64,000 bases of DNA from contig JADGAR010000004.1 of the NCBI GenBank assembly GCA_015231915.1, forward strand, positions 1-64,000. Direction: 5' to 3'. The translations under genes and the position numbers were made by a program. Below the pieces are notes generated by a model. The model saw only the letters and a list, made by a program, of their open reading frames with translations. It was not told the origin of the DNA and searched no databases. Positions 1 to 64,000 of the stretch are shown here, in pieces. Source of the DNA: Magnetococcales bacterium (GTDB lineage Bacteria; Pseudomonadota; Magnetococcia; Magnetococcales; Magnetaquicoccaceae). Every line of letters begins with the position of its first letter. The stretch's first letter is position 1.

Positions 1-398
1 CAAACGATGGTGACCCTGGGGCACAACTCACCGCGTCGGTGCCGCCAGAAGCTGTGCCACCCCCGGCACTGGCCACCCCCGGCGTGGGTGGTTCGGGCGG
101 CACGCAAGGGGGCTTTACCCTGGCCGGGGAATCCACCCCACCGAAAGGCGGGCCACCCACGAACGCCTTGGAGTTCCGTCAGGCGTTTGGCTGCTGGCCA
201 TGGGCCATTCCCTGGCAGGAACCCCACCCTGGCCGGGCCACCCAGAAGCCGGAGATCGTGGATGGGATGTTCTGGCACTGGTGCCGGGCATGCGGACGGT
301 GGGGATCGGTGGGCATCGATGTCAGCTTGAAGGCCAGGAGGCTGGGAATGTGGCGGTGCCAAGAGCATGCGGAGGGAGGTTGCCACCCTGCTGCCTGA
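1..398 (+). CDS. C-terminal part of an unrecognised protein, cut by the window edge
   Basis: The frame is open from the left edge to a TGA ending at 398, so the true start probably lies outside the window; a GTG at 39 is only an internal possibility. The visible part begins with a Pro/Gly-rich, low-complexity stretch and ends with a compact tail holding a C-x2-C pair and a C-x2-H pair about 30 residues apart, which looks like a small zinc-binding fold. I do not recognise the family. Its position just upstream of phage-type genes suggests an accessory-element protein, possibly the tail of a replication or DNA-binding protein, but this is inference. A competing frame covers much of the same stretch, so coding is likely rather than certain. 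Confidence 0.4.
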   Translation, partial: NDGDPGAQLTASVPPEAVPPPALATPGVGGSGGTQGGFTLAGESTPPKGGPPTNALEFRQAFGCWPWAIPWQEPHPGRATQKPEIVDGMFWHWCRACGRWGSVGIDVSLKARRLGMWRCQEHAEGGCHPAA

Positions 399-485
399 CG
401 CGCCAGCAAGACATCCATGGTCATCATTCATGGCCATGGGTCCTTCCTAGCCCCCCAGCCGTGCGGGTTCCTCGCGGGCACGACA

Positions 486-514
486 GGCATCTAGTGATAG
501 AAAAGTTTTATAAT
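486..514 (+). promoter_or_regulatory. Candidate promoter for the terminase-like gene
   Basis: A perfect TATAAT at 509-514 stands in an A+T-rich patch within G+C-rich DNA, 35 bases before the start at 549. The -35 position (486-491, GGCATC) is weak, so the call rests on the -10 box and its location. Confidence 0.35.
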
Positions 515-548
515 GGTTCCGGTTCCGTTTTTGACAGGAGGTATTGAG

Positions 549-983
549 ATGACGCAAGAGGAGATGGCGGCTTTTCTGGACATGTCGGCGCGGAATCTGC
601 GCGACGTGTTGAAGGTCCTTGGCATGCCGTCGAAGGGTTTCGATCCTGACGCGGTGCGTGTGGCCTACATTCGCATGCTGCGGGATCGGGCCGTTCGCGC
701 AAACGGTCGTCCGCAAGAAAACGACACCGCGCAAGAGCGGCACCTGCTGACCAAGGCACGGCGGGCAAAAGCCGAGTTGGAACTGGGGAGGCTGAAGGGA
801 TCGCTTCTTGATGCCGAGGATGTGAAGCGGGAAGTTTTCGAAATGGCGCGGAGGACCAGGGACCGGATTTTAGGCATTCCCTATCGTGTGGCCGCATCGT
901 TGGCCGCCGAGACCGACGCCAAGGCAATCGAACGTCTGTTGGATGATGAACTCCGAACCGCGCTTGAGGAGCTTTCCCGATGA
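549..983 (+). CDS. Phage terminase small subunit-like protein (Nu1 type)
   Basis: 144 residues. The start at 549 is chosen because an AGGAGGT ribosome site sits at 536-542; a start at 513 would place that site inside the gene. The N-terminus looks like a small helix-turn-helix (MTQEEMAAFLDMSARNLRDV). It is followed by a Lys/Arg/Glu-rich helix (LLTKARRAKAELELGRLKG) and a C-terminal helical part with RILGIPYRVA, the pattern of Nu1/small-terminase proteins that recognise phage packaging sites. No large terminase is visible, so it is a remnant or belongs to a satellite that borrows packaging functions. Its stop overlaps the next start as ATGA, so the two genes are translationally coupled. Confidence 0.65.
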   Translation: MTQEEMAAFLDMSARNLRDVLKVLGMPSKGFDPDAVRVAYIRMLRDRAVRANGRPQENDTAQERHLLTKARRAKAELELGRLKGSLLDAEDVKREVFEMARRTRDRILGIPYRVAASLAAETDAKAIERLLDDELRTALEELSR

Positions 984-1789
984 ACAGACAACTTGTCACC
1001 GTCCAATCGATTCGGAATGCAATCATCTCCCTTCCTGGCCGGGAGCCTTTCATGCTGGGGCAGGATCTGGCCGCCGTCTATGAGGTGGAACCGCGCGCCA
1101 TCTCCCAAGCCGTCAAACGGAACCAGGCGCGGTTCCCGGATGACTTCGTTTTCCGTTTGACTGACGAGGAGACGGCCATTTTGAAATCACAAATTGTGAC
1201 TTCAAATCTGCCAGACAGAGCCAACCGAGGCAATCCGCTTGGCTTCACCCGATCCGGGGCCAACATGCTTTCAACGGTTCTGCGATCCCCTATGGCGGCG
1301 CAACGATCCGTTGAGATCATGAGGGCATTCTCCACCCTGGAAGAACGGGCCGCCAGGGAAGCGCAACGGCGAGCACGTCAAGCGGAACGGCGGGCGACCT
1401 TGGAATGGCAACAGGCACGGTCCATCGGCAAGGAGATGCGGCACCAGGAGACAGACACCATCCGCGCGTTCGTCGAATATGCCCGAAGCCAGGGAAGCCG
1501 CAACGCCGACCGGTATTATCTCGCCATCACCCGCATGGTCAATGCCATCCTCCTGGACGGAACCCCCAACCGGGATGCCCTGGATGCCGGGCAACTGACC
1601 CTCCTGGCCGCCGGGGAGCGTCTGGCCGGTCAGGCTCTCCAGGATGCCATGGGGGAGGGGTTGCCGTATCGGGCTTGTTTCCAGGCGGCCAAGATGCGGG
1701 TGGTGGCTTTGGGTACGCTGCTGGCGGGGGTGAGAGGGCAAACGATGCTGGCGGCCAATTCACCCGATTGCCTGCCGAGGGCGGGTTGA
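980..1789 (+). CDS. ORF6N-domain phage antirepressor-like protein
   Basis: 269 residues. Residues 1-110 match the ORF6N domain of phage antirepressors: an early VQSIRNAIISLPGREPFMLG stretch, then LAAVYEVEPRAISQAVKRN, PDDFVFRLT and a GFTRSGANMLSTVLRS segment. Residues 115-160 form a charged helix rich in Arg/Ala/Glu, followed by a helical C-terminal region containing the pattern TDTIRAFVEYARSQG. Such proteins bind DNA or repressors during prophage induction. The gene overlaps the preceding terminase-like gene by four bases. No integrase, repressor or structural phage gene is visible beside it, so the functional context is lost or lies to the left. Confidence 0.7.
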   Translation: MNRQLVTVQSIRNAIISLPGREPFMLGQDLAAVYEVEPRAISQAVKRNQARFPDDFVFRLTDEETAILKSQIVTSNLPDRANRGNPLGFTRSGANMLSTVLRSPMAAQRSVEIMRAFSTLEERAAREAQRRARQAERRATLEWQQARSIGKEMRHQETDTIRAFVEYARSQGSRNADRYYLAITRMVNAILLDGTPNRDALDAGQLTLLAAGERLAGQALQDAMGEGLPYRACFQAAKMRVVALGTLLAGVRGQTMLAANSPDCLPRAG

Positions 1790-1985
1790 TCGCCGTTCAT
1801 CACCTGGAGGTGAAACGGCCTTGGGCACCCTCCTGGCCGTTCCGGCAGCCTTCCCGGGCAACCGGCGCAATTGTGCGCTCGTTGAAAAGGGCTATTCAGA
1901 TGCGCGAGAGAGTGATGGGTGAAAAGGGTGCCGCCAGCAAGGGAAAACGCGCCAGAAACGCGCACAGGGGCAAGGCGGGGCATTT

Positions 1986-2522
1986 TCAACGGGGAGATGG
2001 GGATGCCGGGGGCGCGGGTGGAGGGGTGGGCAAGCGCATCTCCTGGGTGGCGGGTGTCTGTGGAACGTATTGAACCGGGATGGGCCAGAGACGCAACAGA
2101 CCGAATGCGGCAAGGAACATGGCACCCAACTTGATCACCATGCGGAGTTCAATTTCCTTCATGTCACGCTTGAGATTGACTTCCAGTTCTTTGAGTCGGG
2201 TTTCCATCTTGGTGTCCAGTTCTTTGATATCCCGCTTGAGGTTGGCTTCCACAGTGGCCAACTTGAAATCCAGTTCTTGCCTGGTGGCCAGACCATCCAG
2301 ACGGCCTTTCACATGCTGTTCATTTCGATCTGACAGGGTGTCAAATTTCTCTTCGTTCTGCTTGTCGCGTTTGGCCGCGAGATCGTCCACGCGGGCATCC
2401 ACCTGCCTCATGACGGTGGTCAACGCCTTTGCCTGGGCTTCAGCATGGGCTTGTGGTATCCCGGCGCTTTCCAGTTCCTTCACAAAGGCCAGCGTGTCAA
2501 ACGGGATGGTAATGGTGGTCAT
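1986..2522 (-). CDS. DUF1640-type coiled-coil protein with a C-terminal membrane segment
   Basis: 178 residues, preceded by an AGGAGG site eight bases before the start. The N-terminal segment (FDTLAFVKELESAGIPQAHAEAQAKAL) is the typical DUF1640 opening. Residues 45-130 form a long heptad-rich coiled coil with repeated LKRDIKELDTKM-like units. One hydrophobic helix follows (about 131-152, KLGAMFLAAFGLLRLW) and then a Pro-rich tail. Relatives, including the mitochondrial CCDC90/MCU-regulator group, are membrane-anchored coiled-coil proteins, and small members are frequent in proteobacterial accessory regions. The role here is unknown. It runs opposite to the terminase and ORF6N genes and lies about 200 bases from the latter. 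Confidence 0.65.
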   Translation of the reverse strand: MTTITIPFDTLAFVKELESAGIPQAHAEAQAKALTTVMRQVDARVDDLAAKRDKQNEEKFDTLSDRNEQHVKGRLDGLATRQELDFKLATVEANLKRDIKELDTKMETRLKELEVNLKRDMKEIELRMVIKLGAMFLAAFGLLRLWPIPVQYVPQTPATQEMRLPTPPPAPPASPSPR

Positions 2523-3157
2523 GGGGGTTTCCTCCTGGCAGGCAATACGCAGTTGCAGAATACTCTATCCGATCCGGGCCGATCCCGTCCATAGGGATCT
2601 TGCTGTCGTTCCTTGATCCCGGCCAGGAGGCGGGCGCATGGATTCGCGCCGTCTCCTCCCACCCAATGATCGGGGGAGGCTGGTGCCTCCTGACGCACGG
2701 GACGGGTATCCTGCCATTCCATGATGCCCGCCATTGCGCCACGGAGGCCGTGGGTGCGTTTTCAGGGATGGGGTGGTAAGTGGGGTGGGTAGCCGGGCAG
2801 TGTCTCGAACGGCTACAAGGGCCATTGTGCGCGTTTGCCTCGATGGCGGGTTGCGGGCCGGTGGCGTGGCCAAATCCACGCTTCCCCCTGGCAGGATGCC
2901 AACGCACTCCCTTGACTCCCCCGCCAAGGAGATGGCAACCTGCATCAACGGGGCCGAAAACCCCGATATCAATACGCGGATACCGCACCCGTCAGCCATG
3001 CGGTATTTTTGTGCCTGCAATCCGGTATGGCTTGTGCGTGCCGTCATGCGGGCCGGGTGTGCGCGGATACAATACCCCGCCAGGGGGAAGAAGCGCGCCG
3101 TCGTATTGCGGTTTTCGGCACCCGGTCCATCAACCTCCCCGAAAGGAGTAATACGAC
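2523..3157. other. 635-base stretch without a convincing gene; possible relict Ash/Icd-like region
   Basis: No frame here has a good ribosome site plus convincing protein character. Overlapping minus-strand frames between about 2500 and 3047 include a stretch translating to YRMADGCGIRV, a peptide style I associate with the Ash/Icd-like frames annotated in P4-type satellite phages. That link is from memory and weak. The same stretch contains a perfect hairpin followed by T residues (2980-3010). Otherwise only G+C-rich DNA with repeated CCTGGC words is seen. Confidence 0.35.
2980..3010 (+). terminator. Hairpin with T-tract (Rho-independent terminator-like)
   Basis: ATACCGCA (2980-2987) pairs perfectly with TGCGGTAT (2999-3006) around an 11-base loop, and four T residues follow at 3007-3010. 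On the plus strand this is a terminator shape. No plus-strand gene immediately upstream has been identified, so it may instead belong to a small RNA or a phage regulatory RNA. Confidence 0.45.
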
Positions 3158-3517
3158 ATGACCACCAAACCCAGCCACACCGTATCCATCCGCATCACCC
3201 ACAAGGGCAAGCTGCGTCTGCTCGATGCCGACATGCTGCCCCCGGTCGAAGCCGCCGATCCGTACCAGAAGCGGCACCAGCTTTCCGACAAGCGGGACTT
3301 CGACGACGGCAAGGCCCTGCTGAATGAGTTGCGCGCCCTTGGCCGCGCCAGATGCGAGGCAGGCCGGGGGATCGCGTCGGACGAATTGGAACCCTTCCTG
3401 GATGACCTGCAAGCCGTGCTGGTGAGGGGCGGAACGCTCATTGCCCATGCTTGCGAATCCATCGGCAGGCAAACCCGGTCCATGCAAAGCTGGCTGGGAA
3501 CGCCGAAATGCTGGTGA
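3158..3517 (+). CDS. Hypothetical protein, 119 residues
   Basis: The start at 3158 has a good ribosome site (GAAAGGAG about ten bases upstream). The protein opens with a beta-rich section (HTVSIRITHKGKLRLLDADML) and continues with a charged helical half that includes FLDDLQAVLVRGG; no signal peptide, membrane segment or known catalytic motif is visible. I do not recognise the family. The gene is isolated: the preceding region looks non-coding and the next gene runs in the opposite direction. Its location between phage-type genes and a tRNA gene suggests accessory DNA. Confidence 0.55.
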   Translation: MTTKPSHTVSIRITHKGKLRLLDADMLPPVEAADPYQKRHQLSDKRDFDDGKALLNELRALGRARCEAGRGIASDELEPFLDDLQAVLVRGGTLIAHACESIGRQTRSMQSWLGTPKCW

Positions 3518-3586
3518 TTGCCTTGGCTGCCAGGGAAGGCGGCCTTGTCCGTCAATCGGTCGAGTCTGACGCGGTGGGGGAGCGTT

Positions 3587-3910
3587 CTACGTGTGGAAAT
3601 CCTTGAGTGCTTGCCCAAGAAACCACCACAAAGCAAACAATAATGCCAGCAATACGATATCTGTCATTATATGATCTTGCGACATCTCATTGACTTGAAA
3701 CTTGCGCGGGTCGTATTCGTCGCAACCGGTGATCTTGTACAGAAAGGTGCGACCCATAGCAAAACTACATAAAGTTGCAAGAACATGCCATGGATGAGAC
3801 AAGAGAAAAACCAAGACGATCAGAACCAGAAACGTCAAAGAAATTTGCTTTATGAAGGCAACCACCAACAACATTACAATCAGAGCACTCACAACGCTTA
3901 GATCGATCAT
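3587..3910 (-). CDS. Small membrane protein of unknown function
   Basis: 107 residues, starting at 3910 where an AGGAGG site lies five bases upstream; an upstream ATG at 3976 has no such site. Residues 3-22 and 24-45 are strongly hydrophobic (VVSALIVMLLVVAFI, LTFLVLIVLVFLL), a shorter hydrophobic patch follows, and a final segment near 85-100 (DIVLLALLFALWWFLG) gives a third or fourth membrane helix. A polar loop with CDEYDPRKF separates the helices. The base composition is clearly less G+C-rich than the housekeeping genes to the right, in keeping with acquired DNA. No family is recognised. Confidence 0.5.
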   Translation of the reverse strand: MIDLSVVSALIVMLLVVAFIKQISLTFLVLIVLVFLLSHPWHVLATLCSFAMGRTFLYKITGCDEYDPRKFQVNEMSQDHIMTDIVLLALLFALWWFLGQALKDFHT

Positions 3911-4346
3911 GTTGCCTCCTGGAAACGTCGTTGGATGCGTTCCAAGACCACATTCAACGCCGGATCCTTCATTCATGCAAGTGGTTCCGTGAAGGTGTGT
4001 ACCATAGGAGTGCCTGCCGAACCCCTACATGAGTGGATCCGGCCAGGAGGGGGTGGCCCTTCCGGTTGCGGGTGGAGTCTGCCAGGGAGACGCACACCAC
4101 CCCCACACCACCCCCACACCACCCGCATCAGCCGAATCCGGCATGAGAGGCACCGACCACCCCCACCTTGCAATCGATCCTGGCGGCCACCCTGTCCTCG
4201 TAGGCGGGTCCACCAGGAGGAAGCCCCCCCTCCCTGGCGGGGAGAGTCCGGGTCGGGGGAGGGCATGGGAATTCCCTTCCTGGCAGGCAACCCGCGAACC
4301 CCGATTCCGGGAGCGATTTTTTCCAATTGATTGCTATTTGATTGCT
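3911..4346. other. Stretch of about 436 bases without a gene
   Basis: No frame in either strand has a credible ribosome site or protein character. It contains a three-copy 11-base tandem repeat (4094-4126) and otherwise G+C-rich DNA up to the tRNA terminator. It may be a relict of the accessory element next to the tRNA. Confidence 0.4.
4094..4126. repeat. 11-base tandem repeat, three copies
   Basis: The unit CACACCACCCC begins at 4094, 4105 and 4116; the third copy ends in G instead of C. It is short and purine/pyrimidine-skewed, with no sign that it is a CRISPR or origin iteron. Confidence 0.8.
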
Positions 4347-4378
4347 GAAACAAAAACAGCCACCTTGCGAGTGGCTGT
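4347..4378 (-). terminator. Rho-independent terminator of the tRNA-Arg gene
   Basis: Read on the minus strand, ACAGCCAC and GTGGCTGT form a perfect eight-base stem with a seven-base loop (4356-4378), followed at once by a T-rich run (4347-4355). It lies 17 bases beyond the tRNA 3' end. Confidence 0.85.
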
Positions 4379-4394
4379 AAGCGTTTGATTTGAT

Positions 4395-4471
4395 TGGTGC
4401 GCGGTATTGGATTCGAACCAATGACCTTTGGCTTCGGAGGCCAACGCTCTATCCAACTGAGCTAACCACGC
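4395..4471 (-). tRNA. tRNA-Arg (anticodon CCG)
   Basis: 77 bases including an encoded CCA. The acceptor stem GCGTGGT pairs with ACCGCGC (one G-T pair). The D arm contains TAGCTCAG and the T arm contains GGTTCGAATCC. The anticodon stem TTGGC/GCCAA encloses the loop CTCCGAA, so the anticodon is CCG and reads codon CGG. Its 3' end faces the phage-type genes at 0.5-3.9 kb, making it a plausible attachment site for that element. Confidence 0.95.
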
Positions 4472-4548
4472 CTTGCGGGTTGATCGGGTACAGCATACTG
4501 GAGGTGCGGGTATCCTGTCAAAGGGGGATGTCGTCCTTTCGGCGACCG

Positions 4549-4577
4549 TTGACATTCCCACGCGTCGAAATTAGCCT
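4549..4577 (+). promoter_or_regulatory. Candidate promoter for trxA
   Basis: A perfect -35 box TTGACA (4549-4554) is followed after 17 bases by TAGCCT (4572-4577). It lies about 95 bases before the trxA start and nothing else on this strand intervenes. Confidence 0.45.
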
Positions 4578-4670
4578 ATGCCGTGGCGTCAGGCAAGGCA
4601 TCGCGTTCTTTAAGAGGCGCCATTGAGATCATCTTCAACACTCCGCCTATTCCAAGGGAGCCACCCATTC

Positions 4671-5003
4671 ATGAGTGAAAACATCCTGCAAACCTCTGAT
4701 GCCGCGTTCGAGCGGGACGTGCTGCAAGCCACCATGCCGATTCTGGTCGATTTCTGGGCGGACTGGTGCGGACCCTGCAAGCAGATCGCTCCCTTCCTGG
4801 AAGACCTGGCCGTGGAGTACAAGGGTCGCCTGATCGTCTCCAAGATCAATATCGACCACAACCCCGGCACTCCGGGACGCTACGGCGTGCGCGGCATCCC
4901 CACCCTCATGATCTTCAAGGACGGCAAGATCCACGCCACCAAGATCGGCGCACTGCCCAAGACCAAATTGTACGCCTGGGTGGACGAGGCCCTCGCCGGT
5001 TGA
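4671..5003 (+). CDS. trxA: Thioredoxin
   Basis: 110 residues, the usual thioredoxin length. It carries the redox-active site WCGPC (residues 31-35) in the context LVDFWADWCGPCKQIAPFL, and the cis-proline loop GIPTLMIFKDG. It is a cytoplasmic dithiol-disulfide reductant kept reduced by thioredoxin reductase. The start at 4671 follows AAGGGAG by about ten bases; a longer frame from 4623 would only add unrelated residues. It is a single-gene unit with its own promoter, convergent with the yggT-yggU genes. Confidence 0.95.
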   Translation: MSENILQTSDAAFERDVLQATMPILVDFWADWCGPCKQIAPFLEDLAVEYKGRLIVSKINIDHNPGTPGRYGVRGIPTLMIFKDGKIHATKIGALPKTKLYAWVDEALAG

Positions 5004-5020
5004 CCCCTTCCTGACTGTTT

Positions 5021-5320
5021 TTATTCCGGCGCGCATCCCGCCAGCAATGCCTCGACGCGGGCGCGGGATGGCCCGGTGACTCGCACCGTCTTCTCCCTGG
5101 AATGCTCCCCCCGGACGATTCGTATCCGTCCGGGGGCCACATCCAGCGCCTCTGCAAGCAGTTTGCGCAAGGCCGCGTTGGCCGCACCCTCCACGGGGGG
5201 GGCGGTCAGGTGGACCGTGACGGCCTCGCCACGCAGCCCTCCGATCCGCTCCCGGGTGGCGCGGGGTTGCACCCGTACCGCAAGGAGCAGGTCTTCTCCT
5301 TCCCAGCGCCAGGCCCCCAT
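5021..5320 (-). CDS. yggU: YggU / UPF0235 (DUF167) family protein
   Basis: 99 residues. The family pattern is plain: LLLAVRVQPRATRERI near the N-terminus, then VHLTAPPVEGAANAAL with the conserved P-x-x-G-x-A-N, and a basic VRGEHSREKTVRV stretch. The small alpha/beta fold has no assigned reaction. It follows yggT with two bases between stop and start, the common yggT-yggU order in proteobacteria, so the two are one transcript. Confidence 0.9.
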   Translation of the reverse strand: MGAWRWEGEDLLLAVRVQPRATRERIGGLRGEAVTVHLTAPPVEGAANAALRKLLAEALDVAPGRIRIVRGEHSREKTVRVTGPSRARVEALLAGCAPE

Positions 5321-5322
5321 CG

Positions 5323-5934
5323 TCAGCGCATCATCGGCACGTGCGGCATCAATCCCGAGGTCAGATCCTGGAGCAGCGACAACACGATCATCAGCAAAAG
5401 AGCCGCCGCCAGCGGGGTGAGATCCATGCCGCCCAGCGTCGGCACCCAGCGCCGCAATGGTCGCAACACCGGTTCCGTGGATTGAAAGACGAACCGGATC
5501 AGGGGATGACGCAGATCGATCCGTACCGGCCTGCCCTGCCGAAAGCCGTACCAGGAGTGGAAGTGAAACCCCCCCCGCGCCAGCAGCACCAGCAGATAGA
5601 AGGTCAATAAAAGGTGCACCAGCCCCAGCAGTTCCGCCAGCAGCGAACCGATACCGCCGCCCATGCCTCCGCCGTGGAACAGAGTCCCGGCCAGACGCTG
5701 CACGAAATGGACCGCCAGCAGGGCCGCCACCGGCGAGATGTCCAGTCCGCCAATGGGGGGAATGAGCCTCCGGAACGGTTCCAGAACCGGTTCCGTCGCC
5801 CGTATCAGAAACTGCACGACGGGATTGTACGGATCCGGATTGACCCACGAGAGCAGGATCCGGATCAGGATCATCCAACCGTATATCCCCAGCAGGAAAT
5901 CCAGGATCGTGCCGATGGAACTGCCGATACCCAT
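5323..5934 (-). CDS. yggT: YggT family integral membrane protein
   Basis: 203 residues with two copies of the YggT unit. Each has a hydrophobic helix, then SWVNPDPYNPVVQFL-type or IDLRHPLIRFVFQ-type residues, then TEPVLxPxRR. The first copy spans residues 10-100 and the second 105-200. Members are inner-membrane proteins linked to osmotic or ion homeostasis and, by synteny, to cell-division regions. The conserved neighbourhood (yggS, proC, yggT, yggU) is present here in order on the minus strand. Confidence 0.9.
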   Translation of the reverse strand: MGIGSSIGTILDFLLGIYGWMILIRILLSWVNPDPYNPVVQFLIRATEPVLEPFRRLIPPIGGLDISPVAALLAVHFVQRLAGTLFHGGGMGGGIGSLLAELLGLVHLLLTFYLLVLLARGGFHFHSWYGFRQGRPVRIDLRHPLIRFVFQSTEPVLRPLRRWVPTLGGMDLTPLAAALLLMIVLSLLQDLTSGLMPHVPMMR

Positions 5935-5962
5935 GTCGTCATCCTTTCTTTTGCAAGTGGCC

Positions 5963-6790
5963 TCAGGCGCGTTTGTTGGCGCCGCTCAATTCCCGGGAGC
6001 GTTGCCAGGCCGCCTTCACCGCCGCCATGAGCGCGCCCCTGACCCCGCCCTGCTCCAGGGCCTCCAGACCGGCGATGGTGGTGCCGCTTGGCGAGGTGAC
6101 CTGATTTTTCAACACGCCGGGATGCTGACCGCTTTTTTGCAGCATTGCCGCCGATCCCAGCAGGGTCTGCACCGCCAGCCGATCCGCCAATCCGCGCGGC
6201 AGCCCGCAGGCCACCCCGCCGTCGGACAGGGCCTCGGCCATGAGATACACATAGGCCGGTCCCGAGCCGGACAACGCCGTCACTCCGTCCATCAACCCCT
6301 CGCTGTCCAGTTCCTCGACCAGGCCGATGGAAGCCAGGATCGCCTTGGCAAGCTCGCGTTGTTCCCGGGGGGTGTCCGGGGCGCAGATCATTGCCGAAAT
6401 CCCTGCCCCCACCAGGGCGGGGGTGTTGGGCATCACCCGCACCAGGGGTTGGCCGTTTGGCGCTGCTTCCGCCAGGGTCGCCAGGGTGACGCCGGCGGCG
6501 ATGGAGATCACCAGCGCTGCGGGGGCGAGATGCGCGGCGATTTCTTGCAGCACCACGGGAACCACCCCAGGCTTGACCGCCAGAATCACCACCTCCGCCC
6601 CCGCCATCACCTCCAGGTTGCCGGCAGCGGCGTTGATCCCGCAGCGGTCCAGCAGGGTTTGCCGTTGCCCGGCATGCGGTTCCGCGACCCGGATGCGTTC
6701 CCTGGGCATCCCGGCGTTGAGCAGTCCCTTGATCATGGCCTGCGCCATGGCCCCGCCGCCGATGAAGGCGATATTCGTGTCGATCGTCAT
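5963..6790 (-). CDS. proC: Pyrroline-5-carboxylate reductase
   Basis: 275 residues, the standard length. It makes L-proline from pyrroline-5-carboxylate with NAD(P)H. The N-terminus has the dinucleotide-binding glycines FIGGGAMAQAMIKGL. Other signatures are ILAVKPGVV, RVMPNTPALVGAGISA and the C-terminal active-site segment ALSGSGPAYVYLMAEAL ... VTSPSGTTIAGLEALE. The ATG at 6790 overlaps the stop of the TPR/SPOR gene as ATGA, so proC is translationally coupled to it. Confidence 0.95.
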   Translation of the reverse strand: MTIDTNIAFIGGGAMAQAMIKGLLNAGMPRERIRVAEPHAGQRQTLLDRCGINAAAGNLEVMAGAEVVILAVKPGVVPVVLQEIAAHLAPAALVISIAAGVTLATLAEAAPNGQPLVRVMPNTPALVGAGISAMICAPDTPREQRELAKAILASIGLVEELDSEGLMDGVTALSGSGPAYVYLMAEALSDGGVACGLPRGLADRLAVQTLLGSAAMLQKSGQHPGVLKNQVTSPSGTTIAGLEALEQGGVRGALMAAVKAAWQRSRELSGANKRA

Positions 6791-8637
6791 TTCTTGACCA
6801 CCTCCGTGGGATTCTGATTCGGCATCGAGCGGATCCGCTCCCGTGCAGCCGTGGCCTGCGCCTCGTCCGTGAAGGGGCCGACCCAGATGCGCTGATAGTT
6901 CTTGCCCTGAAACACCCCCTGTTCCATGAAGACCGGTAGCCCCAGGGTGCCATAGTGCGCCAGGGCGTTGGTGGCGAAAGCGGCATTGGTGTAGGAGGCC
7001 ACCTTGAAGGCATATTTGCCTTGCAGATCCTTGGGGTTCACGTTGGGCGCCGGGGCGGCTGCCGCCGGTTCGGTCGCGGCTGGCCGGGGCGATTTGGCCT
7101 GGGGAGTGGCGACATCGGTTGGACCGCGCGCCGTGGCGCGCACCGTGGGCACGTCGTCGTCGTTCGGGGCGGCGGCGTGCGCAGGCCGTGCCGGTTCCTT
7201 CCTGGCCTTGGCTGGCGCATTTTTTTCTTCCGGAGGTGTTTTCGGTGTCTCGGCCTTGGGCGCGGGCGCGGCAGCGACCGGGGCAGGCGTGGCTTCTTCC
7301 CCTGGTGCCTTGGCCTCCGGGGCCTTCTTTGTCGCCGTGCTCGCCGTGCTCGCCGGCGAGCGTGGCGAGGCGGGGGGATAGGGGAGCACGCCCTTGCCTG
7401 CGGGCGCTCGCGACGACACCTGGCGCAGTTCCTGTTGCGCCGTGCGGAAATAGGGGGCCTCGCGACCGGGTCCGTTCTTGATTTGCGACAGCCAGCGCGT
7501 CGCCTCGTCCGGGTGATTCTTGATCCGTGCCAGGTGTCCCAGCAGCAGCAGGGCGAGATTTTCCCGTTTGCGGGCCTCGACCGGATCCTCGTTCTGGCGG
7601 GCGATTTCCAGTCCTTTTTCCGGGGGGAGGTTGCCCAGGAAGACGGCGGCCAGGGCATCCGGCCAGCGGGTGGCATCCAGTCGGGTCGCCGGTTCGCTCA
7701 GCACCTCCTTGCCGGGCTTGCCGAGCCGCTCCCGCACGAGAAAGAGCCACAGCCGGGTTTCGATGTTGCCCGGGGCCAGGGGCAGGGCGGTGGCCAGATC
7801 CTGTTCCGCCTCCACGAACCGCTCCAGCAGGGAGAAGGCGATGCCACGCAGCAACAGGGCATCCGGATTGTTGGCCGGCTTGAGCCGCAGGGATTCGTAA
7901 AAATCCCCGATCGCCTGCTGGGGCAATCCCAGCAGCAGCCGGCACTGGCCGCGCAGCCGGTAGACCTCTTCGTGATCCCGCTTGAAGCGGATGAACGAGA
8001 TGAAATCGTCGATGGCCGCCTCGCAATTGCCTTGCGTCACATGCAGGCGGCCCCGGTTGTAGTAGCTCCAGGGGTGATCCGGCTTGAGGCGGATCGCCGC
8101 ATCCAGTTCGGCCATGGCCTCCTGGGAGCGTCCCAGCTTCACCAGCGCCAGGGCGCGGTTCTGAAAGGCCAGATAGTCATCCGGATGCAGCGCCACCGCC
8201 ACGTTGAGGTCCTCGGCGGCCCGATCCGGGTGGCCGGCGCTCAGCAGGGCCACGCCGCGGATGCGCCATGCCTGCTGCATGTCCGATTTCAGCTCGATGG
8301 CCCGGTCGCAGTCGTTGATGGCCTGGGGAATCATGGCGGGATTCTTGTTTGCCAGGCTCATCTTGTAGCGCACTGCGCAGCGTCCCGCGAAGGCCGTGGC
8401 GCGTTGGCGCCGGCTTGCCTTTTCCGTGTTCGTGATCTGGGTGAAGAGCTGGTCCGCCTCGTCCAGGGCGTCGCGTCCCAGGGCATCCGAGGCCGTGGTC
8501 AGGCTCTTGTCGATCCCATCCTCGGCGGCCATTGCCGGCGCGGGATGCTGCAGCCACAGCATCCATCCCAGCAGCGGAATCGCCGTCCATCCGAGGCGTC
8601 CGCCGACGGTTTTCGTGCATTGAACATTCGTGACCAT
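6787..8637 (-). CDS. Secreted TPR protein with C-terminal SPOR domain
   Basis: 616 residues. A signal peptide (about 1-38, ending in AMA) is followed by roughly eight TPR units (45-330), a long Ala/Pro/Lys-rich linker (about 400-535) and a C-terminal SPOR domain (about 540-616; KYAFKVASYTNAAFATNAL ... RIWVGPFTDEAQA). SPOR domains bind denuded peptidoglycan glycan at division sites, and TPRs dock partner proteins, so a periplasmic role in envelope remodelling or division is likely. It lies between yggS and proC, with a four-base overlap into proC. The linker length suggests reach across the periplasm. Confidence 0.8.
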   Translation of the reverse strand: MVTNVQCTKTVGGRLGWTAIPLLGWMLWLQHPAPAMAAEDGIDKSLTTASDALGRDALDEADQLFTQITNTEKASRRQRATAFAGRCAVRYKMSLANKNPAMIPQAINDCDRAIELKSDMQQAWRIRGVALLSAGHPDRAAEDLNVAVALHPDDYLAFQNRALALVKLGRSQEAMAELDAAIRLKPDHPWSYYNRGRLHVTQGNCEAAIDDFISFIRFKRDHEEVYRLRGQCRLLLGLPQQAIGDFYESLRLKPANNPDALLLRGIAFSLLERFVEAEQDLATALPLAPGNIETRLWLFLVRERLGKPGKEVLSEPATRLDATRWPDALAAVFLGNLPPEKGLEIARQNEDPVEARKRENLALLLLGHLARIKNHPDEATRWLSQIKNGPGREAPYFRTAQQELRQVSSRAPAGKGVLPYPPASPRSPASTASTATKKAPEAKAPGEEATPAPVAAAPAPKAETPKTPPEEKNAPAKARKEPARPAHAAAPNDDDVPTVRATARGPTDVATPQAKSPRPAATEPAAAAPAPNVNPKDLQGKYAFKVASYTNAAFATNALAHYGTLGLPVFMEQGVFQGKNYQRIWVGPFTDEAQATAARERIRSMPNQNPTEVVKK

Positions 8638-8673
8638 GGCCGAAATTCCGTTAATGTGTTGGAGTTGGTGGAA

Positions 8674-9351
8674 TCATTCGAAGATCGCGCTGCCGATGCG
8701 CACCAGGGTGGCGCCTTCCTCCACCGCGATCTCGTAATCGTGGCTCATGCCCATGGAGAGCTCCTGCATGTCGATGCCGGGGATCTTTGCGGCGCGGATC
8801 TCTTCGCGCAGTTGCGCCAGGGCGCGGAACCAGGGGCGGGCATCCTCGGCTCGTGCCGTCCAGGGCGGGATGGCCATCAGGCCGCGCAACGCGATCCCTG
8901 GCAGGAGCGCCATGGTTTCGGCCAGCGGCAAGGCTGCGGCGGGGTCCACGCCGGCTTTTTGCGGTTCCTGTCCCAGGTTGACCTGAATCAATACCGGCAT
9001 GGGGGATTTTTCCGGGGCGCGAGCGGAGATTTCTCTGGCCAGTTCCGGCGAGTCCACCGTATGGATCATGTGAAACCACTGTACGGCCAGATGAACCTTG
9101 TTGCGTTGCAAGGGTCCGATCAGGTGCCATTCCAGGCCGGTGCGTTCCACCAGGGGGATTTTGTCGCGCGCCTCCTGCACCCGGTTTTCCCCGAAGAGGG
9201 TGGCGCCGGAGTCGGCGGCGCTGCGGACCTCTTCCGGGGTGCGTGTCTTGGAGACCGCCAGCAGGCGGATTTGCGCCGGGTCACGACCGGCGCGCAGGCA
9301 GGCGGCGGCGATGTTGTCGCGGATGCGGGTCAGGTTGGCGGCGATGGGCAT
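8674..9351 (-). CDS. yggS: YggS / PROSC-type PLP homeostasis protein
   Basis: 225 residues. It matches the single-domain alanine-racemase-like fold that carries pyridoxal 5'-phosphate: LLAVSKTRTPEEV holds the PLP lysine, FGENRVQEARDKI and WHLIGPLQRNKV are family signatures, and SMGMSHDYEIAVEEGATLVRIG is the phosphate-binding C-terminal motif. It buffers free PLP and affects amino-acid pools. It is the first gene of the leftward yggS-TPR/SPOR-proC-yggT-yggU run and is divergent from the 683-aa gene at 9504. Confidence 0.95.
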   Translation of the reverse strand: MPIAANLTRIRDNIAAACLRAGRDPAQIRLLAVSKTRTPEEVRSAADSGATLFGENRVQEARDKIPLVERTGLEWHLIGPLQRNKVHLAVQWFHMIHTVDSPELAREISARAPEKSPMPVLIQVNLGQEPQKAGVDPAAALPLAETMALLPGIALRGLMAIPPWTARAEDARPWFRALAQLREEIRAAKIPGIDMQELSMGMSHDYEIAVEEGATLVRIGSAIFE

Positions 9352-9401
9352 GAGGGGTCAAGGATCCATGTCGTGGTTGCGGTCAAGTGGATTTATGCAA
9401 A

Positions 9402-9439
9402 TTTCATACCTTGATAGCAGCATTTTCATGCCTTGGTGA
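9402..9439. repeat. Two-copy direct repeat in the yggS/9504 divergent spacer
   Basis: TTTCATACCTTGATAG (9402-9417) and TTTCATGCCTTGGTGA (9424-9439) are offset by 22 bases, two helical turns. They lie in the only regulatory space between two divergent genes, so an operator is possible. Confidence 0.4.
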
Positions 9440-9461
9440 CGTGCCGCAAACAAGTTAAACT
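9433..9461 (+). promoter_or_regulatory. Candidate promoter for the 683-aa gene
   Basis: TTGGTG (9433-9438) and TAAACT (9456-9461) are separated by 17 bases and lie 43 bases before the start at 9504. The -35 box overlaps the second copy of the direct repeat. Confidence 0.35.
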
Positions 9462-9503
9462 CATCCCATCGCCATCCCGTCAACCAATCAAAGGGTCGCC
9501 TCC

Positions 9504-11555
9504 ATGGGTGAGCACTCGGACCAAGAGCTGGATGCCCTCCACCGTCTCACCGCAGAGTGGATCGGAGCGTTTTCCCACAGCCAACACTTCGCCGGTTTGA
9601 CCTCCCGACAGAAACGGGTATGCAAGCGTATCATTACGCTCTTCGTCGAGGCCATGTACGCCCATCACGACCGGTTGCCGCAACGCTGGACCGCCCGCAC
9701 GGTGGAGGCCTGCTGCCTGGAGACCCTGCCCGAAAGCGGCACACTCAAGCCGCCGCAACTCCTCGCCCTCCCTCCGGTCCTGACCGCCTTTTTCGGCTGT
9801 CTGGCGGAAACCGGACGGATCCGCAACGGGGCGGTCCTGATCCGCGCCCTGGGCCGGCTGGAGGAGAAGTTCGCACGCCATCCCCGCAACGACGAAATCG
9901 CCGCTCCCGGTACCGCGTTCTGGGAGCCGTTCGCTCCGGGCAGCAGGGTGACCGAACGTCAACTGCGTCAGTTCGCCGCCCGCATCGCCGGGGAGATCGC
10001 CAGGGACCGCCCCGCGCTGATCTCCAGGGCGGTGATGGGGGTGTTCGAACAGCGACCGGTGTTGATCTTCGACCTGTTGCGTCTGCTGCGGGAGCAGTTC
10101 GCCTCGTCGGAAGGGCGATCGGACGATTATCTGATTTCGGCCTATTTTATCCTGTTGTCCCATTCCCTGCAAAACATTCGTTTCGGCATGGAGCGCCATT
10201 TCGATTGGGCCAGGGAGATCTTTGTCGAATTCCAGAACGCAGTGGTCGCCCAGGCCAGGGAGGAGAATTTCGCGCCGCAACTCCTGGTGGGCATCCTGGA
10301 GGCCTTGGCCGAGGCCAAGCTGGAGATCACCCAGGAGTTGCTGGATGTCTATGAATATCAGATCACCCACTTCGCCCCGGAAGGGGAACTGCCGACGCGC
10401 GGGCAGATCGACGCCATGTTCGAAAGCCTGGTGGACGAGCATGGCGGAGATCCGTTCGCCATTGGCGATACCCTGGCGCAGATGATCCGCGCGCTCCCCC
10501 TGGATGCGCAGTCGGCCCTGATCGGCGAGTTCGCCAGTTCCGCCCTGCCCGGCATGAAGGATGCGGTGGTGAGCCTGTGTCTGCATCCGGAAGAGCAGGT
10601 GCGTCACGAGGCGTTGCAGTGGTTGCTGCATAACGCACGGTTGCTGACACCGACCGCCCTGCGCCGGCTGATCGTGATCCGCAACTGGCTGCCGGAAAAG
10701 GGACGGCGCTCGCTGGACACCCTCATCAAGACCGCGCGGATCAAGGGCGTGGAGTGCGCCAGCCGTCCGGAGGGGGCGCCGGTGCGGATCCTGCGCGCCT
10801 CGCAGGTGGACGGGGTGGGGGCGCAATCCCTGATGCTGTCGATCCATCAGCAGAACCGGCAGGCGCGCATCGGATCGGTGCTGCTCAAGCAGAACATCGG
10901 TCTGGCCGACGCCTGGATCACCCCGCCCCTGGCGGCCAAGGAGGTGACGCGGACCTTGCGGCATGCGGCCCGGCGGGAATATTTCCTGGATGTCTCGGAG
11001 GAGTATCTGGACGTGGCGATCCGGCACAACATCGCGGTGGGGCTGGAGAAGGGGATCCCTCCCTCGTCCGGGCTGCTGCAGTTGGCCGAGGCCATCGGGG
11101 TGGCCGAGTGGATGCCGCGTCGGCTGGAGGGGAGCGAGTTGGCCGCCGGGATCCTCGCGGAGTACGGCGGGGTGGACCCGGAGAGCGCGGAGGAGATGGT
11201 GCGCACCAGCGGGGTGTGGGGGGAGATTCCGGGGATTGCGAGTTCCTGGTTCGAGGAGAGTCAGGAGATCACCCTGTTTCTGGAGCAGTGCGCCGGGGCC
11301 GAGCCGCTGGAGTTGGTGGAGCGGGTGCTGGAGCGGTATTGCGAGCCGAACCGGGCCAGTTGGGCGGAGCGGTTCGCCTGGACCGCCTATTGGTTCCACA
11401 TGCAGAGCGCGCGGGTAAGGGAGCGGGTGGAACTGGACCGCCATTTCGCCGTGCTGGCGCTGGAGTTGTACCGTGGCCGTCCGTTGGCGGAGGTGCCGGT
11501 CATGCGCGGGATCGCCTTTCGGACCATCACCGGCGAGAGCGGGGGAGTCGATTGA
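9504..11555 (+). CDS. Large soluble protein of unknown function
   Basis: 683 residues, no signal peptide or membrane helix. Residues 10-100 form a helical unit (RQKRVCKRIITLFVEAMY ... RWTARTVEACCLETLP) resembling N-terminal modules I have seen in SEC-C or HEAT-associated proteins; this resemblance is weak. The middle (about 280-420) is helical with a HEAT-like segment around LHPEEQVRHEALQWLLHNA. The C-terminal part contains several acidic helices but no catalytic motif I can name. It ends nine bases before the convergent kinase gene stops. Codon use matches the housekeeping genes, so it is native rather than foreign. Confidence 0.75.
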   Translation: MGEHSDQELDALHRLTAEWIGAFSHSQHFAGLTSRQKRVCKRIITLFVEAMYAHHDRLPQRWTARTVEACCLETLPESGTLKPPQLLALPPVLTAFFGCLAETGRIRNGAVLIRALGRLEEKFARHPRNDEIAAPGTAFWEPFAPGSRVTERQLRQFAARIAGEIARDRPALISRAVMGVFEQRPVLIFDLLRLLREQFASSEGRSDDYLISAYFILLSHSLQNIRFGMERHFDWAREIFVEFQNAVVAQAREENFAPQLLVGILEALAEAKLEITQELLDVYEYQITHFAPEGELPTRGQIDAMFESLVDEHGGDPFAIGDTLAQMIRALPLDAQSALIGEFASSALPGMKDAVVSLCLHPEEQVRHEALQWLLHNARLLTPTALRRLIVIRNWLPEKGRRSLDTLIKTARIKGVECASRPEGAPVRILRASQVDGVGAQSLMLSIHQQNRQARIGSVLLKQNIGLADAWITPPLAAKEVTRTLRHAARREYFLDVSEEYLDVAIRHNIAVGLEKGIPPSSGLLQLAEAIGVAEWMPRRLEGSELAAGILAEYGGVDPESAEEMVRTSGVWGEIPGIASSWFEESQEITLFLEQCAGAEPLELVERVLERYCEPNRASWAERFAWTAYWFHMQSARVRERVELDRHFAVLALELYRGRPLAEVPVMRGIAFRTITGESGGVD

Positions 11556-11564
11556 CGGGGCGGG

Positions 11565-12443
11565 TCAGGCCGGGTCGTCGTTGTCGTTGGTCAGGTAGGG
11601 GGCGAAGCGGTTCTGGTGGGCCAGGGTGAGGGCCTCCATGAAGAGGGCGGCGTTTTGAAAGCGATTGCGGGGGCGCTTGGCCAGGGCCTTTTTCACCACG
11701 GCGAAGAAGGGAGCCGGAATGGAGGCATCGAAGGAGGCGGGGTCGCTGGGGGGCTGGGTGAGGATGTTCTGGGTGATCTCCTGGGTGGCGGCGCCCTGAA
11801 AGGGTTTGCTGCCGGTGAGCAGTTCGTGGAGGATCACTCCGGCGGAGAAGAGGTCGGCGCGGGCATCGATCTTTTGTCCCATGAGTTGTTCCGGGGCCAT
11901 GTAGCCGTGGGTGCCGGTGACCTTGCTGGTGGCGGGCGCGGGTTCGTTGGCGAAGCGGGCGGCCCCGAAGTCGGTGATCTTCACCTGGCCGTCGGGCAGC
12001 AGGATGATGTTGGCCGGTTTGAGGTCGCAGTGGATGATGCCGTGGCCATGCACATGCTCCAGTCCCGCGAGGGTCCGCAGCATGATGGCCACGCCCTGGT
12101 CCCGACCGGGTCGATGCGGGGTGCGGATGATTTCCCGCAAGGGGACCCCCTGGTGCAACTCCATGACGAGGAAGGGGATGCCCTGGTCTTCGCCGAAGGT
12201 GAGGATTCTGGTGACGTTGGCGTGGGAGAGGCGACCGGCGGCCAGGGCCTCGCGGCGCAGTCGCAGGGCGAGGAGTTTGCCGGCCTCCTGATCATGCAGG
12301 GGGATGGGGATGGTTTTGATGGCCACCTGGGAGCGGCTGGTGGGGTCGAAGGCCTGATAGACGATGCCGGTGGCCCCGTGCCCCAGGATGCCGACAATGC
12401 GGAAGTCGCCGATTTGCTCCGGGAATGTCGTCGTGGCGTGCAT
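11565..12443 (-). CDS. Hanks-type serine/threonine protein kinase
   Basis: 292 residues, essentially a kinase domain with no extracellular sensor. It has the glycine loop GHGATGIVY (21-29), the ATP-anchoring lysine in VAIK (K43), the catalytic loop HCDLKPAN (138-145) and the metal-binding DFG (158-160), followed by GTHGYMAPEQ. The residue before the catalytic Asp140 is Cys rather than Arg, so it is a non-RD kinase. No transmembrane helix is present, so it acts in the cytoplasm. It follows the gamma-carbonic anhydrase gene by 47 bases on the same strand. Substrate unknown. Confidence 0.9.
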   Translation of the reverse strand: MHATTTFPEQIGDFRIVGILGHGATGIVYQAFDPTSRSQVAIKTIPIPLHDQEAGKLLALRLRREALAAGRLSHANVTRILTFGEDQGIPFLVMELHQGVPLREIIRTPHRPGRDQGVAIMLRTLAGLEHVHGHGIIHCDLKPANIILLPDGQVKITDFGAARFANEPAPATSKVTGTHGYMAPEQLMGQKIDARADLFSAGVILHELLTGSKPFQGAATQEITQNILTQPPSDPASFDASIPAPFFAVVKKALAKRPRNRFQNAALFMEALTLAHQNRFAPYLTNDNDDPA

Positions 12444-12490
12444 CTGGCATTGGCGGACCGGGTGGTGGGGTTCACGGTGGTTTGTTCAGG

Positions 12491-13033
12491 CTAAGCAATA
12501 TTTATGCCGTCCGTATGGCGTTTGGCGAGGGCATGATAATTCTCGACCGTGGCGCGCATGGCGGCAATCTCCTCCCCGGAGAGGGCGCGCAGCAGTTTGG
12601 CCGGGGTACCGAACCACAACTCCCGGGAGGGGACGGTCTTGCCGGGGGCCACCAGGGCACCGGCTCCCACCATGGCCTCGCTCTCGACCACGGCCCCGTC
12701 CAGGACGATGGCGCCCATGCCGATCATGCAGCCGTTGTGCAGGTCGCAAGCGTGCAGGACCACGCGGTGGCCGATGATCACGCCGTTGCCGATGCGCAAG
12801 GGAATGCCCTGGGGATGCTTGTCCGTGGCGCGGGTGACGTGCAGGATGGAGCCGTCCTGCACGTTGCTGTCCGCGCCGATGCGGATGGCATTGACATCCC
12901 CCCGGATCACCACCCCCGGCCAGATGGAGGCGCGGGGGCCGATGTGGACATCGCCGATCACCACCGCATCGGGATGCACGAAGGCGCTGGGGTCGATGGT
13001 GGGGAAGATCCCCTCGAAAGAATGGATGGGCAT
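12491..13033 (-). CDS. Gamma-class carbonic anhydrase family protein (YrdA-like)
   Basis: 180 residues. The body is a left-handed beta helix of hexapeptide repeats (VVIGDVHIGPRASIWPGVVIRGDVN), followed by a C-terminal helix. Histidines in ILHVTR, IIGHRVVLHAC and the following loop are placed like the zinc ligands of gamma carbonic anhydrases. Many YrdA-type relatives show little hydratase activity, so the reaction is uncertain. The start at 13033 follows AGGAG by about six bases. It sits between the barrel-protein gene and the kinase gene on one strand. Confidence 0.9.
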   Translation of the reverse strand: MPIHSFEGIFPTIDPSAFVHPDAVVIGDVHIGPRASIWPGVVIRGDVNAIRIGADSNVQDGSILHVTRATDKHPQGIPLRIGNGVIIGHRVVLHACDLHNGCMIGMGAIVLDGAVVESEAMVGAGALVAPGKTVPSRELWFGTPAKLLRALSGEEIAAMRATVENYHALAKRHTDGINIA

Positions 13034-13048
13034 GGGAACTCCTGATGG

Positions 13049-13663
13049 TCAATAGCCGTAGCGCAGACCTGCGGTGATTTCATGTATGCTCAGGCTGTCG
13101 TCGTTGTTGTGGGTCACCAAAAAGCGGTAGCCGAAATCGGTGGCGAACCGCTCGGTGAAGTTGAAGGAAAAGCCGCTGCCCAGTTGGTAGGCGAAGCCGG
13201 AATCCCGCTCCTGGCTGCTGAAGGCGATGATGGTGGATCCCGTGGTGATCGTATCGATTTTGGTGTCGATCAGGCTCATGCCCGCCCCACCCCCCAGGTA
13301 GAAACGCAAGGACTCGGTGAGGGGGAAGTCGTAATACAGGTTGGCCAGCAGCGCCTTGTGTTCCACATGGCCGTTGACCTTGTATTCGGTGCCGGAATTG
13401 AGCTTGGCCAGGCGCGTGGTGAAGCGGCGATGGGAGCCTTCCAGTTCCAGGCGCAGGCTTTTCTGCAGCACCAGCCCGATGGCGCCCGCCACCACGACGT
13501 CGTTGTCGAAAAGGATCGAGCCGGTGGTGATCTTGTTGTCCTTGGGCACGGCAGCCCCCACCTTCAGGCTGACATAGGGGATCCTGGCGGACTCTCCGGC
13601 CTGCGCCCCCCCGGTCAGGCAGAGCGCGAGCGTCAGACAACTGATTTTTGCTGCTTTTGTCAT
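13049..13663 (-). CDS. Outer-membrane beta-barrel protein
   Basis: 204 residues with a signal peptide (1-22, cleavage after GGAQA). The mature part alternates polar and hydrophobic residues in about eight strands (for example PYVSLKVGAAV, RLELEGSHRRF, LLANLYYDF, FYLGGGAGMSLI, DFGYRFLVTH) and ends in an aromatic C-terminal strand, LRYGY, as required for barrel insertion. It resembles small eight-stranded porin-like or OmpA/Opa-type barrels with no known transport role. The gene lies 15 bases before the carbonic anhydrase gene and divergent from msbA. Confidence 0.8.
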   Translation of the reverse strand: MTKAAKISCLTLALCLTGGAQAGESARIPYVSLKVGAAVPKDNKITTGSILFDNDVVVAGAIGLVLQKSLRLELEGSHRRFTTRLAKLNSGTEYKVNGHVEHKALLANLYYDFPLTESLRFYLGGGAGMSLIDTKIDTITTGSTIIAFSSQERDSGFAYQLGSGFSFNFTERFATDFGYRFLVTHNNDDSLSIHEITAGLRYGY

Positions 13664-13795
13664 GGTTGTGGCCCTCGGCTTGGGTGGTGCTGATATTGGT
13701 CACTGCTTTGCCGTATCGGCATGTGGCAGGGAAAAGTGAAAGGGAAATGCATGCCTCCCTGCCATGTGGAAATGATCTCTCCTCATTCCGCAGCC

Positions 13796-13824
13796 TTGTG
13801 ACATGGGCCTGGGATTCGTTATAC
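13796..13824 (+). promoter_or_regulatory. Candidate promoter for the MsbA-type exporter
   Basis: TTGTGA (13796-13801) and TTATAC (13819-13824) are separated by 17 bases, about 50 bases before the start at 13875. An inverted pair GGCAGGGA / TCCCTGCC (13725-13732 and 13756-13763) lies just upstream and could be an operator. Confidence 0.45.
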
Positions 13825-13874
13825 TCCCCGGTCGGTACCCGTTCGTTTTCGTTTGCAGGCAAGGTTGATCGTCG

Positions 13875-15650
13875 ATGGCATCCCTCACTCCCCCCGTCTC
13901 CCCAGAAGAGAAGAACCGCAAACTCCTCCGCCGCTGGGTGGAGCTGGTCTGGCCCTATCGCTGGGCCATGCTGCCGGCCATCCTCTGCATGATGGCCCTC
14001 GCCGCCTCCGAGGGGGTGATCGCCTACATGGTCCAGCCCATCCTCGACAAGATCTTCATCGAGCAGGACCGCCAGATGTTCCAGACCCTGCCGTTCCTCC
14101 TCCTGCTCGTCTTCTTTCTGCGCGGGGCCGCCTCCTTCACCCACAACTACATCATGGGCTCCGTGGGCATGCGCATCGCCCGCAAGCTGCAATGCCAGCT
14201 CTACGGCCATTGCCTCCAGTTCGAGATGGCCTATTTCCTCCCCTTCACCACCGGCAGCTTCATCTCCAGGGTCAGCAACGACCCCAACGTCGTCAAGGAC
14301 GCCACTGCCAGCGTCATGGTCGGCCTGGTCCGCGAGGGGCTTACCCTGGTGGTCCTGGTGGGCGTGCTCTTCCACCGGGACCCGGTCCTCTCCGTCGCTG
14401 CCATCCTCGGTTTCCCGCTGGCCGCGCTCCTCATCTACCACCTGGGCAAGCGCATGCGCGCCCTTTCCCATCGCTCCCAGGAGCTTATGGAACGCCTCCT
14501 CACCCACCTGGAGGAGACCTTCTCCGGCCTGCGCATCGTCAAATCCTTCTGCATGGAGACCCACGAACGCACCCGCTTCCGCATGCTCACCCGTCGCGTG
14601 CTCCAGAACTACCTCGGCATGCTCGTGCTCAACTCCCTCACCAAGCCCTCCATCGACATGATCGCCGGCTTCGTCATCTGCGGGGTGATCCTCTACGGCG
14701 GCGGCTCCGTCATCGAGGGCAAGACCACCACCGGCAATTTCTTCTCCTTCCTCGCCGCCATGATGATGGCCTACGACCCCATCAAGTCCCTGGCCAACCT
14801 CAACAACACCCTGCAACGCGGTCTGGCCGCCGTGGAACGGGTCTTTTCCACCCTCGACCGCGAATCCACCATCCGCGACACCCCGGGCGTCACCGTCCTG
14901 CCTCGCCTGCAACGGGAACTCGCCTTCAACGACATGTCCTTTTCCTATTCCCCGGACCTGCCCATCGTCCTCGACCGCATCAACCTCAAAATTCGCGCCG
15001 GCGAACGGATCGCCCTGGTCGGACGCAGCGGCAGCGGCAAGACCACCCTCGCCAACCTCCTGCCACGCTTCTTCGACGCCACTGCCGGCTCCATCACCAT
15101 CGACGGCGCCGACATCCGTTCCGTCACCCTCAAGTCCCTGCGTTCCCAGATCGCCATCGTCACCCAGGATGTCATCCTGTTCAACGACACCGTGCGCAAC
15201 AACATCACCTACGGACGCAGCGAATGCACCCAGGAACAGCTCGAAGCCGTGGCCCGCGCCGCCAATGCCCTGGAGTTCATCCGCGAACTCCCCGAAGGCT
15301 TCGACACCATCATCGGTGATCGCGGGGTGCGCCTCTCCGGCGGACAGCGCCAGCGCCTCTCCATCGCCCGCTCCCTGCTCAAGGACGCCCCCATCCTGAT
15401 CCTCGACGAGGCCACCAGTTCCCTGGACACCGAAAGCGAACGGGCCGTCCAGGAGGCGCTGGACCGTCTCATGAGCGGTCGCACCACCCTGATCATCGCC
15501 CATCGCCTCACCACCATCCGCAACGCCGACCGCATCATCGTCCTCAAGCAGGCCCGCATCGTGGAAGAGGGCACCCATGACGAACTGCTGGTCCACAACG
15601 GCGAGTACGCCAAGCTGCATGCCATCCAGTTTCAGGACGCCGAGAGCTGA
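13875..15650 (+). CDS. msbA: MsbA-type ABC lipid exporter
   Basis: 591 residues: a six-helix exporter membrane domain (about 25-320) fused to an ATPase domain (about 350-590). ATPase motifs are the Walker A GRSGSGKTT, the Q-loop in VTQDVILFND, the signature LSGGQRQRLS, the Walker B LILDEATSSLD and the switch histidine in IAHRL. The family flips lipid A-core or related lipids across the inner membrane as a homodimer. The next gene on the other strand is a glycosyltransferase ending one base after this stop, which places the exporter beside a glycan locus; it could also export another lipid-linked product. Confidence 0.85.
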   Translation: MASLTPPVSPEEKNRKLLRRWVELVWPYRWAMLPAILCMMALAASEGVIAYMVQPILDKIFIEQDRQMFQTLPFLLLLVFFLRGAASFTHNYIMGSVGMRIARKLQCQLYGHCLQFEMAYFLPFTTGSFISRVSNDPNVVKDATASVMVGLVREGLTLVVLVGVLFHRDPVLSVAAILGFPLAALLIYHLGKRMRALSHRSQELMERLLTHLEETFSGLRIVKSFCMETHERTRFRMLTRRVLQNYLGMLVLNSLTKPSIDMIAGFVICGVILYGGGSVIEGKTTTGNFFSFLAAMMMAYDPIKSLANLNNTLQRGLAAVERVFSTLDRESTIRDTPGVTVLPRLQRELAFNDMSFSYSPDLPIVLDRINLKIRAGERIALVGRSGSGKTTLANLLPRFFDATAGSITIDGADIRSVTLKSLRSQIAIVTQDVILFNDTVRNNITYGRSECTQEQLEAVARAANALEFIRELPEGFDTIIGDRGVRLSGGQRQRLSIARSLLKDAPILILDEATSSLDTESERAVQEALDRLMSGRTTLIIAHRLTTIRNADRIIVLKQARIVEEGTHDELLVHNGEYAKLHAIQFQDAES

Positions 15651-15651
15651 A

Positions 15652-16809
15652 TCATGTGGCTGCGAGCCGATCCAGCAAGCGGTCGCATTGGCGTTCCCAG
15701 GAGAAGCCGTGCATGAAGCGGCTGGCGTTGGCCCCCAGGCGGGCCGCCTGGTCGGGGTGGGCGTGGACCTCTTCCAGCAGGGCCACCATCTCCTCCACCG
15801 ACGACTCTCCCCAGTCGGTGAGGGTCGCCCCCGTCACCGGATGATGGCAGGGGTCCTGGCGCTGGAGGGGCAGGCAGCGATCCGGCGCGATCAGGTCCTG
15901 ATGGCCGGTGTTGTCCGACAGGATCACCGGCACCCCCACCGCCATGCACTCCATGGCCACCAGGTTGGTCCCGCCTTCGCAGCGGTTGGGAAACAGGCCC
16001 ACATGCGCCTCCCGCAGAATGGCCGGGGTGTACGGGTTGGGGAGTTCGCCGATGTCGTGGAAGGAGCCGGCAGGGAGATGGCGGCCAAGCCAGCCGTTGA
16101 TGTCGTTGTCCTCCGGCAGTCCGGTGACGTGGGGCGTGGCGAAGCGGGAGCCGGGATCCAGCCAGCGGTTGCTCCAGGCGGTGAGCAGAAAGGCCTCCGG
16201 GTGGCGGGCGTGAAATTGCCGGAAGGCGGCGATCACCAGGTCCTGCCCCTTGCGGTGTTCCAGCTTGCCCCCGGAAAAAATCACGAAGCGCCCCGGCAGC
16301 AGATTGCGCCGGGGGGCGGGAAAGAACAGGGAGGCATCCACCCCCTGCATGATAAAAATGGCGTTGTCGAGCCGGTGGCGCTCGTGCAGCACGCGCTGGT
16401 TCCAGCTGGAGCCGGTGACCACCAGCGGCAGGTCGCGGGCGCGGGCGATCCGTTCCGGGGGGAGGTCGGCGGTCTCGAAAAAGGTGATGCCGACGGACGT
16501 TGCGGCCTCGAAAGGGATGGGGGAAAATTCGAAGCCGCCGTTGCTGTGCCACAGCAGGGTGGCATCCGGGGCGCGGAGGATCCGCTCCGGATGATTGGCC
16601 AGGGCGTGGATCGGCCCCATGGACGCCTCGATGACCGGCAACAGGAGCCGCTGTTCCAGGGGATTCAAGGCATGGATCCGGTTGGGCGGGCGCAGGAGCA
16701 GGGGCTGGAGGCCACGACGCAGCATGGCGAATACCAGATGCAGCCCATAGATCCCCCAGCCGTGGAACTGTCCGAGGGACCAGGAAAGGGCGATGCGAGT
16801 CGGCGGCAT
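15652..16809 (-). CDS. GT-B fold glycosyltransferase (family 4 type)
   Basis: 385 residues from the start at 16809, which has GGAGAAAG upstream. The N-terminal half includes SLGQFHGWGIYGLHLVFAML and a conserved WHSNGGFEF segment. The C-terminal half has GRFVIFSGGKLEHRKGQDL, and the donor-binding E-x7-E motif in CEGGTNLVAMECMAVGVPV. This is the retaining GT4 pattern that moves a sugar from a nucleotide donor. No membrane helix is present, so it is cytoplasmic. It is divergent from the FkbM gene at 16909 and convergent with msbA, at the left border of the glycosylation locus. Acceptor and sugar are unknown. Confidence 0.85.
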   Translation of the reverse strand: MPPTRIALSWSLGQFHGWGIYGLHLVFAMLRRGLQPLLLRPPNRIHALNPLEQRLLLPVIEASMGPIHALANHPERILRAPDATLLWHSNGGFEFSPIPFEAATSVGITFFETADLPPERIARARDLPLVVTGSSWNQRVLHERHRLDNAIFIMQGVDASLFFPAPRRNLLPGRFVIFSGGKLEHRKGQDLVIAAFRQFHARHPEAFLLTAWSNRWLDPGSRFATPHVTGLPEDNDINGWLGRHLPAGSFHDIGELPNPYTPAILREAHVGLFPNRCEGGTNLVAMECMAVGVPVILSDNTGHQDLIAPDRCLPLQRQDPCHHPVTGATLTDWGESSVEEMVALLEEVHAHPDQAARLGANASRFMHGFSWERQCDRLLDRLAAT

Positions 16810-16908
16810 GGGATCTTTCTCCAGTGGTTGGGGTGATGCTTTGGGTATCATATCGTGATCGCGGCGGTTGGGCGATGAGGAATTTCGCGCGGCACATGGA
16901 GGGGGGCG

Positions 16909-18222
16909 ATGACCCTGGAAGATCTTATCGGTGAGACCGGGCGGGGGGTGGCCAGGTTCCTGGAACTCGATCTGCGCGAGGATCAGCGGGCATTGCTGCA
17001 AGATGCCCAGGATGCGACCATCGATCCGGGGGACAAGATCGCGGCTGTGGAGGCATTGCTCGTCCGCAACCGCATCCCGTCGGCGTACGTGTTGGCCATG
17101 GTGTGCGCCAATGCCGGGTATCGCACCCTCCCCGTCGCGGTGGCGCTGGCGGTTGGCGGCCTGGTGTTTCGCAACCGGCAGGAGGAGGAGCGGGGGTTGG
17201 AGTTGTTGCGGCTGGAGGCGGCAACCCGCGCCCCTTTGTCGCCCGGCTGCCGGGAGGAGGGGATGCTCGCCGAGACGGTGCGTTTTCTGGATGCCATGTT
17301 CGTCCGCGATGCGCTTCGGCTCCGGGAGCTTTTCGCCACCCTGGCGCCGGGGATCTTCCCCCAGGGCAAGGCCGGGGGCGAGCCGGTCTCCTTTTTGGCC
17401 CTGGCGCGCGAGATGGCGCCCGTCAAGGTGGTGGACGTGGGGTCCGGACCGGAACCGGGCAAACCGCCGTTCTATCATCCCCTGCGGGAGGTGGGGGTGG
17501 AGGTGATCGGTTTCGAGCCGAATCCGGGCGAGGCGGGCAAGCTGGCCGGGCTGCAAAGCCAGGACGAGATTTTTCTGCCGGTTGCCCTCGGCGATGGGGG
17601 GCGGCATGCGCTCCATTACTGTTTCAGTCCCGGCATGAGTTCGCTTTTGGCACCCAACCCGGAGGTGCTGGGGTTGTTCCATGGGTTTCCGGAGTGGGGC
17701 AGGGTGATGAAAACCGCGCCGGTCGATACCGTGCGGCTGGATGACGTGCCGGAGACCGCCGGGGCGATGTTCCTGAAACTGGATGTCCAGGGCGCGGAAG
17801 GATTGGTGCTCGACCATGCCCCGTTGCGCCTGGCCGAGGCGGTGGTGGTGCAGGTGGAGGTGGAGTTTTTGCCCATGTATGCCGGCCAGCCTTTGTTTTC
17901 CGAGGTGGAGCAACGGTTGCGCGCCTGCGGCTACATGCTGCACCGCTTTCATCCCCTCTCCAGCCGCATGGTCCGTCCGCTGCGGGGCGCGAACCTCTAC
18001 GCCGGCATGAGCCAGTTGCTGTGGGCGGATGCCGTGTTCATCCGCGATCTCACCCGGCTGGAGCGGTTGACGGATCGCCAGTTGGTGGTCATGGCGGCGA
18101 TCCTGCATTACTGTTATGGTTCGCACGACGTGGTCGTGCATCTGCTGACCGAGTACGAACGCCGGAGCGGTCGCGCGGCTGGCGCGGATTATCTGGCCCT
18201 CATCCGCCATCAGGGAACTTGA
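16909..18222 (+). CDS. FkbM-family methyltransferase with an extra N-terminal domain
   Basis: 437 residues. The catalytic part (about 165-370) has the S-adenosylmethionine loop VKVVDVGSGPE, then VIGFEPNPGEAG, and the FkbM signature MFLKLDVQGAEGLVL. Such enzymes O-methylate sugars in glycans and natural products. Residues about 20-115 form a separate helical domain with RIPSAYVLAMVCANAGY and a glycine-containing AVALAVGGLVF segment. The same domain ends both GT41 proteins downstream. A GGAGG-rich site precedes the start. Four bases separate this stop from the start of the first GT41 gene, so they form one operon. Confidence 0.85.
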   Translation: MTLEDLIGETGRGVARFLELDLREDQRALLQDAQDATIDPGDKIAAVEALLVRNRIPSAYVLAMVCANAGYRTLPVAVALAVGGLVFRNRQEEERGLELLRLEAATRAPLSPGCREEGMLAETVRFLDAMFVRDALRLRELFATLAPGIFPQGKAGGEPVSFLALAREMAPVKVVDVGSGPEPGKPPFYHPLREVGVEVIGFEPNPGEAGKLAGLQSQDEIFLPVALGDGGRHALHYCFSPGMSSLLAPNPEVLGLFHGFPEWGRVMKTAPVDTVRLDDVPETAGAMFLKLDVQGAEGLVLDHAPLRLAEAVVVQVEVEFLPMYAGQPLFSEVEQRLRACGYMLHRFHPLSSRMVRPLRGANLYAGMSQLLWADAVFIRDLTRLERLTDRQLVVMAAILHYCYGSHDVVVHLLTEYERRSGRAAGADYLALIRHQGT

Positions 18223-18225
18223 GCG

Positions 18226-20598
18226 ATGAACTGGGATGCCACGATGGAGCAGGCGGCCTCACTCGCCGGCGCAGGGGAGCGGGAGCCGCTGGCCACGCTC
18301 TACCGGGAGTGGCGGGAAGCCGGTTCGGATCCGTCCCTGGCGTATCTCGGGCACTATAATTTCGGGGTGCACATGATGACGGCGGGGGATTGGCCCGGCG
18401 CGCGTGCTGCCTTCGAGGAGGCGATCCGCCTGCAGCCCGATTGTTATCCGGCCTGGATCAATCTGGGCACCGTGCTGGCCAGCATGGGCGAGCAACAGGA
18501 GGCAGTGGCCTGCTGGCAGGGGATGACGGAACGTCTCCGTGGCGTGACGGGCGAGACGATCAACTATAAAAACACCGCCCTCAAGCAGATTGGCCGGGTG
18601 CTCAAGTGGGAAGGGGCGGAACGGGCGCTGCGGGGGTGCCTGGAACTCGATCCCCGGCAGCCGGACGCGCTGGTGCATTGGCTCAGTTGGCGTCAGGAGC
18701 AGTGGAAGTGGCCGGTGATCGAACCGTTTCCGGGCTGCGACCATGCCCATCTGCTGCGCGGTTTTTCTCCCATCGCCCTGCAGGGGTACACGGACGACCC
18801 CATGCTGCTGCTCGCCCATGCCCGTCATTATTTCCAGGAGAGCGTGGGCCAGGCCGGGCGCCATTTCCTGGATGCCCACGCGGCGTTGCGGCGCGCGCCT
18901 TCCGCGCGGCCCAGGATCGGCTATCTGTCGTCGGACCTGCGCTATCACGCCGTGGGCTTCCTGACCGTGGAGGTGTTCGAGCTGCACGACCGGGAGCGGT
19001 TCGAGATCTTCGTCTACGACTGCGGTCCCCCCCCCGAGGATCCCATCCGCCTGCGGGTGCGCGCTGCGGCGGAACATTGGCTGGACGTCACCGGATTGAG
19101 CGACGAGGCTCTGGCCGAACGCATCGTCGCCGATCGCATCGAGCTGCTCATCGACCTGAACGGCTACACCCAGCACGCCCGCACCCGGATGCTCACCATG
19201 CGACCGGCCCCGGTGATCGTCAACTGGCTGGGCTTTGCCGGGAGCTTGGCCAGCCCCTGTCACCACTATCTCATCGCCGATGCGTTCATCATTCCCCCGG
19301 AGCATGAGAAATTTTACGCGGAGCAGGTGTTGCGCCTGCCCTGCTATCAGCCGAACAACCGCCATCGTGGCATTTCCGGGCATCTTCCCGACCGTGGGGA
19401 TTTGGGACTGCCGGAAGGGGTGATGGTGTACGGCTGCTTCAACGGGGTGCGCAAGATCACGCGGCAAACCTGGGAGCTGTGGAGCCGGATCCTCGCCCAG
19501 GTCCCGGAGAGCGTGCTGTGGCTGCTGGAGGAGAACGACTGGGCCAAACGACGGGTGCGGGAACTGGCGGCAGAACAGGGGATCGACCCGGCGCGGATCC
19601 ATTTCGCCCCCATGGTGCCCAATCACGAACACCTGGCCCGCTATCCCCGGATGGACCTGATGCTGGATACCTTTCCCTACGGCGCGCACACCACGGCCTC
19701 GGACGGGTTGTGGATGGGGGTGCCGGTGGTGACCCGGCCCGGCCTGGGGTTCGCGTCGCGGGTGTGCGGTTCCCTGCTGACCGCCGTGGGGCTGCCCGAG
19801 CTGATTTGCGCCAGCGGGGAGGAGTACGTGGCCCGTGCCGTGGAACTCGGCACCCACCGGGAGCGGCTGACCGCCCTGCGGGAACGGCTGCGCGCCATGC
19901 GCGACGCCTCGGTGCTGTTCGACACCCCTGGGCTGGTGGGCCATCTGGAGGGGCTGTTCGACCAGATGGTGGCCGCCTTCCGGGCCGATGCCGTGCCGCG
20001 TCCCGATCCGGCCAATCTGGACCATTATCTGGAGATCGGCTGCGACCTGGATCGTGAGGGCGTCCGTTTTTTGACGCTCGCGGATTTGCAGGATGGCTAC
20101 CTGGAGCGGTTGCGCGCCAGGGACCGGCTGGCCGCGCTCCGGGACGACCCGCGGCTGTGGAACGAAACCGCGCGCGCCGCCCGGCGCCCGGATCTGCAAA
20201 CCATGGTGCGGCGCCTGGACGAGGCCGATGACCCGGATGCCTTGCAGGCGTACCTCGCGGAACCGGGGCACGATCCCATGGAAATGATTTATGCGATTGC
20301 CGAACTGCTGCCCAGGATGCGGCTGCGCTCGGCCTTTCTGCTGGCCGTGAAGGTGGCCGACGCGGGATACTGGAACCCGGTGGTGGCCGTGGCCCTGGCG
20401 GCGGGTGGGATGTTGTTCGGCAACCCCCGCGAGGCGCAGCGCGGGGTCGAGGCGTGGCGCGCCCGCATCGCGGAAATCCCGGAGCCGGCGCGCACCCGCA
20501 TCCTGCTCGACATCGTGGCCCCGGTGCGCGACTTCCTGATGGGAACCGAGGTCGGGCGGGCGCATCCGGAGAGAACGGCGGGCCTGTTTGGCATATAA
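18226..20598 (+). CDS. SPINDLY/OGT-type (GT41) glycosyltransferase with TPRs and a C-terminal shared domain
   Basis: 790 residues. Residues 30-130 hold TPR-like helices (HYNFGVHMMTAGDWPGARAA). The GT41 catalytic region spans about 228-585. It has the conserved His in SSDLRYHAVGF (H241), LLIDLNGYTQHARTRML, RPAPVIVNWLGF, and the uridine/phosphate-contacting Lys in FNGVRKIT (K410, equivalent to K842 of human OGT). The DTFPYGAHTTASDGLWMGVPVV region binds the nucleotide sugar. Residues about 670-790 are the domain shared with the FkbM gene. The family adds sugar from a UDP- or GDP-type donor to Ser/Thr of cytoplasmic proteins; the substrate here is unknown, and flagellin is a common target in bacteria. 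Confidence 0.85.
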   Translation: MNWDATMEQAASLAGAGEREPLATLYREWREAGSDPSLAYLGHYNFGVHMMTAGDWPGARAAFEEAIRLQPDCYPAWINLGTVLASMGEQQEAVACWQGMTERLRGVTGETINYKNTALKQIGRVLKWEGAERALRGCLELDPRQPDALVHWLSWRQEQWKWPVIEPFPGCDHAHLLRGFSPIALQGYTDDPMLLLAHARHYFQESVGQAGRHFLDAHAALRRAPSARPRIGYLSSDLRYHAVGFLTVEVFELHDRERFEIFVYDCGPPPEDPIRLRVRAAAEHWLDVTGLSDEALAERIVADRIELLIDLNGYTQHARTRMLTMRPAPVIVNWLGFAGSLASPCHHYLIADAFIIPPEHEKFYAEQVLRLPCYQPNNRHRGISGHLPDRGDLGLPEGVMVYGCFNGVRKITRQTWELWSRILAQVPESVLWLLEENDWAKRRVRELAAEQGIDPARIHFAPMVPNHEHLARYPRMDLMLDTFPYGAHTTASDGLWMGVPVVTRPGLGFASRVCGSLLTAVGLPELICASGEEYVARAVELGTHRERLTALRERLRAMRDASVLFDTPGLVGHLEGLFDQMVAAFRADAVPRPDPANLDHYLEIGCDLDREGVRFLTLADLQDGYLERLRARDRLAALRDDPRLWNETARAARRPDLQTMVRRLDEADDPDALQAYLAEPGHDPMEMIYAIAELLPRMRLRSAFLLAVKVADAGYWNPVVAVALAAGGMLFGNPREAQRGVEAWRARIAEIPEPARTRILLDIVAPVRDFLMGTEVGRAHPERTAGLFGI

Positions 20599-20646
20599 TG
20601 CGCATCGCGGGTTCGAACACCAACTTCTAGTCGTGGCACCGGGCTG

Positions 20647-21933
20647 ATGACGACTCCCATCCATGTATTGCTGGTCTCCCTGCGCGATCCTTTCATGGAT
20701 TCGGATCGGGTCATGCCCCCGCTGGGGGTGATGGCCCTGCACGCCTATCTGCTGGAACTGGGCATCGCCTCCTGTCTGGAGATCGATTTTCGTTTCGACC
20801 GGCTCGAAGCGTATGCCCATTATACCCATATCGGGATATCGTGCATGACGCCGCAAAAGGAGCAGGCGTACAGAATCCTGCGTGATATCAAGGCGCGATA
20901 TCCAGACATCCGGGTGATTCTCGGCGGGCCGCACGCCAGATACTACCAGCAGGAGTGTGTTCGCCATCCCTTCGACCACATCGTGGTGGGGGACGGGGAG
21001 CTGGCCCTGGAGGAGATCCTGACCGGTCGGATTCCGCCGGAGGAGCGGGTCGTCTCCCGCCCGGTCTCCGAGGAGCAGATGAACCGCTTCCCCGTGCCGT
21101 ACCGGGAGCCGGGATTTTTGCGCAACTACGATTTCGTGTTCCAGGGGATTCACGCCTCCACGCTGCTGACCGCCAAGGGGTGTCCGATGTCCTGCGCCTT
21201 CTGCGAGGACGCCCGCACCAAGGTGAAGAAATATCGCCCGGAGTACGTGGGCCGGCAGATCGAGCAGATCAAGCAGGCCGGCTTCGAGGGGGTGATGTTC
21301 TTCGACGATGTCTTCACCCTTTCTCCGCATCGGGTGCGGGAGTTGACGGCGGAAATCGCCTCTCATCGGATCCGCTACCGCTGTTTCGGCCATGCCCGCA
21401 CCATGACCCCGGAGATCGCCGGCCTGTTGAGCAGGACCGGTTGCATCGAAACCGGCGTGGGGGTGGAGTCCGGGTCGCAAAAGATCCTCGACGCGGTGAA
21501 CAAGAAGACCACCGTGGCGCAGAATCGCGATTATGTGCGGTTGTGCAATTCGTTCGGCATCCGGGTCAAGACGTTTCTCATGCTGGGCCTGCCTGGAGAG
21601 AATGAGGCAACCATCGCGGAGACCGAAGCGTTCCTGGCCTTTCTGATGGGGGAGCGTTTTACCGGTCACGACGGTCGGACAGGCTGCAACGATTTCGATC
21701 TGACGATCTATTTTCCCTACGTGGGCACCGAGATCCGGCGCCGGATCGATGCCGACGAGGGGCAGGGGATCGACCTCTGGTTCACGAGCGATCCGGATCG
21801 GATGAGCGGCTTCTACAAGGGGGTGCATGGCAGTTCCGAGGTGGCGGTGCGCACCTCTGCGCTGTCGGCGGAGGCGCTGATCGCTGCCCAGCAGCGCCTG
21901 ACGCGGACATACAAGAGAACAGGGGGTCCATGA
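20647..21933 (+). CDS. Radical SAM enzyme with B12-binding-like N-terminal domain
   Basis: 428 residues. Residues 5-140 form a Rossmann-type cobalamin-binding-like domain (HVLLVSLRDPF, MPPLGVMALHAYL, VILGGPHARYY, VVGDGELALEEIL), but the base-off His of the D-x-H-x2-G motif is absent. The radical SAM core (about 165-370) has the 4Fe-4S cysteines in KGCPMSCAFCE (C-x3-C-x2-C), plus FFDDVFTLSP and the GVGVESGSQ signature. It lies between two GT41 genes and ends in an ATGA overlap with the second, so it is co-translated with it. Methylation, rearrangement or cross-linking of a glycan or peptide is possible; the substrate cannot be told. Confidence 0.85.
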   Translation: MTTPIHVLLVSLRDPFMDSDRVMPPLGVMALHAYLLELGIASCLEIDFRFDRLEAYAHYTHIGISCMTPQKEQAYRILRDIKARYPDIRVILGGPHARYYQQECVRHPFDHIVVGDGELALEEILTGRIPPEERVVSRPVSEEQMNRFPVPYREPGFLRNYDFVFQGIHASTLLTAKGCPMSCAFCEDARTKVKKYRPEYVGRQIEQIKQAGFEGVMFFDDVFTLSPHRVRELTAEIASHRIRYRCFGHARTMTPEIAGLLSRTGCIETGVGVESGSQKILDAVNKKTTVAQNRDYVRLCNSFGIRVKTFLMLGLPGENEATIAETEAFLAFLMGERFTGHDGRTGCNDFDLTIYFPYVGTEIRRRIDADEGQGIDLWFTSDPDRMSGFYKGVHGSSEVAVRTSALSAEALIAAQQRLTRTYKRTGGP

Positions 21934-24356
21934 TGGAAGAGGCGATGGTCGAGATGACGCTGTACGATCTGGTTGCCCTGGCCGACCAACTGCTGCGGGA
22001 AGACCGGGGTGGGGAGGCCATGGATTTGTACCAGGGCTGGCTGGGCCGGCAGGGGGATCACCCGTTGGCGCACATGGTGTGGTTCAATCTGGGTTCGGTG
22101 CGGTTGTCCCTCGGGGATCCGTCCGGGGCGCGGGATGCCCTGGAGGAGGCGATCCGGCTGCAACCCGATTTTTATGCCTCCTACATCAATCTGGGCAACG
22201 CCTGTGAGCGTGCCGGCGCCCCGGTGGAGGCGGTGGAGGCCTGGCAACGCCTGGTGGCGCGTCTGCCGGCAGTGACCGGGGAAAATGTCTCCTATCTCAC
22301 CTCGGCGCTCAAGCAGATTGCCCGCCTGGGCACGTCGGAGCAGGCCGATGCGGCGATGCGGCACAGCCTGGAGATCGATCCCCACCAGCACGAGGTGATG
22401 ATGCATTGGCTCAACGGGCGGCAGGGGATGTGCCGCTGGCCGGTGATCGAGCCGTTTGGCCGCTGCGACCGCAAGCGGTTGCAGGAGTCGTTCGCGCCCC
22501 TCTCCCTGGCGGCCTATACCGACGATCCCATGTGGCAGTTGACCAATGCCTGGCACTATCAGCGTCTGACCGTCGGGCAACCGGACCGGCACTTCCTGGA
22601 TCGCCACGAGGCGCTGCGCGTGGCGCCCGGGCCGCGTCCCCGGGTGGGATATCTCTCTTCGGATCTGCGCGGCCATGCCATCGGTTATCTGATGGTGGAG
22701 CTGTTCGAGCAACACGACCGGGAGCGGGTGGAGGTTTTCGTCTACGACATCGGCCACGGCGACAACCATCCGCTGATCCGCAGCCGCATCCGGAATGCCG
22801 TGGAACATTGGCGGGATCTGCACGGCACGTCGGACGACGCTGCCGCCGCGCAAATCCTCGCCGACCGGATCGAGATCCTCATCGACGTGAACGGCTACAC
22901 CAACAGCGCCCGCACCCGGATGCTGGCCATGCGCCCGGCCCCGGTGATCGTCAACTGGCTGGGCTATCCGGGGAGCATGGGCACGCCGTATCATCATTAC
23001 ATCATTGCCGATCCCTTTCTCGTTCCGGAGGCGTTGGAGGTCTTCTATTCCGAGCGGGTGGTGCGTCTGCCCTGCTACCAGGCCAATGACCGCAAGCGGG
23101 TGGTGGACCCGCACCAGCCCACCCGCGCGGAGGTGGGGCTGCCGGAAGGGGTCATGGTGTACGGGTGTTTCAACGAGTTCAAGAAGGTCACTCCGCTGAC
23201 CTGGCGGCTCTGGATGGAGATTCTGGGCCAGGTGCCGGAGAGCGTGCTGTGGCTTTTGTCCGAAAACGCCACGCTCATGGAGCGGTTTCGCGGGCTGGCC
23301 GTGCAGGCCGGGGTGGATCCGGGGCGGCTGATCTTTTCGCCGCGTCTGCCCAACCATTCCCACCTGGCCCGCTATCCTTTGCTGGACCTGATGCTGGACT
23401 GCACCCCCTACGGGGCGCACACCACCGCCTCGGACGCGCTGTGGATGGGGGTGCCGATCCTGACGCTGGCCGGCTTGAGTTTCCCGGCGCGGGTGTGCGG
23501 CAGCCTGGTGAGCGCGGCGGGATTGCCGGAACTGGTCTGTGAGACACCCGAGGCGTTCGTGGCCCGTGCGGTGGCGTTGGGTCACGACCGGGTCGCGCTG
23601 GCGGGCTATCGGCAACGGCTGCGGGAGGGACGCGATAGCTGCGTGTTGTTCGACACCGCCGCCCTGGCCGACCGACTGGAGGATCTGTTCGACGCCATGA
23701 GGATGGATTTCCGGGAGGGGCGTCTGCCCAGGCCGGATCTGACCAATCTGGCGTTGTATCGGGAAATCGGCATGGAGCTGGATCAGGAGGGGATGTGGTT
23801 CGGTTCGCGCGCCAATCTGGAGGCGGCCTATCTGGAAAAATTGCTCGAGAGGGATCGCTTGTGTTACATTCCCGAGGATGGGCGGCTGTGGCATGCGTCA
23901 TCCAGGGAGCGTGCGGCGCGGCGCAATCCTGATTTTTACGAAAGCCTGGTGTTGTTGGACGACGCCGGGGATCTGGATGGGATGCTGGCGCTCGTGCAGC
24001 GCTCCGGTCAGGATTTGCGGGAGATGGGGCGTGCCGTGGTCCTGTTGCTGGAAGGGGAGCGTTGGCTGGCTGCCTATCTGGTGGCCATGTTGCTGGCCAA
24101 CAACGGGATTCTGGAGGTGACCGGGGGGATCGCCCTGTGTGTCGGGGGGGTGGCGTTCGGCAACCCCTACGAGGTGGAGCGCGGGTCCGGCGCGTTGCCG
24201 GGGCAAATGGCGGCGTTGTCCGCCGGGGAGCGGGCCGACCTGGCCAGGCGGATCGTGGCCCCCGCCGTGCGGGTATTGCGGAGCGGACGTTTCGTCCAGG
24301 CAGCGCCGGAGCGGGCGAACCCGGTGGTGGCGTTGTTGGAAGCGGCCATATCATGA
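21930..24356 (+). CDS. Second SPINDLY/OGT-type (GT41) glycosyltransferase with C-terminal shared domain
   Basis: 808 residues and a paralogue of the protein encoded at 18226. N-terminal TPR-like helices (VWFNLGSVRLSLGDPSGARD) are followed by the GT41 region (about 235-600) with SSDLRGHAIGY (H249), LIDVNGYTNSARTRML, FNEFKKVT (K419) and DCTPYGAHTTASDALWMGVP. The C-terminal part (about 610-808) matches the first enzyme in layout, including LAAYLVAMLLANNGI and GGVAFGNPYEVERG. The ATGA overlap with the radical SAM gene couples their translation. Two diverged paralogues with intact residues suggest separate targets or donors. Confidence 0.85.
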   Translation: MMEEAMVEMTLYDLVALADQLLREDRGGEAMDLYQGWLGRQGDHPLAHMVWFNLGSVRLSLGDPSGARDALEEAIRLQPDFYASYINLGNACERAGAPVEAVEAWQRLVARLPAVTGENVSYLTSALKQIARLGTSEQADAAMRHSLEIDPHQHEVMMHWLNGRQGMCRWPVIEPFGRCDRKRLQESFAPLSLAAYTDDPMWQLTNAWHYQRLTVGQPDRHFLDRHEALRVAPGPRPRVGYLSSDLRGHAIGYLMVELFEQHDRERVEVFVYDIGHGDNHPLIRSRIRNAVEHWRDLHGTSDDAAAAQILADRIEILIDVNGYTNSARTRMLAMRPAPVIVNWLGYPGSMGTPYHHYIIADPFLVPEALEVFYSERVVRLPCYQANDRKRVVDPHQPTRAEVGLPEGVMVYGCFNEFKKVTPLTWRLWMEILGQVPESVLWLLSENATLMERFRGLAVQAGVDPGRLIFSPRLPNHSHLARYPLLDLMLDCTPYGAHTTASDALWMGVPILTLAGLSFPARVCGSLVSAAGLPELVCETPEAFVARAVALGHDRVALAGYRQRLREGRDSCVLFDTAALADRLEDLFDAMRMDFREGRLPRPDLTNLALYREIGMELDQEGMWFGSRANLEAAYLEKLLERDRLCYIPEDGRLWHASSRERAARRNPDFYESLVLLDDAGDLDGMLALVQRSGQDLREMGRAVVLLLEGERWLAAYLVAMLLANNGILEVTGGIALCVGGVAFGNPYEVERGSGALPGQMAALSAGERADLARRIVAPAVRVLRSGRFVQAAPERANPVVALLEAAIS

Positions 24357-24392
24357 ACTTTTTGTGAGTCGGTCCAGTAAGGGAGTTTGTAC

Positions 24393-25166
24393 ATGAAAGC
24401 CGTAATTCTTGCCGGCGGGTACGGGACGCGCATCAGCGAGGAGACCCTGTACAAACCGAAGCCCATGGTGGAGATCGGCAGGCAGCCGATCCTGTGGCAC
24501 ATCATGAAGATCTACTCGGCCCATGGGATCAACGAATTCGTGATCTGTCTGGGGTATCGGGGGTATGTGATCAAGGAGTATTTCGCCAATTATTTTCTGC
24601 ATATGTCCGATGTCACCTTCGACATGGAGCACAACCGGATGGAGGTGCATCAACGTTACGCAGAACCGTGGCGGGTGACCCTGGTGGACACCGGGGAGAG
24701 CACCATGACCGGGGGCCGGGTGCGACGCATCCTGCCGTATGTCAAGGACGAGGAGCATTTCTGCCTGACCTATGGGGATGGTCTGGCGGATGTGGACATC
24801 AGCGCGTTGATCCGGTTTCATCGGGAGCAGAATACCATAGGCACGCTGACCGCAGTGCAGATTCCCGGACGGTTCGGGCGCCTGAAGATCGTGAAGAACA
24901 AGGCCAAGGACTTCCTGGAAAAGCCGGTGGGCGAGGGGGGGTGGATCAATGGGGGGTTCATGGTGTTCTCGCCGAAGATGATCGAGCTGATCGACGGGGA
25001 TGACACCACCCTGGAGCGCGGCCCGATGGAGCGGTTGGCGCGCGGTGGCCAGTTGTCGGCCTTTCAGCACGAAGGGTTCTGGCAGCCCATGGACACGGCC
25101 CGGGACAAGAGCTATCTGGAGGGGTTGTGGACGAGCGGGCAGGCCCCATGGAAGGTCTGGACATGA
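24393..25166 (+). CDS. rfbF: Glucose-1-phosphate cytidylyltransferase
   Basis: 257 residues. It makes CDP-glucose from CTP and glucose 1-phosphate. The nucleotidyltransferase opening MKAVILAGGYGTRISEET is followed by KPKPMVEIG, a metal-binding LTYGDGLADVD, and LEKPVGEGGWINGGFMVF. The start at 24393 follows AAGGGAG by about eight bases; a TTG two codons upstream is unlikely. Its ATGA overlap with the next gene links it to CDP-glucose 4,6-dehydratase, the next enzyme of the pathway. Confidence 0.95.
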   Translation: MKAVILAGGYGTRISEETLYKPKPMVEIGRQPILWHIMKIYSAHGINEFVICLGYRGYVIKEYFANYFLHMSDVTFDMEHNRMEVHQRYAEPWRVTLVDTGESTMTGGRVRRILPYVKDEEHFCLTYGDGLADVDISALIRFHREQNTIGTLTAVQIPGRFGRLKIVKNKAKDFLEKPVGEGGWINGGFMVFSPKMIELIDGDDTTLERGPMERLARGGQLSAFQHEGFWQPMDTARDKSYLEGLWTSGQAPWKVWT

Positions 25167-26257
25167 ATGCCGGTTTCTGGCGGGGCCGGCGTCTGTTTTT
25201 GACCGGCCATACGGGTTTCAAGGGGTCGTGGCTGGCGTTGTGGCTGCGCGAGCTGGGCGCGGAGGTGACCGGGTATGCCCTGGCCCCCCCCACGCAGCCG
25301 AGTCTGTTCGAGATGGCGCGGGTGGCCGACGGCATGGCATCATCGGTGATCGCCGACATCCGGGACGGGGAGGCATTGGCCGCTGCCATGGAGCGGGCGG
25401 CCCCCGAGGTGGTGGTGCACATGGCCGCGCAGCCGTTGGTGCGGGCCTCGTACCGGATCCCGGTGGAGACCTATGCCACCAACGTGATGGGATCGGTCCA
25501 TCTGCTGGAGGCGGTGCGGCGCACCCCGTCGGTGCGGGCGGTGATCAACGTGACCACGGACAAGTGCTACGAGAACAGGGAGTGGCATTGGGGATACCGG
25601 GAGAACGAGCCGCTGGGGGGGTATGATCCCTATTCCAGCAGCAAGGCGTGTGCGGAACTGGTCACTTCTGCTTACCGGAACTCCTTTTTTCCGGAGGGGG
25701 AGTATGCCCGGCATCGGGTGGCGGTGGCCTCGGCGCGGGCCGGCAACGTGATCGGCGGCGGCGACTGGGCCGAGGATCGGTTGCTGCCGGATTTCGTGCG
25801 GGCGATCCTGCGGGGCGAGCCGGTGGTGATCCGCAATCCCCATGCGACGCGCCCCTGGCAGCATGTGCTGGAGCCGTTGTCCGGGTATTTGTTGCTGGCG
25901 CAACGTCTGGTGGAGGAGGGGCCGCGTTATGCGTCGGCGTGGAATTTCGGTCCCCTGGACGCGGATGCCCGACCGGTGGGTTGGGTGGCGCAACGGATGT
26001 GCGCCTTGTGGGGGGAGGGCGCCGAGTATCGTCAGGAGGGCGGGGAGCATCCCCACGAGGCCTCTTTCCTGAAGCTGGACATCTCCAAGGCGCGCGCCGG
26101 GCTTGGCTGGCAGCCCCGCTGGGATCTGGAGACCGCCCTGGCGTCCATCGTCACCTGGACCAAGGCGTACCGGGCCGGGGCGCGCATGGATGCGGTCTGT
26201 CTGGAACAGATCGCGGCCTACGCCGCTCATGCGGATCGAGGGTCTCTTGGCGAATAA
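25163..26257 (+). CDS. rfbG: CDP-glucose 4,6-dehydratase
   Basis: 364 residues. It converts CDP-glucose to CDP-4-keto-6-deoxyglucose, the precursor of 6-deoxy and 3,6-dideoxy sugars. The short-chain dehydrogenase features are the NAD loop LTGHTGFKGSWLALWL, the catalytic Y-x3-K in DPYSSSKACAE, and NVTTDKCYEN. The substrate-binding NVIGGGDWAEDRL motif is typical of RfbG. The start at 25163 gives a four-base overlap with rfbF and has GGAAGG upstream. No RfbH-type dehydrase or epimerase follows, so later steps must be encoded elsewhere. Confidence 0.95.
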   Translation: MNAGFWRGRRLFLTGHTGFKGSWLALWLRELGAEVTGYALAPPTQPSLFEMARVADGMASSVIADIRDGEALAAAMERAAPEVVVHMAAQPLVRASYRIPVETYATNVMGSVHLLEAVRRTPSVRAVINVTTDKCYENREWHWGYRENEPLGGYDPYSSSKACAELVTSAYRNSFFPEGEYARHRVAVASARAGNVIGGGDWAEDRLLPDFVRAILRGEPVVIRNPHATRPWQHVLEPLSGYLLLAQRLVEEGPRYASAWNFGPLDADARPVGWVAQRMCALWGEGAEYRQEGGEHPHEASFLKLDISKARAGLGWQPRWDLETALASIVTWTKAYRAGARMDAVCLEQIAAYAAHADRGSLGE

Positions 26258-28187
26258 CGTCGATTCGTTCGACGAGGCGTCACGGCGGCTGGTGGACCTG
26301 TTTGCCCGGAACTGTTACCGGGAGTTGGAGTCCCTGGCCAGGGAGATGGTGGCCGATGCGCCGGAGTTCGGTTTCGGCTGGAAGGCCCTGGGCGTGGCGC
26401 TGCAACAACAGGGCAGGGATGCCGAGGCCGTGGATGCGCTGGCACGGGCCTGGGAGTTGCTGCCGGAGGATGGCGAGCTTCAATATAATTTTGGTTATGT
26501 TTTGCAGCGGCTGGAGCGGTTTGGCGAGGCGGAGGTGTGTTATCGCCGGGCCGTGGCGTGGCAACCCGGGGCGGTGAATGCCTGGCTGAATCTGGGATTC
26601 GTGTTGTTGCGGAAAGGGCGTCTCGAGGAGGCCGAGGCGGTTTACCGGCAGGCGCTCGGTCCTTGTCCGGACGTTGCGGATGTGTACCATAATCTTGGGA
26701 TGGTGTTGCAAGCGGGGCAACGTCCCGACGAGGCGTTGGCGGCGTTTCGTGATGCGGTGCGCCTGCAACCGGACCATGCCGAGGCCTGGTGCCAGCTGGG
26801 GATGTTGCTGCACCAGCAAAAGCGGATGCCCCAGGCCGAGAGCGCCCTGCGGGAGGCGATTCGTTGCGGTGTGGGAGGCGGCGCGGCCCACGGCGATCTT
26901 GGCGTGTTGTTGTACGAATGCCAGCGGCTGGACGAGGCGGAAGCCGCCTTGCGGGAGGCGATACGCCGTCAGCCGGACGACATGGCCGCCTTGGCCAATC
27001 TGGGGGTTTTGTTGATGGAGCGGCGCGCCCCGGTCGAGGCCGAGTCCCTGTTGCGGGAGGCGTTGCGTTTGCGGCCCGACGATCCTGATCTTTGTTTCAA
27101 GCTGGGCAGTTGTTTGTGGGGACAACTGCGCACGACGGAGGCGGTGGAGGCCCTGCGGGAGTGCGTGCGTCTCGATCCGGGGCATGCGGAGGCCCATTAT
27201 CAATTATCTTTATTTTTGTTCTATCTGGGTCGCGTCGAAGAGGCTTATCAGAGCATAGGGCAGGCGTTGCGTATCCGTCCGGATCTCGATCAGAAATTTT
27301 TGATAAATCATGTAAAATATATCGATCACAATGATGCCGCCTGGCAGATGGCCACTGTGAACGCAGAGATCGAGCGGGCCTTTTGGCATGTGGCGGCCCG
27401 GAACCCTGGGGATTCTTTGGAGTTGCATCAAAGCCTTTTGTGTTTGAAACAGTGTCGGCGTGGCATCATGCTGTATTTTTGCCATGACCGGTTCGTCGGG
27501 AGGGCCTTGGGGCGCCACGGTGAATTTTCGGAGGGCGAGGTGGAGTTGTTCTCTGCGGTGGTGGGCGCCGGACAGACCGTGCTGGAGGTGGGGGCCAACA
27601 TCGGCGCGCATACGGTATGGTTGGGTCAGTTGGTGGGGGCGACCGGATCGGTGATCGCCTGCGAGCCGCAACGTTTGGCGCATCGGCTGCTTGAGGCCAA
27701 CTGTCGTCTCAATCGGCTGGAGTGGTGTCGTCCCTTGCTGCTGGCGTTGGGGAGCGAGCGGGGGACGATTGCGGTGCCGGAGGTGGATCTGGGCTGCGAG
27801 AACAATGCCGGCGGGCTGTCGCTGCTGGATGGCGGCGGCGGGGTGGGGGGAGGGCATGTGCCGCTGGAAACGATTGACGGGATGGCGTTGCCGGCGTTGC
27901 ATTTCCTGAAGGTGGATGTGGAGGGGATGGAACTGGAGGTGCTGATGGGCGCCAGGGAGACCATCCGCCGCTTGCGACCGGTTCTGTACGTGGAAAACGA
28001 CCGGGTGAGCAGGTCGTCCCGGCTCGTCAGCTTGTTGCGTTCCATGGGGTATCTCCTGTACTGGCACAAGCCGCCGTTGATCGATTTGCTGTGTTCGATC
28101 AACCTGCTTGCCATACCGGAAGAAATCGGAGTGCCTCTTGGGAGTGAATTGTCATCTTCTGTACGCTGTTTGACATTGTGCGAATGA
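26229..28187 (+). CDS. TPR protein fused to an FkbM methyltransferase
   Basis: 652 residues. Residues 15-370 are about ten TPR units with the usual W/L/G/Y/A/F/A/P spacing (for example AWLNLGFVLLRKGRLEEAEAV). Residues about 430-620 are an FkbM methyltransferase with the SAM loop LEVGANIGAHTVWLG, acidic IACEP, and the FkbM signature FLKVDVEGMELEVLMGARE. The start at 26229 overlaps the end of rfbG by 29 bases. The repeat scaffold probably holds the protein or glycan that is methylated. The short linker between the two halves is A+T-richer than the rest, which may mark the fusion joint. Confidence 0.85.
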   Translation: MRIEGLLANNVDSFDEASRRLVDLFARNCYRELESLAREMVADAPEFGFGWKALGVALQQQGRDAEAVDALARAWELLPEDGELQYNFGYVLQRLERFGEAEVCYRRAVAWQPGAVNAWLNLGFVLLRKGRLEEAEAVYRQALGPCPDVADVYHNLGMVLQAGQRPDEALAAFRDAVRLQPDHAEAWCQLGMLLHQQKRMPQAESALREAIRCGVGGGAAHGDLGVLLYECQRLDEAEAALREAIRRQPDDMAALANLGVLLMERRAPVEAESLLREALRLRPDDPDLCFKLGSCLWGQLRTTEAVEALRECVRLDPGHAEAHYQLSLFLFYLGRVEEAYQSIGQALRIRPDLDQKFLINHVKYIDHNDAAWQMATVNAEIERAFWHVAARNPGDSLELHQSLLCLKQCRRGIMLYFCHDRFVGRALGRHGEFSEGEVELFSAVVGAGQTVLEVGANIGAHTVWLGQLVGATGSVIACEPQRLAHRLLEANCRLNRLEWCRPLLLALGSERGTIAVPEVDLGCENNAGGLSLLDGGGGVGGGHVPLETIDGMALPALHFLKVDVEGMELEVLMGARETIRRLRPVLYVENDRVSRSSRLVSLLRSMGYLLYWHKPPLIDLLCSINLLAIPEEIGVPLGSELSSSVRCLTLCE

Positions 28188-28223
28188 TCTGCAAAGCCTG
28201 GTAAAATATTCTCCTCAAAAGGA

Positions 28224-28252
28224 TTGACAAAATCCTCGCCTTGGCCGATACA
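28224..28252 (+). promoter_or_regulatory. Candidate promoter for the small secreted protein
   Basis: A perfect -35 TTGACA (28224-28229) is followed after 17 bases by GATACA (28247-28252), 45 bases before the start at 28297. The surrounding spacer is A+T-rich. Confidence 0.4.
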
Positions 28253-28296
28253 TCCCGCATGGATCTTTATCAACGCTCTTGGGAGGAACGACAACC

Positions 28297-28578
28297 ATGC
28301 GCAAAAAAACGACTCTGTTGCTGGCCAGTGCCGCACTGGCGACCGGGCTGATGGGTGCTCCGGCCCCGGCCAAGGCCGATCCCACCCTCGCGGTGGCCCT
28401 TGGCGGGGCGGCCCTGTTCACGTCGTTGAGCCACTGGATTCTGCAGCCGGGCCAGTCGTCCTATCAGGTGGTCTCGGCGCAGGTGCCCTATTATCCCCAG
28501 CCGGTGGTCTACCAGACCGTCTCGCCGGTGGTGTATCAGCAGCCGCCGATCATCATGATGGCGGTGCCCAGGTATTAG
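28297..28578 (+). CDS. Small secreted Tyr/Pro-rich protein
   Basis: 93 residues. The start at 28297 has GGGAGGA about nine bases upstream. A signal peptide (1-27, ending PAKA) precedes a short hydrophobic Ala/Gly segment and a tail rich in Tyr, Pro, Gln and Val (PYYPQPVVYQTV). No cysteine or catalytic motif is present. Such small Tyr/Pro-rich periplasmic proteins are common and unassigned. It is a single-gene unit convergent with the protease-like gene, with only one base between the two stops. Confidence 0.65.
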   Translation: MRKKTTLLLASAALATGLMGAPAPAKADPTLAVALGGAALFTSLSHWILQPGQSSYQVVSAQVPYYPQPVVYQTVSPVVYQQPPIIMMAVPRY

Positions 28579-28579
28579 G

Positions 28580-29482
28580 TCAGGGGGAGACGACGATCTG
28601 GCGCAGGATTTCCGCGCGTCCGGATTCCCCCTGATAGACCAGGCCGGGGCACTCTTTGTTGTAATCCGCGATCTGTTCCCGCAGGGCGGCGGCTTCCCTG
28701 GCCGGGAGGGGGGTGGTCGCCTTGAGGCGCAGGCTGTTTTGTCGTGCGCGGCAGTTGGCGGTTTGCGAGGCGGTGCGCGCGGCTGCGGATTCCGTCTCCT
28801 CGCCGGCAGGGCAGGGGGAGGCGGAGAGATAGGTGACCCCGTTTGGGCGCCAGCATTGCCGCGTGGGGTTGCGTACCCCCGCCGGGGGGGACTCGCGTGG
28901 GGCGAGAGGCAGAAGCAGTTGGCGGGATGGCTGGTCGATGCGCCATGCGCCGAGCTGTTCCAGAACCGGGGTGCCCAGCAGGGGCAGGCCGTTGGCGGGG
29001 ATCACCGTCACCGCGATGTTGCGGATCACCTGACGACCGATGCGCAGTGAGTCCAGCCGCACCAAGGGATAACGGACCCGGGTGCCATCCCCCATGCGGG
29101 TGGTGGTCTCGCCCATCCGGTCCTTGTCGGTGATGGAGCCTTGCGCCACCAGTTGGTCGATGCGGTCCTGGGGGAGCACCACGATATTGGCCCCGGTGTC
29201 GATGAGGAACTCGATTTGCAGTTGGTCGTTGGCCAGGGCGGGAATCCAGTACTGCCCGCGCATGCCGTGTTCCAGGAGGGGAATCGCCTCGTAACCGGCA
29301 TCCGGACGGGCATCCCGTTCGCCGGAGCGGCAGGGTTCGCTGCGCACGGTGGTGCGGTTCTGGTCATCCGTGCAGCGGTAGAGCGTCACCGCGTCGCTGG
29401 TCGGAATGGCGACCGCCCAGAACCCGCAGGTCAGCCCCAACCGGAGCCAACGTCCGCTCGCCGAAAATGCGCACCATGACAT
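28580..29482 (-). CDS. Secreted retropepsin-like aspartic protease with two DUF4124-like modules
   Basis: 300 residues with a signal peptide or anchor (about 1-30). Residues 32-60 match a DUF4124-like Cys module (LYRCTDDQ ... SEPCRSGE). Residues 75-200 are a clan AA retropepsin-like domain with the catalytic FLIDTGANIVVLP and the second conserved segment VIPANGLPLLGTPVLEQLG, as in TIGR02281-type bacterial proteases that act as dimers. A second, similar Cys module (CWRPNGVTYLSASPCPAGE) lies at about 210-230. The gene precedes a small spacer and the phosphatase gene on the same strand. The target is unknown; the signal peptide and cysteines imply action in the periplasm. Confidence 0.8.
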   Translation of the reverse strand: MSWCAFSASGRWLRLGLTCGFWAVAIPTSDAVTLYRCTDDQNRTTVRSEPCRSGERDARPDAGYEAIPLLEHGMRGQYWIPALANDQLQIEFLIDTGANIVVLPQDRIDQLVAQGSITDKDRMGETTTRMGDGTRVRYPLVRLDSLRIGRQVIRNIAVTVIPANGLPLLGTPVLEQLGAWRIDQPSRQLLLPLAPRESPPAGVRNPTRQCWRPNGVTYLSASPCPAGEETESAAARTASQTANCRARQNSLRLKATTPLPAREAAALREQIADYNKECPGLVYQGESGRAEILRQIVVSP

Positions 29483-29485
29483 GAT

Positions 29486-30166
29486 TCAACTGTTCCGAAG
29501 TTGCGCCCGCACGCCGTCGATGGCGAGGAGTTCGGGCATGGTCTCCAACCAGTGGTCGGGACGCGCCTCGGTCAACCGGGCGCGGGAGTGGCAGCCGTAG
29601 GTGACCGCTGCGGTCCATGTCCCGGCATTGCGTCCCATTTCGATATCATAAAGTGTATCGCCCACCATGAGGGTTTGGGAAGCGGAAAATCCGGTGGCGC
29701 GTAATATATTTTCCACCATGGCGGGATGGGGTTTGCTGGGGGCCTGATCGGCGGTCATGACGGCGGTGAAGAAGTGTGCGAGGTCGTGTTCCTGGAAGGT
29801 GCGTTGCACGCCGCGCAGGGATTTGCCGGTGGCCACGCCCATCACGACCCCGGCGGCTTCCAGGGTTTCCAGGGTGTCGCGCACGCCGGGAAAGAGCGGG
29901 GCGAGCAGTTCGCGGCCATCGGCCATGGCCTGATAGTGGCGTTTGTAGCCCAGCACCGCGTTGGTGCGAAACTCCGGGTCGGCATCAGGCATCAGCGTCG
30001 CCATGGCCTCCTCCAGGGAGAGGCCCACCACCTGGGCGATGTCGTCATGGGAGAGGTCGCGGTGGTATCCCAGTTCGTCGAGTGCCCGTTGCGCCGCGCG
30101 CGCGATTCCGTCCAGGCTGTCCACCAGGGTGCCGTCGCAGTCGAAGATGATCAGGTCGAACATCAT
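29486..30166 (-). CDS. HAD-superfamily phosphatase (phosphoglycolate phosphatase-like)
   Basis: 226 residues. The nucleophile motif FDCDGTLVDS is near the N-terminus, then a helical cap domain, GVATGKSLRGV (motif II), SKPHPAMV (motif III lysine) and MVGDTLYDIEMGRNAG (motif IV). It resembles Gph or YjjG-type phosphatases that hydrolyse small phosphoesters such as 2-phosphoglycolate. The start at 30166 is chosen because AAAGGAAAA lies upstream. It lies 25 bases after the beta-lactamase gene and three before the protease gene, all on the minus strand, so they may be co-transcribed. Confidence 0.85.
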   Translation of the reverse strand: MMFDLIIFDCDGTLVDSLDGIARAAQRALDELGYHRDLSHDDIAQVVGLSLEEAMATLMPDADPEFRTNAVLGYKRHYQAMADGRELLAPLFPGVRDTLETLEAAGVVMGVATGKSLRGVQRTFQEHDLAHFFTAVMTADQAPSKPHPAMVENILRATGFSASQTLMVGDTLYDIEMGRNAGTWTAAVTYGCHSRARLTEARPDHWLETMPELLAIDGVRAQLRNS

Positions 30167-30191
30167 TTTTTCCTTTGGTTGCGATTCGGGT

Positions 30192-30992
30192 TCAGGGGAT
30201 GCCGATGCCCGCGAGGTGCAGGGCCTCCAGGGCCAACGTCTTGCGCAGGGGGGCGGCATCCAGGGCGTTCATCGGGATGCGCACGGCGACCGCCGTCATT
30301 TTGCCATGGCTTTCCATCCAGCCCGCATACCACCCGATCCCTGGTGTCACGGACGAGGCCCAGCCGGTTTTGCCGTAGAGACGCGCCTCCCCGACCTGCT
30401 CCTGGGGGATCAGACGGCGCAGTCCGGCCAGGGTGTGGCTGGAAAAGGGGAGCGTGCCGGTGGCCAGGCGCGCCATGAAGCGGGCCTGCTCGACAGGCGA
30501 GATCGCCAATGGCCCGTCGAGCCAGAACCGATCCACCACCTGACCCGTATCCCCATTGCCGTAGCCGATTCTGGTCACCCATTCCGCCATGCGCTGTTGG
30601 CCGATACGCCGGGCGATTTCCTGAAACACCGGCACCGAGGAGACGGCCATGGCCTCCCGGAGGGTGAGTTCCTTTTCCCAGGCCTTGAAGGGCATGGGGG
30701 AACCGTTCCAGGGGAAGATCTCCTCTTCCCGTACCGCTCCGGTTTCCAGGGCAATGAGGGCGTTGACCACCTTGAAGGTGGAGGCGGGCAGAAAACGGTG
30801 GTGGCCGCAAGTCTCGTCGGAGACCCGTATCCGCTCCGGATCGGTCTCCAGCAGGACGATACAGCCCGTCACCCCGGCCTTTTGCAGGATTTCGGCCAAT
30901 CCGGGTTCCTGCCGGGTCTGCGCCTGGCAGAGGGGCAAGGCGCACAACAGGGCCAGGATCGCACCCAATAGGTTAAATCGTTTGGGCTTCAC
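30192..30992 (-). CDS. OXA-type class D beta-lactamase family enzyme
   Basis: 266 residues, the normal class D length, with a signal peptide (1-24). All class D motifs are present: the nucleophile S71-T-F-K74 with the carbamylatable lysine, S118-x-V120, Y144-G-N146, FWLDGPLAISPVEQ and K208-T-G210. It should hydrolyse penam-type beta-lactams or act on a related peptidoglycan substrate; the activity spectrum cannot be read from sequence. Its start lies 20 bases inside the end of the DUF4435 gene, so it may be translated from the same transcript as the five-gene operon. No integron or insertion sequence is seen, so it looks chromosomal. Confidence 0.85.
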   Translation of the reverse strand: MKPKRFNLLGAILALLCALPLCQAQTRQEPGLAEILQKAGVTGCIVLLETDPERIRVSDETCGHHRFLPASTFKVVNALIALETGAVREEEIFPWNGSPMPFKAWEKELTLREAMAVSSVPVFQEIARRIGQQRMAEWVTRIGYGNGDTGQVVDRFWLDGPLAISPVEQARFMARLATGTLPFSSHTLAGLRRLIPQEQVGEARLYGKTGWASSVTPGIGWYAGWMESHGKMTAVAVRIPMNALDAAPLRKTLALEALHLAGIGIP

Positions 30993-31860
30993 GCTTCAGA
31001 GCATCCATGAAATCCGCGATTTCCGGATCAATGATGGCATGAGATTTTATGCTGCGCGCCAGAGCGAATTTATTGATTGTCACCTTTTGGTCGAAGACCT
31101 CCGAAAGGCGTTCCAGGAACATTTTCGGATCGATCAAGCGATTGATCCGATCCCAGCGTTCTTCCGGATCCGTGGTTGTGGTGCGCAGAAAAGCGATCAT
31201 GCGATTGTATTTATCGGTCAGCGCGGCATCGGGATTCTCCACGGCTTTTTTTTGCAAATGTTCGAGAATTTTATTACGCAACTCCTTGCAATCGCGCGGT
31301 TCCTTGTCAGAGTGCATACCGAAATGCATGCCCAAGTTGCGGTGATCATGTTCGAGAAGCACCAGATTGGCCGCAGTCAGGAGAATGGCTTCCTCAGAGC
31401 AATCCACCATGCACTTGGCCAGGATGCGAACCGAGATTGGTGTTTTTTGCGGTGCATGATCCGTCAGATATTCATGTACGGCAAATGGATGCAGCACATA
31501 GTTCTCAATTTCGTATCTTTTCAACACTTTAATGTAATTTCCCAAAAATTGTCTGACGGCGTTGTCGAAAATTGCCGCGTCTGGTTCGAAAAATGTTTCC
31601 CGTCTCACCATGACATCCCGGTCCACGATGCCATAGGCGCGGATATCGTTGTTGCGATCCTTCGTTACCCGATGTCGCACTGCGGCGGATCCACCACCGC
31701 CCCCCTCCGGGAGATCCACAGTCGTGAAGATGATCCATTCCCCCCATGTCGGGAACCAGCGTTCCCGCAGGATCTCCAGGTCGTCCTGTGATTCCAGATA
31801 GACCGTGATACGTTGCGGATACCGTTTGGACGGCCTGGTGCTGGCGGTGATCGATGGCAT
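30973..31860 (-). CDS. DUF4435 (TOPRIM-like) putative nuclease or effector
   Basis: 295 residues. The N-terminal half fits a DUF4435/TOPRIM fold: a glutamate at the end of the first strand (TVYLESQDD, E23) and the D-x-D pair in GIVDRDV (D80, D82), the metal-binding set of TOPRIM nucleases. The RYEIENYVLHP stretch is characteristic of DUF4435. The C-terminal part is helical and unassigned. In PARIS, the AriB effector is a DUF4435 protein paired with an ABC-type ATPase; here the gene likewise follows an ABC-type ATPase gene by 11 bases. The sequence is A+T-richer than its neighbours. It is the last gene of the five-gene operon. Confidence 0.75.
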   Translation of the reverse strand: MPSITASTRPSKRYPQRITVYLESQDDLEILRERWFPTWGEWIIFTTVDLPEGGGGGSAAVRHRVTKDRNNDIRAYGIVDRDVMVRRETFFEPDAAIFDNAVRQFLGNYIKVLKRYEIENYVLHPFAVHEYLTDHAPQKTPISVRILAKCMVDCSEEAILLTAANLVLLEHDHRNLGMHFGMHSDKEPRDCKELRNKILEHLQKKAVENPDAALTDKYNRMIAFLRTTTTDPEERWDRINRLIDPKMFLERLSEVFDQKVTINKFALARSIKSHAIIDPEIADFMDALKREAQTI

Positions 31861-31871
31861 GGCTGCAACCT

Positions 31872-33026
31872 TTAAATTTCATTTCTCTCAATAAGATATC
31901 CACCAAGATGCAAGCCGGGATCCCCGTTTTTGAGGTCAACCTCGAACTGCTCGATGAGTTCCAAGGAGTGGGTGGTCACGATCAAGGTCAAATTGGGATG
32001 GGCCGCGATCAGCCCGCGCAAGGCATGATACAGGCGGTGTTGCAGTTTGACGTGCAGGTGGGCATCCAACTCGTCGATCAGGATGATCGAATGAGTGGTC
32101 AGGTGCAGATGGATGCGCAGCAGCAACTGCACCATACTCTTTTCCCCGCTGGAAAGCTGATCCAGACGGTGCCGGCTGCCACGGTCGATGACATTCGCCT
32201 TCAGTTCGCTGCGCACGATTTGATCCAGCGCCTTGTCGGTTTCGGCAAACACCGATTCGTTCAGCAGTTTTTGCACCTGTTCGTAGCGTCCGTCATCCAG
32301 CCATGTCAGCCAGACCAGCAGATTGTCCAGGCTGCCACGCCACTGCTCGCCATGCGCGCCGAAGTGATGGACCGGCCAATAGGTCCACGCTTCCGGACGG
32401 CTGATGGTGAGTCGGCTTCTGTTCATGACCGGGATGTCGCGGTAGGCATCGAAATAGAGCAGCGAAGGCACGGTCAGGGTATTAGGCCCGAATGCCTGAT
32501 AAGCGCTTTTGGTTTCCGCCTTCACCAGTCCGAGCAACTCCTCCACCAGGTCGTCGGCGGATTTTTCCAGTTTCCATCTCCCTCCCGGAGAACGGGTCCA
32601 GGCAATGTGCAATTGTTCCCTGGTCTGTGTCCGTTCCCGCTCCCCGGCATCCCGGTTTCTCAGATTCCAGGGTTGTCCCTCGCCTGCCGCCAGGGTCAGG
32701 AGGATTTCCCGCGTTCGACCGCCCAGGCTGACGGCGAGTCGCAGATCCAGTTGCGCCCGCGCCTTGGGATGAGACCACAGGCGGGAGTGCAGGTTCTTTT
32801 CGGAGGGGGTCAGGTCGGGAGCCAGCAGGCGCATCAGGCTGGCCATGGCCTCCAGCAGGGTGGTCTTGCCGAAACCGTTGCGGGAGATCAGCAGGTAAAA
32901 GTTGCTTATTTTGCCGGTTTCATTAATAAAATCCAAGGTGATCGGCTTTTCCTGGAACGGCCCCATGCCCAATACGGTCAGGGCGAGGGGGCGGCATTCG
33001 CGAATCTGGAGCGCGTCGATCATCAT
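31872..33026 (-). CDS. ABC-type (AAA15/21-like) ATPase paired with the DUF4435 gene
   Basis: 384 residues. Walker A reads SRNGFGKTTLL (Ser replaces the first Gly), the signature is LSSGEKSM, Walker B is ILIDELDAHLH and the switch region is VTTHSLELIEQF. This matches the ATPases of OLD, AriA and related defence proteins, which hold a partner until an invader is sensed. The ATG overlaps the FtsK-fusion stop (ATGA), so translation is coupled. A central insert (about 90-260) lacks known motifs and may bind the partner or the trigger. Confidence 0.8.
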   Translation of the reverse strand: MMIDALQIRECRPLALTVLGMGPFQEKPITLDFINETGKISNFYLLISRNGFGKTTLLEAMASLMRLLAPDLTPSEKNLHSRLWSHPKARAQLDLRLAVSLGGRTREILLTLAAGEGQPWNLRNRDAGERERTQTREQLHIAWTRSPGGRWKLEKSADDLVEELLGLVKAETKSAYQAFGPNTLTVPSLLYFDAYRDIPVMNRSRLTISRPEAWTYWPVHHFGAHGEQWRGSLDNLLVWLTWLDDGRYEQVQKLLNESVFAETDKALDQIVRSELKANVIDRGSRHRLDQLSSGEKSMVQLLLRIHLHLTTHSIILIDELDAHLHVKLQHRLYHALRGLIAAHPNLTLIVTTHSLELIEQFEVDLKNGDPGLHLGGYLIERNEI

Positions 33027-34528
33027 GCCCCTCCGATGCCGCGCAGGGTGGCGGCGATGTCATCATCGGTCACGTATACCCCATGGAGGCGCTGCATGGG
33101 TTGACCGCTGAGCCGGATCAGCATGTCTCCGGCCCCGGTCAGTCGCTCGGCACCGGTTTCGTCGAGGATGATCTTGGATTCCGTGGATTTTTGCACGGTC
33201 AGGGAGATGCGGGACGGGATGTTGGAGCGCAACATGCCGTTCACGACGCGGGCATCCGGACGCTGGGTGGCGATGACCAGATGGATGCCGGTGGCCCGCG
33301 CCTTTTGGGCCAGGCGAATCAGGTGTTCCTCGGCCATCGGGACCTGCATGATCAGATCGGCCAGTTCCTCGACGAAGACGACGAGGAAGGGCAGGGCCGA
33401 CACTCCCCGGCGATGCGCCTCGGTCAGGTCGCGCACGCCGGCCTTTTCCAGGGTCACGGCGCGGCGTTCCATCTCCTCCACCAGTCCTGCCAGCTCCTTG
33501 TTGGCATCCTCCACGTCGGTGAGCACCGTGATCCGCTTGGAGGCGGCCTTGGCATACAGGCCGAATTCCATCTTTTTCGGGTCGATGAGGACCAGTTTCA
33601 GGCGTTCTTGCGCCACTCCGATCAGCAGGGAGAGGAGCAGACCATGCAGACAGACGCTTTTGCCACTGCCGGTGGTCCCGCCGACCAGGAGGTGGGGCTG
33701 GGTGGACAGATCGAAGCATACCGGCTGGCCGGTCACGTCCACGCCCGGCCAAACCGGCAGGCTGCCATTCGGCTGGGTGTCCTGGCGGATCCAGGCGCGC
33801 AGATCCTGGCCGGAGAGGGTTTTCCAGGTCGCGCGCGGGCGGGGGATGTCCAGGCCGATCATGCGTGGCTGTCCGGTTTCCGCCGGAAAGACGCCGAATT
33901 TGTGCAATCCGAGCACGAAGGCGATTTTGTCCAGGCCGCGCCGCACCCGGTCCAGGTGGTTGGCATCCATCAGGCGCACCAGGCAACGGGTGATGCGTGG
34001 TCCGTCGATGGTCTCGGCAACCTCACCGCGCACGCCGATTTCCAGCAGGGCGGCCACAAGCCGTTCGCCGAGATCGGACGTGTCCGCAGTCGGGTTCTGG
34101 TCCTGCCCGGCACACAACTCCTGATAGAGGTACTGGTAGAAATCGTGTCCATCCCGCCAACCCCGGCGGAACTCCCGCAGGCCCCGCCGGATGTGACGTT
34201 GCAAATGTCTGACGAATGCCTTTTCGTCGGCGAAGAGGTCCTCGCCGGAATGGATCGACAGCATCCCCCGGAAGGCATCGGTGAAATCCTGCTGCTGCCC
34301 GAACGGGCTGCGGCCTTGTCCCTGGCCGGTGACCTGTGTGAGTCCATACTCCGAGCCGCGTGTGCCGATCTGGTCCAACGCTTCGTCGGGAGGGGTGGGA
34401 AGCCGCAGGGAGCGGGCCAAAGCCAGGCGCATCACAGTCCACTTGGGGGCCTTGCCCATCAGCAATCCCTTGTGCAGGATATCCTCGATGGTCTTTTCGT
34501 CGTCGCGGCTGGTGAAGATATCGGCCAT
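33023..34528 (-). CDS. DndE-like domain fused to an FtsK/SpoIIIE DNA translocase motor
   Basis: 501 residues. Residues about 15-150 resemble DndE, the small DNA-binding protein of phosphorothioate systems: WTVMRLALARSLRLPTPP near the start and AFVRHLQRHIRRGLREFRR near the end. The remainder is a classical FtsK motor with Walker A VGGTTGSGKSV (near 284), VLIDPKKMEF, Walker B VVFVEELADLI, and the C-terminal segment ILDETGAERLTGAGDML typical of FtsK. There are no membrane helices and no gamma domain. The gene starts four bases after the DndD-like stop and overlaps the ATPase start. The assignment of the DndE part is by pattern and needs a profile search. Confidence 0.7.
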   Translation of the reverse strand: MADIFTSRDDEKTIEDILHKGLLMGKAPKWTVMRLALARSLRLPTPPDEALDQIGTRGSEYGLTQVTGQGQGRSPFGQQQDFTDAFRGMLSIHSGEDLFADEKAFVRHLQRHIRRGLREFRRGWRDGHDFYQYLYQELCAGQDQNPTADTSDLGERLVAALLEIGVRGEVAETIDGPRITRCLVRLMDANHLDRVRRGLDKIAFVLGLHKFGVFPAETGQPRMIGLDIPRPRATWKTLSGQDLRAWIRQDTQPNGSLPVWPGVDVTGQPVCFDLSTQPHLLVGGTTGSGKSVCLHGLLLSLLIGVAQERLKLVLIDPKKMEFGLYAKAASKRITVLTDVEDANKELAGLVEEMERRAVTLEKAGVRDLTEAHRRGVSALPFLVVFVEELADLIMQVPMAEEHLIRLAQKARATGIHLVIATQRPDARVVNGMLRSNIPSRISLTVQKSTESKIILDETGAERLTGAGDMLIRLSGQPMQRLHGVYVTDDDIAATLRGIGGA

Positions 34529-34532
34529 GCCA

Positions 34533-36566
34533 TTACCCCTCGTACATGGTGCGCTGTTCCACCTGCGTCCGGTCGCCGTGGGGATTGAGCAGCCGGTATT
34601 CGCGGTAAACGTGCGGGGCGAGCAGCCGGTATTTTTCCGGATCCAGTTCCGAGTCCGTGGGCAGCAGAATCACTTGCTCCGCCGCATTGGGAAAATATTC
34701 CCGCAACAGGTTTTCCTGGTTTTGCCGATCAATCCGTGCCAGCGGTGTATCGATGATGACCGGAACCGTTTTGCCGGAGACCTCCTTCATGGCCCAAAGC
34801 AGGGCAATGGCAATGAGTTGTTTCATGCCTGCGGAAAAATTGGCGCCTCCAAGCAGGTCTCCCTTTTTGTCCAGGAATTGCCGACCGAAATGTTCGTTAA
34901 TCCTGATATGATGCACCAGATCGTGACCGGTCATGATGGCCTTGAAGTGACGATTGATCGCCATTTCCATGGATTCTCTCCGTCTTTTTCTCAGTTCATC
35001 CTTGTAACTCTTGAACAACTCGATCAGGCGATCAACCAGTAATGCATAATGACGATTCTTTGCAGCATTTGTAATGATTTTTTCCTGCTCGGTCAACTCA
35101 ATCTGTTTGCGTTGCATTTCGCGCGCCTTGGTCTCGCAATCCATGGTTACGCCACCAAGCGCCTTGAGAAGCGTCTCCTTTTGTTGCCTGAGTTCCCGCA
35201 ACTCTTCCTGCATCCGATAATAGCGTGGCCGATCCTCGTCAATGACCGCATGGATTTCCTCGATCAACTGGCTCAGTTCACCCTCTCGCCTTGCCAGACG
35301 GCTTGCTTCCTGCAAACGGCGGGCGTGATCCGGCATGGGATTGTCGTCCACCAGGCGGGTCATCAAGCGACGCAAGGCCTTTTGGCGGGTCGAATCCAAA
35401 GAGTATGTATGCCCCTTGACGCCATCGCTCTCGACAAGCCGCCTCTCTTCCAAGGCATTTTGCAGCCTCTCCTTGTAGAAAGTCTTCTGATCTTCCCTTA
35501 ACCGATGCCTGGGTGGCACCGGATGCTCGAAGAGTTCCGACGGCAAATGGTGTCGCAGATACGCCAGCAGTTCCTTTTTCGGCCCAAGTTCTTGGTCATT
35601 CTGTTCCAACCGGTCAAGCACCTCCCGCATCACGGTCGGGTTGACTACCAGTGGCGCCTCCGGGACGAATCGTTCCATCAGTTCATGGCGAATCCTGGTC
35701 AGTTCCTCTTGCACCTGTTTGAGTTCGGCCTTGTGCCTGGCCTCTGCCTCTTGCGCGCGCATACACTGCAAATTGCGCAATCCGCGTTCCATGTCGGCAT
35801 ATTTTGCTGCCAATTCCTCGATTTCTTTGTCAAGGTTTTTCTTCGACGCATGCAATTCGGCCAATTGATTGCACAATGCATCCAGTTCACTCTCAAGCTT
35901 GTTGAATTTTTTCAGTTCTGCATCAACGGCGCTTTCCCTGGCCCAGTCTCTTTTGACTTTAACCAGGTAATCTGCCAGTGTATTGACTTGGGCAATGTTC
36001 AGGATCCCCTCAATCTCCTTTTCCACGATGCCCTCGTCGGCTTCGGCCAGCATCTGAATTTTCTCCCCATCAAAGAAGAAAAAGGGAAGATATGCCGGAG
36101 GGAGCCGTTTTTCCAGGAACGCTTGCGCAGCCTTTCCTTCCAAGGATTCACTCAAGAAATTGGCATGGATCGTCAATCGTCCTTCAGGGTCGAAGGCCCC
36201 ATCGGGAAACCACTCCCGCTTGACATCAACGGCGCCCGACTGCTCAACCCACTGGCAGCGGACATAATAGGCCGCATTCTTGGTTTGATCACGACTGGTT
36301 CGGTTGAACACTCCCATCCACGCATCGCCATTTCCGAGCATGTAGGGTTTTGGTCCCAGGATACGACCAACCATCACACCTCTGCGCAACTCCTCGCGCG
36401 GGCCGACAAACAGTAGTTTAATGGAATTGAGAAAGCCGGTTTTTCCAAAACCGTTTCGTCCACTGATCAATACAATCGAACGATTTTTTTCGTGTCCGGC
36501 AATATTGAAAATTACCGACTGATGGTATGAAAACAGATTGCAAATTTCAATCTGCTGAAAAATCAT
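34533..36566 (-). CDS. DndD-like SMC/Rad50-type ATPase
   Basis: 677 residues. Walker A is SGRNGFGKTGFL (G36-T43). The DndD hallmark FFFFDGEKI lies at 162-170. Long coiled coils fill about 200-330 and 400-540. The signature FSAGMKQLIAIALLW and Walker B VPVIIDTPLARID close the ATPase head near 570-615, followed by ILLPTDSEL. The layout is that of DndD, which supplies ATP-driven DNA handling in phosphorothioate modification, and of related SMC-like defence ATPases. No dndB or dndC homologue lies in the operon. Codon use is clearly A+T-richer than rluC and rne, consistent with acquisition. Confidence 0.75.
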   Translation of the reverse strand: MIFQQIEICNLFSYHQSVIFNIAGHEKNRSIVLISGRNGFGKTGFLNSIKLLFVGPREELRRGVMVGRILGPKPYMLGNGDAWMGVFNRTSRDQTKNAAYYVRCQWVEQSGAVDVKREWFPDGAFDPEGRLTIHANFLSESLEGKAAQAFLEKRLPPAYLPFFFFDGEKIQMLAEADEGIVEKEIEGILNIAQVNTLADYLVKVKRDWARESAVDAELKKFNKLESELDALCNQLAELHASKKNLDKEIEELAAKYADMERGLRNLQCMRAQEAEARHKAELKQVQEELTRIRHELMERFVPEAPLVVNPTVMREVLDRLEQNDQELGPKKELLAYLRHHLPSELFEHPVPPRHRLREDQKTFYKERLQNALEERRLVESDGVKGHTYSLDSTRQKALRRLMTRLVDDNPMPDHARRLQEASRLARREGELSQLIEEIHAVIDEDRPRYYRMQEELRELRQQKETLLKALGGVTMDCETKAREMQRKQIELTEQEKIITNAAKNRHYALLVDRLIELFKSYKDELRKRRRESMEMAINRHFKAIMTGHDLVHHIRINEHFGRQFLDKKGDLLGGANFSAGMKQLIAIALLWAMKEVSGKTVPVIIDTPLARIDRQNQENLLREYFPNAAEQVILLPTDSELDPEKYRLLAPHVYREYRLLNPHGDRTQVEQRTMYEG

Positions 36567-36569
36567 AAT

Positions 36570-36818
36570 TTAGTTACTCGATGTATTGGGCATGGCGTGA
36601 TCGATCCTCCTGCGGATCTCCATTTCATACGCAGTCTTGTTGCCATGTTGATCCAGAATCGGGTAGAAATCGTAGGCAAGCCGCAGCAGACCGTACACCA
36701 GTTCCGGATTAAGATCACTCCTGGCAAGCAAGTCATCGAGAATATCATCTGGAACATCCATGAAAATATCGTGTCCTTTCGGTGTGTGGGATGTGGCCAT
36801 AATCTTCGGGCAGTTCAT
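36570..36818 (-). CDS. Small first gene of the Dnd-like operon
   Basis: 82 residues if started at 36818, where ATG overlaps the rluC stop as ATGA; internal starts at 36800 and 36761 would give 76 or 63 residues. The protein is acidic and helical, with FMDVPDDILDDLLARSDLNPEL and YEMEIRRRIDHA, and has no cysteine cluster or signal peptide. It ends three bases before the DndD-like gene starts. The compact form suggests a regulatory, adaptor or toxin-inhibitor role, but no family is recognised. Confidence 0.6.
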   Translation of the reverse strand: MNCPKIMATSHTPKGHDIFMDVPDDILDDLLARSDLNPELVYGLLRLAYDFYPILDQHGNKTAYEMEIRRRIDHAMPNTSSN

Positions 36819-37804
36819 CCATTTCGTAGCGCCAATTGTGCCAAAACCCCCGTCAAAATCCCATCCAGCGGCGCCTCGACCGCTTGATCTTTTCCGCTTT
36901 CCGGATGGGGGAAGACGATGTGCCGGGCATGCAGGAACATGCGCGTCAGACCCAGCTTCCGCAACTGCCGGTTGAGGAGAAAATCGCCATACTTCTCGTC
37001 CCCGGCCACCGGGTGGCCGAGCCATTGCAAATGCACCCGGATCTGATGGGTGCGGCCCGTCTCCGGATGGGCGGAGAGCAAGGCCAGATCCCGGAATCGC
37101 TCCAGCACCCGATAGCGGGTGCGGGCGCTTTCGCCGACCGTCTCCCCGGCGATCACCATCCGCTCCCCGCCCCGCGCCTCTCCTTTCACCAGTGGCCGGT
37201 CGATCACCCCGGCATCGGCGCGGGGAATCCCCTTGACCAATACCAGATACCCCTTCTCCACCCGGCCCTGACGAAACGCCTCGGTCAAACGCCGCACCGC
37301 CATCTTGTCCAGACCGAACAACAGACACCCGGAGGTCTCCTTGTCCAACCGATGACACAACTCCGGTGTCGCGTCCCCGCCTTCCCCCCGCATCCAGGCG
37401 CGCACCGCGTCCACGCTCCCCCACTCCAGACCGCTCCCCCCATGCACCGGCACGCCGTGCGGCTTGTCGAGCACCAGCACCCGTTCGTCGCGCCACAAGA
37501 TTCGCTTTGCCACCTCACGCACTGCCCACTCCGGAACCTTGTTGCCGGTCTCGGGCACCGCAGGCTGGTATGGCGGCACCCGTATCTCCTCGCCCTCCGT
37601 CAGACGATAGCCGCCCTTCGCCCGCGCCCCGTTCACCCGGGTCTGCCCGGTGCGCAGCCAACGCTGTATCAACGCCATCGGCGCCCCGGCATTGCGATCG
37701 GCCAGAAACCGGTCCAAACGCATCCCGGCCTCCTCCCGGTTTACCCGCGCATGCCGCACCGGTAATTTTTCCGCTGCCTTCTCTTCAACTGGCTTTGCTT
37801 CCAT
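36815..37804 (-). CDS. rluC: RluA-family 23S rRNA pseudouridine synthase (RluC-type)
   Basis: 329 residues. An N-terminal S4 RNA-binding domain (RLDRFLADRNAGAP) precedes the catalytic domain with the nucleophile Asp in HRLDKETSGCLLFG, followed by the GRTHQIRVHLQWLGHPVAGDEKYG motif. It isomerises specific uridines in 23S rRNA. It is divergent from rne, the normal neighbour of rluC in many proteobacteria. Its stop overlaps the start of the small operon gene, so the defence-like operon is inserted directly behind it and may use its transcript. Confidence 0.95.
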   Translation of the reverse strand: MEAKPVEEKAAEKLPVRHARVNREEAGMRLDRFLADRNAGAPMALIQRWLRTGQTRVNGARAKGGYRLTEGEEIRVPPYQPAVPETGNKVPEWAVREVAKRILWRDERVLVLDKPHGVPVHGGSGLEWGSVDAVRAWMRGEGGDATPELCHRLDKETSGCLLFGLDKMAVRRLTEAFRQGRVEKGYLVLVKGIPRADAGVIDRPLVKGEARGGERMVIAGETVGESARTRYRVLERFRDLALLSAHPETGRTHQIRVHLQWLGHPVAGDEKYGDFLLNRQLRKLGLTRMFLHARHIVFPHPESGKDQAVEAPLDGILTGVLAQLALRNG

Positions 37805-37823
37805 TATGAATTCATCCTATAAT
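37796..37823 (+). promoter_or_regulatory. Candidate promoter for rne
   Basis: A perfect TATAAT (37818-37823) lies in a short A+T-rich patch, with TTGCTT (37796-37801) 16 bases upstream. The long leader to the rne start (38075) fits an autoregulated RNase E mRNA. Confidence 0.4.
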
Positions 37824-38074
37824 GGTTTTCGATATCGTATATGGGCGGCCTGACCCGACCCGCGCTGGTCCAATTTGACCGCGTTCCGGGTCCCCTTGCA
37901 AAGGATTGGCCGCAGCCTGCCTCATTTTTTTTCACTTTGGTCTTGTCCGGAGGCTCACACTCCCCGGATGCCCGCAAACCTTGCCCGCCGCGCCGGTTGG
38001 CCATGGACGCCCTCATCTCGCGTCCCCGATCCGCCAGGCATGGGCATACCCATCATAGGAGAAGATTCTCACCC

Positions 38075-40495
38075 ATGACAAAGCGCATGCTGGTGGACGC
38101 CACCCACCCGGAAGAGATCCGCGTGGCCATCATCCAGGACAACCGCCTCATCGACCTGGACATCGAAACTTCCAGTCGAGAACAAATCAAAGGCAACATC
38201 TATCTGGGAAAGGTCTCCCGCGTGGAACCCTCCCTGCAGGCCGCCTTCATCGACTTCGGGGGGGGACGCCAGGGGTTTCTCTCCGTCAACGACATCCATC
38301 CCAAATACTACCCCAATGCCACCCAGTCCGAGACCCGCGGTGAGTTCCTGCCCATCCCCCTGCCGGAACCCCTCGATGGCGAGGAGGAGGATTTCGAGGA
38401 GGAGGACGAGGAGGCAAAGCCGGCCAACGAGTCCAGAAGGACAAAGGCAACCGCTCCCGCAGATCCCGCGCCGGCCATGCGCGGCGATTCCGCAACCGAC
38501 CCCGGGGAACAGACCGATGCGGAAACCGACACCGGCGTGGAGATCGATGACGACGGCACCCCGGTCATCGACTCCCTCAAGCGGTTTCCCCGGCGGCAGC
38601 GTCTCCCCATCCAGAAGATCCTCACCAGGGGCCAGAAACTCCTGGTCCAGGTGGTCAAGGAACCGCGCGGCAACAAAGGGGCCTCCCTGACCACCAATCT
38701 CTCCCTGGCCGGACGCTACGCCGTGCTCCTGCCCGAAAACGAGGGTGGCGGCGGCATCTCCCGCAAGATCGTCGACTCCGATGAGCGCAAAAAACTCAAG
38801 GAAATCCTGGAAACCATCGCCATCCCCGGACAGGTGAGCCTCATCATCCGTACCGCCGGCCTTGGCCGCACCAAGCGCGAAATCATCCGCGACCTGAACT
38901 ACCTGCTGCGCCTCTGGAAAAAAATCCTGGAAAACGCCTCCCAGACCGATAGCCCCGGCATCCTCCACGAGGAGGGGGATCTCATCATGCGCACCATCCG
39001 TGACCTCTACGCCACGGACATGAACGAGATCCTCATCGACGGCCAGGAGGGCTACCGCCGTGGCAAGGATTTCATGCGTCTGCTGATGCCGCGCTACATG
39101 AAGGTGGTCCAGCCCTACAAGGAGCCGCAGCCCATCTTCTCCCGCTTCCAGATCGAAAACCAGATCGAATCCATGCACGACCGGATCATCCAGTTGAAGG
39201 CCGGCGGGTACATCGTCATCGAGCCGACCGAGTCCATGGTCACCATCGACATCAACTCCGGGCGTTCCACCCGGGAGAAGGATGTGGAGACCACGGCCTT
39301 CAAGACCAATCTCCAGGCCGCCGAAGAGATCGCCCGCCAGTTGCGCCTGCGGGACCTGGGCGGGTTGATCGTGATCGACTTCATCGACATGGAGGACAAG
39401 AAACACAACCTGGAGATCGAACGGGAACTGCGCGAGGCCCTCAAGCTGGACCGCGCCAAGATCCAGGTCGGCAAGATCTCCCAGTTCGGCCTGCTGGAAC
39501 TGTCCCGGCAGCGGATGAAGCCCGCCTTCGCCGAGACCAACCGGCAGGTCTGCCCCCGTTGCAAGGGGTTGGGCACCATCCGTTCGGTGGAGTCGGCGGC
39601 CATTCACCTCTTCCGCCTGCTGGAGGAGGACATCGCCAAGAACCGTTATGCGCGCATCGTCTACCGCACCTCCCTGGAGATGGCCAACTATCTGCTCAAC
39701 AACAAGCGCGCCCAGTTGACCGCCCTGGAAGCCGAGCACAATACCGTGCTGTGGATCCAGGGGGACGAGGCGCTGCAAACCCCGGAGCACCGGGTGGAGC
39801 GCACCGAGCGTCCGCGTCAGTCCGGCGTCCAGGAGGACAGGGCCAGGCCCAATCACAAGGAAAGCCCGTTCCCCGAACCGGAGGTCGACGAGGCAGCGGA
39901 CGATGCCGATCTTCCCGAGGAGGAGGAGGAGGATGCCCCACAGGATGCCCAACCCCTCGCCGAAGGGAGTGGCGAACGCAAGAAACGCCGCCGTCGCCGC
40001 CGGAGATCCCGGCAGGGTGCCGCTGCGCCCCAGAACGGTGATGCCGCTGCGCCCCAGAACGGTGATGCCGCCGCTGCCGGAGATTCCGACTCGCCTCAAG
40101 AGGCGGCTGGAGGCGACGGGGTCGCCATGGAGGCGCCCGGTCTGTTCGTCCTGACCCCGCCCGCAGGCGATTCCCCCGGCGAGGATGCCGGCGATGCCGC
40201 TGGGGAAGATGGCGCTGCGGTCACCGAGGCCGCCCGGCGGCGTCGGCGTCGCCGCCGGCGTTCCTCCGGCAAGTCCCAGCGCCCGGAAGAGGAGACGGCG
40301 ACCACACAAACCGATCCCGAACCGGTCTCCGAACCGGCCCCCGAACTCCCTCCCCCCCCTCCGGATCCGGAACCGTCGGCCCCCGTGCCGGTCAAGCGGA
40401 CGCGGCAGCGCTCCCGCGCCAAGGCCGCCGCAACCCCCCCCGCCACCGAGCAGCCCGCCGGGGAGGTGGATTCCTCACCCCCCTGGGAGGAGTGA
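38075..40495 (+). CDS. rne: Ribonuclease E
   Basis: 806 residues. The N-terminus has the MLVDATHPEEIRVAI segment of the RNase E/G family. The S1 domain is split by an acidic insert (about 95-170; EEEDFEEEDEE) typical of alphaproteobacterial RNase E. The DNase I-like catalytic core has VTIDINSG and IVIDFIDM aspartates, then the zinc-link VCPRCKG. The C-terminal third is disordered, with Arg-rich (KKRRRRRRR) and acidic tracts, and should be the degradosome scaffold. A 24-base tandem repeat lies in this tail. The AGGAGA site 13 bases before 38075 is slightly far but nothing better exists. It ends 21 bases inside the convergent TPR-GT41 gene. Confidence 0.95.
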   Translation: MTKRMLVDATHPEEIRVAIIQDNRLIDLDIETSSREQIKGNIYLGKVSRVEPSLQAAFIDFGGGRQGFLSVNDIHPKYYPNATQSETRGEFLPIPLPEPLDGEEEDFEEEDEEAKPANESRRTKATAPADPAPAMRGDSATDPGEQTDAETDTGVEIDDDGTPVIDSLKRFPRRQRLPIQKILTRGQKLLVQVVKEPRGNKGASLTTNLSLAGRYAVLLPENEGGGGISRKIVDSDERKKLKEILETIAIPGQVSLIIRTAGLGRTKREIIRDLNYLLRLWKKILENASQTDSPGILHEEGDLIMRTIRDLYATDMNEILIDGQEGYRRGKDFMRLLMPRYMKVVQPYKEPQPIFSRFQIENQIESMHDRIIQLKAGGYIVIEPTESMVTIDINSGRSTREKDVETTAFKTNLQAAEEIARQLRLRDLGGLIVIDFIDMEDKKHNLEIERELREALKLDRAKIQVGKISQFGLLELSRQRMKPAFAETNRQVCPRCKGLGTIRSVESAAIHLFRLLEEDIAKNRYARIVYRTSLEMANYLLNNKRAQLTALEAEHNTVLWIQGDEALQTPEHRVERTERPRQSGVQEDRARPNHKESPFPEPEVDEAADDADLPEEEEEDAPQDAQPLAEGSGERKKRRRRRRRSRQGAAAPQNGDAAAPQNGDAAAAGDSDSPQEAAGGDGVAMEAPGLFVLTPPAGDSPGEDAGDAAGEDGAAVTEAARRRRRRRRRSSGKSQRPEEETATTQTDPEPVSEPAPELPPPPPDPEPSAPVPVKRTRQRSRAKAAATPPATEQPAGEVDSSPPWEE
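40022..40069. repeat. 24-base tandem repeat in the rne tail
   Basis: Two identical copies (40022-40045 and 40046-40069) encode the peptide AAPQNGDA twice. It is an in-frame expansion in a disordered region. Confidence 0.9.
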
Positions 40496-42481
40496 GGCCG
40501 GACTCCAGCCCTCCGGGAGTCGTTCCCGACGGGTGGCGGCTTGCAGGGCCGCCTCCAGGAAGGTCTCCAACTCCCGCACCGCCCGCTGATCCGCATAGAG
40601 TTTATGGGCGTTCTCCCGGCAGGCCCTGCCCAGGGCCTGTCGGCGGGGCGCGTCCCGGGCCAGGTCCAAAGCCAGGGCCGCATAGGCCTCCCGGCTGGCC
40701 GCGACGGGCGGGTCGGCCAGTCCCATCTGTCGATAGCCCCCGGTCGCCACCCGACCCCGCATGAACCGTCCCGGCCAGGTGACCATCGGAATGCCCAGCC
40801 CCATGGCCTCGTAGAAGGTGTTCCCGCCGCCGAAATGGAACGGATCGAGCATGAGATCCATGTGCGCGGAAACCTGCAGAAAGCGCGGGGTGGCCATGCG
40901 GGGCAGCAGGAGCGTCCGTTCCAGGAGCACGGGGTGGGTGTGTTCCCAGCGTTTGCGCAACAAAGTGGTCCAGGAGGGTTGCTGTCCCTCCACGAGCACG
41001 ATGCGTGCCTCCGGGTCGCCCGTGACGATGGCCGCCAAGGCCGCGTCGAAGTCGGGATGCAGCTTGAACAGGCTCTGGAGGCAGCCGAACAGCGTTCCGT
41101 CAGCGGGCAGGCCCAGTTCCTCGCGGGAGGGCAGCGGCCTGGGCGCCTCCTTGACCGGGGAGTAGCGGCAGGGGAGCACGGAGAGGCGGATCAGGCGTTC
41201 GCTGTAGCAGCTGTCGGCTCCTTGCGGCTCGATGAGCGCGCTGGAGAGAAAATAGTCCATCTCCGGCAGCCCGGTGGTATCCGGATGGCCCCAGGCCACC
41301 ACCTGGACCGGCGCCAGGCGGGCATGGGCCAACAGCAGGCTCTCCGGGGCCATGCCGATGTCGGGGTAGAACAGGATGTCCGGGGCCAGTTCGGCGACTT
41401 GCCGTTGATGGTTGGCCACCCCCCCGGTCAGGGTGATCGACCGGTCGGCCAGGGCGTCGAGATGGGCGCGCAAGGGATCGGGTTTGTCCGGGTGGAAATG
41501 GAGGACCGTCACCTCGAAGCGGCGACGGTCGAGGTGGTGGATGAAGCCGTGGAAAAGCTTGCCGATGGTGTGCGCCGCCAGGTTGCGGGAGACGAACCCG
41601 ATGCGCGCGCGGCGTCCGGTCACGCGGGGGGGCTGCCAGAGGGCGAGATGGGCGGCGGTATGGACCAGCCCGGGGGATTTGCGTCGCAGCATGTCGGCCA
41701 GGGACGCCATGATCGCGCGGTCGTCTTCGTCGTGATAGGCCAGATAAAAGGTGAGCAGGTTGAGTTGGTCGATGTCGTCGAACTCTCCGGGCATGGCGAG
41801 CAGGCGGGCGATTCCCTCCCGGTAGTGGGCGCGCCACAGGGCGATCTCCTCGCGGGAGGCCGGGATGGCCGGCAGCAGCAGTTCGGCCAGCAAAAGCGCC
41901 TTGCGCCCTTCGGGGCTGCCTTGGCCGGCCAGCCGGAAACTGGTCTCGGCATCTTGCCAGCGGCCCTGCCACATGCAGAGATTGCCAAGGTTCACGGCGG
42001 CCCCGAAATGGTGCGGGGCCAGCCGCAGGGCCTGCCGGTAGGCCGCCTCGGCCCGCTCCGGTTCGCCGATTTCCGTCAGCAGGTTGCCAAGATTGTTCCA
42101 GGCGGCGATGTGTGCGGGCCGCAGTGCGGTGGCCTTCTGGCAGCAGGTCGCGGCTTTGGCGAACTCCTGTTTTTCCCGCAGCAGCGTTGCCAGCCGGAAC
42201 CACGCCTCGGCGGCTGCCTCGGTTTGGCCGGTCAGTTGCAGCGCCTTGGCATGGCTCTCCCGGTATCCGGTGTGTCCGGGATGGATCGCCAGGGCCGCCT
42301 GCAGATGGGGCAGGGCGGCTTTGGGGTGGTGGCGCTGCAATTCCAGCACGCCCAGGTTGTGATGGGCATCCGCCTGGCGCGCATCCTGGGCGAGAATCGC
42401 CTCATAGATTCCGGCGGCCTCGGCCAGACGGCCTGCCCGCTGGTGTGCCACCGCTTCTTTCAGGAGCGCCTCATCCTTCAT
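40475..42481 (-). CDS. TPR-GT41 glycosyltransferase (third of a coupled trio)
   Basis: 668 residues. TPR units fill about 5-200 (for example HHNLGVLELQRHHPKAALPHL). The GT41 region (about 290-660) has GFVSRNLAAHTIGK (the conserved His), VQVVAWGHPDTTG, LQSLFKLHPDFD holding the expected Lys, and LDPFHFGGGNTFYEAMGLGIPMV. Compared with the other GT41 enzymes it is shorter in the middle. The start at 42481 overlaps the preceding stop as ATGA. It is the last gene of the leftward trio and its end overlaps rne. Confidence 0.8.
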   Translation of the reverse strand: MKDEALLKEAVAHQRAGRLAEAAGIYEAILAQDARQADAHHNLGVLELQRHHPKAALPHLQAALAIHPGHTGYRESHAKALQLTGQTEAAAEAWFRLATLLREKQEFAKAATCCQKATALRPAHIAAWNNLGNLLTEIGEPERAEAAYRQALRLAPHHFGAAVNLGNLCMWQGRWQDAETSFRLAGQGSPEGRKALLLAELLLPAIPASREEIALWRAHYREGIARLLAMPGEFDDIDQLNLLTFYLAYHDEDDRAIMASLADMLRRKSPGLVHTAAHLALWQPPRVTGRRARIGFVSRNLAAHTIGKLFHGFIHHLDRRRFEVTVLHFHPDKPDPLRAHLDALADRSITLTGGVANHQRQVAELAPDILFYPDIGMAPESLLLAHARLAPVQVVAWGHPDTTGLPEMDYFLSSALIEPQGADSCYSERLIRLSVLPCRYSPVKEAPRPLPSREELGLPADGTLFGCLQSLFKLHPDFDAALAAIVTGDPEARIVLVEGQQPSWTTLLRKRWEHTHPVLLERTLLLPRMATPRFLQVSAHMDLMLDPFHFGGGNTFYEAMGLGIPMVTWPGRFMRGRVATGGYRQMGLADPPVAASREAYAALALDLARDAPRRQALGRACRENAHKLYADQRAVRELETFLEAALQAATRRERLPEGWSPASLLPGG

Positions 42482-44535
42482 TGCCCGCACCAGCGGCGCC
42501 ACATCTCCCGGTAGGCCGCTTCCACCTTGCCGACAAAACCGGGTTCGTCCATCAACGGGCTGTTCTCCATTTCGCCGCGCAGACCGGCGCGCAGCGTCGC
42601 CAGTCCGGGCAGGTCCGCAGCGAGTTCCACGGCCAGCGCCACGTATTCGGCTTCGTTGCGGGCGATCCATTCCTCGCGGCCCAGCACCCGCAGCAGCATG
42701 GCCCCCAGACCCCCGCCCACCTCGCGTTCCGCCATGGAGACCGCCGGCAGCCCCATGTAGAGCATCTCTGCCAGGGTGATGCCGGAATTGAGCGGAAAAC
42801 AGTCCAGGCCGATGTCGATGGTGCGCAGTTTGTCCCATGGCGAACTGGTGAAACCGATCTCCAGGCGCTGCCGTTCGATGCCGTGGGCCGAGAAGCGCGC
42901 ATAAAGCTCTTCCTGCATGCCGGGATCCTGGTAATTGCCCGAAAAGATCACCAGGCGCGTACCGGGCGTTTGGCGCAGGATCTCCGACCAGACCCGCACC
43001 ACCCGGTCGTTCATGCGGATGGAGCGGCCAAAGCTGCCGAAGGTCACATGACCTCGTGTCAAGGCCGGTAACGAAGAGACCATGCCCGCCTCCTCCTGGG
43101 GGCGATACACCAGGGCCGGGGGTGCGATGCGCCACACCCGCTCCAGGTAGAACGCCTCGGCCCCCGGCGGATCGGTGATGGAATCGGTCAGGGCGTAATC
43201 GATCGCCGACACCCCGGTGGTGAAGCCGTACAGCCAGGTCACCGCCAGCGGTGCGGGCTTGCGCGCGAAGACCGGCAGCCGGTTGTTGTTGGTATGACCC
43301 GCCAGGTCCACCAGCAGGTCGATCCCGTCCGCCCGGATCCGCTCGGCAAGGGCGGCGTGGGTCATGCCCCGCGTCGGGATCCAGTGGTCCACGTACCCCT
43401 TGTAGCGCAACGATACCGCGTCTTCCCGGGCGAGTTCGGCATAGGCGAACAGCTCGAACCGGTCGCCATGCCCGGCCAGCAGCGGCTCCACGAACCCCCG
43501 GATCGAGTGGTTGCGGAAATCGGGCGACACGTATCCCACCTTCAACCGGCGTTCGGGATCGCGGGGGTTGGCATGCCCCTGCCACTGGGCGCGCAGGGGC
43601 CGGACAAAGCGTTCGTCGTACTCCCGGTAGAGGGCGAAGGTCTCCGCCACGTCACGCTGGGGATGATAGAGCGCGCCGAACACCAGATTGAACATGGCGG
43701 GCGCGCAATCGGGCTGCAGGGCCAGCGCCCGGCGGCACAACGCCTCGGCCTCTTCATGGCGGCTGCGGACCAGCAGGATGGTGGCCAGATTGCTCATCGT
43801 ATCGGGCTGGTCCGGACTCAGCCGGAGCGCCTCCCGCAACGCCTGCTCGGCTTCCAGCGGTCGCTTCAGGTCGGTCAGCAGCACCCCGAGATTGTTGTAT
43901 GCCAGGGCGTAATCCGGGCGCAGGCGGATCGTCTCCCGGTAGGCGGCCTCGGCCTCCGGCATGCGTCCGGTGGCGGCCAGCAGCACGCCCAGGTTGTAAT
44001 GGCCCTCGGCGTATTCCGGCAGGAGGCGCAGCGCCTCACGATAGGCGGCTTCGGCCTCGGCGACATGGCCCTGCTGGAACAGGGCATACCCCAGCCAGCC
44101 GTGCGCCAGGCCCTCGGTCGGTTGCAGGCGGGTCACCTCCTGGAGCAAAGCGGCGGCGGCGTCGAAACGTTGCCTTTGGATCAGCAGATGGGCCAGATTC
44201 CAATGGGTCCGCACGAATCCAGGCGCCAGTGCCAACGCCTTGCGGAAGTGCGCCTCGGCCTCCTCCCAGCGGTGGAGTCGTTGCAGGGCGACCCCTGCGT
44301 TGATCCAGGTCGCCACATCCTCCGGCAGCAACGCCAGCGCCTTTTGCAGGCAGGTCACCGCCTCGGCCTCCCGGCCCTGTTCCTGCAGCGCGCTTCCCAG
44401 CGCCTTCCAGCCGAAGCCATGCTGCGGCTGGCGCGTCACCAGGTCGCGCGCCCGCTGTTCCAGTTCCGCGAAGCGCCGTTGCTCGAACAGTGTCACCAGT
44501 TGTGCGGAGGGGTCGGCAGCGGGTTTTCTTTTCAT
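42478..44535 (-). CDS. TPR-GT41 glycosyltransferase with an altered donor-site residue
   Basis: 685 residues. About eight TPR units (15-300) precede the GT41 region (330-685) with GYVSPDFRNHSIRGF, LLVDLAGHTNNNRLPVF and DCFPLNSGITLAEMLYMGLP. At the position where the other four GT41 proteins have the conserved Lys, this one reads FGSFGRSIRM, so Arg replaces Lys. That may alter donor choice or lower activity. The start overlaps the upstream stop (ATGA at 44532-44535). TPR units here are very similar to those of the neighbouring genes, suggesting recent duplication. Confidence 0.8.
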   Translation of the reverse strand: MKRKPAADPSAQLVTLFEQRRFAELEQRARDLVTRQPQHGFGWKALGSALQEQGREAEAVTCLQKALALLPEDVATWINAGVALQRLHRWEEAEAHFRKALALAPGFVRTHWNLAHLLIQRQRFDAAAALLQEVTRLQPTEGLAHGWLGYALFQQGHVAEAEAAYREALRLLPEYAEGHYNLGVLLAATGRMPEAEAAYRETIRLRPDYALAYNNLGVLLTDLKRPLEAEQALREALRLSPDQPDTMSNLATILLVRSRHEEAEALCRRALALQPDCAPAMFNLVFGALYHPQRDVAETFALYREYDERFVRPLRAQWQGHANPRDPERRLKVGYVSPDFRNHSIRGFVEPLLAGHGDRFELFAYAELAREDAVSLRYKGYVDHWIPTRGMTHAALAERIRADGIDLLVDLAGHTNNNRLPVFARKPAPLAVTWLYGFTTGVSAIDYALTDSITDPPGAEAFYLERVWRIAPPALVYRPQEEAGMVSSLPALTRGHVTFGSFGRSIRMNDRVVRVWSEILRQTPGTRLVIFSGNYQDPGMQEELYARFSAHGIERQRLEIGFTSSPWDKLRTIDIGLDCFPLNSGITLAEMLYMGLPAVSMAEREVGGGLGAMLLRVLGREEWIARNEAEYVALAVELAADLPGLATLRAGLRGEMENSPLMDEPGFVGKVEAAYREMWRRWCGQ

Positions 44536-47500
44536 GATGGCTCCAGGAAAATCGGTTCCACCTTGCCTGCCTGGTGGTTTTGCCACATCCGTTCGTACAG
44601 TCGTGCCAGATCCTTGGCAAAGCGCCCGGTGTCGAACAGGGGCCAGGAGAGGCGATGGACCCGCAACCGTTCGCGCAGGGCGGCCAGGCGGTCCGGGTGA
44701 CGGGCCAGTTCCACGGCCAGGGCCAGATAGCCCTCCGGGTCGCTGGCGACCAGTTCCGGCAATCCCACCGCGTGCAACAGGCTGGCCCCCACCCGACCGG
44801 CAAAGGCGTTGCCTTGCAGGGTCACCAATGGCACCCCGCTCCACAAGGCGTCGCAACCCGTGGCATGCGAGTTGTATGGAAAGGTGTCCAGGGCCAGATC
44901 CGCCAGGGCGAGGCGTGCCAGATGTCCCTCCAGGGTCGCGGTACGGGGGGCGAAGTGCAGCCGATCCGGGTCGATCCCCCGTTCCGCTGCCTCGCGGCGC
45001 AGGTTGGCCACCGCCTCGGCGGGGGCCTCCCGCAGCCAGAGCAGGCTCTCCGGGACTGCCTCCAGCAGACGGCACCAGAGCGCGAAACTCTCCGCGTTGA
45101 ATTTGCAGCTTTGATTGAAACTGCAAAACACCATCCCCTCGGCGGGCAGGCCCGCTTCCCCACGGGATGGCGGGGGGGGAATGGCGGGGCCTCGTTCATG
45201 GGGCAGATAGCAGTGGGGCAGCAACGCCAGACGTTCGGAGAAGTGGTCGGCATGCGCCAAGGGGGTGGCGACGGGATCGCCGATCAGGTAATCGGCCACC
45301 CGCGCGTCCCCCAGCGTGCCGGGATATCCCAGCCAGTTGACCTGAACCGGGGCCGGACGGCAGGCGATGATCCCCGGACGGGAATCCCTGGTAAAACCCT
45401 GCAACTCCACCAGGATGTGCACGCCGTCCGCCACGATCCGCCGGGCTGCCGCCGCGTCGGTCAGGCCGTCCAGTTCCACGAAGTGGTCGCAGGCGGCCCG
45501 GATCCGCGCCCGCACGGGGTGGCCATCGTCCTGGCCATGGGAGTAGGCGAGGATCTCGAAGCGGTTGCGGTCGAATTGGCAAAACACCCCGGCCAGCAGA
45601 TGGGCCACCGGGTGATCCCGGAAATCCCCGGACAGATAGCCGATGCGGATTCGCCGCGGATGGGGGGCGAACCGCCAGTCACGACGCATATCTTCGGATC
45701 GCGCGCGAATTCCGGCCATGACCGCCTCGGCGCAGGCCCGCGCCTCCAGGGCGGGAATCGGCAGCGTCAGCAGGGAGAACGGCAGCACCTCCCTGGCCCC
45801 GGCGCGGAGCTGTCCCAGCAGCAGGGTGCAATACTCCGGCACCTGGCGCCAGTCGCAGGCGTTGAGCATCATGTGGAGGAGGTTGGCGCATGCCCCAGGC
45901 TGATCCGGGCGCAGGCGGTGGGCGTGCCGGTAGCACTCCCCGGCCTGGTAAAACTCCCGTCGCTCCTGATGGACATTCCCCAGATTGGCGTGGGCGTCGG
46001 CATACTCCGGCCTCAGGCGGAGCGCCTCCCGGTAACAGGCTGCGGCCTCGTCCAGGCGGCGCCATGCGTACAGCAGGTTGCCCAGATTGTTGTGGGCCTC
46101 GGGGTGGTCCGGGTGGAGGCGGATCGCCTCCCGGAAGGCGGTTTCGGCCTCGTGGAAGCGTTTCTGCCCGTGCAGCAGATTGGCAAGGTTGTAATGGGTC
46201 GGCGCCCAGTCCGGATGGTGCTGAAGCGTCTCCCGGTAGCGGGTTTCGGCCTCGGCGAACCGCATGCGTTCGTGCAGCAGCACCCCCAGATTGTTGCCGG
46301 CCAGGGCATAGGCCGGTTGCAGGCGGAGCGCTTCCCGGTAGGCGGCCTCGGCCTCCTCGTGGCGCCGGGTTGTCTGCAACACGTTGCCCAGGTTGTAGAA
46401 GGCCACCGCGCACCCCGGATCGAGACGGATCACCTCCCGGTAGGCCGCCTCGGCTTCGTGGAGTCTGCCTTCGGCCAGGAGTCGATTGCCGCGGTTGCCA
46501 TGGGCCTCGACGAGATCGGGGCAGAGGCGGGCCAGCGCTGCGGTCACCGCCGCCACCACTTCCTGCCAGTCGTCTGGCCGGGATTGCCGGAAGAGCCGCA
46601 TCACCCCCGGATACCAGGGGGAGTCGGCCCGTTCCAGCATCCAGCGCCAATCCGTCTCCATGGCGGGCAGCAGCACCCAGCAGGGCCGCCCCAGGGCGCC
46701 GCACAGGTGGACCACGGCGGTATCCACGGCGATCACCAGGTCCAGTTGGGCGACGATGGCGGCGCTGTCGGCAAAATCCCGGATCTCCCCTCCCAGATGG
46801 AGCAGCGGTTGGTCGTCCGGCGGCTGTTCTCCCTCTTCCTCGCCGTCCCCTTTTTGCAAGCTGATGAACACGATGCCCGGCACGCGCCACAAGGGGGCCA
46901 GCGTCGCCAGGCCGGGGAGGGAACGTTGGGCGTCGTTGCGGTTGCCGGAAAAGCCGCGCCACACCAGGCCGACCCGGAGGGGGCCTGCCGGCAGGCGCGC
47001 GCGCCAATGGGCCTGACGGTGCGGCAGAACCCCCAGATAGGGCAGGGCGGCGGGAATGGTCTCCGGGCGGGTCCCCAGATAAAGCGGGATGCTCAGCAGC
47101 AGGGTCCAGTAGTCGTGGATGGGCAGGCCGGTTCCGTTGGCGGTGACCACGTCCGGGCCGGCGAGGGTGGAGAGCAGTGCCTCCAGGGGGGGCTTGCACA
47201 ACAGGGTGATGCGTCCCGCGCCCGCCGCCTTGAGGTGGATCAGGAACCGGCTGAATTGAATCGTATCCCCAAAGCCCTGTTCGTCGATCACCAGCAGGGA
47301 GCGGTCGCCAAGAGTCTCGCCGCGCCAGCGGGGGAACGGCAGATTGACCGGGACGGGGACGTGCTCCTTGCGCCCCTGATGATAGCGGAATTCGTACAGC
47401 GGCCACCCTTCCGCCCACTCCCCCGCCTGCATGCGCAAAAGCCCCAGGTTCCAGGAGGCCTCGGGGTAATCCGGACGCAGCCGCAGCGCCTCCCGGTAGG

Positions 47501-48401
47501 CCCGTTCGGCATCGATGCGGCGGCGGTGTTTTTGCAGCAGGTGGCCAAGATTGTAATGACCCTCGGCAAAGCCGGGATCGATGCGCAGGGCCTCCCGGTA
47601 GGCCGCTTCGGCCTCCTGGAAGCGGCCCTGTTCGTTGAGCAGGTTGCCGAGATTGTTGATGAAGCGCGCATCGGTCGGATCGTGGCGCATCGCCTCGTGA
47701 AAGGCCGCTTCTGCCTCGGCGTGGCGCGCGCCCGCGTGCAGCAGATTGGCGAGATTGTACCAGGCCAGGGCGCATTCCGGCTGGATGCGGATCACCTCCC
47801 GGAAGAGCGTCTCGGCTTCTTGCGTCATGCCCCGTTTGTCCATCAGGATGCCGAGGTTGTTGCGCGCCTCCACGTGTTCGGGCCGGAGGCGCAGCGCCTC
47901 CCGATAGGCCGTTTCCGCCTCGCCGGGGGTGTGCAGGGTTTCCAGGGTCACCCCCAGATTGTACCATGCCTCCGTCTGGCCCGGATCGAGACGGATCACC
48001 TCCAGATAGGCGTCCCGCGCCTCTTCGGGACGGCGTTGTCCGGCCAGCAGGACGCCCAGCTGAAACCATACTGCCGTCAGATCCGGACGGATGTGCAGCA
48101 CCTCCCGGAAAACCGCCAGGGCATCCTCTGTCCGTCCCAGTTGCCACAGGACGAATCCCAGGCCGTTGAGGCTCTCCACGTCGTCGGGGAGATGATCCAC
48201 CGCCTTGCGCAAGGCCGTCAGCGCCTCTTCGGCACGCTCCATCCGTTGCAGGGCCAGGCCCAGCGCCTTCCAGGCGAAACCGTGGTCCGCCCGTCCGGCG
48301 AGCAGCACGCGGGCCTCGCGCTCCAGATCGGCGTAACGGCCCCTGCCGAACAGGGCGATCAGGCGGCTTTCGTCGTGGGAATAGGAAGGAGGCGCGCTCA
48401 T
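44532..48401 (-). CDS. Giant TPR - GT9-like - TPR - GT41 glycosyltransferase
   Basis: 1289 residues. Layout: TPR units (about 10-345); a glycosyltransferase family 9-like (heptosyltransferase-type) domain (about 355-615) with RWRGETLGDRSLLVIDEQGFGD and the C-terminal VDTAVVHLCGALGRPCWVLLP; a second TPR block (625-845); and a GT41 domain (905-1289) with GYLSGDFRDHPVAH, LGYPGTLGDARV, FNQSCKFNAES and DTFPYNSHATGCDALWSGVPLV. Two transferase types in one polypeptide suggest sequential addition or a shared acceptor held by the repeats. It is the first gene of the leftward trio and divergent from the 1503-aa gene. Confidence 0.8.
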   Translation of the reverse strand: MSAPPSYSHDESRLIALFGRGRYADLEREARVLLAGRADHGFAWKALGLALQRMERAEEALTALRKAVDHLPDDVESLNGLGFVLWQLGRTEDALAVFREVLHIRPDLTAVWFQLGVLLAGQRRPEEARDAYLEVIRLDPGQTEAWYNLGVTLETLHTPGEAETAYREALRLRPEHVEARNNLGILMDKRGMTQEAETLFREVIRIQPECALAWYNLANLLHAGARHAEAEAAFHEAMRHDPTDARFINNLGNLLNEQGRFQEAEAAYREALRIDPGFAEGHYNLGHLLQKHRRRIDAERAYREALRLRPDYPEASWNLGLLRMQAGEWAEGWPLYEFRYHQGRKEHVPVPVNLPFPRWRGETLGDRSLLVIDEQGFGDTIQFSRFLIHLKAAGAGRITLLCKPPLEALLSTLAGPDVVTANGTGLPIHDYWTLLLSIPLYLGTRPETIPAALPYLGVLPHRQAHWRARLPAGPLRVGLVWRGFSGNRNDAQRSLPGLATLAPLWRVPGIVFISLQKGDGEEEGEQPPDDQPLLHLGGEIRDFADSAAIVAQLDLVIAVDTAVVHLCGALGRPCWVLLPAMETDWRWMLERADSPWYPGVMRLFRQSRPDDWQEVVAAVTAALARLCPDLVEAHGNRGNRLLAEGRLHEAEAAYREVIRLDPGCAVAFYNLGNVLQTTRRHEEAEAAYREALRLQPAYALAGNNLGVLLHERMRFAEAETRYRETLQHHPDWAPTHYNLANLLHGQKRFHEAETAFREAIRLHPDHPEAHNNLGNLLYAWRRLDEAAACYREALRLRPEYADAHANLGNVHQERREFYQAGECYRHAHRLRPDQPGACANLLHMMLNACDWRQVPEYCTLLLGQLRAGAREVLPFSLLTLPIPALEARACAEAVMAGIRARSEDMRRDWRFAPHPRRIRIGYLSGDFRDHPVAHLLAGVFCQFDRNRFEILAYSHGQDDGHPVRARIRAACDHFVELDGLTDAAAARRIVADGVHILVELQGFTRDSRPGIIACRPAPVQVNWLGYPGTLGDARVADYLIGDPVATPLAHADHFSERLALLPHCYLPHERGPAIPPPPSRGEAGLPAEGMVFCSFNQSCKFNAESFALWCRLLEAVPESLLWLREAPAEAVANLRREAAERGIDPDRLHFAPRTATLEGHLARLALADLALDTFPYNSHATGCDALWSGVPLVTLQGNAFAGRVGASLLHAVGLPELVASDPEGYLALAVELARHPDRLAALRERLRVHRLSWPLFDTGRFAKDLARLYERMWQNHQAGKVEPIFLEPS

Positions 48402-48420
48402 CACGGGTAGGGGAGCGGGA

Positions 48421-48449
48421 TTGACACCGCATCTTGAGAAGTTTAGTTT
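48421..48449 (+). promoter_or_regulatory. Candidate promoter for the 1503-aa gene
   Basis: A perfect TTGACA (48421-48426) and TAGTTT (48444-48449) are spaced by 17 bases, about 55 bases before the start at 48505. It interlocks with the minus-strand promoter. Confidence 0.5.
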
Positions 48450-48453
48450 AGCA

Positions 48454-48482
48454 ATCGTAGCGCGCAATGGCGTGTTTGTCAA
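48454..48482 (-). promoter_or_regulatory. Candidate promoter for the leftward TPR-GT41 trio
   Basis: On the minus strand, TTGACA (48482-48477) is followed after exactly 17 bases by TACGAT (48459-48454), about 50 bases before the start at 48401. Its -10 lies only five bases from the plus-strand -10. Confidence 0.5.
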
Positions 48483-48504
48483 CCATCTGCAAGGGAGCAT
48501 CGGC

Positions 48505-51500
48505 ATGGAGCGGGCATTCGCCCTGTATGCGTCGGGCAGGGCGCGGGAGGCGTTGGCCATTGTCGAGGCGGTGCTCGCCACCGCTGCGCCGGAGCCTGCC
48601 TGGTGGAATCTGCTGGCGGCGTGCCATCAGGAGTTGGGGGATCCCGTCCGGGCCGAGTGGGCTTACCGGCAGGGTCTGGTCCTGGCGCCGGGGGATGCGG
48701 ATCTTCATTACAATCTTGGTCTGCTGCTGGCCGGACAGCCGGGTCGTGAGGCGGATGCGGAGGCCGCTCTGGGCCAGGCGACCACCCTTGCCCCGGACCT
48801 GGCCGATGCCTGGCTGTTGCTGGGCAACCTGTCGATCCGGTTGAGGAAGGATCCGGTGGAGGCCTATCGGCGGGCCATCGATGCGCGGCCCGATGACCGG
48901 AATGCCCACAACAATCTGGGGGTGGCGCTGGCCAACGCCGGGCGGCACGACCAGGCCGAGGCGGTCTATCGCCGGGCGCTGGAGATGCAGCCGGAGCATG
49001 TGGAGCTGCGTTGGAATTATTCTTTGCTGCTGTTGGCCGCCGGGCGCTTTGGCGAGGGTTGGCCCCTGCACGAGGCGCGTTATCATCCGCACAAGTTGCA
49101 CCCCAACGCCTTTGCCCCGGATGGGGCGTTTCCCATGTGGCGTGGGGAGGAGGTGGCGGGCCGTTCCCTGCTGGTGCTCCCGGAGCAGGGCTTTGGCGAT
49201 CAGTTGCAATTCTGTCGTTTTCTGCCCTGCCTGCGCGGGTTGGGGGTCGCGGAGGTCACTTTGGTCGCCCCTGCGCCGTTGCTGCCCTTGTTCGCCACGC
49301 TTGCGGGGGTGGACCGGCTGCTGGCGGACAATCCGCAGCGGCGCTATCCCCGGCACGATTACTGGGTCTTTTTGAACTCCCTCCCCCTGCGCCTGGGCAC
49401 CACCCTGGAGACGATTCCGGCGGTCGTGCCCTATTTGCAGCCTCTTCCGGAGCGGCTGGCGGCCTGGCGGGCGCTTTTGCCCGGCCCGGAGTTCCGGGTG
49501 GGATTGGTCTGGCGTGGCAATCCCGCCAACACCAATGATCATTTTCGTTCCCTGCCGGGGCTGGCGACCCTGGCCCCCTTGTGGGGCGTGCCAGGGGTTT
49601 CCTTCATCAGTTTGCAGAAGGGGCATGGGGAGGAAGAGGCGCTGCATCCGCCGGAGGGGCAACCCTTGCGCGCATTTGCCGACCGGATCGTCGATTTCGC
49701 GGATGCCGCTGCCCTGATCGCCCGGCTGGACCTGGTGATCACCGTCGATTCGGCCCTGGCCCATCTGGCCGGGGCGCTGGCAAAACCGTGCTGGGTGATG
49801 CTGACCCGCTACAACACCTCCTGGCGCTGGCTGCAAGGGCGGACGGACTCGCCGTGGTATCCGCGCGGCATGCGGCTGTTTCGCCAGAGCGAGCCGGGGG
49901 ACTGGGCGCCGGTGGTGGAGGCGTTGCGGGTGGAACTGGCGCGGATGCGCGCCATGCACCGCTTTCCCGTCGAGGATGCCCACGCCCTTTACGCGGCCAA
50001 CCGCCCGGAGGAGGCGCTGGACGCCTTGGCCCCGCTGCTGGAGGCGGGCGGCGGGGAGGCGGCGTCGCTCAATCTGGCGGCGGCCTGCCATCTGCGCCTG
50101 GAACGGCCCGGTCAGGCCGAATCCCTCTGGCGGCAGGCGTTGGGCAGCGATCCCGGCCATGCCGACATCTGGAACAATCTGGGCGTGCTGCTCAAGCGGC
50201 AGCGCCGGTACGCCGAATCCGAGGCCGCCTTGCGGGAGGCGCTGCGTCTTGCGCCGGATTTTCACGATGCCTGGATCAATCTGCGCAATCTGTTGCACGA
50301 AACAGGCCGGGGAGCGGCGTGCGAGGAGGTCTACCGGGCGATCCTGCGTCTGGCGCCCGGCGATTGCGACAGCCGCTATCGGCTGGCTGTGCTGTTGAAA
50401 CAAGGGAATCGTCCGGGCGAGGCCGAGGAGGAGTACCGCAAGCTCCTGGCCGTCTGCCCGGACCATGCCCCGGCATGGAACAATCTGGGCAATCTCCTCA
50501 AGGCGAAGCCGTGCCACGCGGAGGCGCTCGCGGCCTACCGGCAGGCCCTGCGCCTGGATCCCGACCACCCGGAGACCCGCTGGAACGCGAGCCTTTTGCT
50601 GTTTCTGCTCGGCGACCTGGCGCCTGCCTGGCCCCTGTACGAGGCCCGTTATCACGACGCCAAGATCGACCGGCGCAACAAACCCCTCGCGGCCCCCTTT
50701 CCCATGTGGCGCGGCGAGGATCCGGCAGGGAAGTCCCTGTTGATCATCCCCGAGCAGGGGTATGGGGATCAGATTCAGTTCTGCCGTTACGCGGCGGTGC
50801 TCAAGGCCATGGGGGCCGTGCGGCTGACCCTGGTCTGCCTGCCGGCGCTGCGCGAGCTGTTTCTCTCCTTGCCGGATGTGGACCAGGTGCTGGTGGCCAC
50901 GCCGCACCAGGAGACCGCCTGGCACGATTTCTGGACCTTTCCTCTTTCCATTCCCCTGCACGTCGGCACCACGCTGACCAGCATTCCGGCGCGGCTGCCC
51001 TATCTGAGCGCCGCGCCGGAGCGGCTGGAGCGCTGGCGGGCGCGGCTGCCGGCGACCGGCGGGTTGCGGGTGGGACTGCTGTGGCAAGGCTCGCCGCAAC
51101 ACCCCAACGACGCCAACCGCTCCCTGCCCGGCCTGGCGGTGCTGGCTCCCCTGTGGGAGGTCCCCGGGGTCGGTTTCGTGAGTCTGCAAAAGCGCAGCGG
51201 CGAGGAGGAGGCCAGCCATCCCCCGCCCGGACAGCCCCTGTTTCACGCCGGGGCGTGGATCGAGGATTTCGCCGACACGGCGGCCATCCTCACCCTGCTG
51301 GACCTGGTCATCACCATCGATTCTGCCGTGGCCCACCTGGCCGGGGCATTGGCAAGACCCTGTTGGCTGATGCTGCCTGCCGCAAACAGCGATTGGCGCT
51401 GGCTGCTGGAACGGGAGGATTCCCCCTGGTATCCGGGGGTGATGCGGCTGTTTCGGCAGGCCGTGCCGGGGGATTGGTCTGCGGTGATGCAACGGATGCG

Positions 51501-53016
51501 CGGGGAACTGGCCGCCCTGGCCGAGGCGGCGCGCCTGCGCGGGGCGTATGATCGGGCCGTGCGGCTCACCGGAGCGGGGGAGTTGGCCGAGGCGGAGGGG
51601 ATCTATCGGGCCATGCTGCGCGAGCGGCCCGATCTGGCGGATGTGCACAACAATCTGGCCTGCCTGCTGCACGGCATGGGGCGGCACGCCGAGGCCGCCG
51701 AGGCGGCGCAACAGGCCATCGACCTGCAACCCGGACACATGCACGCCCATTATAATCGCGCCCTCGCCCTCCACGAGCAGGGGGAGTCGGCTGCGGCCCT
51801 GGAAGCCTACTGCCGGACCCTGGAGATCGCGCCAGGGCATGCCGATGCCTGGTACAATCTCGCCATGCTCCTGCAGGCAGGGGGGCGGCTCGCGGAGGCG
51901 GAAACGGCCTTGCGCCGGGCGCTCGCCCTCCGACCGGATCATCCGGGGGCCGGCAACAATCTGGGCAATCTGCTCAAGGACCAGAAGCGGTTCGGGGAGG
52001 CGGAAGCCGCATTTCGCCAATGGCATGACCGCCATCCCGACTGTGCCAACGCCCGCTGGAACCTGGCGCTGCTGTTGTTGATGCGCGGCGCGTTCCGGGA
52101 AGGCTGGCCCCTGTACGATGCCCGTCTGCATCCCGACAACGCCGAGCTGTCGGTGCGTCCGCCTGATCTGCCGTTTCCCATGTGGCGCGGCGAGGACCTG
52201 GCGGGGGCAAGCCTGTTGATCCTGCCGGAACAGGGGTGGGGGGATCTGATTCAGTTCTGCCGCTATGCCACCTTGTTGCGCTCCCTGGGGGCGAGCCGGA
52301 TCACCCTGGTCGCCCATCCCGTGCTGGTGACTTTGCTCGCCTCGCTGGAGGGGGTGGATCAGGTGGTCGAGGAGCGGGAGGATCAGGCCTGGCCGCCCCA
52401 CGACTTCTGGGTCTTTCCCCTCTCCATTCCCCAACATGTCCAGGGCTGCATCCCGGAGCGCATGCCCTATCTGCACGCTCCTCCGGAGCGGGTCCGCGCC
52501 TGGGAACCCGTGTTCCGGGAGTCGGGATTCCGGGTGGGTCTGGCCTGGCGGGGCAATCCCAACCATCGCCAGGACGCCTGGCGCTCCCTGCCGGGTCTGG
52601 CCACCCTGGCCCCCCTGTGGAGGGTGTCCGGGGTGCGGTTCGTGTCGTTGCAAAAGGGTCCGGGCGAAGAGGAGGCACAGAATCCGCCTCCGGAGCAGCC
52701 CCTGCTGGACGCGGCCCCCGGCCTGACGGATTTCGCCGCGACCGCTGCGGTGCTGGCCCATCTGGATCTGGTGATCACCGTCGATTCGGCCCTGGCCCAT
52801 CTGGCCGGGGCATTGGCGAAACCGTGCTGGGTGATGCTGCCGGATCAGGGCTGCGACTGGCGCTGGATGCGGGAGCGCAGCGACTCCCCCTGGTATCCGG
52901 GCGTGCTGCGGCTGTTTCGGCAGACCCGGCCCGGCGACTGGACGGAGGTGGTGGAGGTACTGCGCGGGGAACTCGCGTCGGCGGTGGCCGGGAGCGCCTG
53001 TCAGCGGCAGAAGTAA
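48505..53016 (+). CDS. Giant protein with three tandem TPR plus GT9-like modules
   Basis: 1503 residues. The start at 48505 is chosen because AAGGGAG lies seven bases upstream; a TTG at 48421 sits inside the promoter. Three modules repeat in order: TPR units, then a glycosyltransferase family 9-like domain starting with MWRGE and containing PEQGxGD-QxQFCR, GLxWxGxPxxxxD, ISLQKG-type and DSAxAHLAGALAxPCW-type segments. The GT9-like parts lie at about 211-482, 732-1002 and 1225-1494. GT9 enzymes move heptose or related sugars to lipopolysaccharide. No signal peptide or membrane helix is present, so it acts in the cytoplasm. All three domains keep the main motifs. The end overlaps the convergent lipoprotein gene by 16 bases. 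Confidence 0.8.
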   Translation: MERAFALYASGRAREALAIVEAVLATAAPEPAWWNLLAACHQELGDPVRAEWAYRQGLVLAPGDADLHYNLGLLLAGQPGREADAEAALGQATTLAPDLADAWLLLGNLSIRLRKDPVEAYRRAIDARPDDRNAHNNLGVALANAGRHDQAEAVYRRALEMQPEHVELRWNYSLLLLAAGRFGEGWPLHEARYHPHKLHPNAFAPDGAFPMWRGEEVAGRSLLVLPEQGFGDQLQFCRFLPCLRGLGVAEVTLVAPAPLLPLFATLAGVDRLLADNPQRRYPRHDYWVFLNSLPLRLGTTLETIPAVVPYLQPLPERLAAWRALLPGPEFRVGLVWRGNPANTNDHFRSLPGLATLAPLWGVPGVSFISLQKGHGEEEALHPPEGQPLRAFADRIVDFADAAALIARLDLVITVDSALAHLAGALAKPCWVMLTRYNTSWRWLQGRTDSPWYPRGMRLFRQSEPGDWAPVVEALRVELARMRAMHRFPVEDAHALYAANRPEEALDALAPLLEAGGGEAASLNLAAACHLRLERPGQAESLWRQALGSDPGHADIWNNLGVLLKRQRRYAESEAALREALRLAPDFHDAWINLRNLLHETGRGAACEEVYRAILRLAPGDCDSRYRLAVLLKQGNRPGEAEEEYRKLLAVCPDHAPAWNNLGNLLKAKPCHAEALAAYRQALRLDPDHPETRWNASLLLFLLGDLAPAWPLYEARYHDAKIDRRNKPLAAPFPMWRGEDPAGKSLLIIPEQGYGDQIQFCRYAAVLKAMGAVRLTLVCLPALRELFLSLPDVDQVLVATPHQETAWHDFWTFPLSIPLHVGTTLTSIPARLPYLSAAPERLERWRARLPATGGLRVGLLWQGSPQHPNDANRSLPGLAVLAPLWEVPGVGFVSLQKRSGEEEASHPPPGQPLFHAGAWIEDFADTAAILTLLDLVITIDSAVAHLAGALARPCWLMLPAANSDWRWLLEREDSPWYPGVMRLFRQAVPGDWSAVMQRMRGELAALAEAARLRGAYDRAVRLTGAGELAEAEGIYRAMLRERPDLADVHNNLACLLHGMGRHAEAAEAAQQAIDLQPGHMHAHYNRALALHEQGESAAALEAYCRTLEIAPGHADAWYNLAMLLQAGGRLAEAETALRRALALRPDHPGAGNNLGNLLKDQKRFGEAEAAFRQWHDRHPDCANARWNLALLLLMRGAFREGWPLYDARLHPDNAELSVRPPDLPFPMWRGEDLAGASLLILPEQGWGDLIQFCRYATLLRSLGASRITLVAHPVLVTLLASLEGVDQVVEEREDQAWPPHDFWVFPLSIPQHVQGCIPERMPYLHAPPERVRAWEPVFRESGFRVGLAWRGNPNHRQDAWRSLPGLATLAPLWRVSGVRFVSLQKGPGEEEAQNPPPEQPLLDAAPGLTDFAATAAVLAHLDLVITVDSALAHLAGALAKPCWVMLPDQGCDWRWMRERSDSPWYPGVLRLFRQTRPGDWTEVVEVLRGELASAVAGSACQRQK

Positions 53017-53342
53017 TCGAAAATGTTTCCTGTTTTTTCATCCAGAACAAAGGCGTGGACGCAACCTTTCCCGTCCTTTGGGTAGTAGAGATACCCTTCG
53101 GCTGGGGGTCTGCCGGCAACAGTGACATCCATGGTCATGTTGGGGGGGCCATATTTGGCGGTCAGTTCCTTGCGGTTGGCGCCGATGAAGCGGCGGGCGC
53201 TGACCTCGTCTGCCGGGGGGCTGGCCACCGGCTTTTTGGGTGGGGCGGCCTTGGGCTGGGCCTCGGTGGCGCGGTCCATGGCGCAGCCTGCCAGCAGCAG
53301 GAAGGTGCAAAAGGTCACCGTGATCTTGGAGTGCTTGGTCAT
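53001..53342 (-). CDS. Small lipoprotein
   Basis: 113 residues with a lipoprotein signal (hydrophobic FCTFLLLAGC, lipid-modified Cys20). A Pro/Ala/Lys-rich linker (25-45) leads to a small domain with FIGANRKELTAKYGPPNMTMDV, resembling the SmpA/OmlA-type opening found in several envelope lipoproteins, and a final Cys pair region (KGCVHAFV ... DYFCR). The exact family is not certain. It lies 18 bases after the DHH gene on the same strand and probably shares its transcript. Confidence 0.65.
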   Translation of the reverse strand: MTKHSKITVTFCTFLLLAGCAMDRATEAQPKAAPPKKPVASPPADEVSARRFIGANRKELTAKYGPPNMTMDVTVAGRPPAEGYLYYPKDGKGCVHAFVLDEKTGNIFDYFCR

Positions 53343-53360
53343 GGGGGTCTCTCGGTAGGG

Positions 53361-54296
53361 TCAGCCATCCGCCAGGATGCGGCTTTCCAGCGTTTTGCGC
53401 ACGGCCACCGATCTGGTGGTTTCCACCTGGCAGGTCCCTGCGGCGGCATGGCCGCCGCCGCCGAATTCGAGACAGAGCATCCCGATATTGGTGTTGGAGG
53501 TGCGATTGAAGATGGATTTGCCCAGGGCGAAGACGGTTGTTTTTCTGTCCAGACCCCACAAAATGTGCATGGAGATGTTGCATTGCGGATAGAGGGCGTA
53601 GATCATGAACCGGTTGCCGGGGTAGATGATGTCATCGTAACGCAGATCGATGACCGCGAGATTGTTGTGGATTTTGGTGCGGGTTTGAATCTGGGTCTTG
53701 AACAGTTCTTCCTGCTCGAAATAGAAATCGACCCGTTCCTTGACATCCGGGAGTTGCAGGACCTCCTCGGCGGGGTGTCTGCGGCAATAGGTGATCAGTT
53801 CCATCATCAGGTTGTAGTTGGAGATGCGGAACTCCTTGAAGCGGCCCAGGCCGGTGCGCGGATCCATGAGGAAGTTGAGCAGCATCCACCCTTTCGGATA
53901 GAGGATGTCGTCCTCCTCGAAGCGACCGGAGTCGGCCTTGTCCACGGCCTGGAGCAGATCCTCGGGGAAATCGGGGAAGGCCGCCCTGGCGCCGAAGTGG
54001 TGATAAACGACATGGGCCGCCGAAGGGGCTTCAGGCCGGTTGACGTAATTGTCGGGCATGGGGGCGTTGCGTTTGACCTCGCTGGCATGATGATCGATCA
54101 CCAGATGGGCGCCCTGGACATAAGGCAGATTGGTGATGATGTCCCGCCCGGTGATGGGGATCAGGCCGTCCTGCATGTCCTTGGGCTGGACGAACAGGAT
54201 GTCGTCGATCATCCCCAGATCACGCAACAGCATGGCGCTGACCAGGCCGTCGAAATCGCTGCGGGTGACGAGGCGATAGGTTTGCTTTTGTGTCAT
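53361..54296 (-). CDS. DHH-family phosphoesterase
   Basis: 311 residues from 54296, where GGGAG lies eight bases upstream. The metal motifs are visible: TRSDFDGLVSAML (motif I), VIDHHASE (the DHH motif), and the DHHA1-type C-terminal FGGGGHAAAGT. The family includes RecJ, NrnA and c-di-AMP phosphodiesterases, which cleave short oligonucleotides or cyclic dinucleotides. The small size and lack of OB fold favour an NrnA-like or exopolyphosphatase-like role rather than RecJ. It is divergent from the DUF2333 gene. Confidence 0.85.
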   Translation of the reverse strand: MTQKQTYRLVTRSDFDGLVSAMLLRDLGMIDDILFVQPKDMQDGLIPITGRDIITNLPYVQGAHLVIDHHASEVKRNAPMPDNYVNRPEAPSAAHVVYHHFGARAAFPDFPEDLLQAVDKADSGRFEEDDILYPKGWMLLNFLMDPRTGLGRFKEFRISNYNLMMELITYCRRHPAEEVLQLPDVKERVDFYFEQEELFKTQIQTRTKIHNNLAVIDLRYDDIIYPGNRFMIYALYPQCNISMHILWGLDRKTTVFALGKSIFNRTSNTNIGMLCLEFGGGGHAAAGTCQVETTRSVAVRKTLESRILADG

Positions 54297-54430
54297 GCAC
54301 TGGCTCCCGGGTAGATGCGCAAGTGGCGCGGCTGGATCGATCCGGATCCCCCGCCTGCCCCTTCTTTTTGCCAACCAATCATAGAGGATTTTTTTTTGCG
54401 GATCCATTGCTAAAATGACCATTCGCTCCT

Positions 54431-54459
54431 TTCTTTTCATTAATGGATCGGCATAGAAT
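54431..54459 (+). promoter_or_regulatory. Candidate promoter for the DUF2333-metZ-mdh-apgM group
   Basis: TAGAAT (54454-54459) has TTCTTT (54431-54436) 17 bases upstream, about 64 bases before the start at 54523. The -35 match is weak. Confidence 0.3.
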
Positions 54460-54522
54460 GGCCAACAGGCTATCGAACCCGCGCGCCAGGGGCGCCCCAC
54501 TCCGGAAAAAGAGAAGAAAGCC

Positions 54523-55596
54523 ATGAACATCCCGGTTTCGCATTGGCGAGGAGAGGGGCGGATCGCCAACGGCACGCTCGCCTCCCTGCCGGGTCTTTTC
54601 TGGCGTCGGTTCGCCGGGCGTTTCGGGGTGGGCGGCGGGGTGGTGGTGATCCTGCTGGTGGCCCTGTGGGGGGTGGCCGTGGTCTGGAGTCGCGAGCCGG
54701 ATCCCTTCGACACGCGGGCCGCCACCCTGGAACGGTTCGCCGGCGACCAGACCCGACTGGTGACCGGCGCGGTGGTCACCCATACCCTGATCCGGGTGGC
54801 CCGCACCCTGCTGGAGAAACCCGGCGGCTACATCACCAACGACAAGACCCCGCCCGGGGTGTTCATGGACAACATGCCCGCCTGGGAGTTCGGGGTGCTG
54901 ACCCAGGTGCGGGTGCTGGCCCAGTCCATGCGCAACGACTTTTCCCGCTCCCAGTCCCAGTCGGTGGAGGACCCGGACCTGGCCAGGGGCGAGCCGCAAT
55001 TCAACTTCAACAACAACTCCTGGATCATGCCCGCCACCGAGGAGGAGTACCGCGCCGGCCTGCGTTACCTGGACAACTATCTGGTCCGTCTGGCCGACCC
55101 GAAACAGACCACGGCCCAGTTCTTCTCCCGCGCCGACAACCTGGCGGCCTGGATCGACGTGGTGAGCAAGCGCCTGGGCGCCCTGTCGCAGAAATTGCGT
55201 TCCAGCGTGGGCCAGCAGCGCCTGAACACCGACCTGGGCGGCGACCCCGACTCCCGTCAATCCACGCCGGTGGCGGAACAGGAGTTCGTCAAGACCCCCT
55301 GGCTGCTGATCGATGATGTCTTTTACGAAGCACGGGGGAGTTGCTGGGCGCTGCTGCATTTCCTGCGCGCCATGGAGGTCGATTTCCAGGAGATCCTGCG
55401 CAAGAAGAATGCCCTGGTGAGCCTGCGTCAGATCATCCGCGAACTGGAACCCACCCTGGAGACGGTCTGGAGTCCCATGATCCTCAACGGCGGCGGTTTC
55501 GGGTTGCTGGCCAACCACTCGATGGTCATGGGGGCGTATGTCTCGCGCGCCAACGCCGCCCTGATCGACTTGAAGAATCTCTTGCAGCGCGGATAA
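54523..55596 (+). CDS. DUF2333 family membrane-anchored protein
   Basis: 357 residues with one N-terminal transmembrane helix (about 35-55, GGVVVILLVALWGVAVVW) and a large periplasmic domain. Family signatures include GGYITNDKTPPGVFMDNMPA, WEFGVLTQVR and SRADNLAAWIDVVSKRLG. No enzymatic motif is known for DUF2333; the family is limited mostly to proteobacteria. It precedes metZ by 16 bases, so they are co-transcribed. Confidence 0.9.
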   Translation: MNIPVSHWRGEGRIANGTLASLPGLFWRRFAGRFGVGGGVVVILLVALWGVAVVWSREPDPFDTRAATLERFAGDQTRLVTGAVVTHTLIRVARTLLEKPGGYITNDKTPPGVFMDNMPAWEFGVLTQVRVLAQSMRNDFSRSQSQSVEDPDLARGEPQFNFNNNSWIMPATEEEYRAGLRYLDNYLVRLADPKQTTAQFFSRADNLAAWIDVVSKRLGALSQKLRSSVGQQRLNTDLGGDPDSRQSTPVAEQEFVKTPWLLIDDVFYEARGSCWALLHFLRAMEVDFQEILRKKNALVSLRQIIRELEPTLETVWSPMILNGGGFGLLANHSMVMGAYVSRANAALIDLKNLLQRG

Positions 55597-55612
55597 GAAA
55601 AGGAGCTTGCGC

Positions 55613-56797
55613 ATGGACAAGACGCGGCGATACGGTCCCGCCACCACGGCCCTGCATGTGGAGCGCGGGACCACCCACGAGCGGGAGAACAGCCCGCCTT
55701 TGTTCCTGACCTCCAGCTTTCGCTTCGCCAACGCCGCCCAGGCCCAGGCGGTCTTCGCCGGCGAGGAGGCGGGCAATCTCTACAGCCGCTTCACCAATCC
55801 CACGGTCGATCTCTTCGCCGCGCGGGTCGCGGCCATGGAAAACGCGGAATACGCCCTGGCCACCGCCACCGGCATGGCGGCGGTCACCACGGTCATGCTC
55901 TCCTTTCTGTCTGCCGGCGAGCACCTGGTCCTGAGCCGCTCGGTGTTCGGTTCCACGGTCAACATCGCCAATACTTTGCTGGCCCGCATGAACATCGGCG
56001 TGACCCGCGTCCCCTTGTCGGATCTTTCGGCCTGGGAACGGGCCATCACCCCGGCCACCCGCATGTTCCTGCTGGAAACCCCGGCCAACCCCACCCTGGA
56101 GATGGTGGATCTGGCCGCCCTGGCCGCCATCGCCAGGCGACACGGCATCCTCATGGTGGTGGACAACGTTTTCTGCACCCCCTGTCTGCAGCGCCCCCTG
56201 GAGCTGGGCGCGGACCTGGTGATCCACTCGGCCACCAAGTACATGGACGGCCAGGGCCGGGTCCTGGGCGGGGTGATCGCCGGCGACCGGCAACGCCTGA
56301 CCGAACATGTCTATCCGTTCCTGCGCAACACCGGCGCCTCGCTTTCGCCCTTCAACGCCTGGGTGCTCCTCAAGGGGCTGGAGACCCTGGCCCTGCGCAT
56401 GGAACGCCACTGCGCCAGCGCCGCACGGGTCGCCGCCCATCTGGCCGCCCGTCCCGAACTGGCGGGAGCGGTGCATTATCCCGGCCTCCCCGACCACCCC
56501 CAGCGGGAGTTGGCCGCGCGGCAGATGTCCGCTTTCGGCGGGATCCTCTGCCTGGACCTGGGCAGCCGCGAGCGGGCGCACCGCTTCATGGACGCCCTGC
56601 AACTGGTGATCATCACCGCCAATCTGGGGGATTCCCGCACCCTCACCACCCACCCCGCCACCACCACCCACGCCAAGCTCACCCCGGCGGACCGCCTGGA
56701 GGCCGGCATCACCGACGGACTGGTACGTCTCTCCATCGGATTGGAGGATGTGGAAGACATCCTGGAGGATCTCGATTGCGCATTGACGCAGCTTTGA
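55613..56797 (+). CDS. metZ: O-succinylhomoserine sulfhydrylase
   Basis: 394 residues. It makes homocysteine from O-succinylhomoserine and sulfide in methionine synthesis. The PLP lysine is in IHSATKYMDGQGRVLGG. Other Cys/Met-metabolism signatures are YSRFTNPTVD, ETPANPTLE, VDNVFCTPCLQ and the C-terminal RLSIGLEDVEDILEDL. The start at 55613 has AAAAGGAG seven bases upstream; a TTG at 55607 is not needed. It follows DUF2333 closely. Confidence 0.95.
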   Translation: MDKTRRYGPATTALHVERGTTHERENSPPLFLTSSFRFANAAQAQAVFAGEEAGNLYSRFTNPTVDLFAARVAAMENAEYALATATGMAAVTTVMLSFLSAGEHLVLSRSVFGSTVNIANTLLARMNIGVTRVPLSDLSAWERAITPATRMFLLETPANPTLEMVDLAALAAIARRHGILMVVDNVFCTPCLQRPLELGADLVIHSATKYMDGQGRVLGGVIAGDRQRLTEHVYPFLRNTGASLSPFNAWVLLKGLETLALRMERHCASAARVAAHLAARPELAGAVHYPGLPDHPQRELAARQMSAFGGILCLDLGSRERAHRFMDALQLVIITANLGDSRTLTTHPATTTHAKLTPADRLEAGITDGLVRLSIGLEDVEDILEDLDCALTQL

Positions 56798-56896
56798 TAA
56801 AGGGTTGCGCATGGTCGCGCCTTGCGTCATCTTAGGCGCCAGGGGAGGATCCTGGATCGATCCGTTACCATTCCATTTCACGGCAGGAGAAGAACA

Positions 56897-57874
56897 ATGG
56901 CAGATCCGATTCGTGTGGCAGTGACCGGGGCAGCCGGTCAGATCGCGTACAGCGTGATTTTTCGTCTGGCATCCGGTGCGGTGTTTGGCCGGGAGCAGCC
57001 GGTTCATCTGAGTTTTCTGGAAATCCCGCCCGCCATGAAGGTGCTGGAGGCGGTCATGATGGAACTGGAAGACTGCGCCTTTCCCACCCTGAGCGGCATG
57101 AGCGCCAGCGATCAGCCGGAGAACGCCTTCGACGGCGTCAACGTGGCCATGCTCATCGGCTCCCGGCCACGGGGCGCGGGCATGGAACGGGCGGAACTGA
57201 TCCGGGTCAACGGCCCGATCTTCGTGGGCCAGGGCAAGGCGCTCAACCGGGCTGCCGCCGACGTGCGGGTGTTGGTGGTGGGCAATCCCTGCAACACCAA
57301 CTGCCTGATCGCCCAGCGCAACAGCGATGTCCCCAACGAACGCTTTTCCGCCATGATGCGCCTGGATCAAAACCGCACCAAGGGGATGCTCGCCATCAAG
57401 GCCGGCGTGCCGGTCTCTGCCGTGACCAATGTCGCGGTCTGGGGCAACCACTCCAACAATCAATACCCGGACTTCGAAAACGCCCGCATCGCCGGACGGC
57501 CCGTGACGGAGGTGATCGGCGATGAGGCCTGGTTGCGCGACAGGCTGGTGCCGGACGTGCAGAACCGGGGTGCTGCCGTCATCAAGGCGCGCGGCTCCTC
57601 CAGCGCCGCCTCGGCGGCGAGCGCCGCCCTGGACCACGTCCTCTCCTTCCGGCAACCCACCCCGGACGGGGAGTGGATCGCTGCGGCGGTGACCTCCGCC
57701 GGGCAGTACGGCGTGGACCCCGGCCTGGTCTTCGGTTTTCCCGTGCGGGTCAAGGCGGACGGCAGCTGGGAGGTGGTGGAGGGACTCTCCCTCTCCCCCT
57801 GGGCGCGCGGCAAGTTCGACAAGGTGTTGGAGGAACTCCGCCAGGAACGCGATGTGGTCACCGATCTCTTGTAA
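56897..57874 (+). CDS. mdh: Malate dehydrogenase
   Basis: 325 residues, of the longer cytosolic-like type. It interconverts malate and oxaloacetate with NAD. The NAD loop is VTGAAGQIAYSVIFRLASG. Substrate residues lie in SRPRGAGMERAELI and MMRLDQNRTKGML, and the catalytic His is in WGNHSNNQYPD. The start at 56897 has AGGAG seven bases upstream. It lies 12 bases before apgM, so the two share a transcript, linking the TCA cycle with lower glycolysis. Confidence 0.95.
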   Translation: MADPIRVAVTGAAGQIAYSVIFRLASGAVFGREQPVHLSFLEIPPAMKVLEAVMMELEDCAFPTLSGMSASDQPENAFDGVNVAMLIGSRPRGAGMERAELIRVNGPIFVGQGKALNRAAADVRVLVVGNPCNTNCLIAQRNSDVPNERFSAMMRLDQNRTKGMLAIKAGVPVSAVTNVAVWGNHSNNQYPDFENARIAGRPVTEVIGDEAWLRDRLVPDVQNRGAAVIKARGSSSAASAASAALDHVLSFRQPTPDGEWIAAAVTSAGQYGVDPGLVFGFPVRVKADGSWEVVEGLSLSPWARGKFDKVLEELRQERDVVTDLL

Positions 57875-57886
57875 ACGGAGCATGGC

Positions 57887-59077
57887 ATGAAGTTCGTGGT
57901 ATTACTGGGGGATGGCATGAGCGACCGTCCCATGGAAGCCCTGGGTGGCCTCACGCCATTGATGGCCGCCCACACCCCCAATCTCGACCGCATGGTCCGG
58001 GAAGGGATCGGCGGGTGGACCCTCAACACCCCGGCGGGGCACTACCCTGGCAGCGATATCGCCAATCTGGGGGTCCTGGGCTATGACGTGACCAAAAGTT
58101 ATACCGGTCGCAGCCCCCTGGAGGCCGCCGCCATGGGGGTGGAACTGGGGGAAAACGACGTGGCCTTCCGCTGCAATCTGGTCACCCTGGCGGAAGGGTT
58201 CACCGTCATGTCCGACTTTTCCGCCGAGCACATCTCCACCGCCGAGGCGGGCCGGATCGTCGCCACCCTCAACGAGCGCCTCGGCTCGGAGCAGTTCCGG
58301 TTTTACACCGGGGTGAGTTACCGTCATCTTCTGGTGTGGCGGGGAGGTGGCGACCGGATCACCGCCAAGCCCCCCCACGACATCTCGGATCGTCCCATTG
58401 CCGGCGCGCTCCCCTCGGGGCCGGACGCCGGGCCGATCCTGGACCTGATGCGCGCCTCGTGGAACTTTCTGGCGGATCATCCGGTCAATCAGGAGAGGGT
58501 GGCCGCCGGGAAGAAACCGGCCAACGCCATCTGGCTGTGGGGGCATGGCCGCAAACCGAGCCTGCTGCCCTTCCGGGACCGGTTCGGCAGGCGTGGTGGC
58601 ATGATCTCCGCAGTGGATCTCATGCGGGGCATTGCGTCCCACATCGGCTTCGACGTGATTCACGTTCCGGGCGCCACCGGCTGGATCGACACCGATTACG
58701 AGGGCAAGGCCAGGGGCTGCCTGGAGGGGCTGCGCGAACGGGACCTGATGTTCGTGCACGTGGAGTCGCCGGACGAGGCCGGACACGCGGGTCGGCTCGA
58801 CTACAAGCTGAAGGCCATCGAGGATTTCGATGCCCGTCTGGTGGGACCGGTTCTGGACGCCCTGGCGCGGCAGGGACCCTTTCGCGCCCTCGCGTTGCCG
58901 GATCATCCCACGCCGCTGGTCACCAAGACCCACGATCCGGGGCCGGTGCCGTTCGCCATGTGTGGGGAGGGGATTGTTCCGGACGCCAATGAGCGCTACG
59001 ACGAACGTCTGCTGCAAACCGCATCTGTGACTTTCGATCCTGGCACGCTTCTGATGCCGCACTTTCTGGGAATTTGA
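57887..59077 (+). CDS. apgM: Cofactor-independent phosphoglycerate mutase (archaeal type)
   Basis: 396 residues. It belongs to the alkaline-phosphatase superfamily ApgM group: FVVLLGDGMSDRPMEALGG at the start, HTPNLDRMV, HYPGSDIANLGVLGYD with the phosphoserine-bearing loop, and the metal residues in VESPDEAGHAGRLDYKLKAIEDFD and VTKTHDPGPVPF. It isomerises 3- and 2-phosphoglycerate. It is the last gene of the rightward group and faces rpmB, with a long hairpin between them. Confidence 0.95.
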   Translation: MKFVVLLGDGMSDRPMEALGGLTPLMAAHTPNLDRMVREGIGGWTLNTPAGHYPGSDIANLGVLGYDVTKSYTGRSPLEAAAMGVELGENDVAFRCNLVTLAEGFTVMSDFSAEHISTAEAGRIVATLNERLGSEQFRFYTGVSYRHLLVWRGGGDRITAKPPHDISDRPIAGALPSGPDAGPILDLMRASWNFLADHPVNQERVAAGKKPANAIWLWGHGRKPSLLPFRDRFGRRGGMISAVDLMRGIASHIGFDVIHVPGATGWIDTDYEGKARGCLEGLRERDLMFVHVESPDEAGHAGRLDYKLKAIEDFDARLVGPVLDALARQGPFRALALPDHPTPLVTKTHDPGPVPFAMCGEGIVPDANERYDERLLQTASVTFDPGTLLMPHFLGI

Positions 59078-59083
59078 ACGCTC

Positions 59084-59120
59084 CCGCCGCCGGATCCTGT
59101 CTCCAAGGATGCGGCGGCGG
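59084..59120. terminator. Strong hairpin between convergent apgM and rpmB
   Basis: A 14-pair stem (59084-59098 with 59106-59120, one G-G mismatch) closes on a seven-base loop. It has no long T-tract, but its position between two convergent genes suggests a bidirectional transcription block. Confidence 0.6.
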
Positions 59121-59137
59121 GGGGCATGTGGCCGGGT

Positions 59138-59431
59138 TCAGCCTGCGCTTGCCTTGCCGCGTGTGCGGATCAGGGTTTGCAGGCGGCGCATGGGGCCGTT
59201 CAGGGTGGTGGGATCCGCCGCGAGGAGATAGTTGTCCAGTCCGCCATGTTTGTCCACGGTGCGGATGGCGGCGGCGGGCAGGGTCATGCGCAGGCTTCTG
59301 CCCAGGACCATGCTGTAGAGGGACCGCTGTTGAATGTTCGGCAAAAAGGCATGTTTGGTCTTCCGGTTGGAGTGGGAGACCCGGTTGCCGATGAGTGGGG
59401 CTTTCCCCCCCAGAGTCAATTTTCTGGTCAC
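59138..59431 (-). CDS. rpmB: Large ribosomal subunit protein bL28
   Basis: 97 residues from a GTG at 59431 that has AGGAG seven bases upstream; no ATG is available. L28 features include SHSNRKTKHAFLPNIQ and the basic C-terminal half (RRLQTLIRTRG). It is the ribosomal protein of the 50S exit region. The gene has its own promoter and is convergent with apgM. Confidence 0.95.
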   Translation of the reverse strand: MTRKLTLGGKAPLIGNRVSHSNRKTKHAFLPNIQQRSLYSMVLGRSLRMTLPAAAIRTVDKHGGLDNYLLAADPTTLNGPMRRLQTLIRTRGKASAG

Positions 59432-59486
59432 GGATGCTCTCCTGAGGAGTCGGTGAGTGAAAGTTGGATGTTCAAGGTAAATTTTA

Positions 59487-59515
59487 ATCTTAGCATGGCC
59501 ATTATGGCGGCGCAA
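59487..59515 (-). promoter_or_regulatory. Candidate promoter for rpmB
   Basis: On the minus strand TTGCGC (59515-59510) is followed after 17 bases by TAAGAT (59492-59487), about 55 bases before the GTG start, within an A+T-rich patch. Confidence 0.4.
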
Positions 59516-59568
59516 GGCGTTTGGCGCGGATTTTTTTTTGCGGTTGCGAAATGGGAGGCGGCGAGAGG

Positions 59569-59778
59569 ATGGACAACAAGGATATCGACAAGACCATGGC
59601 CCAACTGATGCGGCTTTATCCCGGTCTGGCGGATTTCCTGGCAGGCAAGGGGATCGATTGCGGGGAGTGCCTGGCCTCCGAGGTGGATACCCTGGAGGAC
59701 GTGATCCGCATGTACGACCTGGACCTGGAGGCGTTGCTTCTGGAATTCCGGGAGATCTCCGCACTGGGAAGAGCGTGA
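59569..59778 (+). CDS. DUF1858 (hybrid-cluster-associated) small protein
   Basis: 69 residues; the start at 59569 follows GGGAGG by ten bases. It begins with a helix (DIDKTMAQLMRLYPGLADFL) and then carries the C-x2-C pair in GIDCGECLASEVDTLEDV typical of DUF1858, a possible redox disulfide or sulfur-binding site. Such domains often accompany hybrid-cluster proteins. No such gene is beside it here, so its partner is unknown. Confidence 0.75.
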   Translation: MDNKDIDKTMAQLMRLYPGLADFLAGKGIDCGECLASEVDTLEDVIRMYDLDLEALLLEFREISALGRA

Positions 59779-59883
59779 AAAATTCGGATCGATTCCTCTG
59801 GCGTTGTGATTGGGTATGTGGTATTTTTGCCCGGCTGGTGTGATATTTTTCTGACAATGAATGCAAAAGAGACAGGCTGGCGA

Positions 59884-61665
59884 ATGGGTACCATGGGCAG
59901 ATCGGGACTGAGATTATTGTCGCCGTTGTTTGCGCTGTTGTTGGCCGGTTGCATGACGGTCACACCCGGGGTGACGGCAGACCCGGTCGCGGAGGACTCC
60001 GCCAAGGCGCAAGCCCCCGCCGCGAGCAAGCCGCCGGAAATCCCCCAGGCAAAACCCGGGCCGGACGGGGTCTATTATTATTATGTCCTCGGCCACATGA
60101 TGCTCTCCGACCGGCGCTGGGAGGAGGCGGAAAAGGCCTTCATCAAGGTGGCGGAAGGGGATGCGAAATCGGTGGAGGCCCGCATGCTGGTCTCCCACCT
60201 CGCCACCCAGCGTGGCGACCTCTCCCTGGCGGTGCGTTACGCCAAAGAGGTGGTGGACCTGGACGGGGAGAACGTCAAGTCCCGCATGCTGCTCGCCGGT
60301 CTGCTGAACGCCCTGGGGCAGTACGCCGAGTCGGCGGAACAGTACGAAATCCTGCTCAAGAAGCGCAAGGATCACGTTGCGGCCCGTCTGCTGCTGGCCC
60401 AGATCTACGGCAATCTCAAGGATCCCGTGCGGGCGCGTACCGCGCTGGTGCCGCTCCTCGTCAAGCCGGAGGTGGCCTGGAAGGCCAATCTGGCCCTGGG
60501 GCGGGCCTATGTGCAGGTGCCGGATCTCAAAAAGGCCCTCGATTACTTCCGCAAGGCGCGCAAACAGGCCCCGGAACAACTGGAACCGGTGCTGGCGCTG
60601 GGAGCCGCCCTCCAGGAACTGGACCGCCCCAAGGAGGCGGAAACGATGTACCGGGAGTTCCTGGCCCGGGATCCGGAAAACGAAACCATCCATACCCGTC
60701 TGGGAAGACTGCTGCTGACCCAGGAGGACCGGGACGCGGCCCTGGAGGAGTTTCGCACCATCACCCGTCTCTCCCCCGGCAGCATGCAGGCGCGCCTGAC
60801 CTCCGCCCTCATCCTGATGAGCCAGCGCAACTACGAAGAGGCATTGCAGGAACTGCGTCTGGCCGACGCCGCGCGTCCCGGCAACAGCGGCGTGACCTAC
60901 TACATCGGTCAGGCCCTGGAAGCCCTGGATCGGAATCAGGATGCCCGCAAGGCCTACGAGCCGATCCAGCCGGACGACCCGTTCTACCTGGAGGCGCAGG
61001 TGCGCCTCTCCTACCTGGACGTGGTGGAAAAACAGGGCAAGGCGGCCATCGTCCGACTCCAGGAACTGGCCAAGCGCTTTCCGGATCGCATCGAGGTCCT
61101 TTTGGCGCTCACCATCATCCTGTTGCAGGAGGAGGAGTACGGGCAGGCGGTGGACATGGCCTCCAAGGGGTTGAACATGGCCCCGGATCAGAGTCGTTTC
61201 CTCTTCAATCGCGCCATGGCGTTGGACAAGCTGAAGCGCTGGCCGGAGGCGGAAAAGGATCTGCAACTCTATATTGGCAAAAATCCCGACGACGCCCTGG
61301 CGCTCAATTATCTGGGGTACACCTGGGCGGATCGCAACGAAAAGCTGGATGAGTCCTACAAGCTGATCTCCAAGGCCGCAGAACTGGCGCCTGGGGACGG
61401 GTTCATCACCGACAGCCTGGGCTGGGTGCTGTTCCGGATGAACCGCCTCGAGGAGGCCCTGGCGAAAATGCGCGAGGCGGTGCGCATCGAGCCGAAGGAT
61501 CCCACCATCCGCGAGCATCTGGGGGATGTGCTGGAGGCGATGGGCAAGCCGGATGAGGCCCTGACGGTCTGGAAGCAGGCCCAGGAACTCGACCCCGCCA
61601 ACGAAAGCCTGCGCGACAAGATCCGTCGTCTCACCAATCGTCAACCCGAAGGCGCTGCCCGTTGA
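59884..61665 (+). CDS. TPR lipoprotein
   Basis: 593 residues from 59884; an upstream ATG at 59857 and a later one at 59893 are also possible and no ribosome site decides. A lipoprotein signal ends at LLLAGC. The rest is about 14 TPR units, for example YYVLGHMMLSDRRWEEAEKAF and LNYLGYTWADRNEKLDESYKLI. Large outer-membrane TPR lipoproteins of this type scaffold envelope assembly complexes. It ends in a TTGA overlap with lolB, so it may take part in lipoprotein or outer-membrane assembly. Confidence 0.8.
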   Translation: MGTMGRSGLRLLSPLFALLLAGCMTVTPGVTADPVAEDSAKAQAPAASKPPEIPQAKPGPDGVYYYYVLGHMMLSDRRWEEAEKAFIKVAEGDAKSVEARMLVSHLATQRGDLSLAVRYAKEVVDLDGENVKSRMLLAGLLNALGQYAESAEQYEILLKKRKDHVAARLLLAQIYGNLKDPVRARTALVPLLVKPEVAWKANLALGRAYVQVPDLKKALDYFRKARKQAPEQLEPVLALGAALQELDRPKEAETMYREFLARDPENETIHTRLGRLLLTQEDRDAALEEFRTITRLSPGSMQARLTSALILMSQRNYEEALQELRLADAARPGNSGVTYYIGQALEALDRNQDARKAYEPIQPDDPFYLEAQVRLSYLDVVEKQGKAAIVRLQELAKRFPDRIEVLLALTIILLQEEEYGQAVDMASKGLNMAPDQSRFLFNRAMALDKLKRWPEAEKDLQLYIGKNPDDALALNYLGYTWADRNEKLDESYKLISKAAELAPGDGFITDSLGWVLFRMNRLEEALAKMREAVRIEPKDPTIREHLGDVLEAMGKPDEALTVWKQAQELDPANESLRDKIRRLTNRQPEGAAR

Positions 61666-62456
61666 GGAGATGGTTGCCGGCGTGCGCCGGATTGCTGCTG
61701 TTGACCTCGTGTGCCTGGACCCCTCCCTGGCGAACGGAGCCGCTCGTGCAGGTGAGCGGTGTGCAATTGGCCGAGCGCTACCGGCTGGAGCAGGAACGGC
61801 GGCGTCAGGGTCCGTCCCATTGGGGGATGGAGGGGATCCTGGACCTGGAAACTCCGGACCAGGCGCGGCGCAACCGCATCGACATGGTGGGTTCCGGCCC
61901 GTCGCGGATCCGCATGCGTGCCTTTGGCCCGTTTCATCAAATCGCGCTGGAACTCCTGGTGGGTGCGGAGTGGATCCGGCTGGTGGATCCGGGGCGCAAG
62001 ACCATCACCCAGGTCCCGGCGGACGCCGCCGGCATGGAGCATCTGATCGGTCTGCCGTTGCCCCCCGATCGCCTGCACCGGTTGTTGCTGGGGTGGGCCG
62101 GGGAGATGCGGCAACCGCAGGGCGCGATGCTCACCGGCAGCGCTGCTGCGGGCATCGAGGTGGAGGCCGGCGACGGCGAGCGGTTGCGGCTGGAGCCGGC
62201 TTCGGGGCGGATCCTGGAGCGCTCCGGCGAGGTGGGGGACGGTCGGCGTTATCAGGCGACCTATGTCTGGCCGGAGGGGGGTGGCGGAACGATGCCGGAG
62301 CGGATCCTGGTCACGCTGGATCGGCCCGCAGCCCGCATGGAGGTGATCCGCAAGCGCTGGTTCCACCCCAAGACCGGTCCCGATCCGCGCTGGTTCGAGG
62401 AGGAGCCGCCGGCGGGATTCGAGTTGCGGCGCCCCCTGGACGGAGGCGAGCCGTGA
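61662..62456 (+). CDS. lolB: Outer-membrane lipoprotein receptor LolB
   Basis: 264 residues from a TTG that overlaps the previous stop; a second TTG at 61674 is the alternative. The lipoprotein signal reads LLLLTSC. The barrel-like body includes GPSHWGMEGILDLETPD and FGPFHQIALELLVG. LolB accepts lipoproteins from LolA and inserts them into the outer membrane. Family identity is weaker than for the core genes, but the lolB-ispE-tRNA-Gln order is typical and supports it. The GTGA overlap with ispE couples translation. Confidence 0.75.
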   Translation: MRRWLPACAGLLLLTSCAWTPPWRTEPLVQVSGVQLAERYRLEQERRRQGPSHWGMEGILDLETPDQARRNRIDMVGSGPSRIRMRAFGPFHQIALELLVGAEWIRLVDPGRKTITQVPADAAGMEHLIGLPLPPDRLHRLLLGWAGEMRQPQGAMLTGSAAAGIEVEAGDGERLRLEPASGRILERSGEVGDGRRYQATYVWPEGGGGTMPERILVTLDRPAARMEVIRKRWFHPKTGPDPRWFEEEPPAGFELRRPLDGGEP

Positions 62457-63331
62457 GCGCGACGCGCCGTTTCCTGGCCCCGGCCAAGCTCAATCTGGCC
62501 TTGCGGGTGGTGGGAAAGCGGGCCGACGGCTATCATCTCCTGCAATCGGTGATGGTTTTTTTTCCCTGGTACGACGAGCTGGAGATCACCACGCAACCCC
62601 AGGGGCTGGAATTCGTCTGCGAGCCTGAGGTGACCGTTGCCCCGGAGGAGAACCTGGTCCTGCGCGCTGCGGCATCCTTGCAGAAACTGGCGAACCGGGA
62701 GGTGGGGGCCAGGCTGCATCTGCGCAAGCGGATCCCGGCGGGGGCCGGGTTGGGGGGGGGATCCTCGGACGCCGCCACGACCCTTTTGGCCCTGGATCGG
62801 ATGTGGGGGTTGCATTCGAGCCGGGAGCGGCTGATGGCGCTGGGGTTGGCGTTGGGCGCGGACGTGCCGTTTTTTCTGGGGGGCGTGAGCGCCCTGGCCG
62901 GCGGGGTGGGGGAGGAGTTGACCCCGTTGCCCGGTTTTCCGGAGGCGGAACTGGTGGTGGTGTTTCCCGGCGTCTCCCTGGCCACGAGCCGGGTGTTTCG
63001 CGCCCTGAACGGACGGTTTGCGCAGCATGTTGCCCCGCTGGCACTGCCGGCGACCGTGGAGGGACTGCCCGACCTGCTGGAAAACGACCTGCAACCCCCG
63101 GCCATGGCCCTGGAGCCTGCCATCGGCCAGGCCGCCGCCGCCCTGGAGCAGGCAGGGGCATTGCGGACCCTGATGTCCGGCAGCGGTTCGTCGGTCTTCG
63201 GCATTTTTGCGGATGCCGGCCATGCCGCAGCGGCAACGCAACGTCTGCGTGCCGACCATGCCCGGTGGCGCATCGCCGCCGGTCGCATCTTTCACCACCA
63301 TCCCTTTGCAAGGGAGTGGCAATTGGTGTAG
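62453..63331 (+). CDS. ispE: 4-(cytidine-5'-diphospho)-2-C-methyl-D-erythritol kinase
   Basis: 292 residues from a GTG at 62453 that overlaps the lolB stop and has GGAGG upstream. This GHMP kinase phosphorylates the isoprenoid (MEP) pathway intermediate. The N-terminal AKLNLALRVVGKRADGYHLLQS and the ATP-binding PAGAGLGGGSSDAA are both clear, as is the C-terminal MSGSGSSVFGIF. It is followed 13 bases later by a tRNA-Gln gene. Confidence 0.95.
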   Translation: MSATRRFLAPAKLNLALRVVGKRADGYHLLQSVMVFFPWYDELEITTQPQGLEFVCEPEVTVAPEENLVLRAAASLQKLANREVGARLHLRKRIPAGAGLGGGSSDAATTLLALDRMWGLHSSRERLMALGLALGADVPFFLGGVSALAGGVGEELTPLPGFPEAELVVVFPGVSLATSRVFRALNGRFAQHVAPLALPATVEGLPDLLENDLQPPAMALEPAIGQAAAALEQAGALRTLMSGSGSSVFGIFADAGHAAAATQRLRADHARWRIAAGRIFHHHPFAREWQLV

Positions 63332-63344
63332 GATCTGTTTTCGT

Positions 63345-63419
63345 TGGGCCGTCGCCAAGCGGTAAGGCCCCGGATTTTGATTCCGGTATCCCCAGGTTCG
63401 AATCCTGGCGGCCCAGCCA
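63345..63419 (+). tRNA. tRNA-Gln (anticodon TTG)
   Basis: 75 bases including encoded CCA. The acceptor stem TGGGCCG pairs fully with CGGCCCA. The loop TTTTGAT closed by CCGGA/TCCGG gives anticodon TTG, and the T arm has GGTTCGAATCC. A T-rich run follows the 3' end. Confidence 0.95.
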
Positions 63420-63434
63420 TTTTTTTCCATCCGG

Positions 63435-63716
63435 TCAGGCGGATTTCGCCATGGGTGGCAATTGCCAGGCGGGCGTTTTTCCCGTTGCCAACCGATAGGC
63501 ATATTCCGGGGCCAGGTCAAAGCCACAAGGCCACGCCAGAGTCGGCCATTCATCGAGAAAGACACGGCGGAACTCATCCTGGTCACGCAGAGGCGTGGCT
63601 CTTGGGGTGGTACGCACCAGTTCCGCCAAGTCCGCCACGCCGCTTTCACCCGAATCGAATGTCAGCCGCAAACGAAAATCCTCCAGGTACTCCACGGCTC
63701 GCACGGTGATGGGCAT
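63435..63716 (-). CDS. DUF2442 family protein
   Basis: 93 residues. The DUF2442 layout is visible: VRAVEYLEDFRLRLTFDSGESGVADL at the N-terminus, a middle Arg/Asp-rich turn, and EYAYRLATG near the C-terminus. The family is small, soluble and unassigned; many members accompany toxin-antitoxin-like or mobile genes. It lies 15 bases beyond the tRNA-Gln 3' end, and ends a short distance downstream of purB on the same strand. Confidence 0.7.
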   Translation of the reverse strand: MPITVRAVEYLEDFRLRLTFDSGESGVADLAELVRTTPRATPLRDQDEFRRVFLDEWPTLAWPCGFDLAPEYAYRLATGKTPAWQLPPMAKSA

Positions 63717-63734
63717 GGAACATCTCCTCGTCTG

Positions 63735-64000
63735 CTATTCAGCCCTTTCCGTCAACCGCACGGCCAAGCCGACGTAATCCGCAGGTGAGAGGGCCAGCAG
63801 ACGTGCCTTGGCTTCCTCCGGAATGGCCAAACCGGTGATAAAATCCCGGATTCCCTCGCGGGTGATGGCGCGGCCTCGGGTCAACGCCTTGAGCTGCTCG
63901 TAAGGCTTTTCCACCCCGTGCAGACGCATGACGGTCTGGATCGGCTCGGCCAACACCTCCCAGGCATGCTCCAGATCCATGGCCATCCGGTTGGCGTCGG
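63735..64000 (-). CDS. purB: Adenylosuccinate lyase, C-terminal fragment cut by the window edge
   Basis: The frame is open to the right edge; only about 88 C-terminal residues are visible. They match the ADSL C-terminal domain of the long prokaryotic form: DANRMAMDLEHAWEVLAEPI, TVMRLHGVEKPYEQLKALTRG and LALSPADYVGLAVRL. The enzyme splits fumarate from SAICAR and adenylosuccinate in purine synthesis. The catalytic Ser and His loops lie outside the window. Confidence 0.85.
   Translation of the reverse strand, partial: DANRMAMDLEHAWEVLAEPIQTVMRLHGVEKPYEQLKALTRGRAITREGIRDFITGLAIPEEAKARLLALSPADYVGLAVRLTERAE

What the first reader, a model, noticed from the sequence alone, without database searches (positions are those of the whole stretch)
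16909..24356. Unlabelled domain of about 100 residues shared by an FkbM methyltransferase and two GT41 enzymes
Residues 20-115 of the FkbM protein, and the C-terminal about 120 residues of both GT41 proteins (near 670-790 and 680-808), share a pattern: (S/A)AxxLAxxxAxxGxxxxxxxVALxxGGxxFxNxxExxRG. It is N-terminal in one protein and C-terminal in the others, so it behaves as a mobile domain. It may dock the three enzymes to the same target or to each other.
Basis: seen in the sequence. Interest (0 to 1): 0.75.

Follow-up and report, generated by a model that had tools for sequence, protein, structure and literature searches.

The report
Shared helical domain on sugar-modifying enzymes
In one family of magnet-sensing bacteria, a small all-helical, non-catalytic protein module absent from the family libraries searched has been attached to about ten different kinds of sugar- and methyl-transferring enzymes, at either end or in the middle, so it probably acts as a common docking handle for building cell-surface sugars, although what it binds is not known.

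Summary
FkbM residues ~13-149, GT41a ~656-790 and GT41b ~668-808 are homologous (blastp E 4e-16, 1e-8, 1e-29), and the predicted helices coincide. No Pfam, NCBIfam, PHROGs, PADLOC or PDB family covers the segment, and Foldseek finds no confident fold match (best TM ~0.44, TPR-like proteins). The hosts are sugar or methyl-transfer enzymes or radical-SAM proteins (one host class is unassigned): GT41, CgeB-like Glyco_trans_1_2, GT61, GT2, an unassigned ~330-aa family, FkbM, Methyltransf_23, Methyltransf_24, radical SAM, and radical-SAM+GT4. The domain sits N-terminal, C-terminal, internal or in tandem. All 18 genomes of this Magnetococcales family ("Ca. Magnetaquicoccaceae" group) carry 1-12 copies. 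Elsewhere it occurs sporadically (1 other Magnetococcales genome; 7 of 73 in another family), and the readable hosts there are only the CgeB-like glycosyltransferase, probably the ancestral partner. Best explanation: a non-catalytic alpha-solenoid docking module that brings glycan enzymes to a shared acceptor or partner. The mobility is shown; the docking is inferred. Matched pairing of neighbouring enzymes is not supported: adjacent copies are no more alike than distant ones.

The parts
16909..18222 (+). FkbM-family methyltransferase gene (437 aa), host 1; FkbM catalytic part at residues ~193-342
   Evidence: ORF; PF05050 E=5.5e-16
16945..17355 (+). The shared domain, copy 1, N-terminal in FkbM (residues ~13-149)
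   Evidence: blastp; HMM; AF2 helices 9-145 with pLDDT mostly 88-98 (80-83 at the end)
18226..20598 (+). GT41a, TPR + OGT-type glycosyltransferase (790 aa), host 2
   Evidence: PF13844 E=2.3e-71 and TPR hits
20191..20595 (+). The shared domain, copy 2, C-terminal in GT41a (residues ~656-790)
   Evidence: HMM; AF2 mean pLDDT 90.6, pTM 0.86
20647..21933 (+). B12-binding radical SAM enzyme between the two GT41 genes; lacks the domain here (in a relative, L108, a radical SAM protein carries it)
   Evidence: PF04055 and PF02310
21930..24356 (+). GT41b, TPR + OGT-type glycosyltransferase (808 aa), host 3
   Evidence: PF13844 E=2.4e-72
23931..24353 (+). The shared domain, copy 3, C-terminal in GT41b (residues ~668-808)
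   Evidence: blastp; HMM
24387..26257 (+). Nucleotide-sugar genes next to the hosts: RfbF-like cytidylyltransferase and RfbG-like CDP-glucose 4,6-dehydratase (names from sequence reading)
   Evidence: ORF translations; RfbG-like neighbours recur at 10 domain loci

Best explanation
The segment is a folded, non-catalytic, all-alpha (alpha-solenoid-like, about four helical hairpins) recognition domain. It is used as an interchangeable docking handle on enzymes that build or decorate surface glycans in one Magnetococcales family. Shown: homology of the copies, helical fold prediction, lack of any invariant catalytic-looking residue, repeated fusion to about ten enzyme types at either end or internally, and lineage-specific expansion. 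Inferred: it was first part of a CgeB-like (Glyco_trans_1_2) glycosyltransferase, then spread within the Ca. Magnetaquicoccaceae lineage by fusion to other enzymes, and it works by binding one common partner (an acceptor protein or glycan, carrier or scaffold). Enzymes carrying it would thus be concentrated on the same substrate, as the TPR domain of FlmG does for flagellin in Caulobacter.
For: Homology far above chance. 10 copies in the window's genome. 102 copies in 95 open frames at E<1e-3. Hosts: GT41, Glyco_trans_1_2, GT61, GT2, FkbM, Methyltransf_23, Methyltransf_24, radical SAM, radical SAM+GT4 and one unassigned class. The same catalytic family carries it at different ends: domain-Methyltransf_24 in L009 and L054 but Methyltransf_24-domain in L097 and L107, catalytic parts ~40% identical. 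No standalone copy seen. Only a subset of paralogues is tagged: 2 of 27 GT41 open frames and 5 of 23 Glyco_trans_1_2 matches in the own genome, so it behaves as a selective tag. Confident helical model. No invariant residue in 88 copies, only Gly75 and Gly76 near-invariant, which argues against an enzyme. Gene neighbours include nucleotide-sugar enzymes. At the syntenic gamma-carbonic-anhydrase/kinase locus in relatives, tagged GT41 genes persist while companions change. Outside the family the readable hosts are CgeB-like. Precedent: FlmG's N-terminal TPR domain confers flagellin specificity (PMC7591256).
Against: No interaction was tested and no partner was identified. Some hosts (the Methyltransf_23 orthologue group) sit among housekeeping genes, not in a sugar cluster. 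AU tests do not reject a single origin of the domain within the Methyltransf_24 hosts (p=0.70) or the FkbM hosts (p=0.39), so independent gains inside one enzyme family rest on domain order only. A structural or stabilising role cannot be excluded.
Confidence: 0.5

Rival explanations
1. Homotypic coupling domain: copies bind each other, so tagged enzymes assemble into multi-enzyme glycan complexes (like effector-associated domains in conflict systems).
For: Small, all-alpha, non-enzymatic, N- or C-terminal on diverse enzymes, many copies per genome, often in adjacent genes, as described for EADs (PMC7159879). Tandem copies occur in L058, L088 and L099. At the GT41 locus neighbouring copies are 32-40% identical.
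Against: For EADs, copies in adjacent genes tend to be each other's closest relatives; here pairs under 20 kb apart on different host types average 29.1% identity against 29.1% for pairs elsewhere in the genome, p=0.48. No non-enzyme core component with a copy was seen.
Confidence: 0.22
2. Structural or regulatory appendage: the domain stabilises or gates each host's own catalytic domain, with no external partner.
For: Always fused to a catalytic or probably catalytic protein, never alone.
Against: The same domain is fused to unrelated folds and at opposite ends of homologous catalytic domains, hard to reconcile with one conserved intramolecular interface; most homologous enzymes in the same genome do without it.
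Confidence: 0.18
3. Degenerate tetratricopeptide (TPR) array, i.e. an ordinary member of the TPR superfamily.
For: Helical hairpins repeat every 34-35 residues (helices starting at 32, 66 and 101); Gly76, Phe/Tyr79, Gly88 and Leu92 fall where TPR positions 8, 11, 20 and 24 would lie; weak Foldseek matches are mostly TPR proteins, TM 0.4-0.44.
Against: No significant Pfam TPR match for any of 88 copies; profile-profile comparison with the window's own TPRs gives probability 0.2%, no better than shuffled columns; no Foldseek match with E<=0.001. If true it would still be a binding module, so this changes the name more than the mechanism.
Confidence: 0.2
4. Chance or compositional resemblance in Ala/Leu/Gly-rich GC-rich proteins.
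For: Sequences are alanine-, leucine- and glycine-rich; genome GC is ~64%.
Against: Composition-adjusted E-values 1e-8 to 1e-29, shuffles 12-36 s.d. below, 102 HMM hits confined to a few protein classes.
Confidence: 0.01

Closest known systems
FlmG of Caulobacter crescentus (TPR domain + GT-B O-glycosyltransferase; PMC7591256)
   Same: Helical non-catalytic module attached to a glycosyltransferase; in FlmG it binds the acceptor flagellin and confers specificity.
   Different: FlmG's module is an N-terminal TPR domain on one enzyme; here an additional domain not recognised as TPR is found on about ten enzyme types, and the window GT41s also keep their own N-terminal TPRs.
Effector-associated domains (EADs) of bacterial conflict systems (PMC7159879)
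   Same: Small, mostly all-alpha, non-enzymatic, N- or C-terminal on diverse enzymes, many copies per genome.
   Different: EADs couple effectors to a core NTPase/scaffold and neighbouring copies are most alike; here hosts are glycan-type enzymes, no core component was found and neighbouring copies are not more alike.
Tetratricopeptide-repeat (TPR) domains
   Same: Helical hairpins with 34-35-residue spacing; weak fold resemblance.
   Different: No sequence-family, profile or confident fold match.
Glyco_trans_1_2 (PF13524, CgeB-like) proteins of other Pseudomonadota
   Same: Carry the domain N-terminally in the few readable genomes outside the family (L143, L144, L090, L110).
   Different: There the domain is confined to this enzyme type; in the window's family it has spread to many others.

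Membership tests
Tetratricopeptide repeat (TPR) | Match to a TPR profile | tested here: not met
   Pfam scan of 88 copies, no significant TPR match; hhalign against the window's TPRs, probability 0.2%
Tetratricopeptide repeat (TPR) | Helix-turn-helix units repeating every ~34 residues | tested here: met
   Predicted helices start at 32, 66 and 101; prediction only
Tetratricopeptide repeat (TPR) | Fold superposes on TPR structures (TM at least 0.5) | tested here: not met
   Best PDB match MamA TMq 0.44, E 0.25
Effector-associated domain (EAD) | Small non-enzymatic alpha-helical domain at N- or C-terminus of diverse enzymes | tested here: met
Effector-associated domain (EAD) | Copies in adjacent genes are closest relatives | tested here: not met
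   29.1% vs 29.1% identity, p=0.48
Effector-associated domain (EAD) | One copy on a core NTPase/scaffold component | tested here: inconclusive
   No such host among 95 frames, but MAGs are fragmented and only places matched by the domain were read
GT41 (OGT-type) glycosyltransferase, host proteins | PF13844 match with N-terminal TPRs | tested here: met
   E=2.3e-71 and 2.4e-72, TPR_2 hits
FkbM methyltransferase, host protein | PF05050 match | tested here: met
   E=5.5e-16
Acceptor-docking module (FlmG-like) | Direct binding of the acceptor | not testable with these tools
   No complex prediction or binding assay available

The most novel reading that the evidence does not exclude
A magnetotactic-coccus family has evolved a modular 'plug' for glycan biosynthesis: one helical domain, shared by about ten enzyme types (glycosyltransferases, methyltransferases, radical SAM), that recruits them all to a single scaffold or acceptor and so specifies one surface-glycan assembly pathway, comparable in logic to dockerins or polyketide docking domains but for cytoplasmic glycan decoration.
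Probability: 0.3. Interest if true: 0.8.

Novelty: new variant of a known kind. Interest (0 to 1): 0.57.

Why it matters
How bacterial sugar-modifying enzymes without lipid carriers choose the same acceptor is poorly understood. A portable domain on about ten enzyme types within one lineage gives a sequence handle for finding which enzymes act together and, by using the domain as bait, what they act on. It also gives function-prediction pipelines a domain missing from Pfam and NCBIfam, and it marks an expanded glycosylation machinery (27 GT41 open frames in this genome) in magnetotactic cocci.

Tried and rejected
TPR membership by profile-profile comparison, with shuffled-column controls: no signal; an earlier MAFFT alignment of overlapping TPR segments fell out of register and was not used. 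EAD-like matched pairing by neighbour similarity: not supported. Independent gains within FkbM or Methyltransf_24 hosts by AU test: single origin not rejected; the quick tree missed a better topology by 14 log units, so deep branches of the domain tree were not used. Phage or plasmid origin: no match in phages, plasmids or viral contigs. PHROGs and PADLOC: nothing significant. A shared unknown partner gene beside the tagged genes: none recurs beyond TPR/GT41 and nucleotide-sugar genes. FkbM full-length model: the domain folds, but the catalytic half is unreliable (pLDDT 26-60) because the alignment held two FkbM sequences, so nothing was concluded about domain-enzyme packing. The unassigned host class (cluster 2) could not be identified.

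Full report
CHECK OF THE OBSERVATION. The three genes are 16909-18222 (FkbM methyltransferase, PF05050 E=5.5e-16), 18226-20598 and 21930-24356 (TPR + GT41, PF13844 E about 1e-72), all on the + strand. With a proper HMM the domain is ~135-145 residues (FkbM ~13-149, GT41a ~656-790, GT41b ~668-808).

NOT A KNOWN FAMILY IN THE LIBRARIES HELD. Scans of the hosts and of 88 copies against Pfam gave only scattered single-member chance hits; the lowest, UQCC3 at 2.2e-5, matched one member and falls below that family's own cut-off (22.1 bits against 33.6) when the whole protein is scanned. NCBIfam, PHROGs and PADLOC gave nothing significant. A profile search of PDB sequences gave only weak partial matches, chiefly to designed helical-repeat proteins. 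AlphaFold2 with 88 copies models the GT41a copy confidently (mean pLDDT 90.6, pTM 0.86) as an all-helical bundle with hairpins spaced 34-35 residues. Foldseek against the PDB found nothing at E<=0.001, best TM 0.44 to TPR-type proteins; the viral structure library likewise. The FkbM copy has the same helices at a constant offset of 8 residues, pLDDT mostly 88-98; the shared alignment makes this partly expected. Conservation is mostly small and hydrophobic core-like positions; the only near-invariant residues are Gly75-Gly76, and the best conserved charged positions (Asp13 80%, Arg47 78%, Glu84 74%, Arg49 70%) are not invariant. This argues for a structural or binding module, not an enzyme.

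HOW FAR IT SPREADS. The window's genome (4.02 Mb, 133 contigs) has 10 copies on 5 contigs. The other seven hosts are domain+Methyltransf_24, domain+Glyco_trans_1_2 (three), domain+Glyco_trans_1_2+GT61, domain+Glyco_trans_1_2+GT2 and domain+GT2+GT2. In relatives I read 102 copies in 95 open frames (a further weak hit at E=0.005 was left out). Further hosts: GT41+domain, GT2+domain, an unassigned ~330-aa family+domain, domain+Methyltransf_23, Methyltransf_24+domain, domain+radical SAM, radical SAM+domain+GT4, a multidomain methyltransferase-GT-like+domain+Methyltransf_24 protein, and tandem domain+domain+Glyco_trans_1_2. Every host is a sugar-transfer, methyl-transfer or radical-SAM protein, apart from the unassigned class. 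Homologous Methyltransf_24 catalytic parts (~40% identical) carry it N-terminally in two genomes and C-terminally in others, which requires separate joining or rearrangement events.

PHYLOGENETIC RANGE. All 18 genomes of the window's family have it (1-12 copies); in the rest of the order one genome has three copies and another a marginal partial hit; in a 398-genome sample of the phylum it is otherwise found in one genome. That genome's family has it in 7 of 73 members, one copy each. The readable hosts outside the family are CgeB-like glycosyltransferases (46% and 40% identical to the Magnetococcales ones), so domain+CgeB-like GT is probably the older architecture and the wide recruitment is a feature of this family (inference). 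A scan of 84,980 species' genomes found only Magnetococcales MAGs, including WMHbin3 and HCHbin5, but with one short motif, so it undercounts. WMHbin3 is in the same genus as the window's genome by the tool's kinship and is placed with Ca. Magnetaquicoccus in the literature (PMC6783814). No phage, plasmid or viral-contig match.

CONTEXT. Next to the window hosts are genes read as RfbF- and RfbG-like nucleotide-sugar enzymes, and such enzymes recur at many domain loci. In at least six relatives the locus beside the gamma-carbonic-anhydrase-like gene holds domain-bearing GT41 genes, while the companions differ: FkbM and radical SAM in the window, a methyltransferase fusion in L051 and L052. The genome has 27 GT41 open frames, of which 2 carry the domain, and 23 Glyco_trans_1_2 matches, of which 5 do. 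The domain therefore marks a subset of paralogues.

MECHANISM. Repeated fusion to unrelated catalytic folds, at either end, restricted to one functional area and to a subset of paralogues, with no catalytic residues, is the usual signature of a recognition or docking module. The nearest experimental precedent is FlmG, whose N-terminal TPR domain binds flagellin and confers specificity while the C-terminal GT transfers the sugar (PMC7591256). I therefore favour binding to a common partner or acceptor (0.5). Homotypic coupling in the manner of EADs (PMC7159879) is the main rival (0.22), but its expected signature, neighbouring copies being most alike, is absent. TPR membership was tested and not met by sequence or fold criteria, though the hairpin period is TPR-like.

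LIMITS. The genomes are mostly metagenome-assembled and fragmented; no UniProt, InterPro or AlphaFold-DB search was possible, so 'undescribed' means absent from the libraries named. Domain trees have only 144 columns and weak deep support; AU tests did not reject single origins within the FkbM or Methyltransf_24 hosts. No interaction, localisation or activity data exist here.

Noticed in passing
Own genome, e.g. window 40631-45665 (-) and contig C133:1304-19526: GT41 (OGT-type) glycosyltransferases are greatly expanded: 58 HMM stretches in 27 open frames, seven of those frames on one contig. Only two of 14 named control genomes have any GT41 match.
   Followed up: partly
L072:372-1964, L088:1764-3296, L082:14730-16250 and relatives: A strongly conserved ~330-aa protein family (about 60-75% identical between genomes) with no Pfam, NCBIfam or PDB match, fused to the domain in 11 proteins; possibly an unrecognised glycosyltransferase.
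   Followed up: partly
L091:6074-9151, L092:6100-9321, L098:514-3735: Radical SAM enzyme and GT4-type glycosyltransferase fused in one ~1030-1070-aa protein with the shared domain between them.
   Followed up: partly
window 26103-28187 (+): A long TPR array fused to a second FkbM methyltransferase domain; lacks the shared domain.
   Followed up: no
L062:6806-11494 (-): A 1563-aa open frame with GT41 matches in four stretches (two catalytic units) followed by one copy of the shared domain.
   Followed up: no
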